Assembly (NCBI GenBank): GCA_903813345.2 | Contig: CAIIXF020000008.1 | Coordinates: 25,468,822 to 25,532,821 of the forward strand | DNA from: Owenia fusiformis | Taxonomy: Eukaryota > Annelida > Polychaeta > Sabellida > Oweniidae | Length of the DNA: 64,000 bases | Direction of reading: 5' to 3' | Shown here: positions 1 to 64,000 of the stretch, piece by piece | Layout: every line of letters starts with the position of its first letter | Position numbering within the stretch: position 1 is the first letter of the stretch | The notes under the pieces: generated by a model | The model's database searches: none | The model's input: only the letters and a program-made list of their open reading frames with translations | Told to the model about the DNA's origin: nothing | Made by a program: the position numbers and the translations under genes

Positions 1-174
1 CTTGCATTTGATCAATGGACGACCAAGTCAGGAAACACCGTGCAGTTATCTCTACTCTCTAGATACAGCAAAATCAGTTAAATTGGCCTCGGATTACCGG
101 ATTGATATGCCTATTTTCACATGTTTGTTTCCAATGTATTATCATTTATACGTTTGAAATGTTTGAAATATTAG

Positions 175-1995
175 GTTTTCCAAAGACGAGTATCCAATGC
201 AGAGGGTTTTGATAAAGGATGGGAAGAATATGTGAATGGATTTGGTAATCTCAATGAGAACTTCTGGATGGGTGAGTTATGGGCACTCACATGTACAGGA
301 TGGATGCTGGAGAATAGTTTAAGTTAAATTGCATAGGCGCGCTTGGAAAGTTACAACGGGGAAGGTAATTTAGATAGAGTACCATGGGCTTTGTATATGT
401 TCCATGAAATGATTACATCATGGTGTTTAAACCTTGTAGGACTTGAACTGATGCATTCCAAGACAAAGAGCAGCGATTATGTGCTTAGGATCGATATGGA
501 GGCATTCGACGGCTCAAAGGCGTTCATCACGTATGATGGATTCGGCATTTCAGATGCCAGGCGAAAGTATGCATTGGATTACAGGGCAAAAGTCAATGGA
601 ACAGTTGGTAAAAACCTAATATACTCCGTCTCTTTAGAGAGTCACCAGGTCCGTTTTTGAAACCATCGTAACTTACGATTTGGTCGCAAGTCATTGGAGA
701 GGTAAAGCTACCGTATAAAATCCAAAACGAAACTTAAACGTATCAATCGACCCTATACAAATACATGTAGAGTTCACACATAAATAGCCGTTCAGCTCTA
801 GTGTTTGTTTAGACTACACCATAGCTTGTAATGATTACATAGTATCCCATTGATGAAGTTCAATAGCTGGTTTTCTAATACATATTTTAAACGAGCTCGT
901 TTCGTAAGATTATTGGAGTTAAATCATGCGTAACATACATCATCTTCTTCAGAAAGAATTATACTCTGCATCGAAATCAAAATTGCAAGGATAGTATTCA
1001 ACAGACATGAGTATAATGATTCCCGTTGATAGCAACGTGAAATTTCTAAATCTCCCGTTCTAAACACGCAACTTTGAAGTTGAACGGGTATCTGAAGTAG
1101 ACTAAAGCGATACAATCCTATGTTGATTCAATGTACTTTGCGTTTACGTATACGTTTTGAAAAACCGTATTTGCTTAACCTCTCCAGTGTTCATCAAAAC
1201 AGAGACAAATGGTTTTCTCGGAATCGTAAGTTACGATCGTACGAAAAACGAACCCCTGTACAATAGGTTCAATGAGAATGGTCGTGGCTGTATTTTGTAA
1301 AACTTGTATCTAAAATACCTAATCTATCAACCCCAATCTGAACACCTCTCAAAGTGAAGACCTTTTTTCGGTTTCATTTTTTATAATATTTCTCTTTTCA
1401 TTGTTGAAAAACCTTCTCAATCTGAGCACTTTTAGCCGGTCAGAGTGTTGTTCGGATCTATTGCTGCAGATTTTACATGAATTTCCACTCACGAAGCCAT
1501 TCGATCCTATGTGACAAGCTCTACAGACAATACATTGTCAAATGGTTCTTTCGTTAACTGTTCAGCATAAAATCTAATAGTTAGCGTAAGCCGTTTCAAA
1601 TGTACTTTAAATTTCACGTTCCATCTTACACAATTCGGTCAATCGTATATGTGTTTGAGTCAAAATAACATTGAATGTCAGCATAAATATTTTGTATCCT
1701 TTTCACAGATAATTCATTGGCACCAAATAAGCCGTTCACGACAAAGGACCAAGACAACGATAAGCACGAAGAGAACTGCGCCCTTCGCCGCGGTGAAGGG
1801 GCATGGTGGTATAATGGCAAATGTGGCCCGTCTAGTTTGAACGGGCCATACGTTGATGACCCAGGGCAGACAGAAAAATTTCAGGGGATTATTTGGAAAG
1901 CATTTCAAGGAACAGTCAAGTCTTTGAAATTTACAGAAATGAAATGTCGTCCAGAAACTTTTACACCAGAAGTTGTTTTGGAGGAGCAAAAATGA
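175..1995 (+). CDS. Fibrinogen-related domain (FReD) protein, 3' exons only
   Basis: Three exons with matching phases encode most of a fibrinogen C-terminal globular domain: 175-271, 440-607 and 1709-1995 (TGA at 993-995 of the second kilobase). Exon 175 begins VFQRRVSNAEGFDKGW and ends FGNLNENFWMG, the core FReD fold signature. Exon 440 carries LRIDMEAFDGSKAF. The last exon holds the calcium-site motif DQDNDKHEENCA and the binding-pocket motif WWYNGKCGPSSLNG. FReD proteins (ficolins, tachylectin-like lectins, fibrinogen) are secreted pattern-recognition or matrix proteins that bind acetylated ligands. The GGWT segment, signal peptide and any N-terminal coiled coil would lie upstream of the window, so the subfamily cannot be set. 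An AATAAA at 2100-2105 is a likely polyadenylation signal. The 25-residue tail after the last domain cysteine is unremarkable. No disabling mutation is seen. Confidence 0.9.
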
Positions 1996-4147
1996 TTGGA
2001 CATTTCGTAAAACAGCCATGTTATACGGCCCAATGTTGACATTAATATCATTTTGTTCTGACTTTAAGTGTAGAATGCCATCTTGAAAAGTCATTGCACA
2101 ATAAATGTATATGGTTGTTAAAACAAACTGATATTGTTCTTATCTGGTATGTTTTTTAGATGCTATCATCTTACCGCCAAATTATTTTGATCAAAAATGC
2201 AGTTGGGTGGGGGGCTTTAACATGGACAAATTTGTCTAATGGTATACTCATAGAAAATATCATCGTATGAGGGGTAGGACATTGATTTGGCCAAATAAGA
2301 AAGGCCCGTCTCAAACTTAAATGCCATAGTCGTTGTGTCCCCTGGGCAGTTGAAATATTAAAGAAGGAAAGATAGTGAATTTACCTCAGCATTTGAGAAT
2401 AGTAATAATCACGCGGTGCCAACTACGACCGTTAATTTGAATTTTAGACCTACCACCTGACCACAGGTGTTTGAAAATCGAGAATTGTGAGTCTCATACT
2501 GCACCGTTTTTTCTTCAAACTTGTTGTATTAAAAGCAAAACAAAAATTTGGAAACTTTCTTTATAAAAGCATGTCAATGGTTCCCTGTGTTCCTTTTTCT
2601 TTATCATTTATCATTATTTAAGATGCAGAGATGTCTTAATCCAAAAGAAAGAAGACGTCCACCTCATTGCCAAAACTTAAACATCAACGCATTATTCATA
2701 TTTAAACAATAATTACAAAAAGCAAATAATATAGGTACTACATTTTATTTTCATCAAGTCGGCTTTTACGAAACAATGGTTATAGTCATGGTGTATCTAG
2801 TAAATAAACTACAAATCTATGTAGGCAACGTCACTTTCGACCCTAATGTCTCGTTTTTATTATTACTTTTTGCAAGTTTTTTTGTGCATCTGTTATTTTC
2901 TAGCTTGAGACAGAACTAAAGTGACACATTTTCGTAAAAATCAAGGCGCATTGGATTCCCTTTCTAACATCCTTTATTTCATGAATATCGAGTCACCTTT
3001 GACAATTTATGAAGCTAAAGGTACAACTGCGTTCTCTTCACGAATTTGAGAGAATTACTTGATGCATACTCAATGAGATTGTTGCATGCTCCTAAATATT
3101 TGTGCAAACTGTATCAACGGGATTTTGAATTTGACATTGTTGATTATTCAATTGCGATTTCAATGAGTTTTCGTGCCCAGCAACCATTTATATAAGCATA
3201 TCAGGTACGCGAATCTTAAATATTTTCTCTCGGTTGACATTTATCTTGAGAATTCCAAGCCTTGCTGGCAAAATAATATCAGAAATAAACGAGTGACCTC
3301 TAATTTATAAATTGATGCGATTTATTTGATAACACACGGGGCTTTGAGAACAGAACCAATTGTTATACACGAAAAATAAACATACATTTCGGCATAACTC
3401 TGTATTTTATTGTCATATTTCACATTTGCACTTATACATTGTCCATATTAGTACTGTTCGGATAGCAGTCGATCTAGATCCTACGGGGGGCTTGGCATGC
3501 ACATCTTCAAGTAACCCGACAGGGTTGCCTTTGCACCCTGAAATACAAAACACCTATAGGTAAGGTACATGTAATGTCCAATACCACTCCGCAACGCCCT
3601 GACAACGGTAAAGACAGAGACCGTTGTCAAAAATGGCGGCCACAGGTTTGTATTCGATTTTATTCATTAACTGTAATAGAGTACCTAGATTAGGCCTATT
3701 CCTTTCAAATTCCTTTGATAATCAAACAAAGTTTTTATTACCGATCAAAATATGACAGGGACAACAGATACTGATTCTACAAATGAGAACGGTAGTGGGT
3801 CAAATGTGCTGTCAAATCGGGATGACAACAGTAAGATTATCTAGGAAGACAACGATTATGCGTTAAGGTCGTATTCATTTCTATCGCACATTGATTGTGA
3901 ATAAGAATTTTAGCGAATAAGGCCTCTTGTGTGAATACAGAGTGACCTCAAAACATGCAACACTAACCATAACTTTGATGGAATCACATATTTTCGTCGC
4001 GGCATGGTCTTGCTCAGAATCGTACAAAATAAATATGTAATTTCTGGAATTTGTTTGTCTGAATCTGCATTTTCCAATTCGATAATATGTATGAAATCAA
4101 TTAAATCAAGAACATTTTGAAAACTTTGAACATTTCTAGTTCGAAGA
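1996..4147. other. Intergenic spacer, no confident gene
   Basis: About 2.1 kb between the FReD stop and the end of the convergent minus-strand gene. An FReD polyadenylation signal (AATAAA) lies at 2100-2105. The only coding-like stretch is 3752-3830 (+): ATG, 26 codons rich in T, D, N and S, then a good GTAAG donor. It may be a first exon, but no following exon could be linked to it. A GGCGGCC start-like motif (ATGGCGGCCACAG) sits at 3633-3645. I see no RNA gene or transposon ends here. Confidence 0.5.
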
Positions 4148-5759
4148 TTAGCCTACGACGGTTTTTGTTGAACTGTGCCCCATTGAAGATTCCTCAACAA
4201 CGGGACAAATGTATTCAAATAAAGCTACTTTGTCTATTACATACTTGCAATTTTGTAATGCTCTTGTCCAAAGCAGTGGATTCGACAGCTTCTTGTGCAG
4301 TTATGTTGCTTGAGTCACTATCGTATTGATTCTCTATGCTTTCCAGGAAATCGTTTGCGGCCTGGAAGTAGTGCATTTGATGAATAAAAAATGCATGTCC
4401 TCACAATCTAGTGATGGTAGTATACCCTGTCTTAGAATGAATGGCATCGATGATGGTGCTACAAAATTGTGTACACAATTTGATATTTGAACATAAGAGT
4501 CGGTCTATATAAAAATACCTTCCCGATGTCCTCAATTGCTTGAATTTGTTCTTGGCCTTCTTTCTCCACTTTTGCCATCATAGGATCCAAGCCGATCATA
4601 AGAAAGGTGAACTTCATGCTAATTAGACTGAAATATATAAAGTTGCTTTTACAAGAAGAGCCATAAAATCTGACGAAGCGATAATTTACTTTTTGGCTTG
4701 AACCTTGTATTGCTTCATAGTTTTTACGCTGCTGTTTGCTTTAATGCCCAAAGTCGTTTTCACATTTCCCCACTTTTGGCTTGGTAAAGTAGATTTTCCA
4801 TCACCATTTTTCAAACGAATACAATAATTTAGCTACGAGTATACCTTATCGTATTTTCAAGATATTCTATCCTCGCTTTATGCTTGACTCCCAGTGATGT
4901 TTCCAATAACGCCATTCTCTTTAAGATATCAATGAAGTGGGCGTTCAACATACTAGTTACCGTTCCGGCCAAAACACTTAGTTCGCCAAGCTTCTCTCTG
5001 ATCGTGTCTTGTTTAGCTTCATTGTCGTCAAGTCTTGTTTTTAACGTAGCAAGTGACTGAAAGTTATACCATAGCTAGATATCGAATGAATCGACAGTCA
5101 TATTCAGTCAATGGACATCGGTCTCAATTTGATGATATTCTCAGAAAAAGAGAGTTGAAAATTTAAATCTAAAAGCACTTAGTTAAACCCATAACGTCAA
5201 AGAAATTTAAATAGTCTTCAGAAATAGGCCTATCCCCATTTTTTAGACCCTAACCGAATCGAGAATAACACAATTGTTAGAATCAATATAATTCTAAAAT
5301 TTCCTTCATTGGGTATCCGTTTTACCTGTTCATTTTCGACAAGTTGATTCTGCATTTCTTCTGCCCAACGAAATGTGTTATTGACTTCTCTTAGTATTAT
5401 ATCCATTGCGTCTTCCTGCTGTTTGAACTTTGCCTTGAAATCATTGCAGAATGACATACAATTTGGAGAGTTGACGCTCACTGTATGCCCAGCACAACAT
5501 GGTTCTAGAAGTGGAAGATGTAAAAGTGTGAACGAAACAAATTACAATTAAAACTATACAACTGAAAGAAATTATTTGAGTCCTAGTATGCCATATATTT
5601 TGTAGACTCCATAGGATATTTTTCTGAATTAAAGTTAAGTCAGTCTGAGTGACAATAACATCGACGAATCAAATTGTTTTTGTTCTTACCACACACTTGT
5701 CCATAGCTCCAACCAGTTAAAATCGTCAGTAAGAAGGACAATCCAAGAAAACGCATCAT
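4148..5759 (-). CDS. Unrecognised secreted coiled-coil protein with an apparent frameshift
   Basis: Six minus-strand exons can be joined: 5759-5690, 5504-5326, 5058-4845, 4627-4519, 4361-4245 and 4192-4148 (TAA). Exon 1 encodes a clear signal peptide (MMRFLGLSFLLTILTGWSYG then QVC). Exon 2 has four cysteines (PCC, NC, FC) followed by a charged amphipathic helix. Exons 3-5 continue with heptad-like leucines, suggesting a long coiled coil, and possible N-glycosylation sites NNT and NIT are visible. The expected product is about 244 residues. Exon 3 has an A run of seven near its start (forward T run 5038-5044); the exon-2 phase and the downstream exon phases both require eight, so the reading frame breaks there. 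This is either a sequence error or a real lesion. Secreted coiled coils are often the N-terminal part of FReD proteins, but this gene is on the opposite strand from the FReD next door. No family was recognised. The short last exon is the least certain. Confidence 0.6.
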
Positions 5760-6399
5760 TTTGTTGTTTCAAAGAACTTGTGAATTTTCAAAATTTAAAA
5801 TGTACTTCGCTATTGATTTTATCTAACTCAAATAATGACTTAGCATGGGTTGTGTTATTTAGGATTTGCAATCAGATGTTGTTGATGGTTTTCAGTCTGA
5901 GTAACATGTTTGTGACACGCAATCACAAATTGCATTAGCGACTCAATAATTCCAGTTCTATTAACAGATTAAAGGCAGAATTGATCTTTTACCAAGACCT
6001 TTGTTCTGGTCAAAAATGTAGAGATTTTTTTCAAGACTAGATAAAGCAGAATTGCAGAAATGGGGTAAATGCTCAAATTCTCAAATTCTCCCAAATAATA
6101 GACGTGGTAATCATTCGCAAAGCACTCGTCCGGAAATGAGGGGTCGTTTAGATGAAAATGTATAAAAACGAGAAAATTCAGTGACCTACATATTAGAAGT
6201 AAAGGGTGACACCAAAATTTTTATGTGTAGATAGAGTGTTCAATGGAAGAAAGATTGGTATGCTAGCATAGCATCAACAACTGGGAAATTACGACCTTCC
6301 GCAGAGGCATCCTCTGACACTCAAAAATGTAAATTAGAAAAAACTGTCATTTCAAAACTTGATGATTTCATCAACCTGGACGGAAAACGTGATATCCCT
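5760..6399. other. Upstream region of the coiled-coil gene
   Basis: About 640 bp upstream of the minus-strand signal-peptide exon. I see no open frame, repeat pair or RNA gene that I can support. The core promoter of the coiled-coil gene should lie within the first few hundred bases, but no defining motif was identified. Confidence 0.3.
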
Positions 6400-7560
6400 C
6401 AAAGTTTTTTTTCATATGACTTTATTTCCTTCAGTGTAACAATTAATTAACATTACATTTACAAAAGGAAGATAAAATTATGATAAATAAATATTTGTTG
6501 TGTTGTTCCATAGTCATATGGTAAAAAGTTAACATGATATTTTGAGTTAAACTTCAGTTTGGTTCAATGCAATGTAGAGTATGATTCTGTTTGGTTCTCT
6601 TGTTTTAGTGGAGTATGTCAGGAGGTTACTCTTGGCATATAAAGTCCTGTTTTGTCCCATCTGGTGTTGTTTACCTCTATTTGGTTGTAATTTTCTGCGA
6701 TAAGCTTATTAATTTCTTCCTGTGTCCTTATATAGCTTTTAAATCTTCGATATTTATTTTTTGTTGTTTTGTTGAGAACTTTTGGATTAACCCTCGTAGA
6801 TATAATGTTTCAATAGAGAGTAATATATTTAGATTTATATTGTTTGTATCTCCAATGAAGTACATGGTTTCAGTTAGTTCTTCTATTTCCCCTCTTTGTG
6901 TAACCAGATCAATTAGTGCTTTTACTTTATTGCATCTGTATAGTCCATGTTCCGCCGTATCTATTTGGTTGTCTTCGCAAAATTCACAAACTGGGCTGGC
7001 GTTAATCTTCATAGTGTGTAACTTAGCATTTTATTACAGAATATGGTTCACATTAGTATCCTATATTGGTAATCCCTATGCAGTGCGTCCCAAAAAAAAC
7101 GCAACAAAGAAAAACATAGTAAAATCACAAAACCAGTCATGATTACATCAATTTCATTTAGTTTATCATGAAGCCACGTGTCTCCTCTTTCCAATGGTAT
7201 GTCATTTGTTCATATCCGACCATGGACCACTGAAAATTAATCATTGTTTTTTCGTACATGGTTGAAAAGGCTATATAGTATTTGTAAGGCATGGCTCTTC
7301 TGGTCTTCTATATTTGTGTGTTTCATTTTCTCTCTCCATTCTTTCGGAATACATTGGACTAGGCCATACCATTGCAAAAAGTTTGAGTTATTAAGACTGT
7401 ATCTTCCTCGGAGGACTGCATATGGTGTATGTATTTTCTTCATAAAGCTGTTTTAAATGTATTATTCCTTGGTTTAACCATTCGTCTAAATGTTTGCCTT
7501 CCGTCTAGACAGGAGTTGTTCCATATGATTTGTTCTTAGGTGTTTCAATTTCATCTTTTC
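6400..7560 (-). pseudogene. Degenerate non-LTR retrotransposon (LINE), ORF2 C-terminus
   Basis: Two minus-strand open stretches (7443-7237 and 7012-6728) read as the C-terminal part of a reverse transcriptase. The upstream one has YSLNNSNFLQWYGLVQCIPKEW, cut short here to its key residues LQWYGLVQCIPKEW. The downstream one has the CX2CX9HX4C zinc motif CEFCEDNQIDTAEHGLYRC, typical of the zf-RVT domain after the RT of L1/Tx1-like elements. Between them all three frames carry stops, so the copy is dead. The catalytic RT core and endonuclease are missing, consistent with 5' truncation. The 3' end should lie near 6400, but no clear poly-A or simple tail was seen. Confidence 0.75.
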
Positions 7561-8300
7561 CTTTGTAGTGCATTGGGCACCATATGTTGTATATTTCTCG
7601 CAGCGAAGATAATTTTACATTTGATTTCAATGAAGTAATCAGACTTTTCAAATTAAATGTCTATGCAAGCCAGGTCCAGCATCCAGTCACGGTAGTTCTT
7701 AGTTCCTTCAAACTGTTTTATGTTAGTCTCAGATGCTACACATAAGCTTGTCTTTCTTACAGTCTACACCGTTGAAAAAAGTCATGGAGATTCCGATTAT
7801 TGAGAATTTAAAGATATACCAACATTATTGGATAGCATTTTTTGTGTCACTTTGTATCAAGGCAGTAGGTCACTAAATTTTCGAATCAGGTAGGCTATAT
7901 TATTGCCCCCCCCCCCCCATGTAGACAGTGTGTGCTGGAGGAAGGAGTTTATACTTGGCCGAAAGTTACTTAGTTTGCACAAAGCTATCTCTACTAAAAG
8001 ATGGCTATGTGCAAATTTAGTAAGCCGAAAGTACACATTGACTAGGACAGTCATGCCAGCATTATGCGAACGAATAATGTTTACCAGAGGAAATCTACGT
8101 TCGCAGTTTTGATGGAGAAGAGCTCTTTAATGAGGAGGTAACAAAAGTTCTAAAAAATCTCACAAATTTTTACCACATTTCTCTTGATTTCTTCCTTTAC
8201 TTTGATGTCTAAAGCAATTGGACAGTGGTTCTCAACCGACTGGTTTTATATCTCAACATAGAAGAGGTAAATAAGATAATATCTACATGTATTTTTTAGA
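7561..8300. other. Spacer, no feature
   Basis: Non-coding. A C homopolymer of 13 lies near 7906-7918. The overlapping short open frames on both strands at 7857-8112 show no recognisable domain and are probably chance. Confidence 0.3.
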
Positions 8301-9322
8301 TACGAGGGTATATCATAAAGTTCTCATAATATCTCTCTATTTTTTTTATTTTTCAATATATTCTGATGAATTTTTCACAGAATGTGTACTATACAATGCT
8401 GCACTAATCTATCAAAACATATTTGGTATAACAGAAATATTATTTAAGAAATGGTTGCCATAGTAACCGGAAATCAAGGCACCCGGGGCAAATAAAAAAT
8501 CGTGCAAGAATAGCCCCAACTAACCATGTTTAAATGCACAATAAGTTATCAAATACGCTATGAAACACATCAAATTGTTAAACACCATGTATTCTTGACT
8601 GTTTTGAACTATTATAATGGTCATGTGAATTTTGTGATCTCATAATGGATGATTGTAATGCTTCATTAAAAGTGATGTAAGACGCTACAACTGTTTTGTC
8701 AAATATTCCAAGGAAAGTCGCTTTCCCACTTTAGTTCATCTTAAATAAATAATAGACCACACATAGGATCTGTAATTTTGTTGATATCTTTGCAACATAT
8801 ATGTTTTAGATAATTTTAGTTTGAGCAAAGTATTTTTCGAACTAAACTAAACTTTTTATCAGTATGAATATTATTTTTCTGATGAACCCTGCATCTATGC
8901 ATTATCTAACTCAGTCATTTCTGATCATTAAGCTTTGATTTTCAGTCTGGTATCACATCTAATGAAGCATGTAACCATCCCCTATGACATCACACATGAT
9001 CAATTTATTTTATAGTAAAAGCATTTAACAACATATTCAATATAACATTTAAATGTGTTTGATAATTTATGAGAGTTTATTAAGTATGTAAACAAGGTTA
9101 ATAAAGCTACTTATATCTCAATTATTTTTATTTGCCCCGGGTGCCTTGATTTCTGGTTACTATGGCAACCCTTACTTATCTAATATTTCTGTTATACCAA
9201 ATATTTCTTGATAGATTAATACAGTATTCTATACTGCAGATTCTATGAAGATTTCATGAGAATATGTTGAAAAATAAAAAAATTAGAGAGATATTATGAG
9301 AACTTTATGATATACCCTCGTA
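8301..9322. mobile_element. Non-autonomous mariner-type element with about 200-bp inverted repeats
   Basis: Left end TACGAGGGTATATCATAAAG at 8301 is mirrored by the right end closing at 9322. The inverted repeats continue inward for about 200 bp on each side, to the CCGGGGCAAATAAAAA motif near 8490 and its mirror near 9130. A TA dinucleotide flanks both ends, as expected for Tc1/mariner insertion, and the CGAGGG start resembles mariner ends. The roughly 620-bp interior has no open frame, so it must have been moved by a transposase acting in trans. Confidence 0.8.
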
Positions 9323-9513
9323 GATGTCACGTTTATTATTTCTACGATATTTATTTTTTCTTATTTTCTTGCATACAAGGCTCGTACACACTTGCCGCTT
9401 TTATATTGCGGGAAATGCTTTCCTGGCCTTACTCGAGTCTCTAGCCAAATTACTTGGCTAGAAGACATGGCATGTGGACCACCGTGCACTAAAGTGGGGG
9501 ACAAAAATAGATC

Positions 9514-10050
9514 TCAACCCTCAAAAGTTGTCACAATGAGCTAAATTCTAAGTTTCGTGTCTCAAACTCTCCCAAGCGGTAGAAAAATAATTCCCATTCA
9601 CTATAAGTAGCATAATAAATGAATCCAAAGCTTCATACCTGCAAATGATTGATAAATCCCTACCAAAATCGAACAAATGTTTACATGAATCGCCATGCTT
9701 GTGATCCAAGGAGGATTGACTCCTAGAATGCAACATCAGGTAAACTTATTTACTCGTTCAATGATTTCAAAATGGCGGAATGGCATTTTAAAAGCTGAAA
9801 TGTGTCATGTTGCATTCTGGGAGCCAATCCACATTGCGGCGTAATCGGGCTCCAAAATCACCTCAACATTTGAAGAGTCGGCATTAACATGTGAATTCCA
9901 CTTCAAATTTTTAAGTTCTTATTTGTCATTATGGACACGAATTCCACTATATCTGGACTTACTAGGACGCAGAGCACTGAATACACTGAGGTAAGAATTT
10001 ATTACATGTGCGACAGCATGTAATTTCCATAGCTTTTGTAATTCTTTATG
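9514..10050. repeat. Dispersed repeat copy A, carrying a MULE-like MITE
   Basis: This segment is highly similar to 29932-30820 and in the same orientation. Shared landmarks include CACAATGAGCTAAATTCTAA, AATCGGGCTCCAAAATCACC and GAGCACTGAATACACTGAGG. Inside it, about 9707-9835, is a short element with ends AAGGAGGATTGACTCC and GGGAGCCAATCC, the same MITE family as the intact copy at 12085-12388. Because both copies carry it, the MITE was present before the larger segment was copied. Confidence 0.75.
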
Positions 10051-10741
10051 GTCCTTTAATTGCTTTTTTTTAAATTCAAAGTACTTACAAACATTTAAAA
10101 TTTTACTGTAGGCAGATATTCGAAATTGGATCCAAATGCAGTAAGAAACTCAGTCTTTCTTGAGTTAAGTTTCTTCTCAACCTCTGTTCAAGTGACGTCA
10201 GAGTTCTAAGAATTTGCCAGAATTCCATGAATGAACTATAGTAAAATTTTTGAAGGGGTGATAAATATCCAAGATTATAAATAAACAGATTCAAATGTGA
10301 AAATGTAGTTTACAAACTATTCTAAACAATTGTAATTAATTCGCACAATGTAATAAAGGTAATTAGCAATCTCAAGTATGATGGTCAAGTTTACAAACTA
10401 TAATGACTTGTCATGTCATGAGATTTTTTAGAATCATCCACCATTTTGAAATTTAGAGGATTAATCAGAAGAAAATGCAAATGGACATGATTCTACTCAG
10501 CTCCCTGACGAAAGGAAGGAGGTGTAGATAAGTCATTGGCAAAATGTATTATATATGGGCGAAAAAGCTTATGAATATGGCAGAATGAGAAAATAAATGG
10601 ATTTTTCGACTGTCGGACAGCATCTGAAAAATATTTTAGTACCCATGATTCACCTTTACATTGCTGGAATATTTTTGTTTAGTGTGAAAACAAATAACTC
10701 CCAAATCCAACATATTTTCCCTATTCCTTGGCAATAAGCTT

Positions 10742-11136
10742 CCGTACAGTTGTACAGCCCTTTCACTGTTTTATTGTGTCAGTAAAAACTAAAAAATAAG
10801 AAATCAAAAGATCATTATGCAATAATATATGGAAAAATATATTCCTTATAAATGACATTTGTTTATCTTGGATTGCTTCTTGTTTGGCTAATAAAGTGTG
10901 TGGCCTCTTATATTTTGATGCTTCTTTGCTATAGTATTTTCAAAAAGATAACATGGCTGAAATTCTTTAAATTACAAGAGGGCACAGGCTTATTGCGCAA
11001 AAACTAAATAATCTGAAATATACAAATGTCATTCATGTACAATATGAATATTCTTTTCCATATATTATTGCACAATGGCCTCCTGATTTCTTATGTTTGG
11101 GGTTCTACTGACGCAATAAAACAGTGAAATGGGTTG
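10742..11136. repeat. Foldback element, about 0.4 kb
   Basis: The left arm (from CCCTTTCACTGTTTTATTG near 10758) pairs with the right arm (ending CAATAAAACAGTGAAATGGG near 11133). Arms include ATTATGCAATAATATATGGA and its mirror TCCATATATTATTGCACAAT. The central loop has the palindromic block GGCCTCTTATATTTTGATGC, which is also the loop of the foldback at 51665-52133, so the two are one family with diverged arms. Confidence 0.75.
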
Positions 11137-11599
11137 TAGTAGTATGGCGAAGGGTGGATATATGAAGCTACATTGTCCACCTTTCGCCATACTACTACTG
11201 TACTTTGTATTTTTGAGGTTCCTTTTTTACTTGGTTTGGTTTCCCGCGTATACACTACCATTCCAATGATTCAAATTACTTTTCTGTGATTCTGTTCAAT
11301 TTGTATAACATTGACATGTGTTAAATTTTGATAATACAGGGTGTCCCAGAAGTAATGATAATTATGTTCTTAAATTTTTATTTGACAAAGAAACATAATA
11401 ATGAAATTCACACAAATTAAAGATCAAGATGTAAGCTTCATTTTGCTATATTACACTTATTACTTTACACAAAAATATTCCATGTATGGTTACCATAGCA
11501 ACCCATATGCATGCGGAGCAACTTAGTTTTCCATACATTTTTGAAGAACATTTCGTGCTTCCCTGCTGTTCACGTTACTACTGCAGTAGTATTGCTACA

Positions 11600-11958
11600 T
11601 TTAATTTATTCCTTAGTTGTAGATCCTGCTTTAATATGCGAAGTATACTTGACCTTGGAATACCTAAAGCATGGGATATTCCCCGCACTGACACCCAGTT
11701 ATCCTGCTGTATCATTTCTTGAATAAACTGGCTGTGTCTTGTGCCTGGTCTCCCAGACCCTTTCTTATCATCAAGTTTCGTCGTGCCTTCAGACCCGAAC
11801 CATTTGTGCCATCTATACTCAGTTGGGTTGGAAAATCTTCTCTCACCATATGCTTGTTCAAACTCCTTTATAGTGTCACTGGGTTTACCCCCTGTTTTCT
11901 GAATTTGATAACTGCTCTCTGCTCTAATTTATCATCTTTGCTGCCCAAAGTAGGTGAC
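11600..11958 (-). pseudogene. Truncated mariner transposase, N-terminal HTH region
   Basis: Read on the minus strand from 11958, the product starts MSPTLGSKDDKLEQRAVIKF and continues, after one frameshift near 11872, with TIKEFEQAYGERRF, EYRWHKWFGSEG, GSGRPGT and ISHALGIPRSSILRILKQDL. This is the paired helix-turn-helix DNA-binding region of mariner transposases: the YRWHKWF and GRPxT motifs and a second HTH of the LGI-SS-RIL type. Only about 250 bp separate it from the left terminal repeat, too little for the catalytic domain, so this is an internal-deletion derivative with a frameshift. Confidence 0.85.
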
Positions 11959-12084
11959 ATAGTGTACACCTCCCTGCAAATCCCTCGCTTGTGTTCCTGA
12001 GTTTTCTTTTTGTGAAACCCTATATGACATCATAATGTGAATGTTATGTCATAATATCAGACCAATGTGATAATCCTATCACAT

Positions 12085-12388
12085 CAAGGAGGATTGGCTC
12101 CCAGAATCGAAGTCGATATTTTCCAACAATGAAAACGCCGAGATGTCGTTATTTTCTGAAATTATAACCGATTATAAATTCAAAATAAACAGTTCAAAAG
12201 ATTCGAACCAATATCTCAATCATTTCCTGTGAGTTTTGGAATTTTTCGTTAGGAAATAAGACCAAAATTTACGATTCAAATGTTGAAGTGAACAAAATGG
12301 CGGCTGTTGGAATTCAAATTTTGTAGCACGACATGCCCATATATGGGACAGAATATCGATGTTGCACTCTGGGAGCCAATCCTCCTTG
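12085..12388. mobile_element. MULE-like MITE with a 9-bp target duplication
   Basis: The 304-bp element has terminal inverted repeats CAAGGAGGATTGGCTCCCAG and its complement closing at 12388. It is flanked by a perfect 9-bp direct repeat CTATCACAT (12076-12084 and 12389-12397). A 9-bp duplication is typical of Mutator-like elements; hAT elements give 8 bp. No open frame. It is nested inside the deleted mariner, so it is younger. Relatives lie inside the repeat copies near 9707-9835 and 30468-30596. Confidence 0.8.
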
Positions 12389-12695
12389 CTATCACATTGA
12401 GATAAATTAAATAATATTAAAGCCCTATGACATCATGCTACAGCGTACAATCACCATAACAATGATTCAAAAGCTTTATCCCAGAATAACTACATGTACT
12501 TTTCTACACTAGTTTGGACATTTATGATATAGTGAAAATGGTCTGCAGAATGTCCATACAGGTTGCTATGGCAACAACAAATAGAGTATTGTTGTGTTTA
12601 GTGATAAGTGTGATATATCAAAACGAAGCCTTCATCTCAATCTTTAATTTGTGTGAATTTCATATTGTTACCTTGTCAAATAATCATAATTATCA

Positions 12696-13858
12696 TTATC
12701 CCGTCGAACGAAGTTCGGAGGGATATAGGGAACGCCTCCATCTGTCCGTCCGTACGTCTGTCTGTCCGTCTGTCCATCCGTCCATCCGGGCAATAACTCA
12801 AATACCGTTGGCACATTTTTGTTCATATTTTGTACACATATACCCCATGGGGGAAGAAGTTCTGCTCGAAAGCCGATTTTCAAAATGGCCACTCATTTCA
12901 AAATGGCGGCCATTTTAGTGCCGATTTTACAGTAATTTAGGTGCAATATGTATAACTGTAATAGCAATATGTTTTAAATGTAAAAAAATTATAAAGGACA
13001 TTAATAATGCTACAAATGTAGATATTAAAGAAGCACATGGCAGCCATCTTGAAAAATGGCGGGCTTTACTCGTCATTTTACGATTTTTGCTGTAACTCAA
13101 AAAATAGTGGAGCGAATTTGTTCATATTTGGTATGTGAATACTATAAGCATTGCACACTGTCTAAAGACACTTTTGGTAGAAGGCGGCCATTTTGAAAAA
13201 TGGCCGCCATTTTAACGTATTTTACTATAACTTGAAAAGTACATGTAGTGGAGCGATTTTGTTCATATTTGGTATGTGAATACTATAAGCATGGCACACT
13301 GTCCTATGACACTTTGGGTAGAAGGCGGCCATTTTGAAAAATGGCCGTCATTTTACCGTATTTTACTATAACTCGAAAAGTAGTGGAGCGATTTTGTTCA
13401 TATTTGGTATGTGAATACTATAAGCATGGCACACTGTCTATTTCTAATGACACTTTTGGTAGAAGGTGGCCATTTTGAAAAATGGCCGCCATTTTAACGT
13501 ATTTTACTATAACTTGAAAAGTAGTGGAGCGATTTTGTTCATATTTGATATGTGAATACTTTAAGCATGGCACATTGTCTAATAAAACTTTGGGGAGTAG
13601 TCGGCCATTTTGAAAAATGGCCACCATTTTTATGTGTGTTATTTTACAAGTACGTGTGTGATTTTTCAAAAATTTTAGAGGTGGCTACTTAAAAGCATAT
13701 AATATTTCTTCTGATGACAACTTGGCTAGTGAGCAACCATTTTGAAAATGGTGGCCTTTCTGGTGTGTTGTTTTATGATATTTGCTATTCGTTTGTAAAA
13801 ATGCCAGCCATTTCTGTTCGATGGGATTCGCTACGCTTTGGCGTTGCCGTTGTTCTGG
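12696..13858 (+). mobile_element. Helitron-like non-autonomous element, copy 1 (full length)
   Basis: The 1,163-bp element begins TTATCCCGTCGAACGAAGTT and ends GTTGCCGTTGTTCTGG. A short hairpin (ACGC-TTTG-GCGT) lies about 12 bp before the CTGG terminus, which fits the Helitron 3' signature (hairpin then CTRR). It has host A on the left and T on the right. Inside are a (CCGT)-type microsatellite (about 12738-12790) and tandem core repeats (13090-13625) rich in AAAATGGCGGCCATTTT hairpins. No coding capacity. It splits the right terminal repeat of the mariner at 11337, and the empty site is perfectly readable. Confidence 0.75.
13090..13625. repeat. Tandem core repeat, unit about 125 bp, four copies
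   Basis: Inside Helitron-like copy 1. Each unit holds GAGCGATTTTGTTCATATTT, TGTGAATACTATAAGCATGG, CACACTGTCT and a GGCGGCCATTTTGAAAAATG hairpin. Copies differ by a few substitutions and short indels. Core tandem repeats of this kind are a feature of Helitron-like elements described from bivalves (recalled, not checked). Confidence 0.85.
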
Positions 13859-14152
13859 TTACTTCTGGGACATGGGACACAAAATTTTCCCATATTGTAA
13901 TAAAATGTAAACTCCTATTGTAAATGTGCATGACCACACCTTAGAGTGGGTGTACCATATTGATAAACCAATATGCTATGCCATGACATCTGAAGAGTAA
14001 ATAAAAGATACATGTTTCCTGGATTTTTGTCCTATTTTTATATATAATCTATATACCATGTAGTATATACCATACCATGTACCTGATTATAATATTTTTT
14101 CTGTTGTGATATTTCAGACTCTGCTTGGGCTGTTCTATGACCTGATACTTAG

Positions 14153-17100
14153 ATGTTTAGGCCCAGGATTATTTTATTCACCACTCTGGTTGTCAGGAAA
14201 ATTTCTTCGCCTGCCTCTTATGGATATTTATCATATTGGAACTGTTGCGTTAAATTAATGAACAAGATGCCACGTCGATCTAGAAACCACAGCAGTTCTA
14301 CGAATAAATCAGTGGAGGATTTATATGGGTCTAGGGACTCCAAGAAACGCATTAGAATTCACTCTGAAAACGGATATGCTGATGTTGGTCATCACAATCA
14401 TATAAAAAATGATAATACTGAGAGTGAGAGATCAGGAATAGGTGATCATTTTGTTATTGATAGAAAGGGAGATTCAAGTCTTCTCCAACATAATGTAGAC
14501 ATTAGGTCATCTGCTAGTGCTATTTCAAAGAATGGGCCACAAACTGAAACAAAAGATGCACAATTTACTCAGGAACTCTCTCAAAAAGCATCAAAAGATC
14601 GTAGAATCAAGTCAGGAATGTTTGATCCAAGATCTTGTAGAGTTGAAAGTCAGCGAAAAGCCAGATCACCAACCAAAGAGAGAAGTTCAAGTAGAACCTT
14701 CTCGACAGATTCAAAATCTGCTGGATCAAATGAAGTCACTTATAAACTGAAATCAGTGATGGTGAAAAAAAGTCCAAATACTAATAATGAGATGAGGAAA
14801 CAAACTTTCAGGGATGCTTTAAAAGATGAAGCCAGTGAACTTGAAAGTGCAGCTCATTCATATAGAAGTGCAGCTCATGGTTCTAATGTACAGTCATGCT
14901 CATCTGAAAGTGCAGCTCATTCATATAGAAGTGCAACTCATGGTTCTAATGTACAGTCACGCTCATCTGAAAGTGTAGCTCATTCATATAGAAGTGCAGC
15001 TCATGGTTCTAATGTACAGTCACGCTCATCTGAAAGTCCAGCTCAGTCATATGAAAAGTCAACTCGTAGTTTCAATGTACAGTCAAGGTCATCTGAATAC
15101 AGGGTTAGTCCAACTCATAGATATAACACACAAGCTTCTTCATCTGAATACAAAGCTACAAATCAATGTTCAAGCAGTACAAGGACATATCATACAGGTA
15201 CAACATATTCTCAAGTCATCCAATAATTCATTTATATTATGTATCAAGTAATTTCTTAATACAGTTATAAATAATATATAATTATAGATTAATATAATAT
15301 AATAAATGTTGTAATTAATTTGACAATTCATTCATAATTTCATCGCTGGAAAATGTCTGATAATAAATTAATAATTTTTTGATCAAAAGTTGAAGGCAAG
15401 TATTTTTTTACAGTTCATGTACAGTAATGCAGTAATGTCTTAAGCTATATTAAATGTTGTGTATTTAAGGTGTATCAGAACCAGATAAAAGCCTTCCACA
15501 CAGAAGAGACGCAGTGACACCTATTGGGAAACAACTCTACAGACAGGGTATTAAGTTCAACAACACCTCTGGTGGTCGCTCCAATCCAAACATGTTCACC
15601 TTCAAAGTGATGTCATACAATGTTCTTGCCCAGAACCTATTGGAAGATAACTCTGATTTATATCAGCATTGCAAGCCTGAGTACCTCGAATGGGAATTTA
15701 GGAAGGAAAATATTCTATCACAAATTACCAGCAAGTCTCCAGATGTAAGTTCAGTCATACTGGAAATAAACTAGAAATGTAAAAAATGATTACTTTGCTT
15801 CTATTTAATTTAGTGATACTTAGTTTGAAGGATTTGCTGTTTTGAACATTTGTCAAATACTAATTTGGTGGACTTGCAATATTGAAATGTATATACCATA
15901 CTTATGATTGAAATATTAAATTTGGATATTTTTGGACAGTTTGGGGGATCTGGCAAATTAAAACGGGCACCAAATTAAGTAGAAGTACAGTATCCAGAGA
16001 TTGAAATAGTTCAGGATCAATCTAAGGAAATACTTGAAACATGTAAAAGTAAAGATCACAAGTTTAAGTTCACAAGGTGGCTTAAAGATTTAGGCCAGAT
16101 CCTTTTGTAGTCACATCAGTAGTTCAATAAAAAATAAAAAGTTATTGAACTACTGATAGCACCACAGAAGGATCTGACCCGCATCTGTGTTGTGGCAGTG
16201 GCTCCCTCTTGGGAGTCATTGTTGTAAAGAATGGGCTTTATGGGACCATAGATTTGCTTTGATTTAAGGTTCAGGTACATAAAGTTTATCATGTTACAGG
16301 TGGTCTGTCTTCAAGAGGTGAATGAAAAGCATTGTGAGACATTCTTTAAGAAGAAACTGAAAGCTAAAGGTATGTTGATTAAATGAGTTTTAATAATATT
16401 TGACCGGGTTTGTTTAATCTGACACCCCCACCTAGGTGGATTTCTACCTACCTACCACACTAAATGGGTCTGCTTTTTTCAATTTCCTCTTTAAAATATC
16501 CTGAATTAACAATGGTTTATCAAATAGTGGGTTTCACGTTGGTCTCATACATTTTCACATGATAGATAAGCCAAGAACAAAGTCAACTAGATAACGGCAA
16601 CTCCGCGGAGTAGCAAATCCCAACGAACAAAATATCAATTACCGAATTCCAATCAATTATACTCATTACTTTGGTTAAAATTGAAAAAATTAGATTTTAG
16701 AATTGCGAATTCCTGCAAAGCAGCCATTTTGAATTTTCTGAGGTACAAATCTGAAAAATAATACCATAATTGTGATCTACTCCAAAAATCCTTCAATTTG
16801 AGTATAATATAGCCATACTTTGAAGGGATCGAAAAATTATTGCGAAATCGTACATTAGACGGCCATTTTGAATTTTACGAGGCTCGAATCAGAAAAAAGA
16901 TACAAGTATAATAAAGCTATACTTTAGAAAGATCTAAAAATTAGCGAAAATTTCTGTTTTCCTGACCCCCCATACACGGCCCCTGGGGGTCAGGATGAAA
17001 AACACGGAATATATGTGAAATAGATAAATGTTGTGAGTTGCTACCAAAATTTCAAACAATAATATTAATTACTTTGGTTTAGAATGAAAAATTTATGATT

Positions 17101-19511
17101 TTTGCGAAAAAGTCCCATCATTTTTAAAGCGGCGGCCATCTTGAAAAAATTTTTTTGTGTAAAACTATTCACCAATATACATCTTTCCACTAAATATGAA
17201 GAAAATCCGTCTACTAGTATTTGAGTTATCTTCCGGATGGACAGACGGATGGACGGATGGACGAACGGATGGACGGACTGACTGACTGACGGATGGAGGG
17301 AGGGCTTCACTATATCCCTACCGAACTTCGTTCGTTGGGATAATAAGTTCAAATTGTAATGTCATTTTTTGTAAGGGAAATCACTAGATTAGGTTCAACT
17401 GATCATATATGTTGATCAATAGTCTGCTAATAAGCGAGTTATGAAAACGGATCCCTAATAAAACCTGCAAAAATCACCCTGGTAACGTCCTGAAAAGCTG
17501 ATTTGGTGCCAATTTAAAAAATCATCATAGCAATAGTGGAGAACACGGAACTCTCGATTTTGTCTTGTAAATTATTATTCTGATTTGGCACCAATTTCAA
17601 ATGTCATCTTAAAATATAAGAGACTGTTGCGAAACGGGATGCTAATTATCCTGGCAACAGGAGGCAAATTATCCTGGCAACAACCTGTATAGCTGATTTG
17701 GCACCTGATTTTCAAAAAAAATCATTCCGTCCGTTAGGGTGATAACTAAATACCATTGGCCCATTTTTGTTCGTATTTTGTACACATATGTTTTATGGGA
17801 TAGAATTTCTACTCGAAAGCCAATTTTCAAAATGTCCACTTGCTTAAAAATTGTGGCCATTTACCAATTTTACAGAAATTTGAAATGTAGATGTTTAAGA
17901 AACACATGGCAGCCATCTTTAGAAGGAGTGGAGCGATTGTGTTCATATTTGAAAATGGCCATCATTTTTATTCTACGTTTTTTAGTATAACTCAAAAAGT
18001 AATACAGTTGGCATGTGAGCTACCATTTTGAAAATGGTGGCCATTTTTATGTGTGTTATTTTTACGATTTTTACTAAAATAACTGAAAAGGTAGTAGAAG
18101 AATTTTGTAAAAATGGCACCAACGGCTGTTTGATGGGATTTGCAATGCTTTGGCCTTGCTGTTATCTAGTTTCACAATTTCCTGGTTTGCAAACAGCAGT
18201 ACATTCAAGGTTGACTATTTACATAAATCACCTGATCATAAAGTTATGCAGTGGCGCCATTACATTCCACAATTTTCATTTTACTGTTAAGTAGCCTACA
18301 TTTTTATTTCGCTACATGATGAATTTGGGAATACATATAGTCACGAATTTACGCTAATATAATAATTGTGTATTATTCCAGGGTATGATGGCCATTTCAA
18401 AAAGAGGACAGGTGACAAGAAAGATGGGTGTGCCATATTTTACAATCCTTCAAGATTTGAACATGTTGAAAGCATCCCTGTAGATTACCTTCATGATGGT
18501 GCATATAATCTTGACAGGGACAACATAGCACTTATAACTCTATTGAGACCAATAAAACAATATTTGGGACCCCATAAACCCCCTATATATTACAATGAAG
18601 ACATCTTGGTTTGCGTGGCGAATACTCATCTGTTGTTTAACCCAAGACGTGGAGATGTGAAGCTCGCCCAAATGATGGTGCTGCTAGCTCAGTTGGATAA
18701 AATTGCTTACAGAGGTCGGAGAAATCACAATGAGGATATCTATCATCCAGTTATCATGTGTGGAGATTTTAATACAGAACCTTTCACCCCTCTGTATAAG
18801 TTTATACTGAAGGGGTCTATACAGTATGAAGGGATGAATGGTGGACTAGTTTGCCATAAGAATCGGGCTGGACAAACTATACCACAAACACTTATACCTG
18901 AAGAAGTTGGCATTTCGGATCAGTGTCTCTATAAAGAAGTCCATGCTAAAAGGGCAACTGATGTGATATATGAAACCATGAAGAAGGAACAAGCACTCAT
19001 GACTGCTGGATCACACACACATGTAGCACATCAGGGTGGTAGAAACAGTCCTTTTCAGAACCCCACTCATATACCCTCTTTAATGGTCCAGAACCCAGCT
19101 ATAATCACCTCATCAACATGCCAGCCACCTATACATGTAGAACCAACCCCTCAAACATTTGCCTCAGGGGTTCTTTCACATTGTTTCAACTTTGGTACAG
19201 TGTACCGTCATTTCAGGCAACTTAAGCCAGGCAGACGTGGGGAACCTGAAGTAACGACACACCACCAAAGGGCGTGTGAGACAGTTGATTATATTTTCTA
19301 CTCAGTGAAACAGAGTAATATGGACCCTAGACGTCCCAGTAGGTACGATGAAAGGATGTATGATGATGTCATAGAGGATAGACTTGAACTGTTGTCTTAC
19401 TTAGAAATGTACACTAAGGGTGCCTATGAATATGCAGGAGGCATACCAAATAGGTATGCTTCCTCCGATCATGTACCTCTACATTCAGTGTTTAGGTTGA
19501 AGATAGATTAG
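14153..19511 (+). CDS. ANGEL: ANGEL homologue, CCR4-family endonuclease/exonuclease/phosphatase
   Basis: Four coding exons: 14153-15197, 15470-15744, 16300-16369 and 18382-19511 (TAG). All junction phases agree and the product is up to 839 residues. The EEP fold begins near residue 392 with FKVMSYNVLAQNLLEDNSDL and continues with VVCLQEVNEKH (catalytic Glu about 446), RTGDKKDGCAIF, ANTHLLFNPRRGDVKLAQ, CGDFNTEPFTPLYKF, ETVDYIFYS and the C-terminal SSDHVPLHSVF, all as in vertebrate ANGEL1/2. These act on RNA; human ANGEL2 is reported to be a 2',3'-cyclic phosphatase. The roughly 350-residue N-terminus is low-complexity, Ser- and charge-rich, with tandem repeats. The start could be 14153, 14258 or 14267; a 3' splice site at 14117 suggests a 5' UTR intron. 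Intron 3 (16370-18381) holds two Helitron-like copies. It converges on vasohibin. Confidence 0.95.
14840..15110 (+). repeat. 66-bp coding tandem repeat in ANGEL exon 1
   Basis: About four in-frame units of 22 residues, consensus SESAAHSYRSAAHGSNVQSR (plus two residues), degrading toward the 3' side (SEYRVSPTHRYNTQASSSEY). The unit preserves frame, is rich in Ser, His and Ala, and lies in the disordered N-terminal region well before the nuclease domain. Confidence 0.9.
16098..16175. repeat. Small hairpin repeat in ANGEL intron 2
   Basis: GATCCTTTTGTAGTCACATC and AGTAGTTCAATAA are mirrored by TTATTGAACTACT and GCACCACAGAAGGATC across a short A-rich loop. Probably a tiny foldback element remnant. 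Confidence 0.6.
16587..17343 (-). mobile_element. Helitron-like non-autonomous element, copy 2
   Basis: On the minus strand it begins TTATCCCAACGAACGAAGTT (forward end 17343) and ends TTGCCGTTATCTAG (forward 16587). It has host A before and T after. The 3' hairpin ACTCCGCGGAGT is a perfect 12-bp palindrome, different in sequence from copy 1 but conserved in structure. A (CCGT)-type microsatellite lies at about 17230-17300. It is in ANGEL intron 3. Confidence 0.75.
17726..18169 (+). mobile_element. Helitron-like element, copy 3 (5'-truncated)
   Basis: Begins within the family near the microsatellite (ATTCCGTCCGTTAGGGTGAT) and ends TTGCTGTTATCTAG at 18169, followed by T. Shares the GTACACATATGTTTTATGGG and CCATTTTGAAAATGGTGGCC segments with copy 1. 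Lies in ANGEL intron 3, opposite in orientation to copy 2. Confidence 0.7.
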
Positions 19512-20947
19512 TTAAACACGCTGTCACCTCTGATAAATCAGAATGTGACTAAATGGTTGTTGTTTAGTTGAACATGAACAATTACTGATCTGTGTAGATT
19601 TACTGGGAACCATTATATGCATTAGTGTACATGTGCAATTGATGATCTCAAAAGATTCACTGGGTACTTTTCTACACCACTTTATCAACCACTTTTTGTC
19701 AACAATGAAGCTTAAGATTATATAGTTGACAATTAAATTTAGAAATCAGATCTTTAATATTTTTGAGACTTTGAAATTTGGGGGTCTGAAACAGAAACTG
19801 TCATTTTAAGAATCCTTAAATCAATTGTTGTTACTATGGATATAATGACAGCAAAGTAAGAGAACAAAGAGAGTGGAATTCTTAACTTTAAAAAGTACTT
19901 ATTATATGACCCCCAGTGCAGTGCACAGCTCTCAACACATTGCATTTTAGTTTGATGCAGAGCATTATACAAATTCTCATGGTTTTTGGGTACGGTATTT
20001 AAAATAATTAGCCTCAGGGAGATATTTATTTTTATCCAGAATACCATTTTTCACCCATTTAATGGGAGGTTTTTGATACAGGGTATATCTGAGGAAAATA
20101 CAATATATCTACCCGAGGGACCTTAGGGACCGAGGGTTGATATTTTTTATATTTACCGAGGGATATTATTTATTAAATTTTGTTATTTAATTGATAATTA
20201 CAATCGAAGCAATGAATATTTATCTCAATTTAAAGTTCTTAACGTTTATTGTTTTTTAAAAAGTCAACGTTTATAACATTTAGGAGTATATGAAATTAAT
20301 ATCAATTTAATAGGGCCATGGTTATACACATACTGTACCTCAAAATAATACAAACAGATAAAGTGTGGCTAACATATTGTCATTTTTATTGATTTGTTAT
20401 TTTGCACAACTCAATTGTAAAATTGATGTATTGTTTTTCAAGATTTTTATTTTTCAGCTGTTTGTGAAAAATACAGCTGTAAATAAATTATTTAAAAAAT
20501 ACAGTGCACAATTGTACTTTTGATTTAATATTTCTAATTCTATGCATTCCATTTCCATACACCGTCTCTTCACTACTATGAGGTTCTAACTACCAATTTT
20601 GGTCAATTTCATTTAAGAGCAGATATTCCCTAATTTCACCGAGCTCTTTTCAAAGATAAAGGTTATAAAGCTGTCCCAACAAAAATAGGAGATTTCAAAG
20701 GCAATAAGGTTTTATGTCCTTCATTTGAAACAGATAATTACTGCTATATGATTCTATCTCTTATTCCATGCTTGAACTTTTTTAACATCCACTGTCTTAA
20801 TTTAAAACTTTTTTTTACATTTAAAGGGTAATGCATATCTGGTAAAACAGGGCTCATGCAGGGCATGTCAAAATTAATCCCCAAATTGATAATATGATCA
20901 GGAATGGTCAAGAAATGGTGATGCATGTATTTTAAGTTTATTTTATT
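19512..20947. other. Convergent spacer between ANGEL and vasohibin
   Basis: 1,436 bp shared by the two 3' ends. Both transcripts should end here. No open frame of interest and no further gene. AT-rich tracts are present. A short symmetric block (CCGAGGGACC, then GGGACCGAGGG) occurs near 20113-20140. Confidence 0.4.
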
Positions 20948-23900
20948 TTACATTCTTATTTGATAGACATGTGAATTTGTAGTCCTTTCTTCACCTGATC
21001 CCTGTATGGGAGTTTCCAAAATGTCATTATTTGATGTGTCTGTATTAACATTTCCTTGAGATTCATTATTAGATTTGGCTGAGTCTGTTTCATCCAAATT
21101 ATTTGTAATTGTATTGTTGGCACCTTTGTCTTTAGAACTTGGTTCATTATCATTAACTTGACTAGAATTCATCAGATGGTTTGACTCCTTGTTTTGTTGT
21201 AGTGTAACATCCTTGTTTTGCTGTAGTGTAACATCCTTGTTTTGTTGTAGTGTAACATCCTTGTTTTGTTGTAGTGTAACATCCTTATTTTGCTGTAGTG
21301 TAACATCCTTGTTTTGCTGTAGTGTAACATCCTTGTTTTGTTGTAGTGTAACATCCTTGTTCTGTTGTAGTGTAATATCCTTGTTTTGTTGAAGTGTAAA
21401 ATCCTTGTTTTGTTTGTTTGGTGAGGATTTCTCACTGGAAGTAGAGATATTGAGTTAGCACAAGGGGTAACACTTTAGAATATTATTACCTATTAAACAA
21501 GAAGTCATTCAATTTCTCTTCCAGGCAAAACCTGATCAAATGCTCAACTTCACAAATATACAAAAACTTCCAGACTTACTTTCTGTAAATACAGGATTAC
21601 TTCTGTAAGTCAATGTAAACTTGAATAAATAACTTTATGAAATCAGGTTTCTGATGTTTAATCATCTTACTTGGCAGACTTGGAATGTTTCTTCTTGTTA
21701 CTTGTATTCTTCTTTATGCCAGCTATAGATGGCTGGGTGCTGACTTTTGTAGGAGATATTGGCACCCCTCCTGCAGGTACCTTACTCTGAAAATATAAGT
21801 TGAATATTAATGGGACACCCCTGATAGAGCATTGAGAGACATTTTTAGCTCATATAGTGTGAGCTATTGAAATCACCCACTCGGTTGGTCGCCCTTATGT
21901 CCAGCCGTCCATTTTTATTGCCGAAAAATCACGTTTTCATCACTTAAACCACCAAAACATTTTAAATCATAAGTTGTGAACTTATTTAAAGGATATCCAT
22001 TTGATTTCTAAAGGATATGGTTTTTATGGCAAGAGGGCAATACTTTTATCAGGGTTGAGTAAATGAACTGAAATAATATTTGCAAGAGAATAGAATCATT
22101 TTCTACAAAAACTTTGAATGAGCTTATGCAGTCATTTAGTTTCAAAATATTTTTAACAAAAAATCCATATGTGTCATTGTCAATGTGCATATATAGTGTT
22201 TGGAGACAGTTAATTTAATTTTATGTATTTCTTTTCTTGTAGTGCATATAGTTTTCAAATTTTGCAACCTTATTTGCAATAATTAAATAGAAAAGATAAA
22301 TGTGAAAAAGGTTAAAAATCACATCATCCATTTCTATAAAGCAATCCTATATGTCTAATATCCATGGCATGCAGCAAAATTCCACATGCAAACCAAGCTT
22401 ATGTATGTGTACTACACTACAGTTGTAAACAACATGTACAGGGAATGAAGAAATTAAGTGGAAGTAAAAGTGGTGGATGGTTTAATCATGTCACCAAAAA
22501 GTGATGACATATTGTTATGGTCTCCGTTTTTTTTGTGATGGTGGTAGGCGATCAGCGGTTGGCATCTGTAACAAATGGTGGTGACATTTTGCATGTTAAT
22601 GCCTTGTTCACACCCAACCTGCCACTAATGCATGTACAGAATTTACATTAATTTAATGCGAATAGAAACGAAGCATTGTAATGCAAAATGTCACCTCCTG
22701 CCATGAGACTATAACAATATGTCACCACTTTTGGTGGTAACATAAAATGTAGTACAAAAAAACACCAAACAATACATACTGCCAATTCACAAAATCTACA
22801 CCTCTGGGATGACATTATGTAATATTAGAAATTCCTTCTGGAGTTGAGGTCCAATTACCATATGTACATCTGTACATGTATTAACATACATTATTTGAAA
22901 AATGGTACTTTCATTATCAGAAATTGTATTCCCGCTGAAAAATAACAGCCATAATGGAAATTCTTTCAAATTGACATTCACATATATTTGGACCAAATCC
23001 GATATCTGTTAAGTTATCTTTTTTCCATGGCCATCTTGAAAATGTCATCAAATTACAGGCACTCTGTCCATATACCAGCTTATAAAAGCAATTCCAATCC
23101 AGAACATTTTAATTTTGGGTAGCCTTGTCTTTTACTAGCTGTATGATGCTATTAACAGAGATGCTATAATGCTATTATATCTAAGTTGGAAGGTGCATAA
23201 GTGGGTCAGTAAGCTAGTTGGAGCACATTCAGACATCAAGGGGACAGATTTGTGCAAGATAAATGTTTTACCCTTGGAGATCTTGAAAAATATATGCTGG
23301 AAATAGTTTTCTGGCGTTCTACCTATTCGTGAGAAATATTTTGGATTAGTACATGAAGATTTTATTTTTTACCTCCTGTTAATATTTGGATAGTAATAAA
23401 TCATTAATGAAAACCAACACTACATCAACTTGTGAGTCTATAAACACGCACTTTACAATACATTACAATATGTACAATGAAAGTGTATTACTTTTTTTAG
23501 AAGATGAAGAAAAAAATTGGTGAAAATCCAAATTGAACAAAATGATAATGCCATTATTCTGATTACAAATACATGACCAATATATGTAATATCACAAAAC
23601 TTACCCTAACTCTCATTTCCCTTGCATGTCTGTCTAGTTCTTTACACATTTCTTCCCTTGACAGTTTTGGTACATTGAGGCTGAGATGCTGGAACAGGAA
23701 CATAAAATGCCATTAATTAAATCTGAAATTCTACAAATGTTTTAACACTGTATTGTTGTTACAGTCGGTATAGAACTTCTGATGCATCTTCAGTTGAAAT
23801 TTCGTTGTATGCTCTGCATTATAATATTTCTATTTGTGTTTGTAAGTGAAATATTGCCCTGTTATACAGTTTGGCATGTGTATACACTTACCCTCCATTC

Positions 23901-26900
23901 TATATGTTCATAACTATGTGGATCATGTGACACAGGAAGACCAATCTTCACTTTTTTAATCTCATGCCAGTCTGAAAATACAGGCAAATTGACTAAAACT
24001 CGAAGATGTGATACAATTATGAATAGAAAATTATTTTTGAAATAATTGTCTTCATGAATAATCTATTTTGGAATAAATAAACAATTACATTTTTTTTATA
24101 TTTTCACATATTGACACATTGACATAAAGAAAAAGAATAACCATAGTTTCGAACTTACATTTTGTGTATGAATCTTCATAGTCTACAATCAGCTCTGACA
24201 AACTCTAAAATGATAGAACGAATAACAATCAGCACAATTATTCTGAAATATAATAATAACATGAATATGTTAACTATAGAAGTACATATATGAACGGTAT
24301 TACAAGATTTATAAAAAGGTTTTACACAAACATAATTGTGCTGCAAAAAGGATGTACTTACAAATACACATTGTGCCATAATATGAAACTGATTTCTCAC
24401 CGATTTTACTGCAATATAAAGGGACCAAAAAGATTTTTGTTGAGTTGTGAAAGAGTGCTCAAAACATTTTACAGTTTCTATCCCATCTACAGCAAAACCT
24501 GTCTTAGTGAACACCTCTCTCTAGTGAACACCACTTCAAGACACATTTTACATTGACTCATGTATTTATAACTCCCTCTCTGTTATAAACACATACGAAC
24601 AGGGAACACTATTTTGTGGCTAATAGGTGTTCAATATATACAGGTTTAACTGTAATTCCTTTAAATGGTGATATACCTTATAGATAAGTGGTTTATTCAT
24701 TAGATCATCTCTCCTACTCATTCCAAGAGCACCATATCTACCACCATTGTAAACACCAAGTACAACGTGTCTATGAATATTGCCCATAAATGATGTCTTA
24801 AAACTTATTGGAAATCGTTCGGTCCCTGGAATTCCATTTGTGAGGTATCTGGGCAATGTGTCAAGGTTATATATATTTTGACATCATTTCAGGTGCACAT
24901 ATCACTTTAGATATGGGGAGAGTCTTTTTTCCCCCAGCAAACTTCCACCTAGGGTAAATATTATAGTACACTGAATGAACTTGGGACAGTCATAAAATGT
25001 TACTTATTTATCTATCTATTACATCTATTGACTTTAAAATTAATTTATCAATATAAATATTTTCTGATTAAGAGTTTTTTTTACTGATAAATATATTCTT
25101 TTTTAAGATTTGTTTTGAATTTTTCAATCATTGATGTAACTTTGTAACTTTCTAGCTCCAAATTGAGCTAGAAGCTTCAAATAAAAAGCATTTTAAAGTT
25201 CGTTTCATCCTCTATCTCAAGGTTGTATTTTTATTGGTTATAGGGGGTGCATCCCCCTGGCTACGCCTGGATGGTAAAGGATACATTCCTAGTATGACAG
25301 CTTCGAGGCATTTTATGGGCAGAGATTCCTTTATCATGTCTCTGGCTGATTCCATTAGTCTGAAACACAAAGTATGGAATGTGTAATAAAAAACAGCATT
25401 CCTTTTCATTTCAAGAGCAATTAATTAGTAATTAGTAATTTGGAAAACAATATTTTATAATTTTTGTAATGTTTTGCTGTTTATATTCTTAATGGAAAAA
25501 ATAAACATTATTAATTGAACTTACTAAAATGTGTGTACCCTTTTTACTGTAAAAGGCCAATGTACATGAATTTTAGCAACTCCATTTGTCTTAATATATT
25601 AAAGTCATTCATCACTCGAGTGATCGTCATACAAACAGGTTAGTCAATGCTATTTGCAAAATATAATTTGCTTCTTACCCTGATATTGGCCGGTTCTTCC
25701 TGATTTCAAAGAATTGGGTTCCTGTGTGATTGTATCTAATAGTTGGTTAAAGAGTCAATTGTTGGACTTACAGAGAGATTTAAAGAGTCAATTCTTGGAA
25801 ATACATAATAATCATGTAGTGATGTTTCTCTGTTTCAAAAGAATCCTAGATGTGTGTATTACAATGTGATAGAACTTCTGCGTACAAATTCTATGCAATG
25901 CTTCTAATTAATGTAACATTTGGTTAATGGATAATTGATCGGTTAAAAAAGTTATTTTAAAATATCTGATCTAAAACATTGTCAGTGTATTGCTACTTTT
26001 CCATATTGAATCTTATAGAGCTTCTGTTTTGAAAAGTATTTTAGCTTTGGTAAACGAGAACATATCTGCCCCTGATATATCATTTGATTGATAATGTACA
26101 TGTACTTGAAATAATAAAAATTCAATACAAAAGGTAAGAAATGTAAGGTTAATATTATTTTTATGGCAATGGATACTGTAGCTGGCTCATGTATTTCTGG
26201 ATGACCTCCATCTTCTCACAGACAGGGATGCTTGCAGGTAAGTTCATTGGAGCAGAAGCACTGGCTACCTGAAATATATAGACATTGATTTAAGTTCATT
26301 GAAGTGGGGGCACTGGCTACCTGAAATATATAGACATTGGAGTAAGCTCATTGAAGTAGGGCCATTGGCTATCTGAAATATATAGACATTGATTTAAGTT
26401 CATTGGAGCAGGGGCACTGGCTACCTGAAATATATAGACATTGGAGTAAGCTCATTGAAGTAGGGCCATTGGCTATCTGAAATATATAGACATTGGAGTA
26501 AGCTCATTGAAGTAGGGCCATTGGCTATCTGAAATATATAGACATTGATTTAAGTTCATTGGAGCAGGGGCACTGGCTACCTGAAATATATAGACATTGG
26601 AGTAAGCTCATTGAAGTAGGGCCATTGGCTATCTGAAATATATAGACATTGGAGTAAGCTCATTGAAGTAGGGCCATTGGCTATCTGAAATATATAGACA
26701 TTGGAGTAAGCTCATTGAAGTAGGGCCATTGGCTATCTGAAATATATAGACATTGGAGTAAGCTCATTGAAGTGGGGGCACTGGCTATCTGAAATATATA
26801 GACATTGGGGTAAGTTCATTGAAGTGGGGGCACTGGCTAGATCTGAAATATACAGACATTGGGGTAAGTTCATTGAAGTGGGGGCACTGGCTAGATCTGA

Positions 26901-29317
26901 AATATATAGACATTGGGGTAAGTTCATTGAAGTGGGGGCACTGGCTAGATCTGAAATATACAGACATTGGGGTAAGTTCATTGAAATGGGGGCACTGGCT
27001 AGATCTGAAATATATAGACATTGGGGTAAGTTCATTGAAGTAGGGGCATTGGCTACCTGAAATATATAGACATTGGGGTAAGTTCATTGAAGTGGGGGCA
27101 CTGGCTAGATCTGAAATATATAGACATTGGGGTAAGTTCATTGAAGTAGGGGCATTGGCTACCTGAAATATATAGACATTGGGGTAAGTTCATTGAAGTA
27201 GGGCCATTGGCTATCTGAAATATATAGACATTGGAGTAAGCTCATTGAAGTGGGGGCACTGGCTAGATCTGAAATATATAGACATTGGGGTAAGTTCATT
27301 GAAGTGGGGGCACTGGCTAGATCTGAAATATACAGACATTGGGGTAAGCTCATTGAAGTGGGGGCACTGGCTAGATCTGAAATATATAGACATTGGGGTA
27401 AGCTCATTGAAGTAGGGCCATTGGCTATCTGAAATATATAGACATTTGGGTAAGTTCATTGAAGTGGGGGCACTGGCTAGATCTGAAATATATAGACATT
27501 GGGGTAAGCTCATTGAAGTAGGGCCATTGGCTATCTGAAATATATAGACATTTGGGTAAGTTCATTGAAGTAGGGGCATTGGCTATCTGAAATATATAGA
27601 CATTGGGGTAAGTTCATTGAAGTGGGGGCACTGGCTATCTGAAATATATAGACATTGGGGTAAGTTCATTGAAGTGGGGGCACTGGCTAGATCTGAAATA
27701 TATAGACATTGGGGTAAGCTCATTGAAGTAGGGCCATTGGCTATCTGAAATATATAGACATTTGGGTAAGTTCATTGAAGTAGGGGCATTGGCTACCTGA
27801 AATATATAGATATTGGGGTAAGTCCATTGAAGTAGGGGCATTGGCTAGCTGTAATATATAGACATTGGGGTAAGTTCATTGAAGTAGGGGCATTGGCTAC
27901 CTGAAATATATAGACATTGAGGGGAGTTCATTGGAGTAGGGGGACTGGCTACATGAAATATATAGACATTCATTTAAGTTCATTGGAGTAGATGCACTGG
28001 CTACCTCATTGAAACAGGGCACTGGGTATATTGTAGATGTAAAAGTCTATTGGGGTAGGTACACTGGCTACCTGAAATATAGACATTGGTGTAAGTTCAT
28101 TGAAATAGGGGCATTGGCTACATTGTAGATGTTAAAGTAAGTCCATTGTGGTAGGTACACTGGCTACCTGAAATTCATGAATATTGAGAATCAATGGATC
28201 TACAGAATAAAATATCTTTATTGATCTCCATGGGCTATTTATCTTTGTTTGATTTATTGGTCATTATGCTCCTTTGATTAGAACACTATTAATTAATATC
28301 AACTTCTAGTCTACTGTATATTGCAATCTAGTAAGGAAGACTATTATTGCCTTTTATGTTAGACATTTACTATTCCCAAGACATCATGATTCTAATCAAT
28401 ATAATCAGTGATCTACCCCGCATTAAAGCAAGTGGGCTGAGATTTTGAAAACAGGCTTGCACCCACCTGAAGATCCATTTGAACTCACTGAGAAAATGAG
28501 AAAAATTGGCATATTTGACCAATTTTGGTTTAAATTTTGAAAAGTACAGTTTTTGCATCCACCTGAGAAAATTCCAAGGGAGACAAGGGAGATAACTAAT
28601 AATGATGATGAATAAATCCAGTCAACTACAAATAATATTTGGACACAGAAGTCATAGATTTGTTCAGACAATATGTCAATTATACAACGTATAGTGGACT
28701 GAAATTGAAATTTACAATATGTAAAAATATCAAAATTGTCCAGCAGGTGTAACATGCAGTAGACTGATGAACTTCGTTCTCCAAAACGAGACTCTTTTGG
28801 AATGAAAAACCAACATACAGTAAAACCTGTCAATGTGAACACTTCTCTCTTGTGAACACCTTTCTCTAGTGGACAAAGTAACATTGCCCGCAGCCAGTTT
28901 ACCATGGTCTTTTCTTGAAAGTCCATGGTTTTACACACGGGGGGGGGGCTTTTGGCAGGGGGTAGCTTTTAAGACAGTTTTATCTAAAAAATACAGAATG
29001 GTGAACACTGAATGATTTTGAAAGAATTTCCATCCAGGGTGGTAAGGAGCTTCCGCTCCCCCAGCTCCCCCCCCCCTCTCCCCCTACGGCTCTGGTAACT
29101 GAAATAGGAACTTTACCTCTGGTAAAACAAGCTTGGATTTGATATCGTACACCATATCCATTCCACCAGGATGTATTTTAGATACATGATTCCACATTCG
29201 TTCCCATGTCTTTTCATCAATTGGGAATCCTGATTTGTTCACCCAAAACAGAACTCCATTTTCTTCGCCGACCTCGTCCTCATCTTCACATTTCAACGAT
29301 TGTTGCAAGCTCTGCAT
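20948..29317 (-). CDS. VASH: Vasohibin, tubulinyl-Tyr carboxypeptidase
   Basis: Ten minus-strand exons with fully matching phases: 29317-29117, 26268-26177, 25735-25679, 25359-25285, 24848-24677, 24204-24159, 23971-23892, 23688-23605, 21786-21671 and 21434-20948 (469 residues). Vasohibins, with SVBP, remove the C-terminal Tyr of alpha-tubulin. Conserved blocks: GFPIDEKTWERMWNHVSKIH, SQLQYNHTGTQFFEIRKNRP, ESLPIKCLEAVILGIYLTNG, ERFPISFKTSF, GGRYGALGMSRRDDLMNKPL and GLPVSHDPHSYEHIEW. The transglutaminase-like triad is Cys134, His169 and Ser186, with the same 35 and 17 spacing as human VASH1 C169/H204/S221. The C-terminus ends YQIRM, close to YQIRV of VASH1. The start (29317) is the first ATG after an in-frame stop. 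It is longer than vertebrate vasohibins because of octapeptide repeats in the last exon. Intron 1 carries a minisatellite derived from its own exon-2 acceptor. Confidence 0.96.
21186..21420 (-). repeat. 24-bp coding minisatellite (NKDVTLQQ repeats) in vasohibin last exon
   Basis: Nine full 24-bp units and a partial one, forward consensus TCCTTGTTTTGTTGTAGTGT (plus four bases). On the coding strand each gives the octapeptide NKDVTLQQ, with variants NKDFTLQQ and NKDITLQQ at the N-terminal edge and NKESNHL at the other. The unit is a multiple of three, so copy-number change keeps frame. It lies in the basic-to-polar tail after the catalytic domain. Confidence 0.95.
21845..21945. repeat. Dispersed repeat fragment (TTTTAGCTCATATAGTGTGAG type)
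   Basis: The sequence TTTTAGCTCATATAGTGTGA followed by GCTATTG, a CACCC block and GTCCAGCCGTCC resembles a family of interspersed repeats I recall from marine invertebrate, especially molluscan, genomes. Only one edge is recognisable. It sits in vasohibin intron 8. Confidence 0.4.
22490..22742. mobile_element. Foldback MITE, 253 bp
   Basis: The left arm GTCACCAAAAAGTGATGACA then TATTGTTATGGTCTCC is mirrored by the right arm GAGACTATAACAATATGTCA then CCACTTTTGGTGGTAAC. Partial relatives occur at 38547-38642 (GTGGTGACATATTGTTATGG) and about 53490-53550. No coding capacity. Lies in vasohibin intron 8. Confidence 0.7.
24490..24652. mobile_element. Tc1/mariner or pogo-type MITE, 163 bp
   Basis: Left end CAGCAAAACCTGTCTTAGTG then AACACC and right end GGTGTTCAATATATACAGGT then TTAACTG are mirrored, with TA on both sides (24488-24489 and 24653-24654). 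A related single end (CAGTAAAACCTGTCAATGTG) occurs at 28819. Sits in vasohibin intron 5. Confidence 0.7.
26269..28170 (-). repeat. 52/54-bp minisatellite built from vasohibin exon-2 splice acceptor
   Basis: About 35 tandem units immediately upstream of exon 2 in vasohibin intron 1. On the coding strand a unit reads CAATGTCTATATATTTCAG, then GTAGCCAGTGCC (or ATAGCCA, or ATCTAGCCAGTG), then CCCACTTCAATGAACTTACC. The authentic exon-2 boundary is the same sequence: TCTATATATTTCAG then GTAGCCAGTGCTTCTG and CAATGAACTTACC. The array is therefore a serial duplication of that boundary. Units are 52 or 54 bp; runs of 54-bp units keep open frames on both strands (for example MNLPQCLYISDLASAPTS), which are artefacts of the repeat. 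Units near 27900-28170 are most diverged. Confidence 0.95.
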
Positions 29318-29743
29318 CTCATAAAAAGTTAAAATCAAGTTATGCAAAGTTACTCCATACCATCATTTTACATCAGCATGAGTTTTGTCTTTGAATAGTG
29401 CATAGATTTGTAGTAAACAACGGTTTATTGGACATCGTTTCGTGCTCGATTTGTTTACATCGGCGATCTCTAGGTATATTCAAATTTCATGACAAGACTA
29501 ATTCTAATAATATTTATTTGTATATGAATCTATACAGAATGTCTAAAAATTACCAAATCATAACTAGAAAGAAACTATAGTCAAATATATATAAGGTGAA
29601 ATGAAGAAAATATATTTACAACATAAATTGATTAGAAAATATATTTGAAATAGGCAATCTAGTTTTAACATAGCGGAAGTACATCAATGCGCATGATTTT
29701 TGCTCTACTTTTGAATTTTGTCATTTTTAACAATTTCAATGAA
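29318..29743. promoter_or_regulatory. Bidirectional promoter region, vasohibin/ERG28
   Basis: 426 bp separate the two start codons, which point away from each other, so both core promoters must lie here. An ETS-like core GCGGAAGT (29673-29680) and a TGCGCATG half-site like NRF1 (29688-29695) lie near the ERG28 start. Both motif types are common in housekeeping bidirectional promoters. No TATA box is proposed. The assignment rests on gene arrangement. Confidence 0.5.
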
Positions 29744-32700
29744 ATGCCTAATAAAGAGACAGTTGCAAAGTATATACGAGGATGGGTGGGTGCTGTAGGC
29801 ATTATGGCGATAGGGAATACATACCAGTGCTTCAGAGATCCAAGGTTCTTTACTGAAAAAATCTACACTGAAATTTCAGCAAAAGGTAGGAAATGGTACC
29901 ATTGATATAAAGTCGGAGACATAATAAACATCAACCATCAAAAGTTGGCACAATGAGCTAAATTCTAAGTTTCGTGTCTCAAACTCTCCCAAGCAGTAGA
30001 AAAATAATTCCCATTCACTTTAGTAGCAAAATAAATGAATCCAAAGTTTCATACCTGCAAATGATGGATAAGCTTAATTCCCACTTCCGTCAAAATACAT
30101 ATGCGCATGCGATATACCCGATATAAACAAACTTAAAAAGCAATGAATACGATTCTCATACTTTTTTCTCGTCAACTGACCATTAAATCAACAAAACAAT
30201 CTGCAGAATATAGTCAGCAGGATGTGATTTATTAGAAAAACGTAACGGCAGGTGCAATCCTTGCTTAAATCGTGAGTATGGAGGGTAAATGGCGATTTTA
30301 CTCAGTAATTTTCAGGATCATGATTTTCTAATTTTCAAACGATTGATCATTTTTCTAGGTTCATGCGAGTTCTAGTTGATTACCCGAGTCACTCGTTACA
30401 CCACTAGATAGATTCCCACCAAATCGAATGAATGTTTTCATGAAATGCCATGTTTGTGATCCACCCAAAAGAGGATTGACTCCCAGAATGCAACATCAGT
30501 TAACCTTATTTACTCGTGACAGGTTTCAAAATGGCGGAACGGCATTTTGAAAGCTAGCATTTGTCATGTTGCATTCTGGGAGCCAATCCTCCTTGCGGTG
30601 TAATCGGGCTCCAAAATCACCTCAACATTTGAAGAGTCGGCATTAACATGTGAATATCCACTTCAAATTTTTAAGTTCCTATTTGTCATTACGGACACAA
30701 ATTCCACTATATTTGGACTTACTAGGACGGAGAAAATAGAGCACTGAATACACTGAGGTAAGAATTTATTACATGTGCGACATCATGTATTATTCATAGC
30801 TATAGTAATTCTTTATGTTCCCTACTGAAAGTCCTGTCTATGTCCACGACTACATCATGTACATATACAAATACTGTGTTATATTAAAAAAAAGTTATAC
30901 AGAATGTTTGTCTATTATTTTTCAGATTACATGTTGTCTGCAAGATTATTTGGTATCTGGAATTTCCTGACAGCCTCATTACGCCTTTATTGTGCTTTCT
31001 TTATCAACAATCGACAGTAAGCTATGAAAGTATGAAATTTTCAGTAGATTGCAGCGTGATCATAATTAACAAAGGACAATCAAAACAAAAAAATTAAAAA
31101 TGGTGCACTCCCCCTTCTTTTGATCCACATTTCCAAAATCACGCTGCAATTGACTAAGAATACATAAGAATACTGGAGGTTCTCACTAACCAGGTCTCTA
31201 GGCTTTTATTTCACTTGGGTGTTTGTTTGAAAGCCCTCAGTAAGAAAACCGATTGGATTTTATAAAGAGGGGAATATTAATTTTCCAAGGGGGTTAGGTA
31301 TTTATTATCCCATCAAACAAAGTTCGAAGGGATATAGGGAACGCATCCCTCCGTCCGTCTGTCCATCCGTCCATCTGTCCGTCCGTCCATCGGTCTGTCC
31401 GTCCGGGCAATAACTCAAACACCGTTGGCCCGATTTTGTTTATATTTTGTACACATATACCCTATGGGGGGTTAGAAGTTCTGCGCTAAAGCCGGTTTTC
31501 AAAATGGTCGCTCATTTAAAAATGGCGGCAATTTTGAATATGTAAAACTGTAATAGCATGATGGGAAATTTTCTGCATTCCTCAATTGAGTCACATGTTA
31601 TTTTTCAAACAAGAATCACTCCTTCCCTTCATTGTCTATATCTTCCAGTTTTGCACAAAGAGTGCACTTATGTGCCTAGAAAAGATTTGTGAGAAGAATG
31701 TTTTGATAAAGTGTATAAAAAACAAGAAAATTCAGTGAAAAAAATCAGAAAATTTTCAGAAATTTTTTTCACTGAATTTTCTCATTTTTTATACATTTTA
31801 CAAAACAAACCTTCTCACAAGGCTTTTCTAGGCACAGAAGTGCACTCTTTGTGCAAACTTGGAAGATGTAGACAATGTAGGGAGGGAGTTATTCATGTTT
31901 GAAAAATAACATGTGACTCAATTGAGGAATGCAGAAAATTTCCCAACATGCACCCTGTCCTTAAATGTAAAAAAAATTATATAGGACATTAATAAAGCTA
32001 GAAATGTGGATATTAAAGAAGCACATGGCAGCCATCTTGAAAAATGACGGCCTTTACTCATTATTTTACGATTTTTGCTGTAACTCAAAAAGAAGTGGAG
32101 CAATTTTGTTCATATTTCATTATTTGTTATACCATTTTTGACTATTCTAATCTTTTATTATAAGCATGGCACACTGTCTAACACTTTTTGTAGAAGACGG
32201 CCATTTTGATTAATGGCCACCATTTTAATGTAGTCTTATGGCTGCCATTTTTGCTATATACTTTGTCTGTAAAAATGCCACCATGGCTTTCGATGGGATT
32301 TGCTAGGCTTTGGCTTTGCTGTTGTCCAGTTAAGAAAAGGCTTTGATTTGATGATCTGAAAATCCCTTTGTTTATAAAATGGCGGGAAATTCAAATATTT
32401 GAAAATTATAATTTGATCAACTTCTTTTTCAAATGTCATTTTTATCAAAAATGTCTCAAATAGTTTTTCAAGTCATGAAAAATAATATTTGAAGAATGAT
32501 TAAACTATATTTTAAATTTTGCATAGGGCCTTTAAGAGGGATAGATTTTCCAATCCACTGGACGTTTATTTTGAGGGAAATCATCAGTTGTAAATTGATA
32601 CCTGGACTTCAGAATCACGCAATAGTATTACAAATGTTGACCAGTATCTATAATATGTGGCTCTGCCATCTGGATCTTTGTTACACACAGGTTTTCACAT

Positions 32701-33487
32701 TTTGTTTCAAATAAAAGCCCATGGGCCCATTAGCACGAAACTCTGGTAATACAATAATGTTTAAATGAAATAAATGTGATTAATCAATGAATAATGTATA
32801 ATAGGACTAAATATATCTCTCTCATTAAAGTATTGATTTTGTACATTGCTTATCAAGATAGATGTGGCTTCCTTTTCACTTTTCATCACCTTACGAAAAA
32901 TAAAGTTTTTATTTTTTGTAAATATGTCCTTTATCATGCCTACCATGAAGAAATGGTATATTTTGTCACTGTACATCGTTGATGGTTTGGCAGTGGAAAC
33001 AAAATTTTGCTTCTTTATTTTCAGAGTTTACAACTTTACCTTGTGGTCATTCCTGCTATCCCTTGTACATTTTCTCTCTGAGGTTCTAATTTACAAGTCA
33101 GCTGCATGGTCTCCTGGTCTGGTTACAACACTACTTGTCTCAGGTACATTGGCAGGGGTTCTTTAGCATCAACAGGGAATTTTCTCTGTCGATTTAATGT
33201 TTTCATCAAAGTAACTTATTGTTTTCAGGAATTTTCTGACTGCTTCCATAAAAATAGAATTGCCAATTATTTTGCCTGTTGTCAATTTTATTTGTTTTGC
33301 CAGTTATCATAAATTCTAATTGAACTCCTGATTTAACATAACTTTGCCACCCTGGATTGCCTGAATGATGTATAATGTTATTTTTTATTTTGCAGTGATA
33401 TCTATTGTTGTGATGATTATTGGGTATTGGTACATAGACTCAGAGGAAGATATGCATCGAGAATCATTGGAGAGGAAAACACGATGA
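29744..33487 (+). CDS. ERG28: ERG28, sterol biosynthesis scaffold (C14orf1 orthologue)
   Basis: Four exons with matching phases: 29744-29885, 30926-31016, 33025-33143 and 33396-33487 (TGA); 147 residues against about 140 in human. ERG28 is a small endoplasmic reticulum membrane protein that tethers C-4 demethylation enzymes of sterol synthesis. Conserved blocks are YIRGWVGAVGIMAIGNTYQC then FRDPRFFTEKIYT, ARLFGIWNFLTASLRLYCAF, and NFTLWSFLLSLVHFLSEVLI then YKSAAW. Four hydrophobic segments match the family, and the charged tail EEDMHRESLERKTR is cytosolic-type. An upstream in-frame ATG at 29690 would add a hydrophobic extension; 29744 aligns with the family start and is preferred. Intron 1 contains dispersed repeat copy B. 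Intron 2 contains Helitron-like copy 4 with a nested hairpin element. If the organism takes sterols from its diet the gene still has a likely role in sterol modification; that is inference. Confidence 0.95.
29932..30820. repeat. Dispersed repeat copy B with a 0.33-kb insertion
   Basis: Same family as 9514-10050. Relative to copy A it has about 335 extra bases between GCAAATGATGGATAAG (about 30069) and GATTCCCACCAAATCG (about 30410), with no clear terminal repeats. The nested MITE is at about 30468-30596. Lies in ERG28 intron 1. Confidence 0.7.
31305..32329 (+). mobile_element. Helitron-like element, copy 4, split by a hairpin element
   Basis: Begins TTATCCCATCAAACAAAGTT after host A and ends TTTGCTGTTGTCCAG before host T. 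Contains the (CCGT)-type microsatellite (31345-31405) and the GTACACATATACCCTATGGG segment. The hairpin element at 31562-31945 interrupts it. The CTRR terminus is mutated to CCAG. Lies in ERG28 intron 2. Confidence 0.75.
31562..31945. repeat. Long near-perfect hairpin element, 384 bp
   Basis: The left arm starts TGGGAAATTTTCTGCATTCC then TCAATTGAGTCACATGTTAT. The right arm is its complement and ends AGAAAATTTCCCA at 31945. The centre is AAAAATTCAGTGAAAA-type sequence with its own mirror. The arms pair over most of their roughly 180-bp length. Inserted into Helitron-like copy 4, so younger than that copy. Confidence 0.8.
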
Positions 33488-33850
33488 TGGACTCACATTG
33501 GAGAGGAAGTCACAATGATGGACTCATGCAACAAGTCTCAGGCCACAAGTCATGACTCGTACTGTTGCGCTGTTACAGATCCTACAGAGGTGCCTTTGAA
33601 GATGTGCAATAACAACACTTTGCTGCATGTTTTGAAATAGGCCTACTGGCCCAATCCATTCACCAATACAGTATATCAGAAAAACTGATTGAGGACAGTA
33701 ATGATTGTCAAGGATTATAATGTGAAAAATGTTAATATCAATTTGATAGACTCTTGATTTCTTTCTTTGTTTGTCATTGTATTATTTGATTTTGACATAA
33801 ACAAGTGTGCCTAGATCTACACCATGTGCACCGAACATGATCATTACATC
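33488..33850. other. ERG28 3' region
   Basis: Likely 3' UTR and downstream spacer of ERG28. A short echo of the last coding segment (ATTGGAGAGGAA) recurs at 33463-33474 and 33499-33510, each followed by ATGATGGACTC (33484-33494 and 33515-33525): a direct repeat of about 35 bp spanning the stop codon. Nothing else seen. Confidence 0.4.
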
Positions 33851-35031
33851 CAGTGCGCGAAATAGACGTCCGACATCGGCCATTGGCCTGACAAAATTAT
33901 AGATGGCTTGTTTTGATAAAAACACCCAGACATTTTGGCCTGCTAGACATTTGTGGCATTCGTTAGATTGCCCATGAATAGAACTTACATATCAGTCCGG
34001 AAATCCTCCGAATTCCCTGCGTTTTCGGCTTATTTCATGACTTTTGTTGAAGATTGAAAAACATTTCAAAATATTTTTGTTTGGTACCGAAGCACAAGAT
34101 ATAACGTGACTTTCGATTGGCTGTTGTTGTTTGTTGAAATTACGGTGATTTTGATTGGCTATGAATGACTCATTTCTTAATTGTCGTTCGCAAATCGAGT
34201 GCATTATCAGTATGCCGGATGTAGGAAAGAAATTGAAAAATCGAGGCGGCATCTAAGTCGAAAAAGTCGGCAGTTTGGAAGTATTTTGGGACTCCGATAT
34301 CACAAGGTAAACGAATTGGTGATAGTACACCATGCAGACTATGTGAAATGCCGATCACATTCGCGACAGATGCTTTATATTTGATTTAATTGACGTATTT
34401 CTGAATGTGATTTTGAAAAGTGAAACTGAAAGTGAAAGTGAAACTGTCATCATCAGACGATTGTATCATTTTTAGTGTTCTGTCTGTCCCGTCCCGTCCC
34501 GAAAGTACCGTATCCCGAGACCATTTGTACCGATCCAAACCGTACCGAATTTTTTTGACCGTGACACCAATAATATATACCTTGAATTTTAGTGGAGTCT
34601 GTGTACATAATATGTGTTTTTGAATACCTTGAAGCTTCTGATTTCTGAGCAATTCTAAACCGACCAAAATCAGTACAATTTAGTTTGATCAATATGTACA
34701 TGTTCCTCATGTTTTTGCAAGGTGAATCTAGGCAAGGACGTATATCATCGGGGGGGATCAACATACTCAGGCTGTTGGTTAAGTCATCAAGTACAGTATA
34801 GTGAATGATACATGACATGCAATATGCAATTAGTTTTATCTTTGTTAATATTGTACTAAACTAAATCTCAATTTAGAGTGGTTGTGGAGAAATATGGTAA
34901 GTGAAATTTTTGGCCAGAGAAGGAAGAAACAGCCTGCCAAAAATTGGCCTGAGAAAAAATGATATGGCTTGTTAAAATCTGGCAGGCCTGCCAAAATGTC
35001 TACGTTGAAAAAATCCTTATTTCATGCACTG
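33851..35031. mobile_element. Non-autonomous DNA transposon with 5-bp target duplication
   Basis: The left end CAGTGCGCGAAATAGACG and the right end (complement CAGTGCATGAAATAAGG) are inverted. Subterminal blocks also pair (GACATTTTGGC and mirror, ATGGCTTGTT and mirror). The element is flanked directly by ACATC at 33846-33850 and 35032-35036. The 1.18-kb interior has only short frames on both strands with no recognisable domain. Superfamily unassigned. Confidence 0.7.
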
Positions 35032-35036
35032 ACATC

Positions 35037-36145
35037 TCCCCAAAAATTGGTGGCAATGTTTAGTTTGGAAGATTATCATATACAATATACATGGATAAGA
35101 TAGATTATACTATTAGATAAGGTGAGAGAAGGGAAGACAATGAGAAAATATAAGAAAGAATTAGTCCTAGTCCTGGTCATAATGAGGCATGATTTTACAC
35201 AAAAGAATATTGGTATTTTAAAGGAGAAATCAAGACAATGAAGTCTAGCCTAATGATGAAATTATTTAATGTTAACTCAAGTTTGCCCCAAATAAATAGC
35301 CTTGCCTATTTTTAGATGCTGGTTAGACACTTGAGGGTTGTGGCAATGGATTAAAATACAAACTGATTTCGATAACTATGGTATGCAGGAACTTAATTCT
35401 GCCTGTTGCCTCATTTCAAGGCATTTGAGCTTGATATTCAACACTTTCATCCAAGCTATGGCTTTGTCAGTTTATATCTCTTTATGTCTAAATGACTATA
35501 ATGTGGTGTTACATTTGAGTTTTAAGTAGTGAATGAATTAAAACTGTTGAATTTTGGCTAGTCATTTGTTTTTGAATGTTTACATGAACATGTATAAATT
35601 AAGTTATTTTAAATAAATTGTTAAATGTCAGATCAAATCAATGTTTTTAATTGTTATTTATAATAGTCTAAGTCCTCAATATAATAATGTCAGGCCCATA
35701 GCCTGGGGGGGGGGGGTCAGTGGGTTTGAGTGAATTACCCCTGAATTTTAAGAAAAGTGAACCCCTTGGCAAATCCTGGCTACTGGCTCGAATGTACTTG
35801 AACTTCTGCTTGGCATCTTAATATGAGCTATATTATAAATGGATTTACACAAAATCACCATGAATTGTGAGTTTTGATCAAAAATGCAGCATCAGACAGT
35901 ACCATACACAATAGTTTTTGTGTTATACATTCTTGGAATGTTTATAATTAAATTTGATGCATTTATTCCTCATCCAATGAATATATTTTTGCTTCAATCC
36001 ATTAGTTCAAATTGTGGTAATGATTGGAAAGGTCTATTGAACACCATATTGATATTGAATTTTGCATCGATGTAAAGATGGAAGCACGAAACAGTCATAT
36101 TATCCGGTGCTGACATCTTTGAATAATTAGATAACTAAATTCAAT
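35037..36145. other. Spacer and MRPS18A upstream region
   Basis: Non-coding, AT-rich, with a G homopolymer at 35705-35715. Short open frames show no domain. The MRPS18A core promoter should be in the last few hundred bases; the ATGGCGGC at its start codon matches a YY1-type core. Confidence 0.35.
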
Positions 36146-39100
36146 ATGGCGGCGAAGTTTTCTCTTTTTCGTGTTATGCATTTGAGTTCAAATAGTAATG
36201 TATTCCGACAAATGACGAAGCTAAATGCAATCTTTGAGTGTTCATCTATCGGCATGTTACCCGGAAATCGACAACACTGGAGGAACTTCAATATCACAAG
36301 TGTGAAATCTTTGAAAGAAAGTAAGAAAAAATGAAAACCATCAATTTTTTTTTTTGTAAAGTAAGAGATGCAGAGCTGTTTTCCCGTGCCAGGACTATAT
36401 ATATAGTCCTGGACCGAGCGCAATCTTTTGCCTGTACGATTACAACTTGGGAGAATTACCTACGCCCCTTACACTAAAATACCTACCTCAATGCATATTA
36501 TGCAACTCAAAAACTTCTAATCTATTGGAACTGCCGATTGTTGGCAGAATGAGGTCTTTTTGTTTCTTATGGCTCTTATGGTCGGAGTTCTGTTAAGATG
36601 GCGGCTACAATGGAATTTACTGAACTTTTCCGTGATAGCACGAACTTGGTATTTCGTTACGTCATGGGCTTTCAACTAGAAGGGTATGCAACTCTATGTA
36701 ATAACATGAGACCTTCAAAATGAGCAATGACATGCTTCCCTTTTATGACAATATTTCAAAAAGTATTAGATAAATGTGTATAATGTTTAAGTATTATTTT
36801 GAATAAAAATCAATTTTTAATATGATTTAAGCATAAAATATATTCAATATCATATAAAAGTAAACAAAAGAGACCAATAAGAATAAGAGTTATCAAGATG
36901 TTCTCTTTGAGTATTGCATTGTGGGTAATTATTCAAGAACACATTCCAATAAAAACATAATTTGTGGGAGAATGTTCACTTTCTGTATTGTCATAATTAT
37001 GATGAATTCCAATTTTTATTAAATTATCAAGATGTATGTAGAAGATCATGTTTTTATTTTTGAGTTATTTCTTTTAATCATCAATAAAAAGTACAAAATA
37101 AGATTTTCTTGGAATGTGTACATTCTCCAATTTTGAAAACCCATGGCAATGTTTATGTATGAAATATGGGAAGTTGCCTACCCTTCTAGTTGAAAGCCCA
37201 TGGTTACGTCTTACTCGTGTAAAATGGATTTGTTTCTGGTAAGACGGAATTTTGAAAATTTCGGACAATATTCTTAATATACAGGTACAGTAAATATTGA
37301 GAATATTGTCCGAAATTTTCTCATTTCTCAAGTGAGGTTCTATTTGTGTTAAATTTACATGCAGATTTGCACCGTGCTCAATACCTAATTCAGTAATTGA
37401 CTAAATTATGATTGTACAAGGGGTGATCAGGAATTTCTGGACCGTTGGCTCTATTTTTGCCATATTTAATATGGGACAGCATCTTTTCCATTCAATTGAA
37501 TGAGGCTGGGCCATGCAGTCGAAGGTAAGCCATACAACCGAAGGTAAGCCATACAACCGAAGGTACATGTAAGCCATACAACCGAATTTTGCCGATTCAA
37601 TCTGACGGAGAATGCCGAGATTCTCTTTTTGACCAATTAGAGACGTACTCTTCACATCTTCACACAAGACAACATAACTCGAATATATAGGATCACACTA
37701 AGAAGATTTCATTGTTCTATGACATCATTATCCTATTATTTTTGTTACCATGGTAACCAACAAGGTGGAGCTCAGAAAAATACCAAATTTGAAAAATCAA
37801 CAGTAATTTTCAATGACACTATTTATTGTTGAATATATGTGACATACTGTAATAGGTTGTAGAAATCGCCATTGTAAAAAAGAATCATCTATATCCCATC
37901 AATCACTCAACCAATAAATCAAGCAACTAACATTGTACGTACCCAGTTTTTTACACAAACCCAAAAAAAGTAGAAATACATAAGATGAAGATCTCAGCTA
38001 AAAATTAAGTGCAAGATCTTTAATGGGGAAGCTATCAGGTGCCACTCTGTAGAAGGATGTTTTGATGGTTGATCATTTTTAAAATAAATTTTTATTGAGC
38101 TTCTGATATAAAAGAACCTGGCCTGACCAGTCTACAAGTCTGATCTTTGGGGTTTATGCTTACCTAGTAGCTTAGCTATCAATTCTCCCAGTGAAATATA
38201 AATTCTAATGTTCTTGACCAGATGGTTAGAATATCAGTTTAAGCTGATAAATACAAAATGAGCTTGGTCAGTTGGTGACAACAGGCATATATGCTTAACA
38301 GCTACAGTACCTAATGTTGTAATGGCGATGATGATGATGATGATGATGTATCTATCTATGACAAGGAGCCATTAATCAGCATTTCCTATTTTCAAATCAT
38401 GTAGTCATTAGGTATCACCTCCTAATTTATTTCAACAAAATTATAATGATTTTGCAAATATATTCTTCAAAACTCAGAATTAAGAATGTTCATCGGAGGA
38501 ATTTTGAATGGCTTTTTGATCAATTGAGGGTTATTTATGATTTATTATGCCATCACCACAAGTGGTGACATATTGTTATGGTCTCCAACTTTTTTGCGTT
38601 TGGTTTGGTGATGATGACATTTTGCACGTTAATAATGCCTTGTTACTTTTTGTACAATCTTTTATTTTTGTTGCAGTTCAGGAGAAAACTGAGGGCAATG
38701 TTACCAAGGTAAAACCTTTATTCTTACTAAAACTTTTTAAAAAGTAATCAGCTCCTTTGTTGCCCTTCTGATTTCTTTCTATTAAGTGTGAAATAACATC
38801 TAGTTCAGTAGCTACATTATTCATTCTTACATTTTGTGTCTGGTTTTGTAATTTTGGATTTAGATCATTTTTAAATGCATCTTTTGATTCCTCAATGCCA
38901 TAAAATGTGATAAACAGAACTGAATATGATGAAAAGTTAATGAACATTTGTCTACCAATTTCAGATCGAGGGTGTTTACAGAGTGTCAGATAGTACCAAG
39001 CACTTAATCTTTGAGGACCAGAGCAGTGACCCTGAAGTGCAAAGACCATGTCCTATATGGAGTCTAGGACCAATAGCTGAGAAGATTCGATATACGGTAT

Positions 39101-40803
39101 GTAATAGTTATAACCTGAAACACACTAAGTTATTTAAAACACAGAATAAATCCTGTGCTAAGGCTTGATGTGAAAAATATCACTGACTATAAAATGCATG
39201 TTTGATTTAGAATCACTGAAATCATACATGAATCTGAATGCAGGGCATATTAATTGCTACTGTACAAATGTTGTTCTATAAGGTCTGAACTGATTGCTCC
39301 TGAAATATGTCACATCACAAAGTAGCAGGGAAGAAAAATATGCATAAGTTTTCAAACTTAATATTCCAAATGAAAATGGAAGCAAATACACCCTACTTTG
39401 TTTAAGTAATGCATCAAAAGTAGACCCTGTTCGTATCTTTCCCTGCAATGGCCTACATTCCCTCTCCCCACAGAGAGAGAAATGTCGGGGTATAATGATT
39501 TTGATTATAGACTACAGTACACCTTGTTATATAATAGAAGTTGGTATTGAGGCTATTGCCTATCAATTTAACAAGAATCAGTGTTGTAAGTTGTGGTAAA
39601 TGTAAATGTTGGGAAACTCTCTTCTTTCTTAATTAGCCTAGATGTACAATTCTCATTTTATCTGTTTTGACTGGTATGTTTCGTTAAATTATTTCAATTT
39701 CTTAAAACCTAAAATAAAACTGGTTGCAAATGGATTTTCAAGTAATGAACTTGGTGTAGTACATTGTTGCTCCTGTGCTGAGGCAGTCACTTAAGTTTTT
39801 TTGTTGTTTTTTTAGGTTGTAATCTTTCATTATATCTTGCAGGATGTGTTGATTTTAAGTCAATTTTTGCGACCAGATGGGACCATGTTGCCCAAGAGAG
39901 TGACAGGGCTGTGTAGAGACTCACAGAAGAAGATACTCAGGCTTGTTGGGCAGGCACAAAGAGCAGGTAAACTGAATTGTGTTATCATTGATAAGATATA
40001 TTTGTTATAAAGGAACATTTAATGCTCATGTCATTTATTCTCAGATAAGTGCCAACTGCCAATGAATTTCAGTTTGGTGTAAAGTATGTCATTTCCAAAT
40101 TTCAACTGTGTTCATCACTGTCATCTCTGATTTAATGGGTTGGAAATCTGTTGTCCAATGATTCAAGACCTGGAAATGAATTCTACAGTTGTTAGCTGTA
40201 AATTCTACCTGAAAATAAGAAGTCCACCAGATAAATCATGGTTGATACATGCATTGGAGGAAAATATTGCTCTGGGAATATAACTTCAGCTCTAAATTGC
40301 ATTTTTTATAAAGACAACTTCAAGGGATTACACCTATCTGTTCATCCAGGCTTTATTGCCTTTTATCATTTACATACCTAGCGAAGCATTAGTATGGAAG
40401 TCAACATTGCCTGCTTTCTTTAATAACCATGACAATATCGTGACATCATGTTTCATTTTCATCAAATTCGGTCATGGGAATAAAGGTTTGTAATACATTA
40501 GTTATGTCACTATCACATGAAATATACCTTCAGTCTTGCCCAATATAGAGCTCCCCCAAGGTGGCAAAACTCAGGCAAATTTCATGATTGTAAAAGTGAC
40601 ATAACCTCTAAATAGAAAGACATCTTCTGTCATGTCTGTATCCTAATTCTAATTGTTAACTGTTATTTCCAGGACTAATGACAAGCCTCAGACCTCCTAA
40701 ATACAAAGATGGGCAAGTTGTAGAGAGAACAGCAGCTATGAACAAATATAAGTTCAAGAAGTTCAACAAATATTTCACAGACGATTTCATGGGAACAAAA
40801 TAA
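36146..40803 (+). CDS. MRPS18A: Mitochondrial ribosomal protein S18A
   Basis: Five exons with matching phases: 36146-36320, 38677-38708, 38965-39096, 39843-39966 and 40673-40803 (TAA); 197 residues, against 196 in human. It is one of the bS18-type proteins of the mitochondrial ribosome. The conserved bS18 region reads RPCPIWSLGPIAEKIRYTDV then LILSQFLRPDGTMLPKRVTG then LCRDSQKKI and GQAQRAGLM. The N-terminus (MAAKFSLFRVMHLSS, Arg/Ser/Lys-rich and acid-poor) looks like a mitochondrial targeting peptide. The C-terminus is basic (MNKYKFKKFNKYF). Polyadenylation signal AATAAA at 40898-40903. The 2.36-kb intron 1 contains a perfect 24-bp palindrome and a mariner-like end. The gene converges on RSPH9, as it does in human. 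Confidence 0.93.
36389..36412. repeat. Perfect 24-bp palindrome
   Basis: CCAGGACTATAT and its exact complement adjoin with no spacer. It lies 69 bp into MRPS18A intron 1. It could be the collapsed ends of a MITE; function unknown. Confidence 0.9.
37253..37320. repeat. Short stem-loop
   Basis: GAAAATTTCGGACAATATTC pairs with GAATATTGTCCGAAATTTTC across a loop of about 25 bases. In MRPS18A intron 1. Confidence 0.8.
37418..37667. mobile_element. Single mariner-like end with a short tandem repeat
   Basis: TACAAGGGGTGATCAGGAAT starts like a mariner terminal repeat, but no partner end was found. Inside, GGTAAGCCATACAACCGAA recurs three to four times (37523-37585). Likely a solo or truncated end in MRPS18A intron 1. 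Confidence 0.4.
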
Positions 40804-42627
40804 GTGAACATTTGGACTAGTGATCAGTCATGTCAGTAATATAGATTGTTTGCCAGTGTATGGCAAATCTTGTTGTATAAAGGCTCATTTTGTGTGGAAT
40901 AAACCCATTAAAATAACATTATTATTCTTAAAAGATTTGTTTTGCCCATTTTATTATGTCCCCACCACATTGTTGGGGCAATATTGTCGACCTAGGTGCA
41001 TCTGTCCATCTATGTTAGGCAGTTTTCTCCAAAACAGCTACAGATATCACCTTCAGATTTTCAGGGATAACTTTTGGGTACATACAGATGCGGTACAGAA
41101 AATTTTGACTCAATGCTTACTTCCTGTTGGCCATTTTGAAGTAAAATGCTAAAATCCTTGTCTGCAAACTTGACTTCACAGTTTTAAAACATTAACATCT
41201 TTAACTCACTTCATTCTACTAACTGTTCTTCTGTATTTTACTGTGGCTCATGGCTTCTCAATAACTATAACATTGAGTGTGAAGTTTAGGAAATAATGCC
41301 CGAGTGGAAAAAATCAGCCGCAATGCATCATCAAGTCTTGGGCTAAAAATTTTTTCACAATATTATTGCAAAATATTTTCTACGGAATCACCTAAAAGGT
41401 ATGAATGAAATCATAAAAAGAACATATTTTAAATTAAACTTTTTTTCGCAAAGGTCAAGTTTGCAAAGCATCAATTTCAATCTGTAGAGTCAAGTTGTCA
41501 CAACCATTCAATGAGTGATATTGGGTGCTGCATCAATATGTTGTGTTTTGACACACTTTTAACCCCTTTAAAGGAATAAGTGATTCCTTTTAGATAAAGT
41601 GGAAAACAATATTTCCAATGTTATTTTCCCATAGGGAAAACAGTGTCCCATTGCTTTCAGCTAATTTTGGTCACCCATAATGGATATCTTTAAAACCCCG
41701 AAGGAATCACTTATTCCTTTAAAGGGGTTAACTGTGTGTCAAAACGCAACATATTAACATATGTTCCCTGTCTCAAAGTTGAAATTATTTTATCATCTCT
41801 ATCATCTCTGGGAGTGCTTTTCCTGGATGCAATGCATTGGTCTGACATATGCACCTGTTTAAATCCTCAGAAAATAGCCCAAATCCAACATTGACTGTCC
41901 CAAATCTGTTGGGATACTTTCCCTCCTCCTTTCAGTCATTAGCTTAGAAACAAATCCAAATCTATTTGGTGTTTTTACCAAATTAAGTTGCTCCTGTGGC
42001 TCAGTCAACAGTCTAGGTGATTAATTGGGGATGGGTCCTGCCACAAAAATTTACTGAAAAAAATCAATTGACCTCCCTTCCTGCCTAAAGTTTGAGAAAA
42101 TAATTTCCCTCCAAATAAATCCGCATGGGCATTATTTTGAAAGAATATTTAGAGTGCGAAAATTTAAGAATCAAGTTCTGGAAAATACACAAAAGAGCTT
42201 AATTAATTAATAATATATATTGGCATGATGTTGCTAATGTTTTATTTACAATATACATGATGCTAAGATACATATAACAGAATATTTACAAATTGTATTT
42301 TTACATGAATTATGAATGGCATACTTGCCAAGTTTATTTTTATATTTTTTAAGATCTCAGTACTAAAGTTTGAAGAATGTAGAGTTACTTTGCTGAAGTT
42401 TAAATTTTGCCTTTAATTTACTTCTTTTATTGGTACAAGATCAAATGGCAGGGTGCCTCTTTGTTTGATGACATAGATGCTTCCTTGTTGATTTTCCTGG
42501 TAATCAGCTGATAGTTAGTGCACATGTTTTCACAGTAAACTTCTCCAAAAGTACAGATTTGAGACTTAAAATGTCCATATATTATCTTATCAGAATGAAT
42601 CCTGATATTTTGTTCAGTTATGCATGT
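40804..42627. other. Convergent spacer between MRPS18A and RSPH9
   Basis: Both genes end here: AATAAA for MRPS18A at 40898, and its minus-strand form for RSPH9 at 42426-42431. A nested TTAA palindromic element lies at 41563-41727, and a GAGGAGGGAAAGT-family fragment at about 41812-41937. No gene. Confidence 0.5.
41563..41727. mobile_element. TTAA-flanked MITE, 165 bp
   Basis: Terminal repeats CCCCTTTAAAGGAATAAGTG then ATTCCTT and their complement, flanked by TTAA at 41559-41562 and 41728-41731, as in piggyBac-type elements. The sequences just outside (GTTGTGTTTTGACACAC and GTGTGTCAAAACGCAAC) also mirror each other, so the element may instead be the core of a larger palindrome. Confidence 0.6.
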
Positions 42628-45600
42628 TTAAAGCATAAATGGCAGATCTTTGTTCATCTCTCCTGTTCCACAATAGCATGATCCATACTGACGAGTCCCT
42701 GGAACATGGTAGAATGTGTAGCCAATCCATTGTAGAGATCTTAATGTGACTAGTCCACTTCCTCGCTCAAACTGTAAGCTCCAGCAACCTACAAGTTATG
42801 ATTTATAAGAAAAATCAGTTATATAAACAAGCTTCAACTATCAGACTATGAAGTGTGAAGAAAATGTAAAGTAACACACAGGCAATTTATCCAAACCCCA
42901 TTAGCCTACAATACAGAGATGAACTGCAAAGAAATGTATGCTACATAAATCGGTAAAGTATAAGTACTTAAAACTCAATGTACACTACCTTTTGGAATAT
43001 CCTCATCAATGGGATCAAGAAAATCAAGGGCCTTGTCCATGTTTGCTTTCTGAAGAAGTGTTTTTTCCTGAAGCTTGATAGGATCCCGGAAGTGGAGATA
43101 TGAACCCTGCTTTGCTGCCTCAGACACACTCAACCCTGAAGGATGGAACATATTATATAAAATCAAGATAACATTTGAATTCACAGATTATCAAGATGGT
43201 ATAAGGTGAGACTAAATTATTAAATGTAAATGTAATCAAAAAGCTGTTTACCAGCTGTTACCAGCTTCACCAGTTTATCAAAGGGAATATCAATAAGTCT
43301 GACAGAGGATCATTATGTAACAATTTGTCCATTACTACATGTAGCTATTTATACAATTATAATTAATAAAATATAATAAGGTATTTGCATGAAAAAATGT
43401 CACCATCTAGAAATCATTGCAAAAGTGTAACAATATTGTTACAGACATCAACCATGATACAGTGGCTGTAACAATATGTCTTCTTACTGGTGACAGAAAA
43501 ATTAACTTAATTAAGAGGTTTTGGGGATTATGTATTGTATAAGGATTCCTACCTTCAAATGTTCTGTTTTCAAAGACCTTGCCAGTGGGAGTTTTAGTGA
43601 ATGCACCTCTAGGTACAATAAATACATCTTGATCAATATCATCAATCACTGCTGACAGCCTATCCTCTTCTTTTATCATTATCTAAAAGTACGAAAATAA
43701 ATAAACATTACACAAATGACATGGTCAATGTTAGATATGTATACATCAAGATTTGTTGCATGCTTTAAGATTAAGATCTAATAAATTGCATTGAATATAT
43801 TGGATACTTTACTCCAACTAATATTTTATGCTATTTCATGTTTGATAATATTTCACTATTTGCAATTTAGAAAAGGAGGAGGGAAAGTATCGTAACAGAT
43901 TTTGGACAGTTACATGTTAGATTTTGGCTATTTTCTGAGGATCTAAACAGGTACATATGTTGGCCAATGCATTACTTTCCCTTTCCCTCCTCCTTTGCAA
44001 CTATTATATTTCACTAATTTTCAGTTTTTTTTAAATTTCGCGGCTATTAAGTTACAGATATGTAACTTCTCAAAATGTGTCCTACTTTTTTAAGTAGGCA
44101 TTTCCCTTTGTTTCTAGTGGATTTGTCATCCAATAACACTCTTTCCACTTAAATATCAGCTATGTTTTTCCCTTCACCCAAAGATTTTGGCTTCATCTTG
44201 AGCCATTTGCGAGAATGTTCATTTATATACGATCTTTCAGAACCCAAATGTCAGAATACAGCAAATGTCGTCATCATTGAGTGAAATAAATTCTGGGGAA
44301 TTATAGACTACTATATTTCGCGAATTAGAACTTTTCGAATTTCAATCATGGCTATTAGAATTACATTTCAAGAATTTCCAAAACTCACGAAAAGTGCAAA
44401 ATATAGTAGCATGGGACAGGAGTACAGTAATCTTTTAATTGGTGCATCGTGACAGTTATCAAATTGCGCATAGCCCTATGATGTCTCAATTAAGAATTGT
44501 AACTTACTGTTTCTTCTTCCTCTTGCATTTCTTCACTGTCTGGCACAGCAATTTTCTTGATTTCTATGTGCTCAAATTCATAAGATGGATCTCCAGTGAA
44601 TCTGCCTTTGGCAAGTTTTGTTTTCTCCTTGTTTTCTGCAGAAACTGGGTTCAAAATTGCCCAATGGACACAGTCTTTACTGCAATTTAGGAAACAAAGT
44701 TATAAAGGACAATTGAAATAGTAATTTTTTAAACCTAATAATGAATGTAATTTATTTGGACATGCCATCTTATTCAGAAATTTGGCAACTGTCTCAATTT
44801 ACTACACTTTGTACATTAAATATTTAAATGTTTTGTGACATATTTTAGCCATCCTTCAAGATCGGTCGTTCATTGCTTTCATAAATGCTATCTTACTGAA
44901 TGAACTAGTCTGCCAAGTTTAAATTCACCAATCTTACAATAAATGACTAGATTATCGAAAGCATATAATGTGAATTATATTTATTCACTGCTTAAGATTA
45001 GAGACAAGGGCACATGTGTGTAAAGGGTGAGTCGGTGTGGTGATGTCATGATGCAGGGCTGTCAACTTGGGACCACCTAATATGAGTGACTTACAAATGT
45101 CAGACACCTAAGTCCAAATCTGAACACTTTTGTCCAAATTTTGAACACCTTTGGCCAATTTTTAAACACCTTTGGCCAAAGTATGAGTACTATTGCCAAA
45201 CTTTGATCACCTCAAATTTTTCGCGCTCACTACGCTCGCGATATCGTCAACAGGGGGGGGGGAGGGGTAGGTACGAAAATTTCCAATTAACATGTGTGAC
45301 ATATACGGGATTCGCGTGACAAATACGCAAATTGCGGGACAGTTGACAGGCCTGCATGAGTGAGACGAGAATATTGAAACAAGATGGCTTAAACCTTCTT
45401 ACCTGTAAAAGGTTCTCTTTTCTGCCATTCCATCAATGCCAACTCCTTGTGCAATGAAGTAATCATCCTTTACACCAAGAATTTTGCCCCAAAAATAAAC
45501 TTTGTGAAATTTTCCTTCACTTTTCAAAATTACAAATGATGTTTGGAGGCATGCCTTCTGCTCTGGACTCAATATCAAGCCACTGGTACCAACATAGTCA

Positions 45601-45629
45601 ATGGCTAGATGAAGTCCGTCTGAATCCAT
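42628..45629 (-). CDS. RSPH9: Radial spoke head protein 9
   Basis: Five minus-strand exons with matching phases: 45629-45403, 44679-44508, 43682-43553, 43135-42989 and 42788-42628 (TAA); 278 residues, against 276 in human. RSPH9 belongs to the head of the radial spoke in motile 9+2 cilia and sperm flagella. Conserved segments are the start MDSDGLHLAIDYVGTSG, VYFWGKILGVKDDYFIAQG, KGRFTGDPSYEFEHIE, DVFIVPRGAFTKTPTGKV then FENRTFEG, YLHFRDPIKLQEKTLLQKAN, and the end GYTFYHVPGTRQYGSCYCGT then GEMNKDLPFML. All domains and both termini are intact. The gene is head-to-head with NUDT22, and an X-box-like motif lies about 90 bp upstream of its start codon, fitting RFX control of ciliary genes (inference). 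Confidence 0.96.
43868..44004. mobile_element. Small MITE (GGAGGAGGGAAAGT ends)
   Basis: AAAAGGAGGAGGGAAAGTAT is mirrored by ACTTTCCCTTTCCCTCCTCC then TTT. An inverted partial relative lies at about 41812-41937 and shares TTTTCTGAGGATCTAAACAG-like sequence. In RSPH9 intron 2. Confidence 0.6.
44306..44412. mobile_element. Small palindromic element
   Basis: CTACTATATTTCGCGAATTA at the left and GTGCAAAATATAGTAG at the right are inverted. In RSPH9 intron 2. No coding content. Confidence 0.5.
45056..45354. mobile_element. Non-autonomous element with CAGGGCTGTCAACT ends
   Basis: Left TGCAGGGCTGTCAACTTG and right AGTTGACAGGCCTGCA are inverted. Inside is a row of imperfect repeats of the type TTTGAACACCTTTGGCCAA. 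In RSPH9 intron 1. No clear target duplication, so the superfamily is left open. Confidence 0.6.
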
Positions 45630-46059
45630 TATTAATATTATCTATAAATTATCGAAATATAAAGAAATGTTGTAGAAATATACCGTGAATTTCCTTCCTT
45701 CAAACCTGTTATTAGTTGTCAGGTAGCAACGCGCCTGCGCACTGGTCTTGATGAGGAAATGACAAATTCAATTCTATTAACGAAATTATAAATAAATGCG
45801 CAAAATCATTCAAATCAATATATTAATCAATTTATTACTTTGAAATTCATTAAGTTTTATTAATTTTATCAAATAATATATTTCATTTATCAGAATTACA
45901 TGTTTCATAGAGTCTATCTTTTATTTTCGGCTTTCGATTAGTTTGTCTTATAGTGTTGCTGCTGTCTGCATCATTTCCGGGTTTTAAACCTTGAAATATG
46001 TGAAATATTCTAAGTATTCCTAGAATATAAGCCTTCGAAAATAATACCTTCGTTTGATT
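45630..46059. promoter_or_regulatory. Bidirectional promoter region, RSPH9/NUDT22
   Basis: 430 bp between divergent start codons. GTTGTC at 45715-45720 and AGCAAC at 45725-45730 form an imperfect X-box (RFX site) with a 4-bp spacer, about 90 bp upstream of the RSPH9 ATG. It is followed at once by GCGCCTGCGCA (45731-45741), like an NRF1 site. These are motif resemblances, not proof of binding. Confidence 0.45.
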
Positions 46060-48578
46060 ATGTCTTTGGAAAATACCATAATGTTTTCTACATCACCTGG
46101 GGTAGTAATCGACAGGAAAAACACAAGGATAAATATGTCCACCACATTCAACCGAAAATGCTTGCCAAGTTCAGATGAAAAAAATATTGAAACAATCTGG
46201 GATAACAGAAAAAAGAAAAATAGCACATTATTTAATGGAACAAAATTTAGACTAGATACTGTGTGTCAGTTATTCAATAAAGAAACTTTGACATTTACTC
46301 TGAATTTGGGGTTGACAGATTACAAAGACTTTATTGGGACGAATTGGTCGCCAAATGCAAAGCAGATTCTTCAACATGGAGAAAATGAATATGGAAATAC
46401 ACAAGCTTGTATGTCAGATGCAATGGGCGTTGGTTCTCTTGTCCTGACTGCAGATAATCGTGCCATATTTTTGAAACGCAGCCAGTTTTGTGGAGAAGCT
46501 AATGGTCTTTATGACATTCCAGGTGGCCATGCAGAACCAAGTGTAAGTATGATGTAGCATAGGCGGGGTTGCCCCACCCCTAATGACTTTGACTGTCGGA
46601 GTTTTAGGGGAGGCATCAAAAGATCAATGTCTGATAGAAAACTAAATAAATCTAGTTTGGGGGGGAGGGGGTCAAAGCAATTTCAGTTTGCTATCCGACA
46701 AATTTCAACATTCCAATTTTTTGCAATTTCGACTCAAAATGCCTTAGAATAGTTTAAAAATAAAGACTTTACCAGATGCCTTCTTCACCAAAATGCATGC
46801 AACATGGAATATATTGTTGTTGACACATGTTTTAAGAATTATAAATAAAGTATAGTAGCCTACTGCCCCCATGAAAGTCCAAATTGAGTCGCTGAAATAT
46901 GTGAAAAGTCCGTGATCAACTTTCATTGTATTTAGTTTTGAGGGGGAGGGGGGGGGGTCCAACTCAAAACTAGATTTATTTAGTTTCCTATCAGACATTG
47001 AACTTTTGATGCCTCCTCTTAATAGGGTCATTAGGCCAGTAACAAATCTCATATGAATAAAGGCCCAGAGGTGCATTAATGCGCCTAGTTGTATAGTGTA
47101 GCCAGGATAAGGCAGATGAGGCAGCCTCATATATTTCTCTATCAGTGAAATTCTAATTACCGATGACAGATCCATAAATAAAGTGCATTAATTCATCTAT
47201 AATTCATCATAAACTAAGATTTAATAACTTCTTTAAAATTGAACCCTTCAAAGGCTGTATCATGTCCCAAACACGTGAGTAGGTGGGTGCGAGGTAAGTT
47301 TTTTATACATTAAGCCAATTTTTTCATATAAATACCAGTTTTTTCAGAATTGACATTTTTTGGCCTGATTTGTTTGTACATAAATAGTTACTAAAGAAAT
47401 AGTAATTTATCTTTCAGGAGTTGGTAGGGAAATTACCAATGCAAGAAATAGATCTCTCAGCGCTGAACGAGGAAGCTGTAATTGATGAAATATACAACTC
47501 AACACTCAGGGAAATCAGAGATGAAGTCAATGTTCCCCTGGATTCCCTCACAGAACCAATCTTAATGGGAATAGCTAGAAATATCACAAGTTCATATAGA
47601 CCTAGTGTTGAATTTTTTGTAAGGTAAAACAATTTTAACTTAAGCCAGCACTGATAGCTAGATTGAAATATATTGCAATTACCAATAACAAACTATATAA
47701 TAGACTAGATGCGAGTACAAGTAATATTGATTTACATCATTAAACAGTTAAATATGGCTTTGAAAATAAAATTGTTTATCAAGTTTGAAAATTTAATGGT
47801 TTTTTTTTGAAAGTGTGACTTCTAGTCCGGGGAGATTCCCCATAGACCCCATGTTATAAAATCACAAAATGTGAAATATCTTTTTTGTATTGGACAGATA
47901 ACATTTTCTTTCACTGGTCATATTTTAATTTGCATAACTTAAGGGTGATATGAAAATTGAACCACTAGAACAGATGAATATTAATTAAGTAAAAGGGAAC
48001 TTTCTACTATACCCGCCATGCCATCTGACTTGAACGAGCCTACTCACATCTGAGTTCGCATCTGATGTTACATATATGTATGCAAAAAATTAGTTGACAT
48101 TGCTTGATCCCAACTAAAAAAGTTAAGATAATGTGTTGCCGGTAGTTGGATCTCTTTCAGTATTTGGCTGAAAGGAAAAAAATCATAAAACTACAATTAC
48201 ATGTATTTGGCCTTTGACCTCTCTGCTGATCTTTTAATTTGAACACTTTTTGAACTATTGACATCAATGAAACAAGCCTTAATGAATATTTTTCACTTTT
48301 TTCATTCTCAATAAAATTAGTATGCATGAATAAGAATCATTGAATTATAAAAATCGTGAGTTAATTGTTTATGTACTTTCAGATGCAGTTTATCAGGTGA
48401 ACAAGTTGAAAAATTATATCATAAAGGTGGAGCAGAGGAGTATGAATCCACAACAATTGTATTCATTGCACTGGACAGAATAAAAAGTTTACAAAATGAT
48501 GACTTTTGGAATACTATGGCCCCTTCTGCCAAGGGATGTGTGAAACTTTTTCAGTTGAGTGAAATATCAGCTGAATGA
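46060..48578 (+). CDS. NUDT22: NUDT22, Nudix-type UDP-sugar hydrolase
   Basis: Three exons with matching phases: 46060-46542, 47418-47623 and 48383-48578 (TGA); 294 residues, against 303 in human. Human NUDT22 hydrolyses UDP-glucose and UDP-galactose to UMP and sugar 1-phosphate. Conserved segments: FRLDTVCQLFNKET region, LGLTDYKDFIGTNWSPNAKQ, GNTQACMSDAMGVGSLVLTA, LYDIPGGHAEPS, TLREIRDEVNVPLDSLTEPI then LMGIARN, SVEFFVRCSLSGEQV and YESTTIVFIA. The Nudix box is atypical, as in NUDT22 generally: the GGH part (end of exon 1) is separated from REIRDEV (exon 2) by an insertion. The ATG at 46060 is chosen as the first in frame. Intron 1 holds an inverted-repeat element. A piggyBac-like MITE begins 11 bp after the stop; AATAAA at 49317-49322 is a candidate polyadenylation signal. 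Confidence 0.93.
46608..47018. mobile_element. Inverted-repeat element in NUDT22 intron 1
   Basis: Left arm AGGCATCAAAAGATCAATGT then CTGATAGAAAACTAAATAAA and TCTAGTTTGGGGGG is mirrored by the right arm ending AACTTTTGATGCCTCC. Arms are about 60 bp, total about 410 bp, with G-rich inner edges. No coding content or clear target duplication. Confidence 0.7.
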
Positions 48579-48589
48579 ATCTGAATTAA

Positions 48590-48975
48590 CCCTAGAAGCT
48601 CTGAGGTAAAAAATCACACGAAGCCCCAAGAGTTAACCTCCCCCCTGGCCAAAAATTCTTTCCAAATCATATAGTTTTTTACCATTCTGAGCTGTTTCGG
48701 CCATTTTTGGGGCCTGCACATGGTAGAATTAGTGCTAGCTATTCTTGATTTTTTCTTGGAGCTGATGATTGCATAATTATAAATTGATTACACCTTATCA
48801 GAGGCATATAAAACATCATGTTTTCTATGTCTCTGACCATGTATACAGTTCTGCTGATTTTGTCAAATACATTTGTTATATCTAGCTCCAGCTACTGAGA
48901 ATTTTATCCTACCTCATGTCTATAAAAAGTTTCAGAGAAAAAAACTGCCTTTTGTACCCACTAGGGCTTCTAGGG
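48590..48975. mobile_element. piggyBac-like MITE in the NUDT22 3' UTR
   Basis: The ends CCCTAGAAGCTCT and AGGGCTTCTAGGG are inverted and flanked by TTAA on both sides (48586-48589 and 48976-48979). CCCTAGAA ends with a TTAA target are the hallmark of piggyBac. A single similar end (TTAACCCTAAAAGCTTGGGC) lies at 54543, just before BAZ1A exon 7. Confidence 0.75.
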
Positions 48976-48979
48976 TTAA

Positions 48980-50991
48980 TAGTAAACAGCAGGGAAATGT
49001 AGTAAGTGGAATTGTGGATGCATTGAAAGATACTGTAGTAAGATAATACTGGATTCTGTTGGTGCTGCCATCTTTATATCGGCCCAGAACCTATGGCTGT
49101 GGGAACATTATCGGATTCTCATGAACATTACATGCAATGAAAGTCCTGGACTATGAAAAAAATCATCAAATCAAACAAGAAGTCAAATAAAATACAATAT
49201 GTACAAATTTAGCATAAATGAATGTATACTATTTTTCAAACTGCAATTACTTATTTAGAAGATACGTAGAAAATCTCTAATTATTTTTAGATGTATTTTT
49301 ATATTACTTTGTATAAAATAAAGAATGTGGGAATAAAATAATGGAGATAAAAACCTATTACTCAAATGTTGTTGTTACTAATCCAACACCCTGTATTCAA
49401 GGTATTTTCAGAAAAAGTATTTTTGTTAAAACAATAATTTCAATGTCAGTTGATTGATAATGTGATAAATAAGGGGTAAACAATCCATACCTTTTCAAAC
49501 ATTTTGGGCTAGGCTAATTATCATCTTTTCCCATTAGGATAATTACATGCACACTTATCCAATGTTTTATTTCTCTCAGTAAGTCTTGGTGTCCAAAGGA
49601 GCAGGTAGGTTATTGCCAGCTTTTTTAGATAACCATAAGTTCTAAGAATCATTTTTCCACAAAAACAAATGGGTATGTTCAGATGTTTGCCCCATGTGTT
49701 ATTTTCAATAAATGACAATATAAGGAAAATAAAGTCAACTTGATCAACTCTTCAGCTGTCTCTAATCCACCCAACATCACCAATTTTCCCAAATTATGAC
49801 CCAATTATCATAAAAATGCGGGCATTTTTAGTTTTTAGTGCAAAGTTACATTGTACCTTTAGACATGCTTCATGCTGTTATTTGATTTTTGTGGTAAAGT
49901 CATTCTTAGAACTTTATTATGGCTGTCAGTTTTGGAATAACTTGCTATAAATAAATAAACTTGCTATAATTTGGACCCATCCTCTTACATTTCACTTGAG
50001 AATTAAAATTTCCACAAACAAAATCAACATTTACCCCCCCCCCCCCCAATGACTTAACATGTACATCTAATTGACATGATCATCACTAAAACAATATCCA
50101 GCAACACAACGAAAATGACTCCAAAATAAAGTAGCAATCAAATATGGATTACATTCAACTGGGTATTCCATGTCCAGAAGTGGGTTGAACAGGTAATCAT
50201 TACATTGAATGCCCCAATGATTGTGCCTGTAAGAGACCCTGGCCCCTGGGTAGCCTGGGTTTGGTCTATGGTTGGTCAGACTTATGAATTTGAACCCTTC
50301 ATATGTGTTACTTACTGTATGTTCAAAATATATTTACATTTTTGATCATTCAATAACTCTTAAACATTGGAGAAATAAGTAGATCTAACACCAGAGCAAT
50401 CGCAATCAAGGTTTAGGTTATGTATCCCATATATTGATTGTGTTATCCAGAGTACCTGGCCGCACAACTTTTCTGTCAATCACGATGACGTCACTAAATT
50501 TACACCAATCAAATTTCCGAATAAAATAGTAATGGCGGCAACTCCACCCACTTACAAATACAATTTTTACTTTCATTACAAATATGTTACGTTTTGTATG
50601 CATACTCTGTAAAAACAAAAAGCAGTAATATGACACTTATCACATAACTAGATCAATATTCATTCTTCCATTATGAGAAATTTGGTGTTGCATGGTGGTG
50701 TGGTTCATTAGATAACACCGTTGAAAGTACCCCTGACTCGAAAAATTTTTCACGTGAAATTGCAAAATGAATCAGTTCGAAGATTGACTTCCTTTGTCCT
50801 ACGTCGCGGTAAGTGGTTGTTTTTTTTCTCGATTATGTCACAAAGTTTCATCAATCCCTCGCTGAAAATATGTCCTAAAGTATCATGAAATGTTAAAGAA
50901 TCACCAGAACCTAAGTATATGCCTGATATTGACATTTTTGTTGAGAATTTGACCACTCAAATTTGACAAAAATTTCCCTCCAAAATTCAAG
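48980..50991. other. Spacer between NUDT22 and BAZ1A
   Basis: About 2 kb containing the rest of the NUDT22 3' UTR (AATAAA 49317-49322), a C homopolymer near 50034-50047, and the BAZ1A upstream region. An ATGGCGGCAACTCC motif at 50532 resembles a YY1/start-type element and might mark a transcription start. No gene supported. Confidence 0.4.
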
Positions 50992-53900
50992 ATGCCGCTG
51001 CTTCGACGACAACCATTTACGAAAGAAAAGCCACCAGCTGATCTCAAGCCGGATGAAGAAGTTTTCTATTGTCCACTAACTGAGGAAATATTTAGAGATT
51101 ATGAGTAAGTTGATATGTAACTGCTAAAACATCAGTTAGGCTATTCTGTGAAATAAACACAATTTGATTGTGCAATTCACACTGTGATACAAATCACTCA
51201 TTGTTCATCAACTTGATCAACTGAAAATTGTGGACAAGTATTCAGGTTTATGTCTACACATTCTTTTAGGGAATTCTTCGAGAGAATCATTCTGTGCAAT
51301 AGTTTGGTTTGGACCTGCTCAATCACTGGCCGGCCAGGGTTGACTTACCAAGAGGCGTTGGAGTCGGAAGAAAAGGCTAGAAAACATCTGTCAACCTTTC
51401 CAAAATATCTGCAGAAGCCTGTACTATACCTTGCTACACTAACTCATAGGAGTCGTCTAAATGATATGAATGATGATGTGTTTGTTTTTATGAAAGATCG
51501 TTTTTTCGTTGGGGAAACAGTTGAAGTCCTCAACGATGGAGAAAAGTAAGTTTTTTTCTTAGCATGGTCGTAGCCAAGATATAAATAGGCAAGGCAAATT
51601 TAGACTAAAGGATTTATGATGGAACTGCAAAATAATATTTTTTTGTAAAATTTTGACAAGGCTTGCTAGAAGATGTATGGAAATAACATTTTCTACACAA
51701 GACTAGAGTATAATTTGAAATGTTTGTAACTACTTTGAATTTAAAAAATAAGCAATCAAAGGACCATATTGAAACAGTATATGTAAAAATAGAAACATTT
51801 ATACATGTATACATGTCCTAACTTTTGTATATTTTAGTTTGTTTTGTAGTTTAGCTATCATACCTGTGGCCTCTTATATTTTGATGCTTCTCTGCCATGT
51901 TATTTTCGGAAATATTAACATGGCTGATTACAAAAGGCCACAGCATTGCTGCACATTATAAATAACTATCTGAAATATACAAAAGTTAGGACAAGTACAT
52001 ATGTTTCTAATTTTTATATACTGTTGCAATATAGTCATTTGATTGCTTATTTTTTAAATTCAAAGTAGTTACAAACATTTCAAATTATACTCTAGTCTTG
52101 TGTAGAAAATGTTATTTCCATACATCTTCTAGCATTTAAAATTATACTATATCTTTGGAGTGAAAGTCAATTTAAAACACATCATAATAGAAACTGATAA
52201 ATTAAAATTTGCCACAGTTAGGAAATAGTTAGTGTAAAACCAAACTTGTTGTAACTAAATAAATTATTTGTCATCTACATGTATTTGTTTTTATGGAGTT
52301 ATTTAAAGGTATTGCCTTCAAATCATCTTAAATACAGACATGGGCTTTCAACTATCAAATTTCATGACCAGCATATTTTCAATGCAAAAAGTTTTCTTAA
52401 TGGCCCATGAATCTTATCAAATAAAAACAATATGGTGGCTCATAATGAGTCTACTGGAATTCTAAGAAATTAGGAGAGTTTGGTAAATTCCTGTTTTTGA
52501 AATAGTCTTGCTAGTGATAAACAATTTGTGGAAAAGTTCACTATCTTTGAATATTGAGAGGGTGAATTATCTAAAGGATGCACGATCCAATATAAATCCT
52601 TGTGTTCGTCCATACTGTTTTGTGTTTTGTTTCATTTACCGGACATTTCATAAGAGACCATACTTTATGAGCAACATCAATGACAAGCGTTCAATTTGCT
52701 AAACACCATGCTAGCTTTTTAAAAATAATTTTGGTAATATAATTTATCCGTCTTCTCTGAAACAAATTTTATTTCAAAATGGGCCTAATTGTGTGATAAT
52801 TGTTAACCAAATTCATTTTTGTTTCCAGGAAAAACTGTAAGATTCTTGAGGTTGTTCAACCAGACAAAAATGCTGGTAAAGATTCTGATGATGAAGGCTC
52901 TTGCATTGTTCTAGATGACAGCACAGACAGTGAAGATGAACCTCTAAGGTATATGTCTTTAGCATTTTTAGCAAAGTCATTAACTTATAACAGCATCTTA
53001 TCACATAACAAAAGTGTCAAAAATTAAAGTTAAACATTTTATTGCTACAGAAAAAGTTTTGAGTGAAATACATGTTTGTGCCTGATGATGATTCTATCCT
53101 TGCTCGCATAGTACAGAGAACCTACCATAGGTGTCACTGTGTGCAGATAAAATGGCCCCCTGGTGGTGGTCCTGTGGATAACTACTGGGGCTGAAGGCAA
53201 TATAGCAATAATATTAAGGTGATACACAGTAGTACATGCGTTCATATTGTATTTCAATGCCCCTTTTGTTTATTTGTAGTAAAATTGCAAACGCTTCATT
53301 CATCAGCCCAGGAAAGTATCAGTATGTTGTCCAGGTAGATGGCACTAACAACATCCTGGTTGTAGATGCAGAAGATGTCAAGTAAGTATATTGTAATATA
53401 TTTTGCCTTCCACCACATCTGGTGGGCAATAGCAATTCTCTTTAGTTAGTTTCATATTTTGTGTAATGTAGACTCTTGATCTATTTTTTATGTCACCATC
53501 ATTTAACCATCAACTAACATATGTAACAAAATGGCAGGTGGTGACATTTTTGCATAATGTGTGTTTCTTGTCATCATTTGCATACAAGCTAGATTTGTTT
53601 GTAGAACATCTGTAGTTTATTTGAGGTACAAAAGTTGGGTGTTGGAAATTAAACTAGAGTTACATGTATTATTGGGAACAATTATTATTTTTAGTCGGAA
53701 AAAGGGACTCTACACACGAGATAAAAGCAAACTGTTTTTGAAGCAACATGGTGAAGTAACTCCAGAGGGAATCTGGAAGATTAAGGTAGGGTGGTTTACT
53801 TTGAGTGAAATGTTCTTGTTTCAGGGTAATATACACCTTTTAATGATTTATATTTCATTTGAACATCATATTCTTTTAATGTTGTTAAACTATTGTGTGT

Positions 53901-56900
53901 CCCACAAAAAAAGAAAAAGATATCCACATATTTGTGCCTGATGACGATTCTATCCTTGCTCGCATAGTACAGAGGACCCACCATAGGTGTCACTGTGTGC
54001 AGATAAAATGGCCCCCTGGTGGTGGTCCTGTGGATAACTACTGAGGCTGAAGGCATCCATCTTCTAATTCTTTATTTTAAAATCCAATATGATTCAATTT
54101 GATACCAGACCTTAAAAAATTGTTATTTTTTCTGTTATTTTCAGGATCGGTTTATAAAAAAATTCAAAGTCCCTGAGTGCAACTTCTCAGACTATTTCCC
54201 AGTCACCCCTACATTCCAAACTACTGTTGCAAAGAAGAAGCCAGCATCCAAATCAAGTACTTCCAAAGATGATGACATCATCAAGAAACATAAGAAGGAG
54301 AAAAAAGAAAAGAAATCCAAAGAAAACAAGGAAAAGGAGAGTAAGAAAAAGGAGAAAAAAGGAACAAAACAAGGTAATGTGACATTGAAACTTCATGTAT
54401 GGCACTATAAATGTCAAAAACTGTCTTGAATCTCCATTCAAAGTGTTCATTGTCTAAAATGTTTTTATAACCAGGGCTAAAACTAGTATTATTGTCAGAT
54501 TAGTTTTCATATCTGATATTTCCGTTTGCCATCTAGAAAGTTTTAACCCTAAAAGCTTGGGCACTGAATGCAACTGACATTTTAAAGCCAAAAAGAAGTT
54601 GTCTAAAGAAGCTCAGGAAAAGTTGAGGGATAAAGATTGGGAACCTAACGAGCCACACTTATCCACAAATAAGAGGTCAAGGTCAATAGAAAGTGTCGAC
54701 AAGGAAGATCTAGAAGATTCTATGAAGTCTGTGGATAATTCTGTTGTATCATTTGAGGATTCCTTGAACAATTCAGAGAGTTTGGAGTTTGCTCTCTTGT
54801 CTCCTACAGAAAGCCCAGATAGTAGGACCATAGATAAATCCTCATTTGCTTTGTTGTGTTACTGTTTATCATATGTTGTAACAGTATTTAAAGAGAGAAT
54901 CAGATCTAGCGAGCAGGCTCAACAAAAAATTGTTTCAATTTTAGAATATTTTTGGCTCATGTCATTCCTTGTCATGTCTATTTTCTAAAAATCACAAAAG
55001 TACATGCTTTATTCCAGGAAAACTAAAACATTTTACAATAATGTATTGTTTTTCTATAAGAATGGTTACCATTCTTATTATTTGGGAGAATTTAAACATT
55101 TTTCACCCATTTTTGCACTTTGAATCATTAATAACTTCACCAATTTATAACATATTGTGAATCTTTTGGGAGATATTGTATTTGATATTGTAATGAATAG
55201 ATTGGAAGGTCAATTGTACATGTTGCATGTAATTTTGTCACCCCCTATAGATCAGATTCTGCCTTTAAGTTTATTTTTGTTCATGTTCATTTTTCACGAT
55301 TTTAAGATGTATAACCTTTTTGCAAAGAAAATGAAAGCTGTAACTTTATTCTATTCAATACTTCATACTTTCATTAATATAGGGAGTAGGAACATGACTA
55401 CACATATTACTTGATATAAATGACCTGACACAATCTCCCCTCAGAGAATGAGAAACATAGTACTCTTGAAAGAATACTCATATATCAGTCTATATATTCT
55501 ATTATTTTTGCATTATGATGTGAATTTTGTGAACCATGGGAAATTTGGATATTTTGATTCTGGAACTTTTATTAAAATCAGTAAATGTATTGTATGTTAT
55601 TTCTACTGCAGTTAATAAGCCCATACCTGAGCCTGTAAAGAAGTTAACTCCAGAGGAGCGTGAGGCCCTAAAGGAGAAGTTCCGCCTGGAAAAAGAGAAA
55701 CAGAGACAGGAGGCTCTTGCAGTGAAGGCAGCTATGAAAGAGGAGCTCAAGAAGAAGTGGGAGGAGGAGAAATTGAAGAGGAAGGAGGAGAGAGATAAGG
55801 CAAGTGCTACAGTCATATCTCTAGCACTGTATAATGCAGGCTGTCCATAAAGTCTCTACACTTTACATAGACTTTGTATTGTAATTGTAAAAGACTTTAT
55901 GTACACCCCTTATATTAGCAGGGTGAATCTATATAATTATACTATGTCTCAAAATAGCCGTTGGAAAATATTGTTACTTGTAAAAACAAACATCAAATCA
56001 CTAAATGTAATTACAATGAAAAACAATAGATTTAGGATTTTGAATGAAATAGACCTGTAATTAGCCTAGTCCTATTTCCTTGTCAATCAAAATACTTGAC
56101 ATAAGATGCCATTATCTGAAATTAATTGAGAGACTTTAAATGTATTTAAAAAAGTATCTTGAGATTAGAGATGTAAAATCAACGTTATCTTGCTATAAAT
56201 TGCAATGATTACATTGTTATAGGAACGAGAGAAGAAGCGTGAAGAGATGAAGGTGAAAGCCCAACACATGAGAGAATGGAACAGACCGAGGGAAGATCTG
56301 CAATGTGAAGATCTCAAGGTAAAGATAATGCTCACATTGGAGATGTTCACTTTATAGGAGAGCTTTTTACATACAAGGTTTTACTATAGCTGATGACATT
56401 TTGGAAAATATTTTCCTCAAGAAATAGGACTTAATGCTATTAATTTTGTATAATAACATCATATTATTATCATATGTGCCTGATGATGATTCTATCCTTG
56501 CTCGCATAGTACAGAGGACCCACCATAGGTGTCACTGTGTGCAGATAAAATGGCCCCCTAGCGGTAGTCCCGTGGATAACTGCTTGGGCTGAAGGCAACA
56601 TTGTGAGATAACTGTACATTAAATTATCATTATCCATAATTTTGAACACCAACATTTATACAGCCTCGTATAGAAGGTTATCGGAGCACCTATTAAAACA
56701 AAAAAAAGAATTTAAAGTGAGCAAATGTCCAACAGTGAATTGTAGAGCGAGTATGTTTAAATTTGAGATTGGTTCCAGGATATGCCAGTTTCCATTCCTG
56801 TACAAACACGTATTCCCAATGAGCTGTTTGGAGAGGCTATGATGATATTAGAGTTCATCCATGTTTTCGGCAATCTGTTTGATGCTAAGACCAACCTCCC

Positions 56901-59900
56901 TGATGGACTGACTATAGGTAAGTAGTGTCTCAGTTTTACATGCTCCCTGAATCCAACTTTTGGACCAAAATTAAGCAAACATCTATCTGTATTAATAATG
57001 TATTTGTGTATTCATTTAGCAAACATGCATATTATGATAGTGAAATTAATGAGGTCGGTGTAAGATAATTATTACATACACTCTTTTACAGAGGACCTGG
57101 GAGAGGCTCTGATGGAGAAAGACTCCACTGGACCACTGTGTGATCTCCTTTTCTTTCTGCTCACAACAATATTTGACTTACAGACTGAGGAGGAGGCTGA
57201 AGAGAAAGAGATTGGCAAAAATGCTGGCACAGGTACTTTTTTATTTCACATTGCCAGGGCCTGTAGAACTCAGCTTCAGATGGCCATCTCTCATCTCTAT
57301 CCAATTATAGGTTGCATCCACAATTTAAACATTCTAATCAAAATTGAAAGACAAGACAGGTTACCATGTTATCGACCCAAACTTGCTGAAAAAATCAATC
57401 ATAATGAGATAAATAACTTTATTATCTGGCTTCATGGAATATCACTTGTGAAAGATGCACAGGTATGAAATATTTGTTCAATGCATGTATTGTCTAGTAT
57501 AGTACTTATGACACACAGCAATATGTGCCTTGTACCATAATAAGTCAATCTCAGATATAATATGAAATATCACAGGGGAATACAATTTGGTATTTTATTG
57601 ATTTTTTTAGAAATAATTCAAATGGCCCTTTTATGTTTTCAGATGAAATGGCAGACCATGAGAATATATCTGAGCTCTCACACGAGGCTCTTGTGAATGC
57701 TGCTACTGTGGCTTCCCAGTGGCCTCAACTCTATCATGGGGCTTCACTCAAGAAGCTCAGTCTAGACTCATTCACACTAACTGAAATCCTACGTCTTCAC
57801 TTCCTGTCCTCTGGGGCTCGTGGGAAGGCTGAGGACGCAAAGTTTCGATACCAACAGCGAGGAGGATATACCTCACTTGATGACCCAGGGCTGGAATTCC
57901 GCATGAGTGAACCAGAAATCATCAAAGCTCTCTCTACTGATAATGTCTTTGACATTCTGCCTGGTATGTGTTATTGAAACTAATTTAGTGTGCTCAACAC
58001 AATAAGGTATAAGACACTAATTCTTCCCATATCTATATCACAAAATACAGTACTTGCAACTCTCTCTGGTTGAGTCCTGGTATGGTGTTCAAAACTCCTG
58101 AAGCGAAAATTCATTATGCTGACCTCATGTAAAAATTACAATAATTACATAATTATAAATGCCACTTTTTACAGAGGACAAGCTAAAGATCATCCATGCT
58201 TTGATGAACCAACTGTTGACGTACGCAGCATCAAGAGACTTCATGGAAGACAACTTTGAGAAATTCCGTGAGGACACACAGAAGCTAAAGAATATAAGAT
58301 GGGATGAGCAGCGCAGACAGCGAGATGAAGCAGCAGCAAGGTGAATCTCAATTGTATACTTGTGAAGTTTACAATCATTAATTGATACTTGCCCTTATAA
58401 GTTAACTTCTGTATTCCATACCTGATGAGGTTTCAGGGACATATCCAGGAATATGTTCGATATCCGGGCAAATATATTTCGTATGTCCCGCATATGGCGT
58501 CATCCGGGACGTATGATGGCTATACATTCCACCCCGGGAATTCCTGTCACAACTATTTCAGCACTGAACTAAACAAAAGACAAGGATGGCAGACGAACAC
58601 AGTGAACAAAATTTAAAAACAAATAATGTGTTTTCTAAACCCCAATTATTTGTAGAGTGTGTTATAAATGATTTGAATTTGTGTTCAGGTACAGAAAGAA
58701 GATGGAAGAGAAGGCCAAGCAGAGAGAGAAGGACATGGCCAGGAAGGAGCAGATAAGGAAAGAACGTGAGGAGAGATTGAAACAGGATGAAATGAAAGCT
58801 GCTGGGTAAGCAATGCATTCCTTAATGTAATTTAATGCAAGCGATGCTCCTTGTTGTGCCACTGAAAGCAGAGAGATACCTCTGAATTTCTATGCCTTTT
58901 TATTACACTTTTATATAGTTTTCCAAAGTTGTTAATTTGTTCCTACATCTAGTCTGGTGAATGGTGAAACAACTCCAATGGAGACTGATGCAGAAGCTTC
59001 AAAAGAGAAAGAGAACCCTGAGACTAAGGAAGAAGAGAGGCCACGAAGGAAAGGACTTAGGGGCACTGATGAGAAGGACATCCCCTTGGAAGATATTGAT
59101 GATGACAAACTCACTGAGGAGCAAAAAGAAGAACTGAAGAGAAGGCAAGAGAAAGAAGAAAGAAAACAAGAGGAAGAAGAAACATATATAAGAGAAGAAT
59201 TCTTGAAGGTATGTTGAATTGAGACTACACTTCATCTCAGAAAGTTTACAAGAATTGCTGGAAGCCATTTGGTAGTCTCATTTATACAAATTACACTGGC
59301 TCCTTGAAAATCCCTACTATATCTGCCTACATGTATGTCAATTGTACCTGTGTTTATTGCATTAATTAACATCCAGATTTTAGAAACTATAATATACCTT
59401 AACCTTTATTTGGTGCAGGCAAAACTTTTCTTCTCTGTTTCAACCAAGTTGTTTATATGTTAAATTATGATTTCCAAATATTTGACCTGTTTTCATTTGT
59501 GTTGCCAATTGTAAGAAATTTAAGTGAACATCTCCCATTATTAAAAAGTGTTGCATCTGGTTTACAGCGTGAGAAAGAACTGTGTGAAACATTGATGCAG
59601 CTACAGCATGGGAATGCTATTACTCCTCTAGGACGCGACCGGGTCTACAGGAGATACTGGATGTTCAGATGTATGCCTGGCATCTTTGTGGAGGACAATG
59701 AAGAAGACGTGCCAGATGATGAATTCCAGGTAAACACCTTGACTCTGATATTTGATCTCTATTGTGGAGTCTTGACCAAAATGAGTGGAAGCGTATATGA
59801 TGAAAAAATGTAAGTTAACTTAAACAGTCTGATGCATTAAGAATTAAGCAGCTGACTTATGCATCCAATTGATAAATTGAAAATTAATGAGGATTTGAAA

Positions 59901-62900
59901 ATCAATTTGCACCCAGTCCAGAATGCTAGAAATTATGGTATAATGGAATATTTGTCCACATCTTCAATATTTTCTCTAAAATTATTTTACACCCTTGTCT
60001 CCAGCTGGATAGTCTGTAGAACTCCAAGTATTTAAAGTTGAAGAATGATGACATAAAAGGCCGAGTTATAGTACTTGTGACTCCCTCTATTGGTTGAGTC
60101 CAGGTATGATGTTCAAAACTCCTGAAGCGAAAATTCATTATTCTGACTTCAACATAAGACTGCATTCCTGAGTCATTGCTTTTTCAACATTTAGCAATAT
60201 TTTACTCAATCACCAAATCCACCAGGTTAACTAGTTATTTGTTTAATTCCTTTCCAGATACCCTGTCTTGTCAGGATCCAAAACTACTGCTAAACCTGTC
60301 AGAATTGAGGGCAGTTAATTATGTATACATTAAAAACATTTGTATTCCAGGTGATTGAACAAGTGCAAGATTCCACTCCATTCAAAAGTGACAACCTACC
60401 TCTAGATGTGTCCAAAGCCAACACATCATCAACTGCTGAGGACAAAAGCACAACCAGCGATAAAGAAAATGAATCATTTGATGGCAGCTCAAGGACAAAC
60501 CATCAGGTGGCAGCACCTGGGAATCCAGGAAAAACTCTAAGTGCAGGGTCAGTGAATATTAACGCAGCAAACAATGATGCTCAAGGCGTTAAGCCACCAG
60601 CTGCTGAATCTCCTGTCAAAATGGAAACTCAGGAAGGAGAAACCAAAGATCAGAACGATGTTGTTATGGAGACAGTGCACAAAGCACTGGAAAGTAGAAA
60701 TCAGACTCGATGGGCATTTTATAGTAAGCCCGAGGATATTGAAAATTTGATAGGAAGTTTGAACCCTAGAGGGTATAGGGAAAAAGACTTGAGACAATCA
60801 TTAATGGAGAATAAAGCGTTAATATTACGTAAAATTCCAAGATGTCCAATCAAAAGACTGCACTTGCCAAAAGAGGAATTAGATATAGCAAACAATCAGT
60901 CTGAATCAAAAGCCAAATTCCAGGAGTTAAAGTCAAGAAACAGGGTCATTAAAGGGATGGTGAAAAGTGACAATGCTGCAGAGTATTTGGAATTGAATCT
61001 ACGTGAGACTATACTAGATATGGAGGAGAGAATATATGCAGGCAGCCTTGGAAAACTAAAGGTATGATATCTATAGATTACACTATGTAATAAATAAATG
61101 AATGAAGACATAATCAAGGGGTGTCCTTGCACATCATCAGAAGATGATATCATACATTGTGCAATTCAGCTGTAAATAAAAGGGAGTTATGAATTTCAAT
61201 TTATTATATGCAGAGTAGCAGTTAGACTAAGTTGCGCTATATATTAAAACTTGTTATCAGGTGAAGGAGCGGATAGCATGGAGAGATGCCTTGGAGAATG
61301 GTAGCTACAGCCAGCAGTGTGACAGTCTGCTATGGTCAACATGTAAAGACCAACCTGGCACTCCTAAAAAGGGAGGCAAGAAAGGGAGCACTGACAATAT
61401 TGAGTAAGGAAAATCTTCTTAGATCAATACACTTAAACTTTATTTTTTCTCACTAGAAAATCACCCTATGCAGACAGAGCCTGTGGGAAATATTGGGTGC
61501 GGCGCAAATGAGCGGAGGGTGCGGAGCTAACGGTCATTTTTGAATTTAAAATTGGGATATTTCTGAAACTAAATTCGGAAATTTTTATAAAATCACACAG
61601 ATACTGCCTGGCTTCCAAGATGCAAAAATAATTTGTATAGATAGTGCACCTTGAACACCATTTTTTATGAATGCTGGGGACTCAGTATTAAAAGGATAAT
61701 TTCAAAATATATAGGTCTGGGAAAGGTTTAAGGCACACTGCGTCGCTATAGAATGAATTGCGCTACTATTTTCACAATTGTATTGATATTTGGTGTCAAA
61801 TACACATATCTTGGTATATTTGAAGTCCCAAAATGGCTTAGTTTCAGAAATATCCCAAATTTAAATTCAAAAATAACCGTTAGCTCCGCACCCTCCGCTC
61901 ATTTGCTCCGCACCCAATATTTCCCACAGGCTCTGTCTGCATAGGGTGAAAATGCCGCCTGAATATTGCTATATTTTACAAAGATTTACAGAAACTTATT
62001 ATACTAAGAAAGCTGTTTAAAGCATTAGAAATATTAGACTTAGGATATATCCTTAATCAATGTAGAATCTTGAGAAAGAAACTCATTTAAATATTTGAAG
62101 AATGATGACATAAAAGGCCGAGTTATAGTACTTGTGACTCCCTCTATTGGTTGAGTCCAGGTATGATGTTCAAAACTCCTGAAGCGAAAATTCATTATGC
62201 TGACTTCAATTTTTGAAAATATTACAATTTCCTACAATTATTTTCCTATCAAAAACATTCCATTAAAAACATCTTATTTGTTACATGCAGCGATGAAAGG
62301 ATGTCGGAGAGTTCTGGAGATGATGCTATGCCTATGGTACGTGACCTTGCCAAAGCTGTGTTGCAAGTTGGTCAGATGATTGACTCTAAATACATGGTGC
62401 CCCCTCTCGGTAAGTGTCAATAATAGTGTGTTTCTCTTTTCTTTCTAGATATTCAACATCATATATTTTTCTATTCAAGTTTGAAATTTCAAGACAATAC
62501 ATCTTATTTTTTGCAAAAGAAGATCGCACTGTGGTCACATTTAGAATACTTAAAATTGAACACCTCCAAAGAGTAATTATTTTGAATTAATCTGTCCATG
62601 TTATTCCACATTGAATATGATCTTTCATGTTATTCCACATTGAATATGATCTTTCTCCAGGTGATGCTGAGGTAGATGCAAAGAAAGGCAAGAAAGGTGG
62701 CGCAAGGAAAGACCCTAAAGGAGGCAAAAAGAAAGAGGAAGAAGCAGAACCCATGGAAGGTAAGGAAGTCATATAAATGCTATAAATTCATGTTTTACAC
62801 TTACCATTATCAACTTAAATGCAATCATTGAAAAAGGGATACACACAAACATCTATTTCACCATCTTCCAGTTATTTTGTGATATAATATAACCAAATAA

Positions 62901-63834
62901 AATAGATAAGATCCTCTTTGAACTAACTTCAAACATCATGCCATTCTAGAAGAGGAGGAAAGCGCTAGTAGTAGCAAGGCCAAGAAGACGGCCTTTGAGA
63001 GATGGGAGGAGTCCCTCATGTCGACCACCAGTGTATCAGGTCTCTTCCTCCACATCAATACCTTAGATAACAGCATAGCATGGTCCAAGTCCACTTTGGA
63101 GGCTCGCTGCAAGATCTGCCGCAAGAAAAGTGATGCGGAGAAGATGTTGCTGTGTGATGAGTGTGATAGAGGCTTCCATATGTATTGCCTTAAACCTAAA
63201 GTTAGGGTGAGTAATCAGAGAAGAGACATTTACTGTCTCTATGTCCAGATTTTATTGTCACCTTCTTGAAATCTATTTGAAGTTAAAAATGTCAGTCCTA
63301 AGCAGATTGAACTGAAATTTTATAAAGAGATTTTATAAATTTTTACATAAAGGAGATAATGCATTTTCCACACAAGTGTGGAGAAAAGGGCTAATGTATT
63401 ATACAGCCATACATCCTATTAGTTTCTCTGGTACAGAAAGAATTCTTATCTAAAGAATTCACATAACATATTACACGAGTACATTCCAATTCACATAACA
63501 TATTACACGAGTACATTCCAATTCACATAACATATTACACGAGTACATCCAATTCACATAACATATTACACGAGTACATTCAAATTCACATAACATGTTA
63601 CACGAGTACATTCCAATTACAGAATATTCCCAAAGGGCAGTGGTTCTGCCTTGAGTGTAAACCGAAGGAGGTACAAGTGCACAGTCCACGTAAAGGAAAG
63701 CGCAAGAAGTTCAGTATTGATGAAGATGAGGATGATGAAGAAGAGGAAGATGATGATGATACTGAAGAGCTAGAGAGTGATAGCAGTGAGGAGGAGGATG
63801 TGGAAAGTGAGGAAGAGGGAAGTGAAGAGGAAAG
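50992..63834 (+). CDS. BAZ1A: BAZ1A/ACF1, ISWI chromatin-remodelling subunit (3' end outside window)
   Basis: Twenty-two exons give about 1,430 residues with unbroken phase: 50992-51104, 51270-51545, 52829-52948, 53280-53381, 53695-53785, 54145-54373, 54588-54821, 55612-55799, 56223-56318, 56779-56917, 57092-57232, 57643-57963, 58175-58340, 58689-58805, 58953-59208, 59568-59729, 60351-61061, 61261-61403, 62291-62409, 62661-62759, 62950-63206, 63623-63834. The WAC domain starts MPLLRRQPFTKEKPPADLKP then DEEVFYCPLTEEIF and has TGRPGLTYQEALESEEKARK. A basic coiled coil precedes the DDT domain (exons 10-11, from about residue 484). WHIM-type motifs are LKKLSLDSFTLTEILRLHFL, LGRDRVYRRYWMF and RWAFYSKPEDIENLI. 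The PHD finger (about 1328-1375) has CKIC, LLCDECDRGFHMYC and WFCLEC ligands. An acidic tail follows, and the bromodomain lies beyond the window. ACF1 partners SNF2H in nucleosome spacing. Intron 8 has a GC donor. Exon 7 boundaries are the weakest. Confidence 0.95.
51665..52133. repeat. Foldback element in BAZ1A intron 2, 469 bp
   Basis: Left arm GCTAGAAGATGTATGGAAAT then AACATTTTCTACACAAGACT is mirrored exactly at the right end (CTTCTAGC at 52133). Arms are about 150 bp. The loop carries TGGCCTCTTATATTTTGATG and ACATGGCTGA, the same centre as the foldback at 10742-11136. Confidence 0.85.
53078..53200. repeat. Short dispersed repeat family S1, copy 1
   Basis: Starts TGTGCCTGATGATGATTCTA and runs to GGCTGAAGGCA. 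Two more copies at 53935-54055 and 56475-56603 are about 90 percent or more alike by eye and in the same orientation. All lie in BAZ1A introns 3, 5 and 9. Ends are sharp, without inverted repeats, so a SINE or a small element is possible; no clear tRNA promoter boxes were seen. Confidence 0.8.
53935..54055. repeat. Short dispersed repeat family S1, copy 2
   Basis: Contains CTTGCTCGCATAGTACAGAG, GTGTCACTGTGTGCAGATAA and ATGGCCCCCTGGTGGTGGTC, as in copy 1. In BAZ1A intron 5, about 90 bp before exon 6. Confidence 0.8.
56475..56603. repeat. Short dispersed repeat family S1, copy 3
   Basis: Same family, slightly more diverged at the 3' part (CCCCCTAGCGGTAGTCCCGT). In BAZ1A intron 9. Confidence 0.8.
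58049..58128. repeat. Short dispersed repeat family S2, partial copy
   Basis: Shares GTACTTG, GGTTGAGTCC and GTTCAAAACTCCTGAAGCGA then AAATTCATTATGCTGAC with the two fuller copies at 60041 and 62098. In BAZ1A intron 12. Confidence 0.75.
60041..60150. repeat. Short dispersed repeat family S2, copy 1
   Basis: AAGAATGATGACATAAAAGG then CCGAGTTATAGTACTTGTGA, ending TCTGACTTCAA. Nearly identical to 62098-62207 and in the same orientation. In BAZ1A intron 16. Confidence 0.85.
61462..61948. mobile_element. Foldback transposon with 5-bp target duplication, 487 bp
   Basis: Arms of about 120 bp: CACCCTATGCAGACAGAGCC then TGTGGGAAATATTGGGTGCG at the left, exactly mirrored at the right. Flanked by AAAAT at 61457-61461 and 61949-61953. 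CAC ends with a 5-bp duplication recall Transib-type elements; that assignment is tentative. In BAZ1A intron 18. Confidence 0.8.
62098..62207. repeat. Short dispersed repeat family S2, copy 2
   Basis: Differs from the copy at 60041 by only about one or two bases, so the two are recent or have been homogenised. In BAZ1A intron 18. Confidence 0.85.
63456..63620. repeat. 32-bp minisatellite next to the BAZ1A PHD-exon acceptor
   Basis: About five units of AATTCACATAACATATTACA then CGAGTACATTCC fill the 3' end of intron 21. The last unit runs straight into the splice acceptor (TTCCAATTACAG, then exon 22 at 63623), so the array occupies the branch-point and polypyrimidine region of the exon completing the PHD finger. 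Confidence 0.9.
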
Positions 63835-64000
63835 GTAAATTATGGACAAAATAAACTTTTGTATTTTGCTTTGATTCGCTTCATTTTCTGCAATATTTCT
63901 CTGGACCTCACTTGTAAACTATATTTCCATTTACTCAGTTATAATGTTTATCAATTGAACCTGTTGTGCCGATGATCATTGTAGCAACAGAAAATATCAT
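63835..64000. other. Start of BAZ1A intron 22
   Basis: After the GTAAAT donor at 63835 the sequence is AT-rich intron to the window edge. The next exon, on the way to the bromodomain, is not in view. Confidence 0.6.

Follow-up and report, generated by a model that had tools for sequence, protein, structure and literature searches.

How is one 3' splice site chosen when the intron in front of it holds dozens of near copies of that site, each with a copy of the exon start attached? This question is raised by a vasohibin gene of the annelid Owenia fusiformis, encoded on the minus strand of the window, that is, the whole stretch of 64,000 nucleotides analysed here. The locus offers a natural test of such a choice among 34 near-identical 3' splice sites, in which, the start of the exon being duplicated too, local acceptor strength can be separated from exon context.

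Anatomy of the array in vasohibin intron 1

The complete vasohibin gene model (20948–29317, minus strand) was predicted from splice signals and protein similarity, and comprises 10 exons encoding 469 aa. The first 319 residues match the Pfam family PF14822 (Vasohibin) over its entire profile (positions 1–245 of 245, E 6.2e-114), and the protein matches 19 distinct PDB sequences with a best E of 3.7e-106. The PDB matches are named Tubulinyl-Tyr carboxypeptidase 1 and 2 (VASH1 and VASH2). The coding part of exon 1 (29117–29317), placed by the model and by the Pfam match of the joined protein, ends in GAG/GTAAAG, with the slash marking the splice junction. It is followed by an intron 1 of 2848 bp (26269–29116) and by exon 2 (26177–26268, 92 nt), whose authentic acceptor AG lies at 26269–26270. 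The last coding exon contains a repeat of its own, a 24-bp tandem repeat at 21186–21414 (9.5 copies in the TRF list) that encodes about nine copies of the 8-residue unit NKDVTLQQ.

Intron 1 proved to be a minisatellite of its own exon 2 acceptor boundary, as the original prediction had stated. The array lies on the minus strand at approximately 26237–28167 and fills about 1.9 kb of the 2.85-kb intron. On the gene strand, each unit consists of the 19 nt that close the intron, CAATGTCTATATATTTCAG, and of a further 33 nt matching the start of exon 2 (26236–26268). TRF reported a main array with a 52-bp unit at 26237–28003 (33.6 copies, 91% matches) and a second stretch with a 46-bp period at 28020–28167 (3.2 copies). 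When the minus strand was cut at every TTTCAG, TTTCAT or TTACAG, 35 blocks were obtained, the last of which is the authentic exon start. Units 3–34 include 22 of 52 bp and 10 of 54 bp, the latter with 35 instead of 33 nt of exonic sequence, as two extra bases directly follow the acceptor (ATCTAGCC instead of ATAGCC). The two unit lengths had been anticipated correctly, but they do not alternate in a regular order as had been stated. The distal end of the array (28004–28168) is decayed; its 96- and 119-bp blocks, the two most distal, hold three more degenerate exon-start copies, some of them devoid of an acceptor, which brings the exon-start copies to about 38 altogether, with the authentic one included and the distal ones counted by eye.

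The array contains 33 decoy acceptors (26321–28169), and the authentic site at 26269 is the last of the 34 TTTCAG or TTACAG sites; in one further unit the acceptor is replaced by TTTCAT, at 27953. Across the 34 sites, the junction reads CAG/GTAGCC in 10 (authentic site included), and the acceptor is followed by ATAGCC in 13, by ATCTAGCC in 10 and by CTAGCC in one. Many decoy acceptors are intact, as expected from the original prediction, but the full CAG/GTAGCC that it attributed to many units is found at only 9 of the 33 decoys. On the opposite strand, the array (26237–28167) also carries many good donor-like sites, comprising 13 of GGGGTAAGT, three of TGGGTAAGT and one each of AAAGTAAGT and CAGGTAAGT.

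The repeated sequence is confined to this boundary. A 25-nt junction pattern, which does not catch the 54-bp units, gave 23 matches in the window at up to three mismatches and none in 100 shuffles, and the unit consensus, searched by blastn, had no copy within the window beyond the array. Among 18 vasohibin exon boundaries tested, boundary copies occurred at the exon 2 acceptor only; the exon 10 acceptor query returned three short matches, all within the coding repeat of that exon. One exact 24-nt pattern had no match in viral_contigs or in genome_contigs, which is unsurprising for a sequence of animal origin.

The array terminates in the authentic boundary, and in this last unit the 19 intronic nt are identical to the majority sequence of the array. 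Over its full length, the authentic unit has 42–48 identical positions in common with each of units 3–34. It had been described as the most diverged unit, a view that the alignment does not bear out: it departs from the array consensus at 6 columns, exactly as units 29 and 32 do, while unit 3 departs at 8 and the rest at 1–5; the authentic unit is, besides, under coding constraint. Units 3–35 fall into 18 distinct types, and adjacent units are more alike than in shuffled order (147 differences against a mean of 178, with 61 of 5000 shuffles as low). The acceptor half of the unit received 6 of the 33 inferred changes on 19 of the 52 columns, which is below expectation (binomial p = 0.03), and an invariant-column test gave a Fisher p of 0.09; the units being few and short, this can be no more than a hint of constraint on the acceptor half, contrary to neutrality.

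Splice signals and reading frame at the decoy acceptors

In the frame test, exon 1 was joined to each AG of intron 1 up to position 28200 and all sequence through exon 2 was kept. The frame was preserved at one of the 105 AG sites, the authentic one, and at none of the 33 array decoys, a result that applies solely to the backward extension of exon 2 to AGs at or below 28200. By computation, extending exon 2 back as far as any of the decoys leads to a premature stop, and this excludes alternative N-termini produced by exon 2 extension, one of the outcomes that had been proposed. Another was that 54-bp units could add 18 residues in frame; entry at any of the ten introduces TAG as the second codon (residue 69), so that these additions are also ruled out.

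Splice signals were scored against generally known consensus rules. A YTNAY branch-point match is found in the AG-free stretch of 30 of the 33 decoys and is absent from that of the authentic site, because the preceding unit has TTAAAT; two other introns of the gene, 4 and 6, likewise lack the match. By one simple rule for candidate acceptors, the array region contains 32 in 1.96 kb, the remainder of intron 1 contains 4 in 941 nt, introns 2–9 contain 18 in 4.11 kb (4.4 per kb), and the minus strand of the window outside the array averages 2.8 per kb. The rule misses three of the nine authentic vasohibin acceptors (introns 1, 4 and 6) and therefore gauges resemblance, not usage. Within the array, no sense-strand donor exceeds a match at 6 of 9 consensus positions, which is reached by nine CAG/GTAGCC and three AATGTCTGT. 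The nine real vasohibin donors match 4–8 of 9, with 6 of 9 at intron 1 and 4 of 9 at the U12-like donor of exon 2, and the weakness of the array donors is thus a poor argument by itself.

Two introns of the gene were found by consensus matching to have U12-type donors. Intron 2 (25736–26176) has the donor GTATCCAT (7/8) and the branch-like sequence CTCTTTAAC (7/9), and intron 4 (24849–25284) has the donor GTATCCTT (8/8) and the branch-like AACCTTGAC (7/9). As 11 of the 3190 GTs on the minus strand score at least 7 against the U12-type donor, two such donors among nine introns are unlikely to have arisen by chance. The branch matches near the 3' end add little, given that introns 3 and 7 also reach 7/9, and the donors are the discriminating feature. 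A mouse study lists Vash1 with an exon adjoining a U12-type intron (PMC2787017). From these signals, exon 2 of the O. fusiformis gene would be flanked by an intron of the major spliceosome upstream and one of the minor spliceosome downstream.

Known boundary repeats and the origin of the array

The original prediction regarded this geometry as undescribed, yet it is known from amphioxus (PMC3087553; PMC3902484). In the globin gene BflGb6, the 3' end of an intron is duplicated in tandem together with the 5' part of exon 2 in the manner of a minisatellite, a structure that was called a mirage (PMC3087553), and other mirages are described in amphioxus at BflGb9, Adh3, TnC and PGBD5 (PMC3087553; PMC3902484). 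As in these cases, the vasohibin repeat unit spans an intron–exon boundary (here 19 + 33 nt) and the authentic boundary is retained. The AG/GT signals, said of mirages to occur in many but not all repeats, are similarly distributed in vasohibin, considering the 33 decoy AGs, nine of them in CAG/GTAGCC, the single TTTCAT and the distal copies that lack an acceptor. Mirages are further expected to have a homogenised interior that leaves out the cluster boundary; in vasohibin, unit 3 and the authentic unit deviate strongly from the consensus and the distal blocks are degenerate, but units 29 and 32 deviate as much as the authentic unit. The 52-bp unit falls inside the 10–72 bp stated for Adh3; in contrast, the BflGb6 units measure 150–160 bp in a different gene, and two BflGb6 haplotypes have three and six copies against about 38 in vasohibin. 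Amphioxus mirages show length instability and, at Adh3, somatic instability, and the Adh3 data together with globin RT-PCR suggest that regular splicing is undisturbed by them (PMC3087553). According to the PGBD5 paper, the Adh and TnC mirages yield no aberrant mRNAs (PMC3902484).

Other systems share single aspects. The human CBS 31-bp VNTR c.1444_1467+7(16_21) has 16–21 copies that by their numbering extend from the end of an exon into the start of an intron (PMC2630376), so that it is likewise a minisatellite over an exon/intron boundary, but on the donor and not the acceptor side. In CBS 844ins68 the intron 7/exon 8 junction is duplicated, with a strong preference for the more distal site, which is called a donor in the passage and a 3' splice site in a reference title (PMC2630376); it differs from the vasohibin array in having two copies only. 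A tandem duplication in potato RdRp also crosses intron 1 and exon 2, and contains the branch site, the tract and the 3' splice site; it created a new intron (PMC4974935), while the vasohibin copies remain inside an old one. Earthworm metallothionein has minisatellite-like repeats in introns, and exon duplications that are missing from the final transcript, with no boundary array seen in the available text (PMC12783039). Our searches of open-licence papers, which extended to vasohibin in molluscs, showed no report of a boundary minisatellite in vasohibin. The vasohibin array looks like a new and large case of the mirage type, with a geometry already known from lancelets.

We consider it likely, with good confidence, that the array is a large mirage-type boundary minisatellite that is mostly neutral, and that splicing is set by the only copy that continues into the rest of exon 2. 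A stretch of about 19 nt of intron and 33 nt of exon at the intron 1/exon 2 boundary would have been duplicated in tandem; the copy joined to the remainder of exon 2 would have stayed in splicing use, turning the upstream copies intronic, and these may then have been amplified and homogenised through ordinary minisatellite turnover. The decoys would be largely ignored, presumably by exon definition, as only the terminal copy is followed by the other 59 nt of exon 2 and by the donor of this exon. Since a decoy used to extend exon 2 brings in a premature stop, nonsense-mediated decay should remove the transcripts spliced to it. This reading draws on the match of the unit to the boundary over 52 nt, the amplification of this one boundary among 18, the degenerate distal end, the likeness of neighbouring units, the donor matches of at most 6 of 9 in the array and the loss of frame at every decoy. 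The array probably does the gene no harm, and the published amphioxus cases point to little influence on splicing efficiency, the other effect that had been proposed.

The direction of events could also be the reverse, with the array present first and exon 2 acquiring its acceptor and first codons from it. The repeated exon part falls within a linker, and the 11 residues that it encodes are poorly conserved (in the alignments, 3 of 11 are identical to one PDB vasohibin and 2 of 11 to the other), which would suit such an acquisition. However, the length of this linker is within one residue of that in the two PDB vasohibins, whereas a gain from the array should have added residues, and we hold this order of events to be quite improbable. 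As the sequence stands, linker length favours, without proving, a boundary duplicated into the intron over an exon that captured the array; the low conservation of the 11 residues means that this polarity rests mainly on length. That the copy number or order is an artefact of assembly appears improbable as well. The copy number does come from the assembled sequence alone, and one amphioxus mirage was misassembled in a draft (PMC3087553), but the diversity of unit types, their non-random order and the intact flanking gene speak against it.

The alternatives that concern function differ in what they ask of the decoys. If the array acted as a copy-number rheostat, a fraction of transcripts would be spliced to decoys, acquire premature stops and be degraded, so that vasohibin output would be lowered or tuned. 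The stops met from all 33 decoys, the branch-point matches present at 30 of them and missing at the authentic site, the density of acceptor-rule sites relative to introns 2–9 and the slightly under-mutated acceptor half all count in its favour. Against this stand the regular splicing published for amphioxus mirages (PMC3087553, PMC3902484) and the acceptor rule itself, which already gives 4.4 sites per kb in introns 2–9 and, failing at a third of the authentic acceptors, is a poor guide to use; we regard the rheostat as unlikely. Somewhat less probable again is a reading in which a boundary minisatellite grown to about 38 copies, perhaps outside lancelets, would be a length-dependent brake on vasohibin: decoys with better branch-point matches than the real site would send some of the transcripts to decay, and the real site would prevail solely by being paired with the U12-type donor that ends exon 2. 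If that were true, the output of a tubulin-modifying enzyme would be coupled to minor-spliceosome activity and to array length. Stepwise removal of intron 1 by recursive splicing, with CAG/GTAGCC sites serving as acceptor and then as donor, is the reading to which we give least credence. Such sites are available at nine decoys and the authentic boundary, and they match the donor consensus as well as the real donor of exon 1 does, but they deviate from it at +4, +5 and +6, a GT following the AG is lacking at 24 of the 33 decoys, and the intron has just 2848 bp. An acceptor directly adjoined by a good donor, as expected of a recursive ratchet, was not found, the best match being 6/9. The readings weighed here, including the mirage-type one, are not all mutually exclusive.

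Other features of the window

The window has a GC content of 31–40% in 2-kb steps, a range that is low for amphioxus. A fibrinogen C-terminal domain fragment lies at 337–660, and an NUDT22-like coding sequence at 46045–46557 has a PDB match of 3e-32 but none in Pfam at 0.001. Between 51217 and 63269 on the plus strand, open frames (51217–51549, 59403–59813 and 62922–63269) match WAC, WSD and PHD domains, as in BAZ1A/ACF1. A 32-bp array at 63456–63618 stops a few bases before a likely exon acceptor, with the AG not included, and is the second minisatellite of the window to touch a likely 3' splice site.

An angel homolog 2-like coding sequence is found on the plus strand at 18366–19511 (PDB match 4.2e-51), in tail-to-tail orientation to vasohibin. 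An open frame at 14153–15226, which has no Pfam match and contains a 63-bp tandem repeat (14842–15097), may be part of the same angel-like gene. In human, too, ANGEL and VASH genes lie next to each other, and their neighbourhood may represent an ancient linkage.
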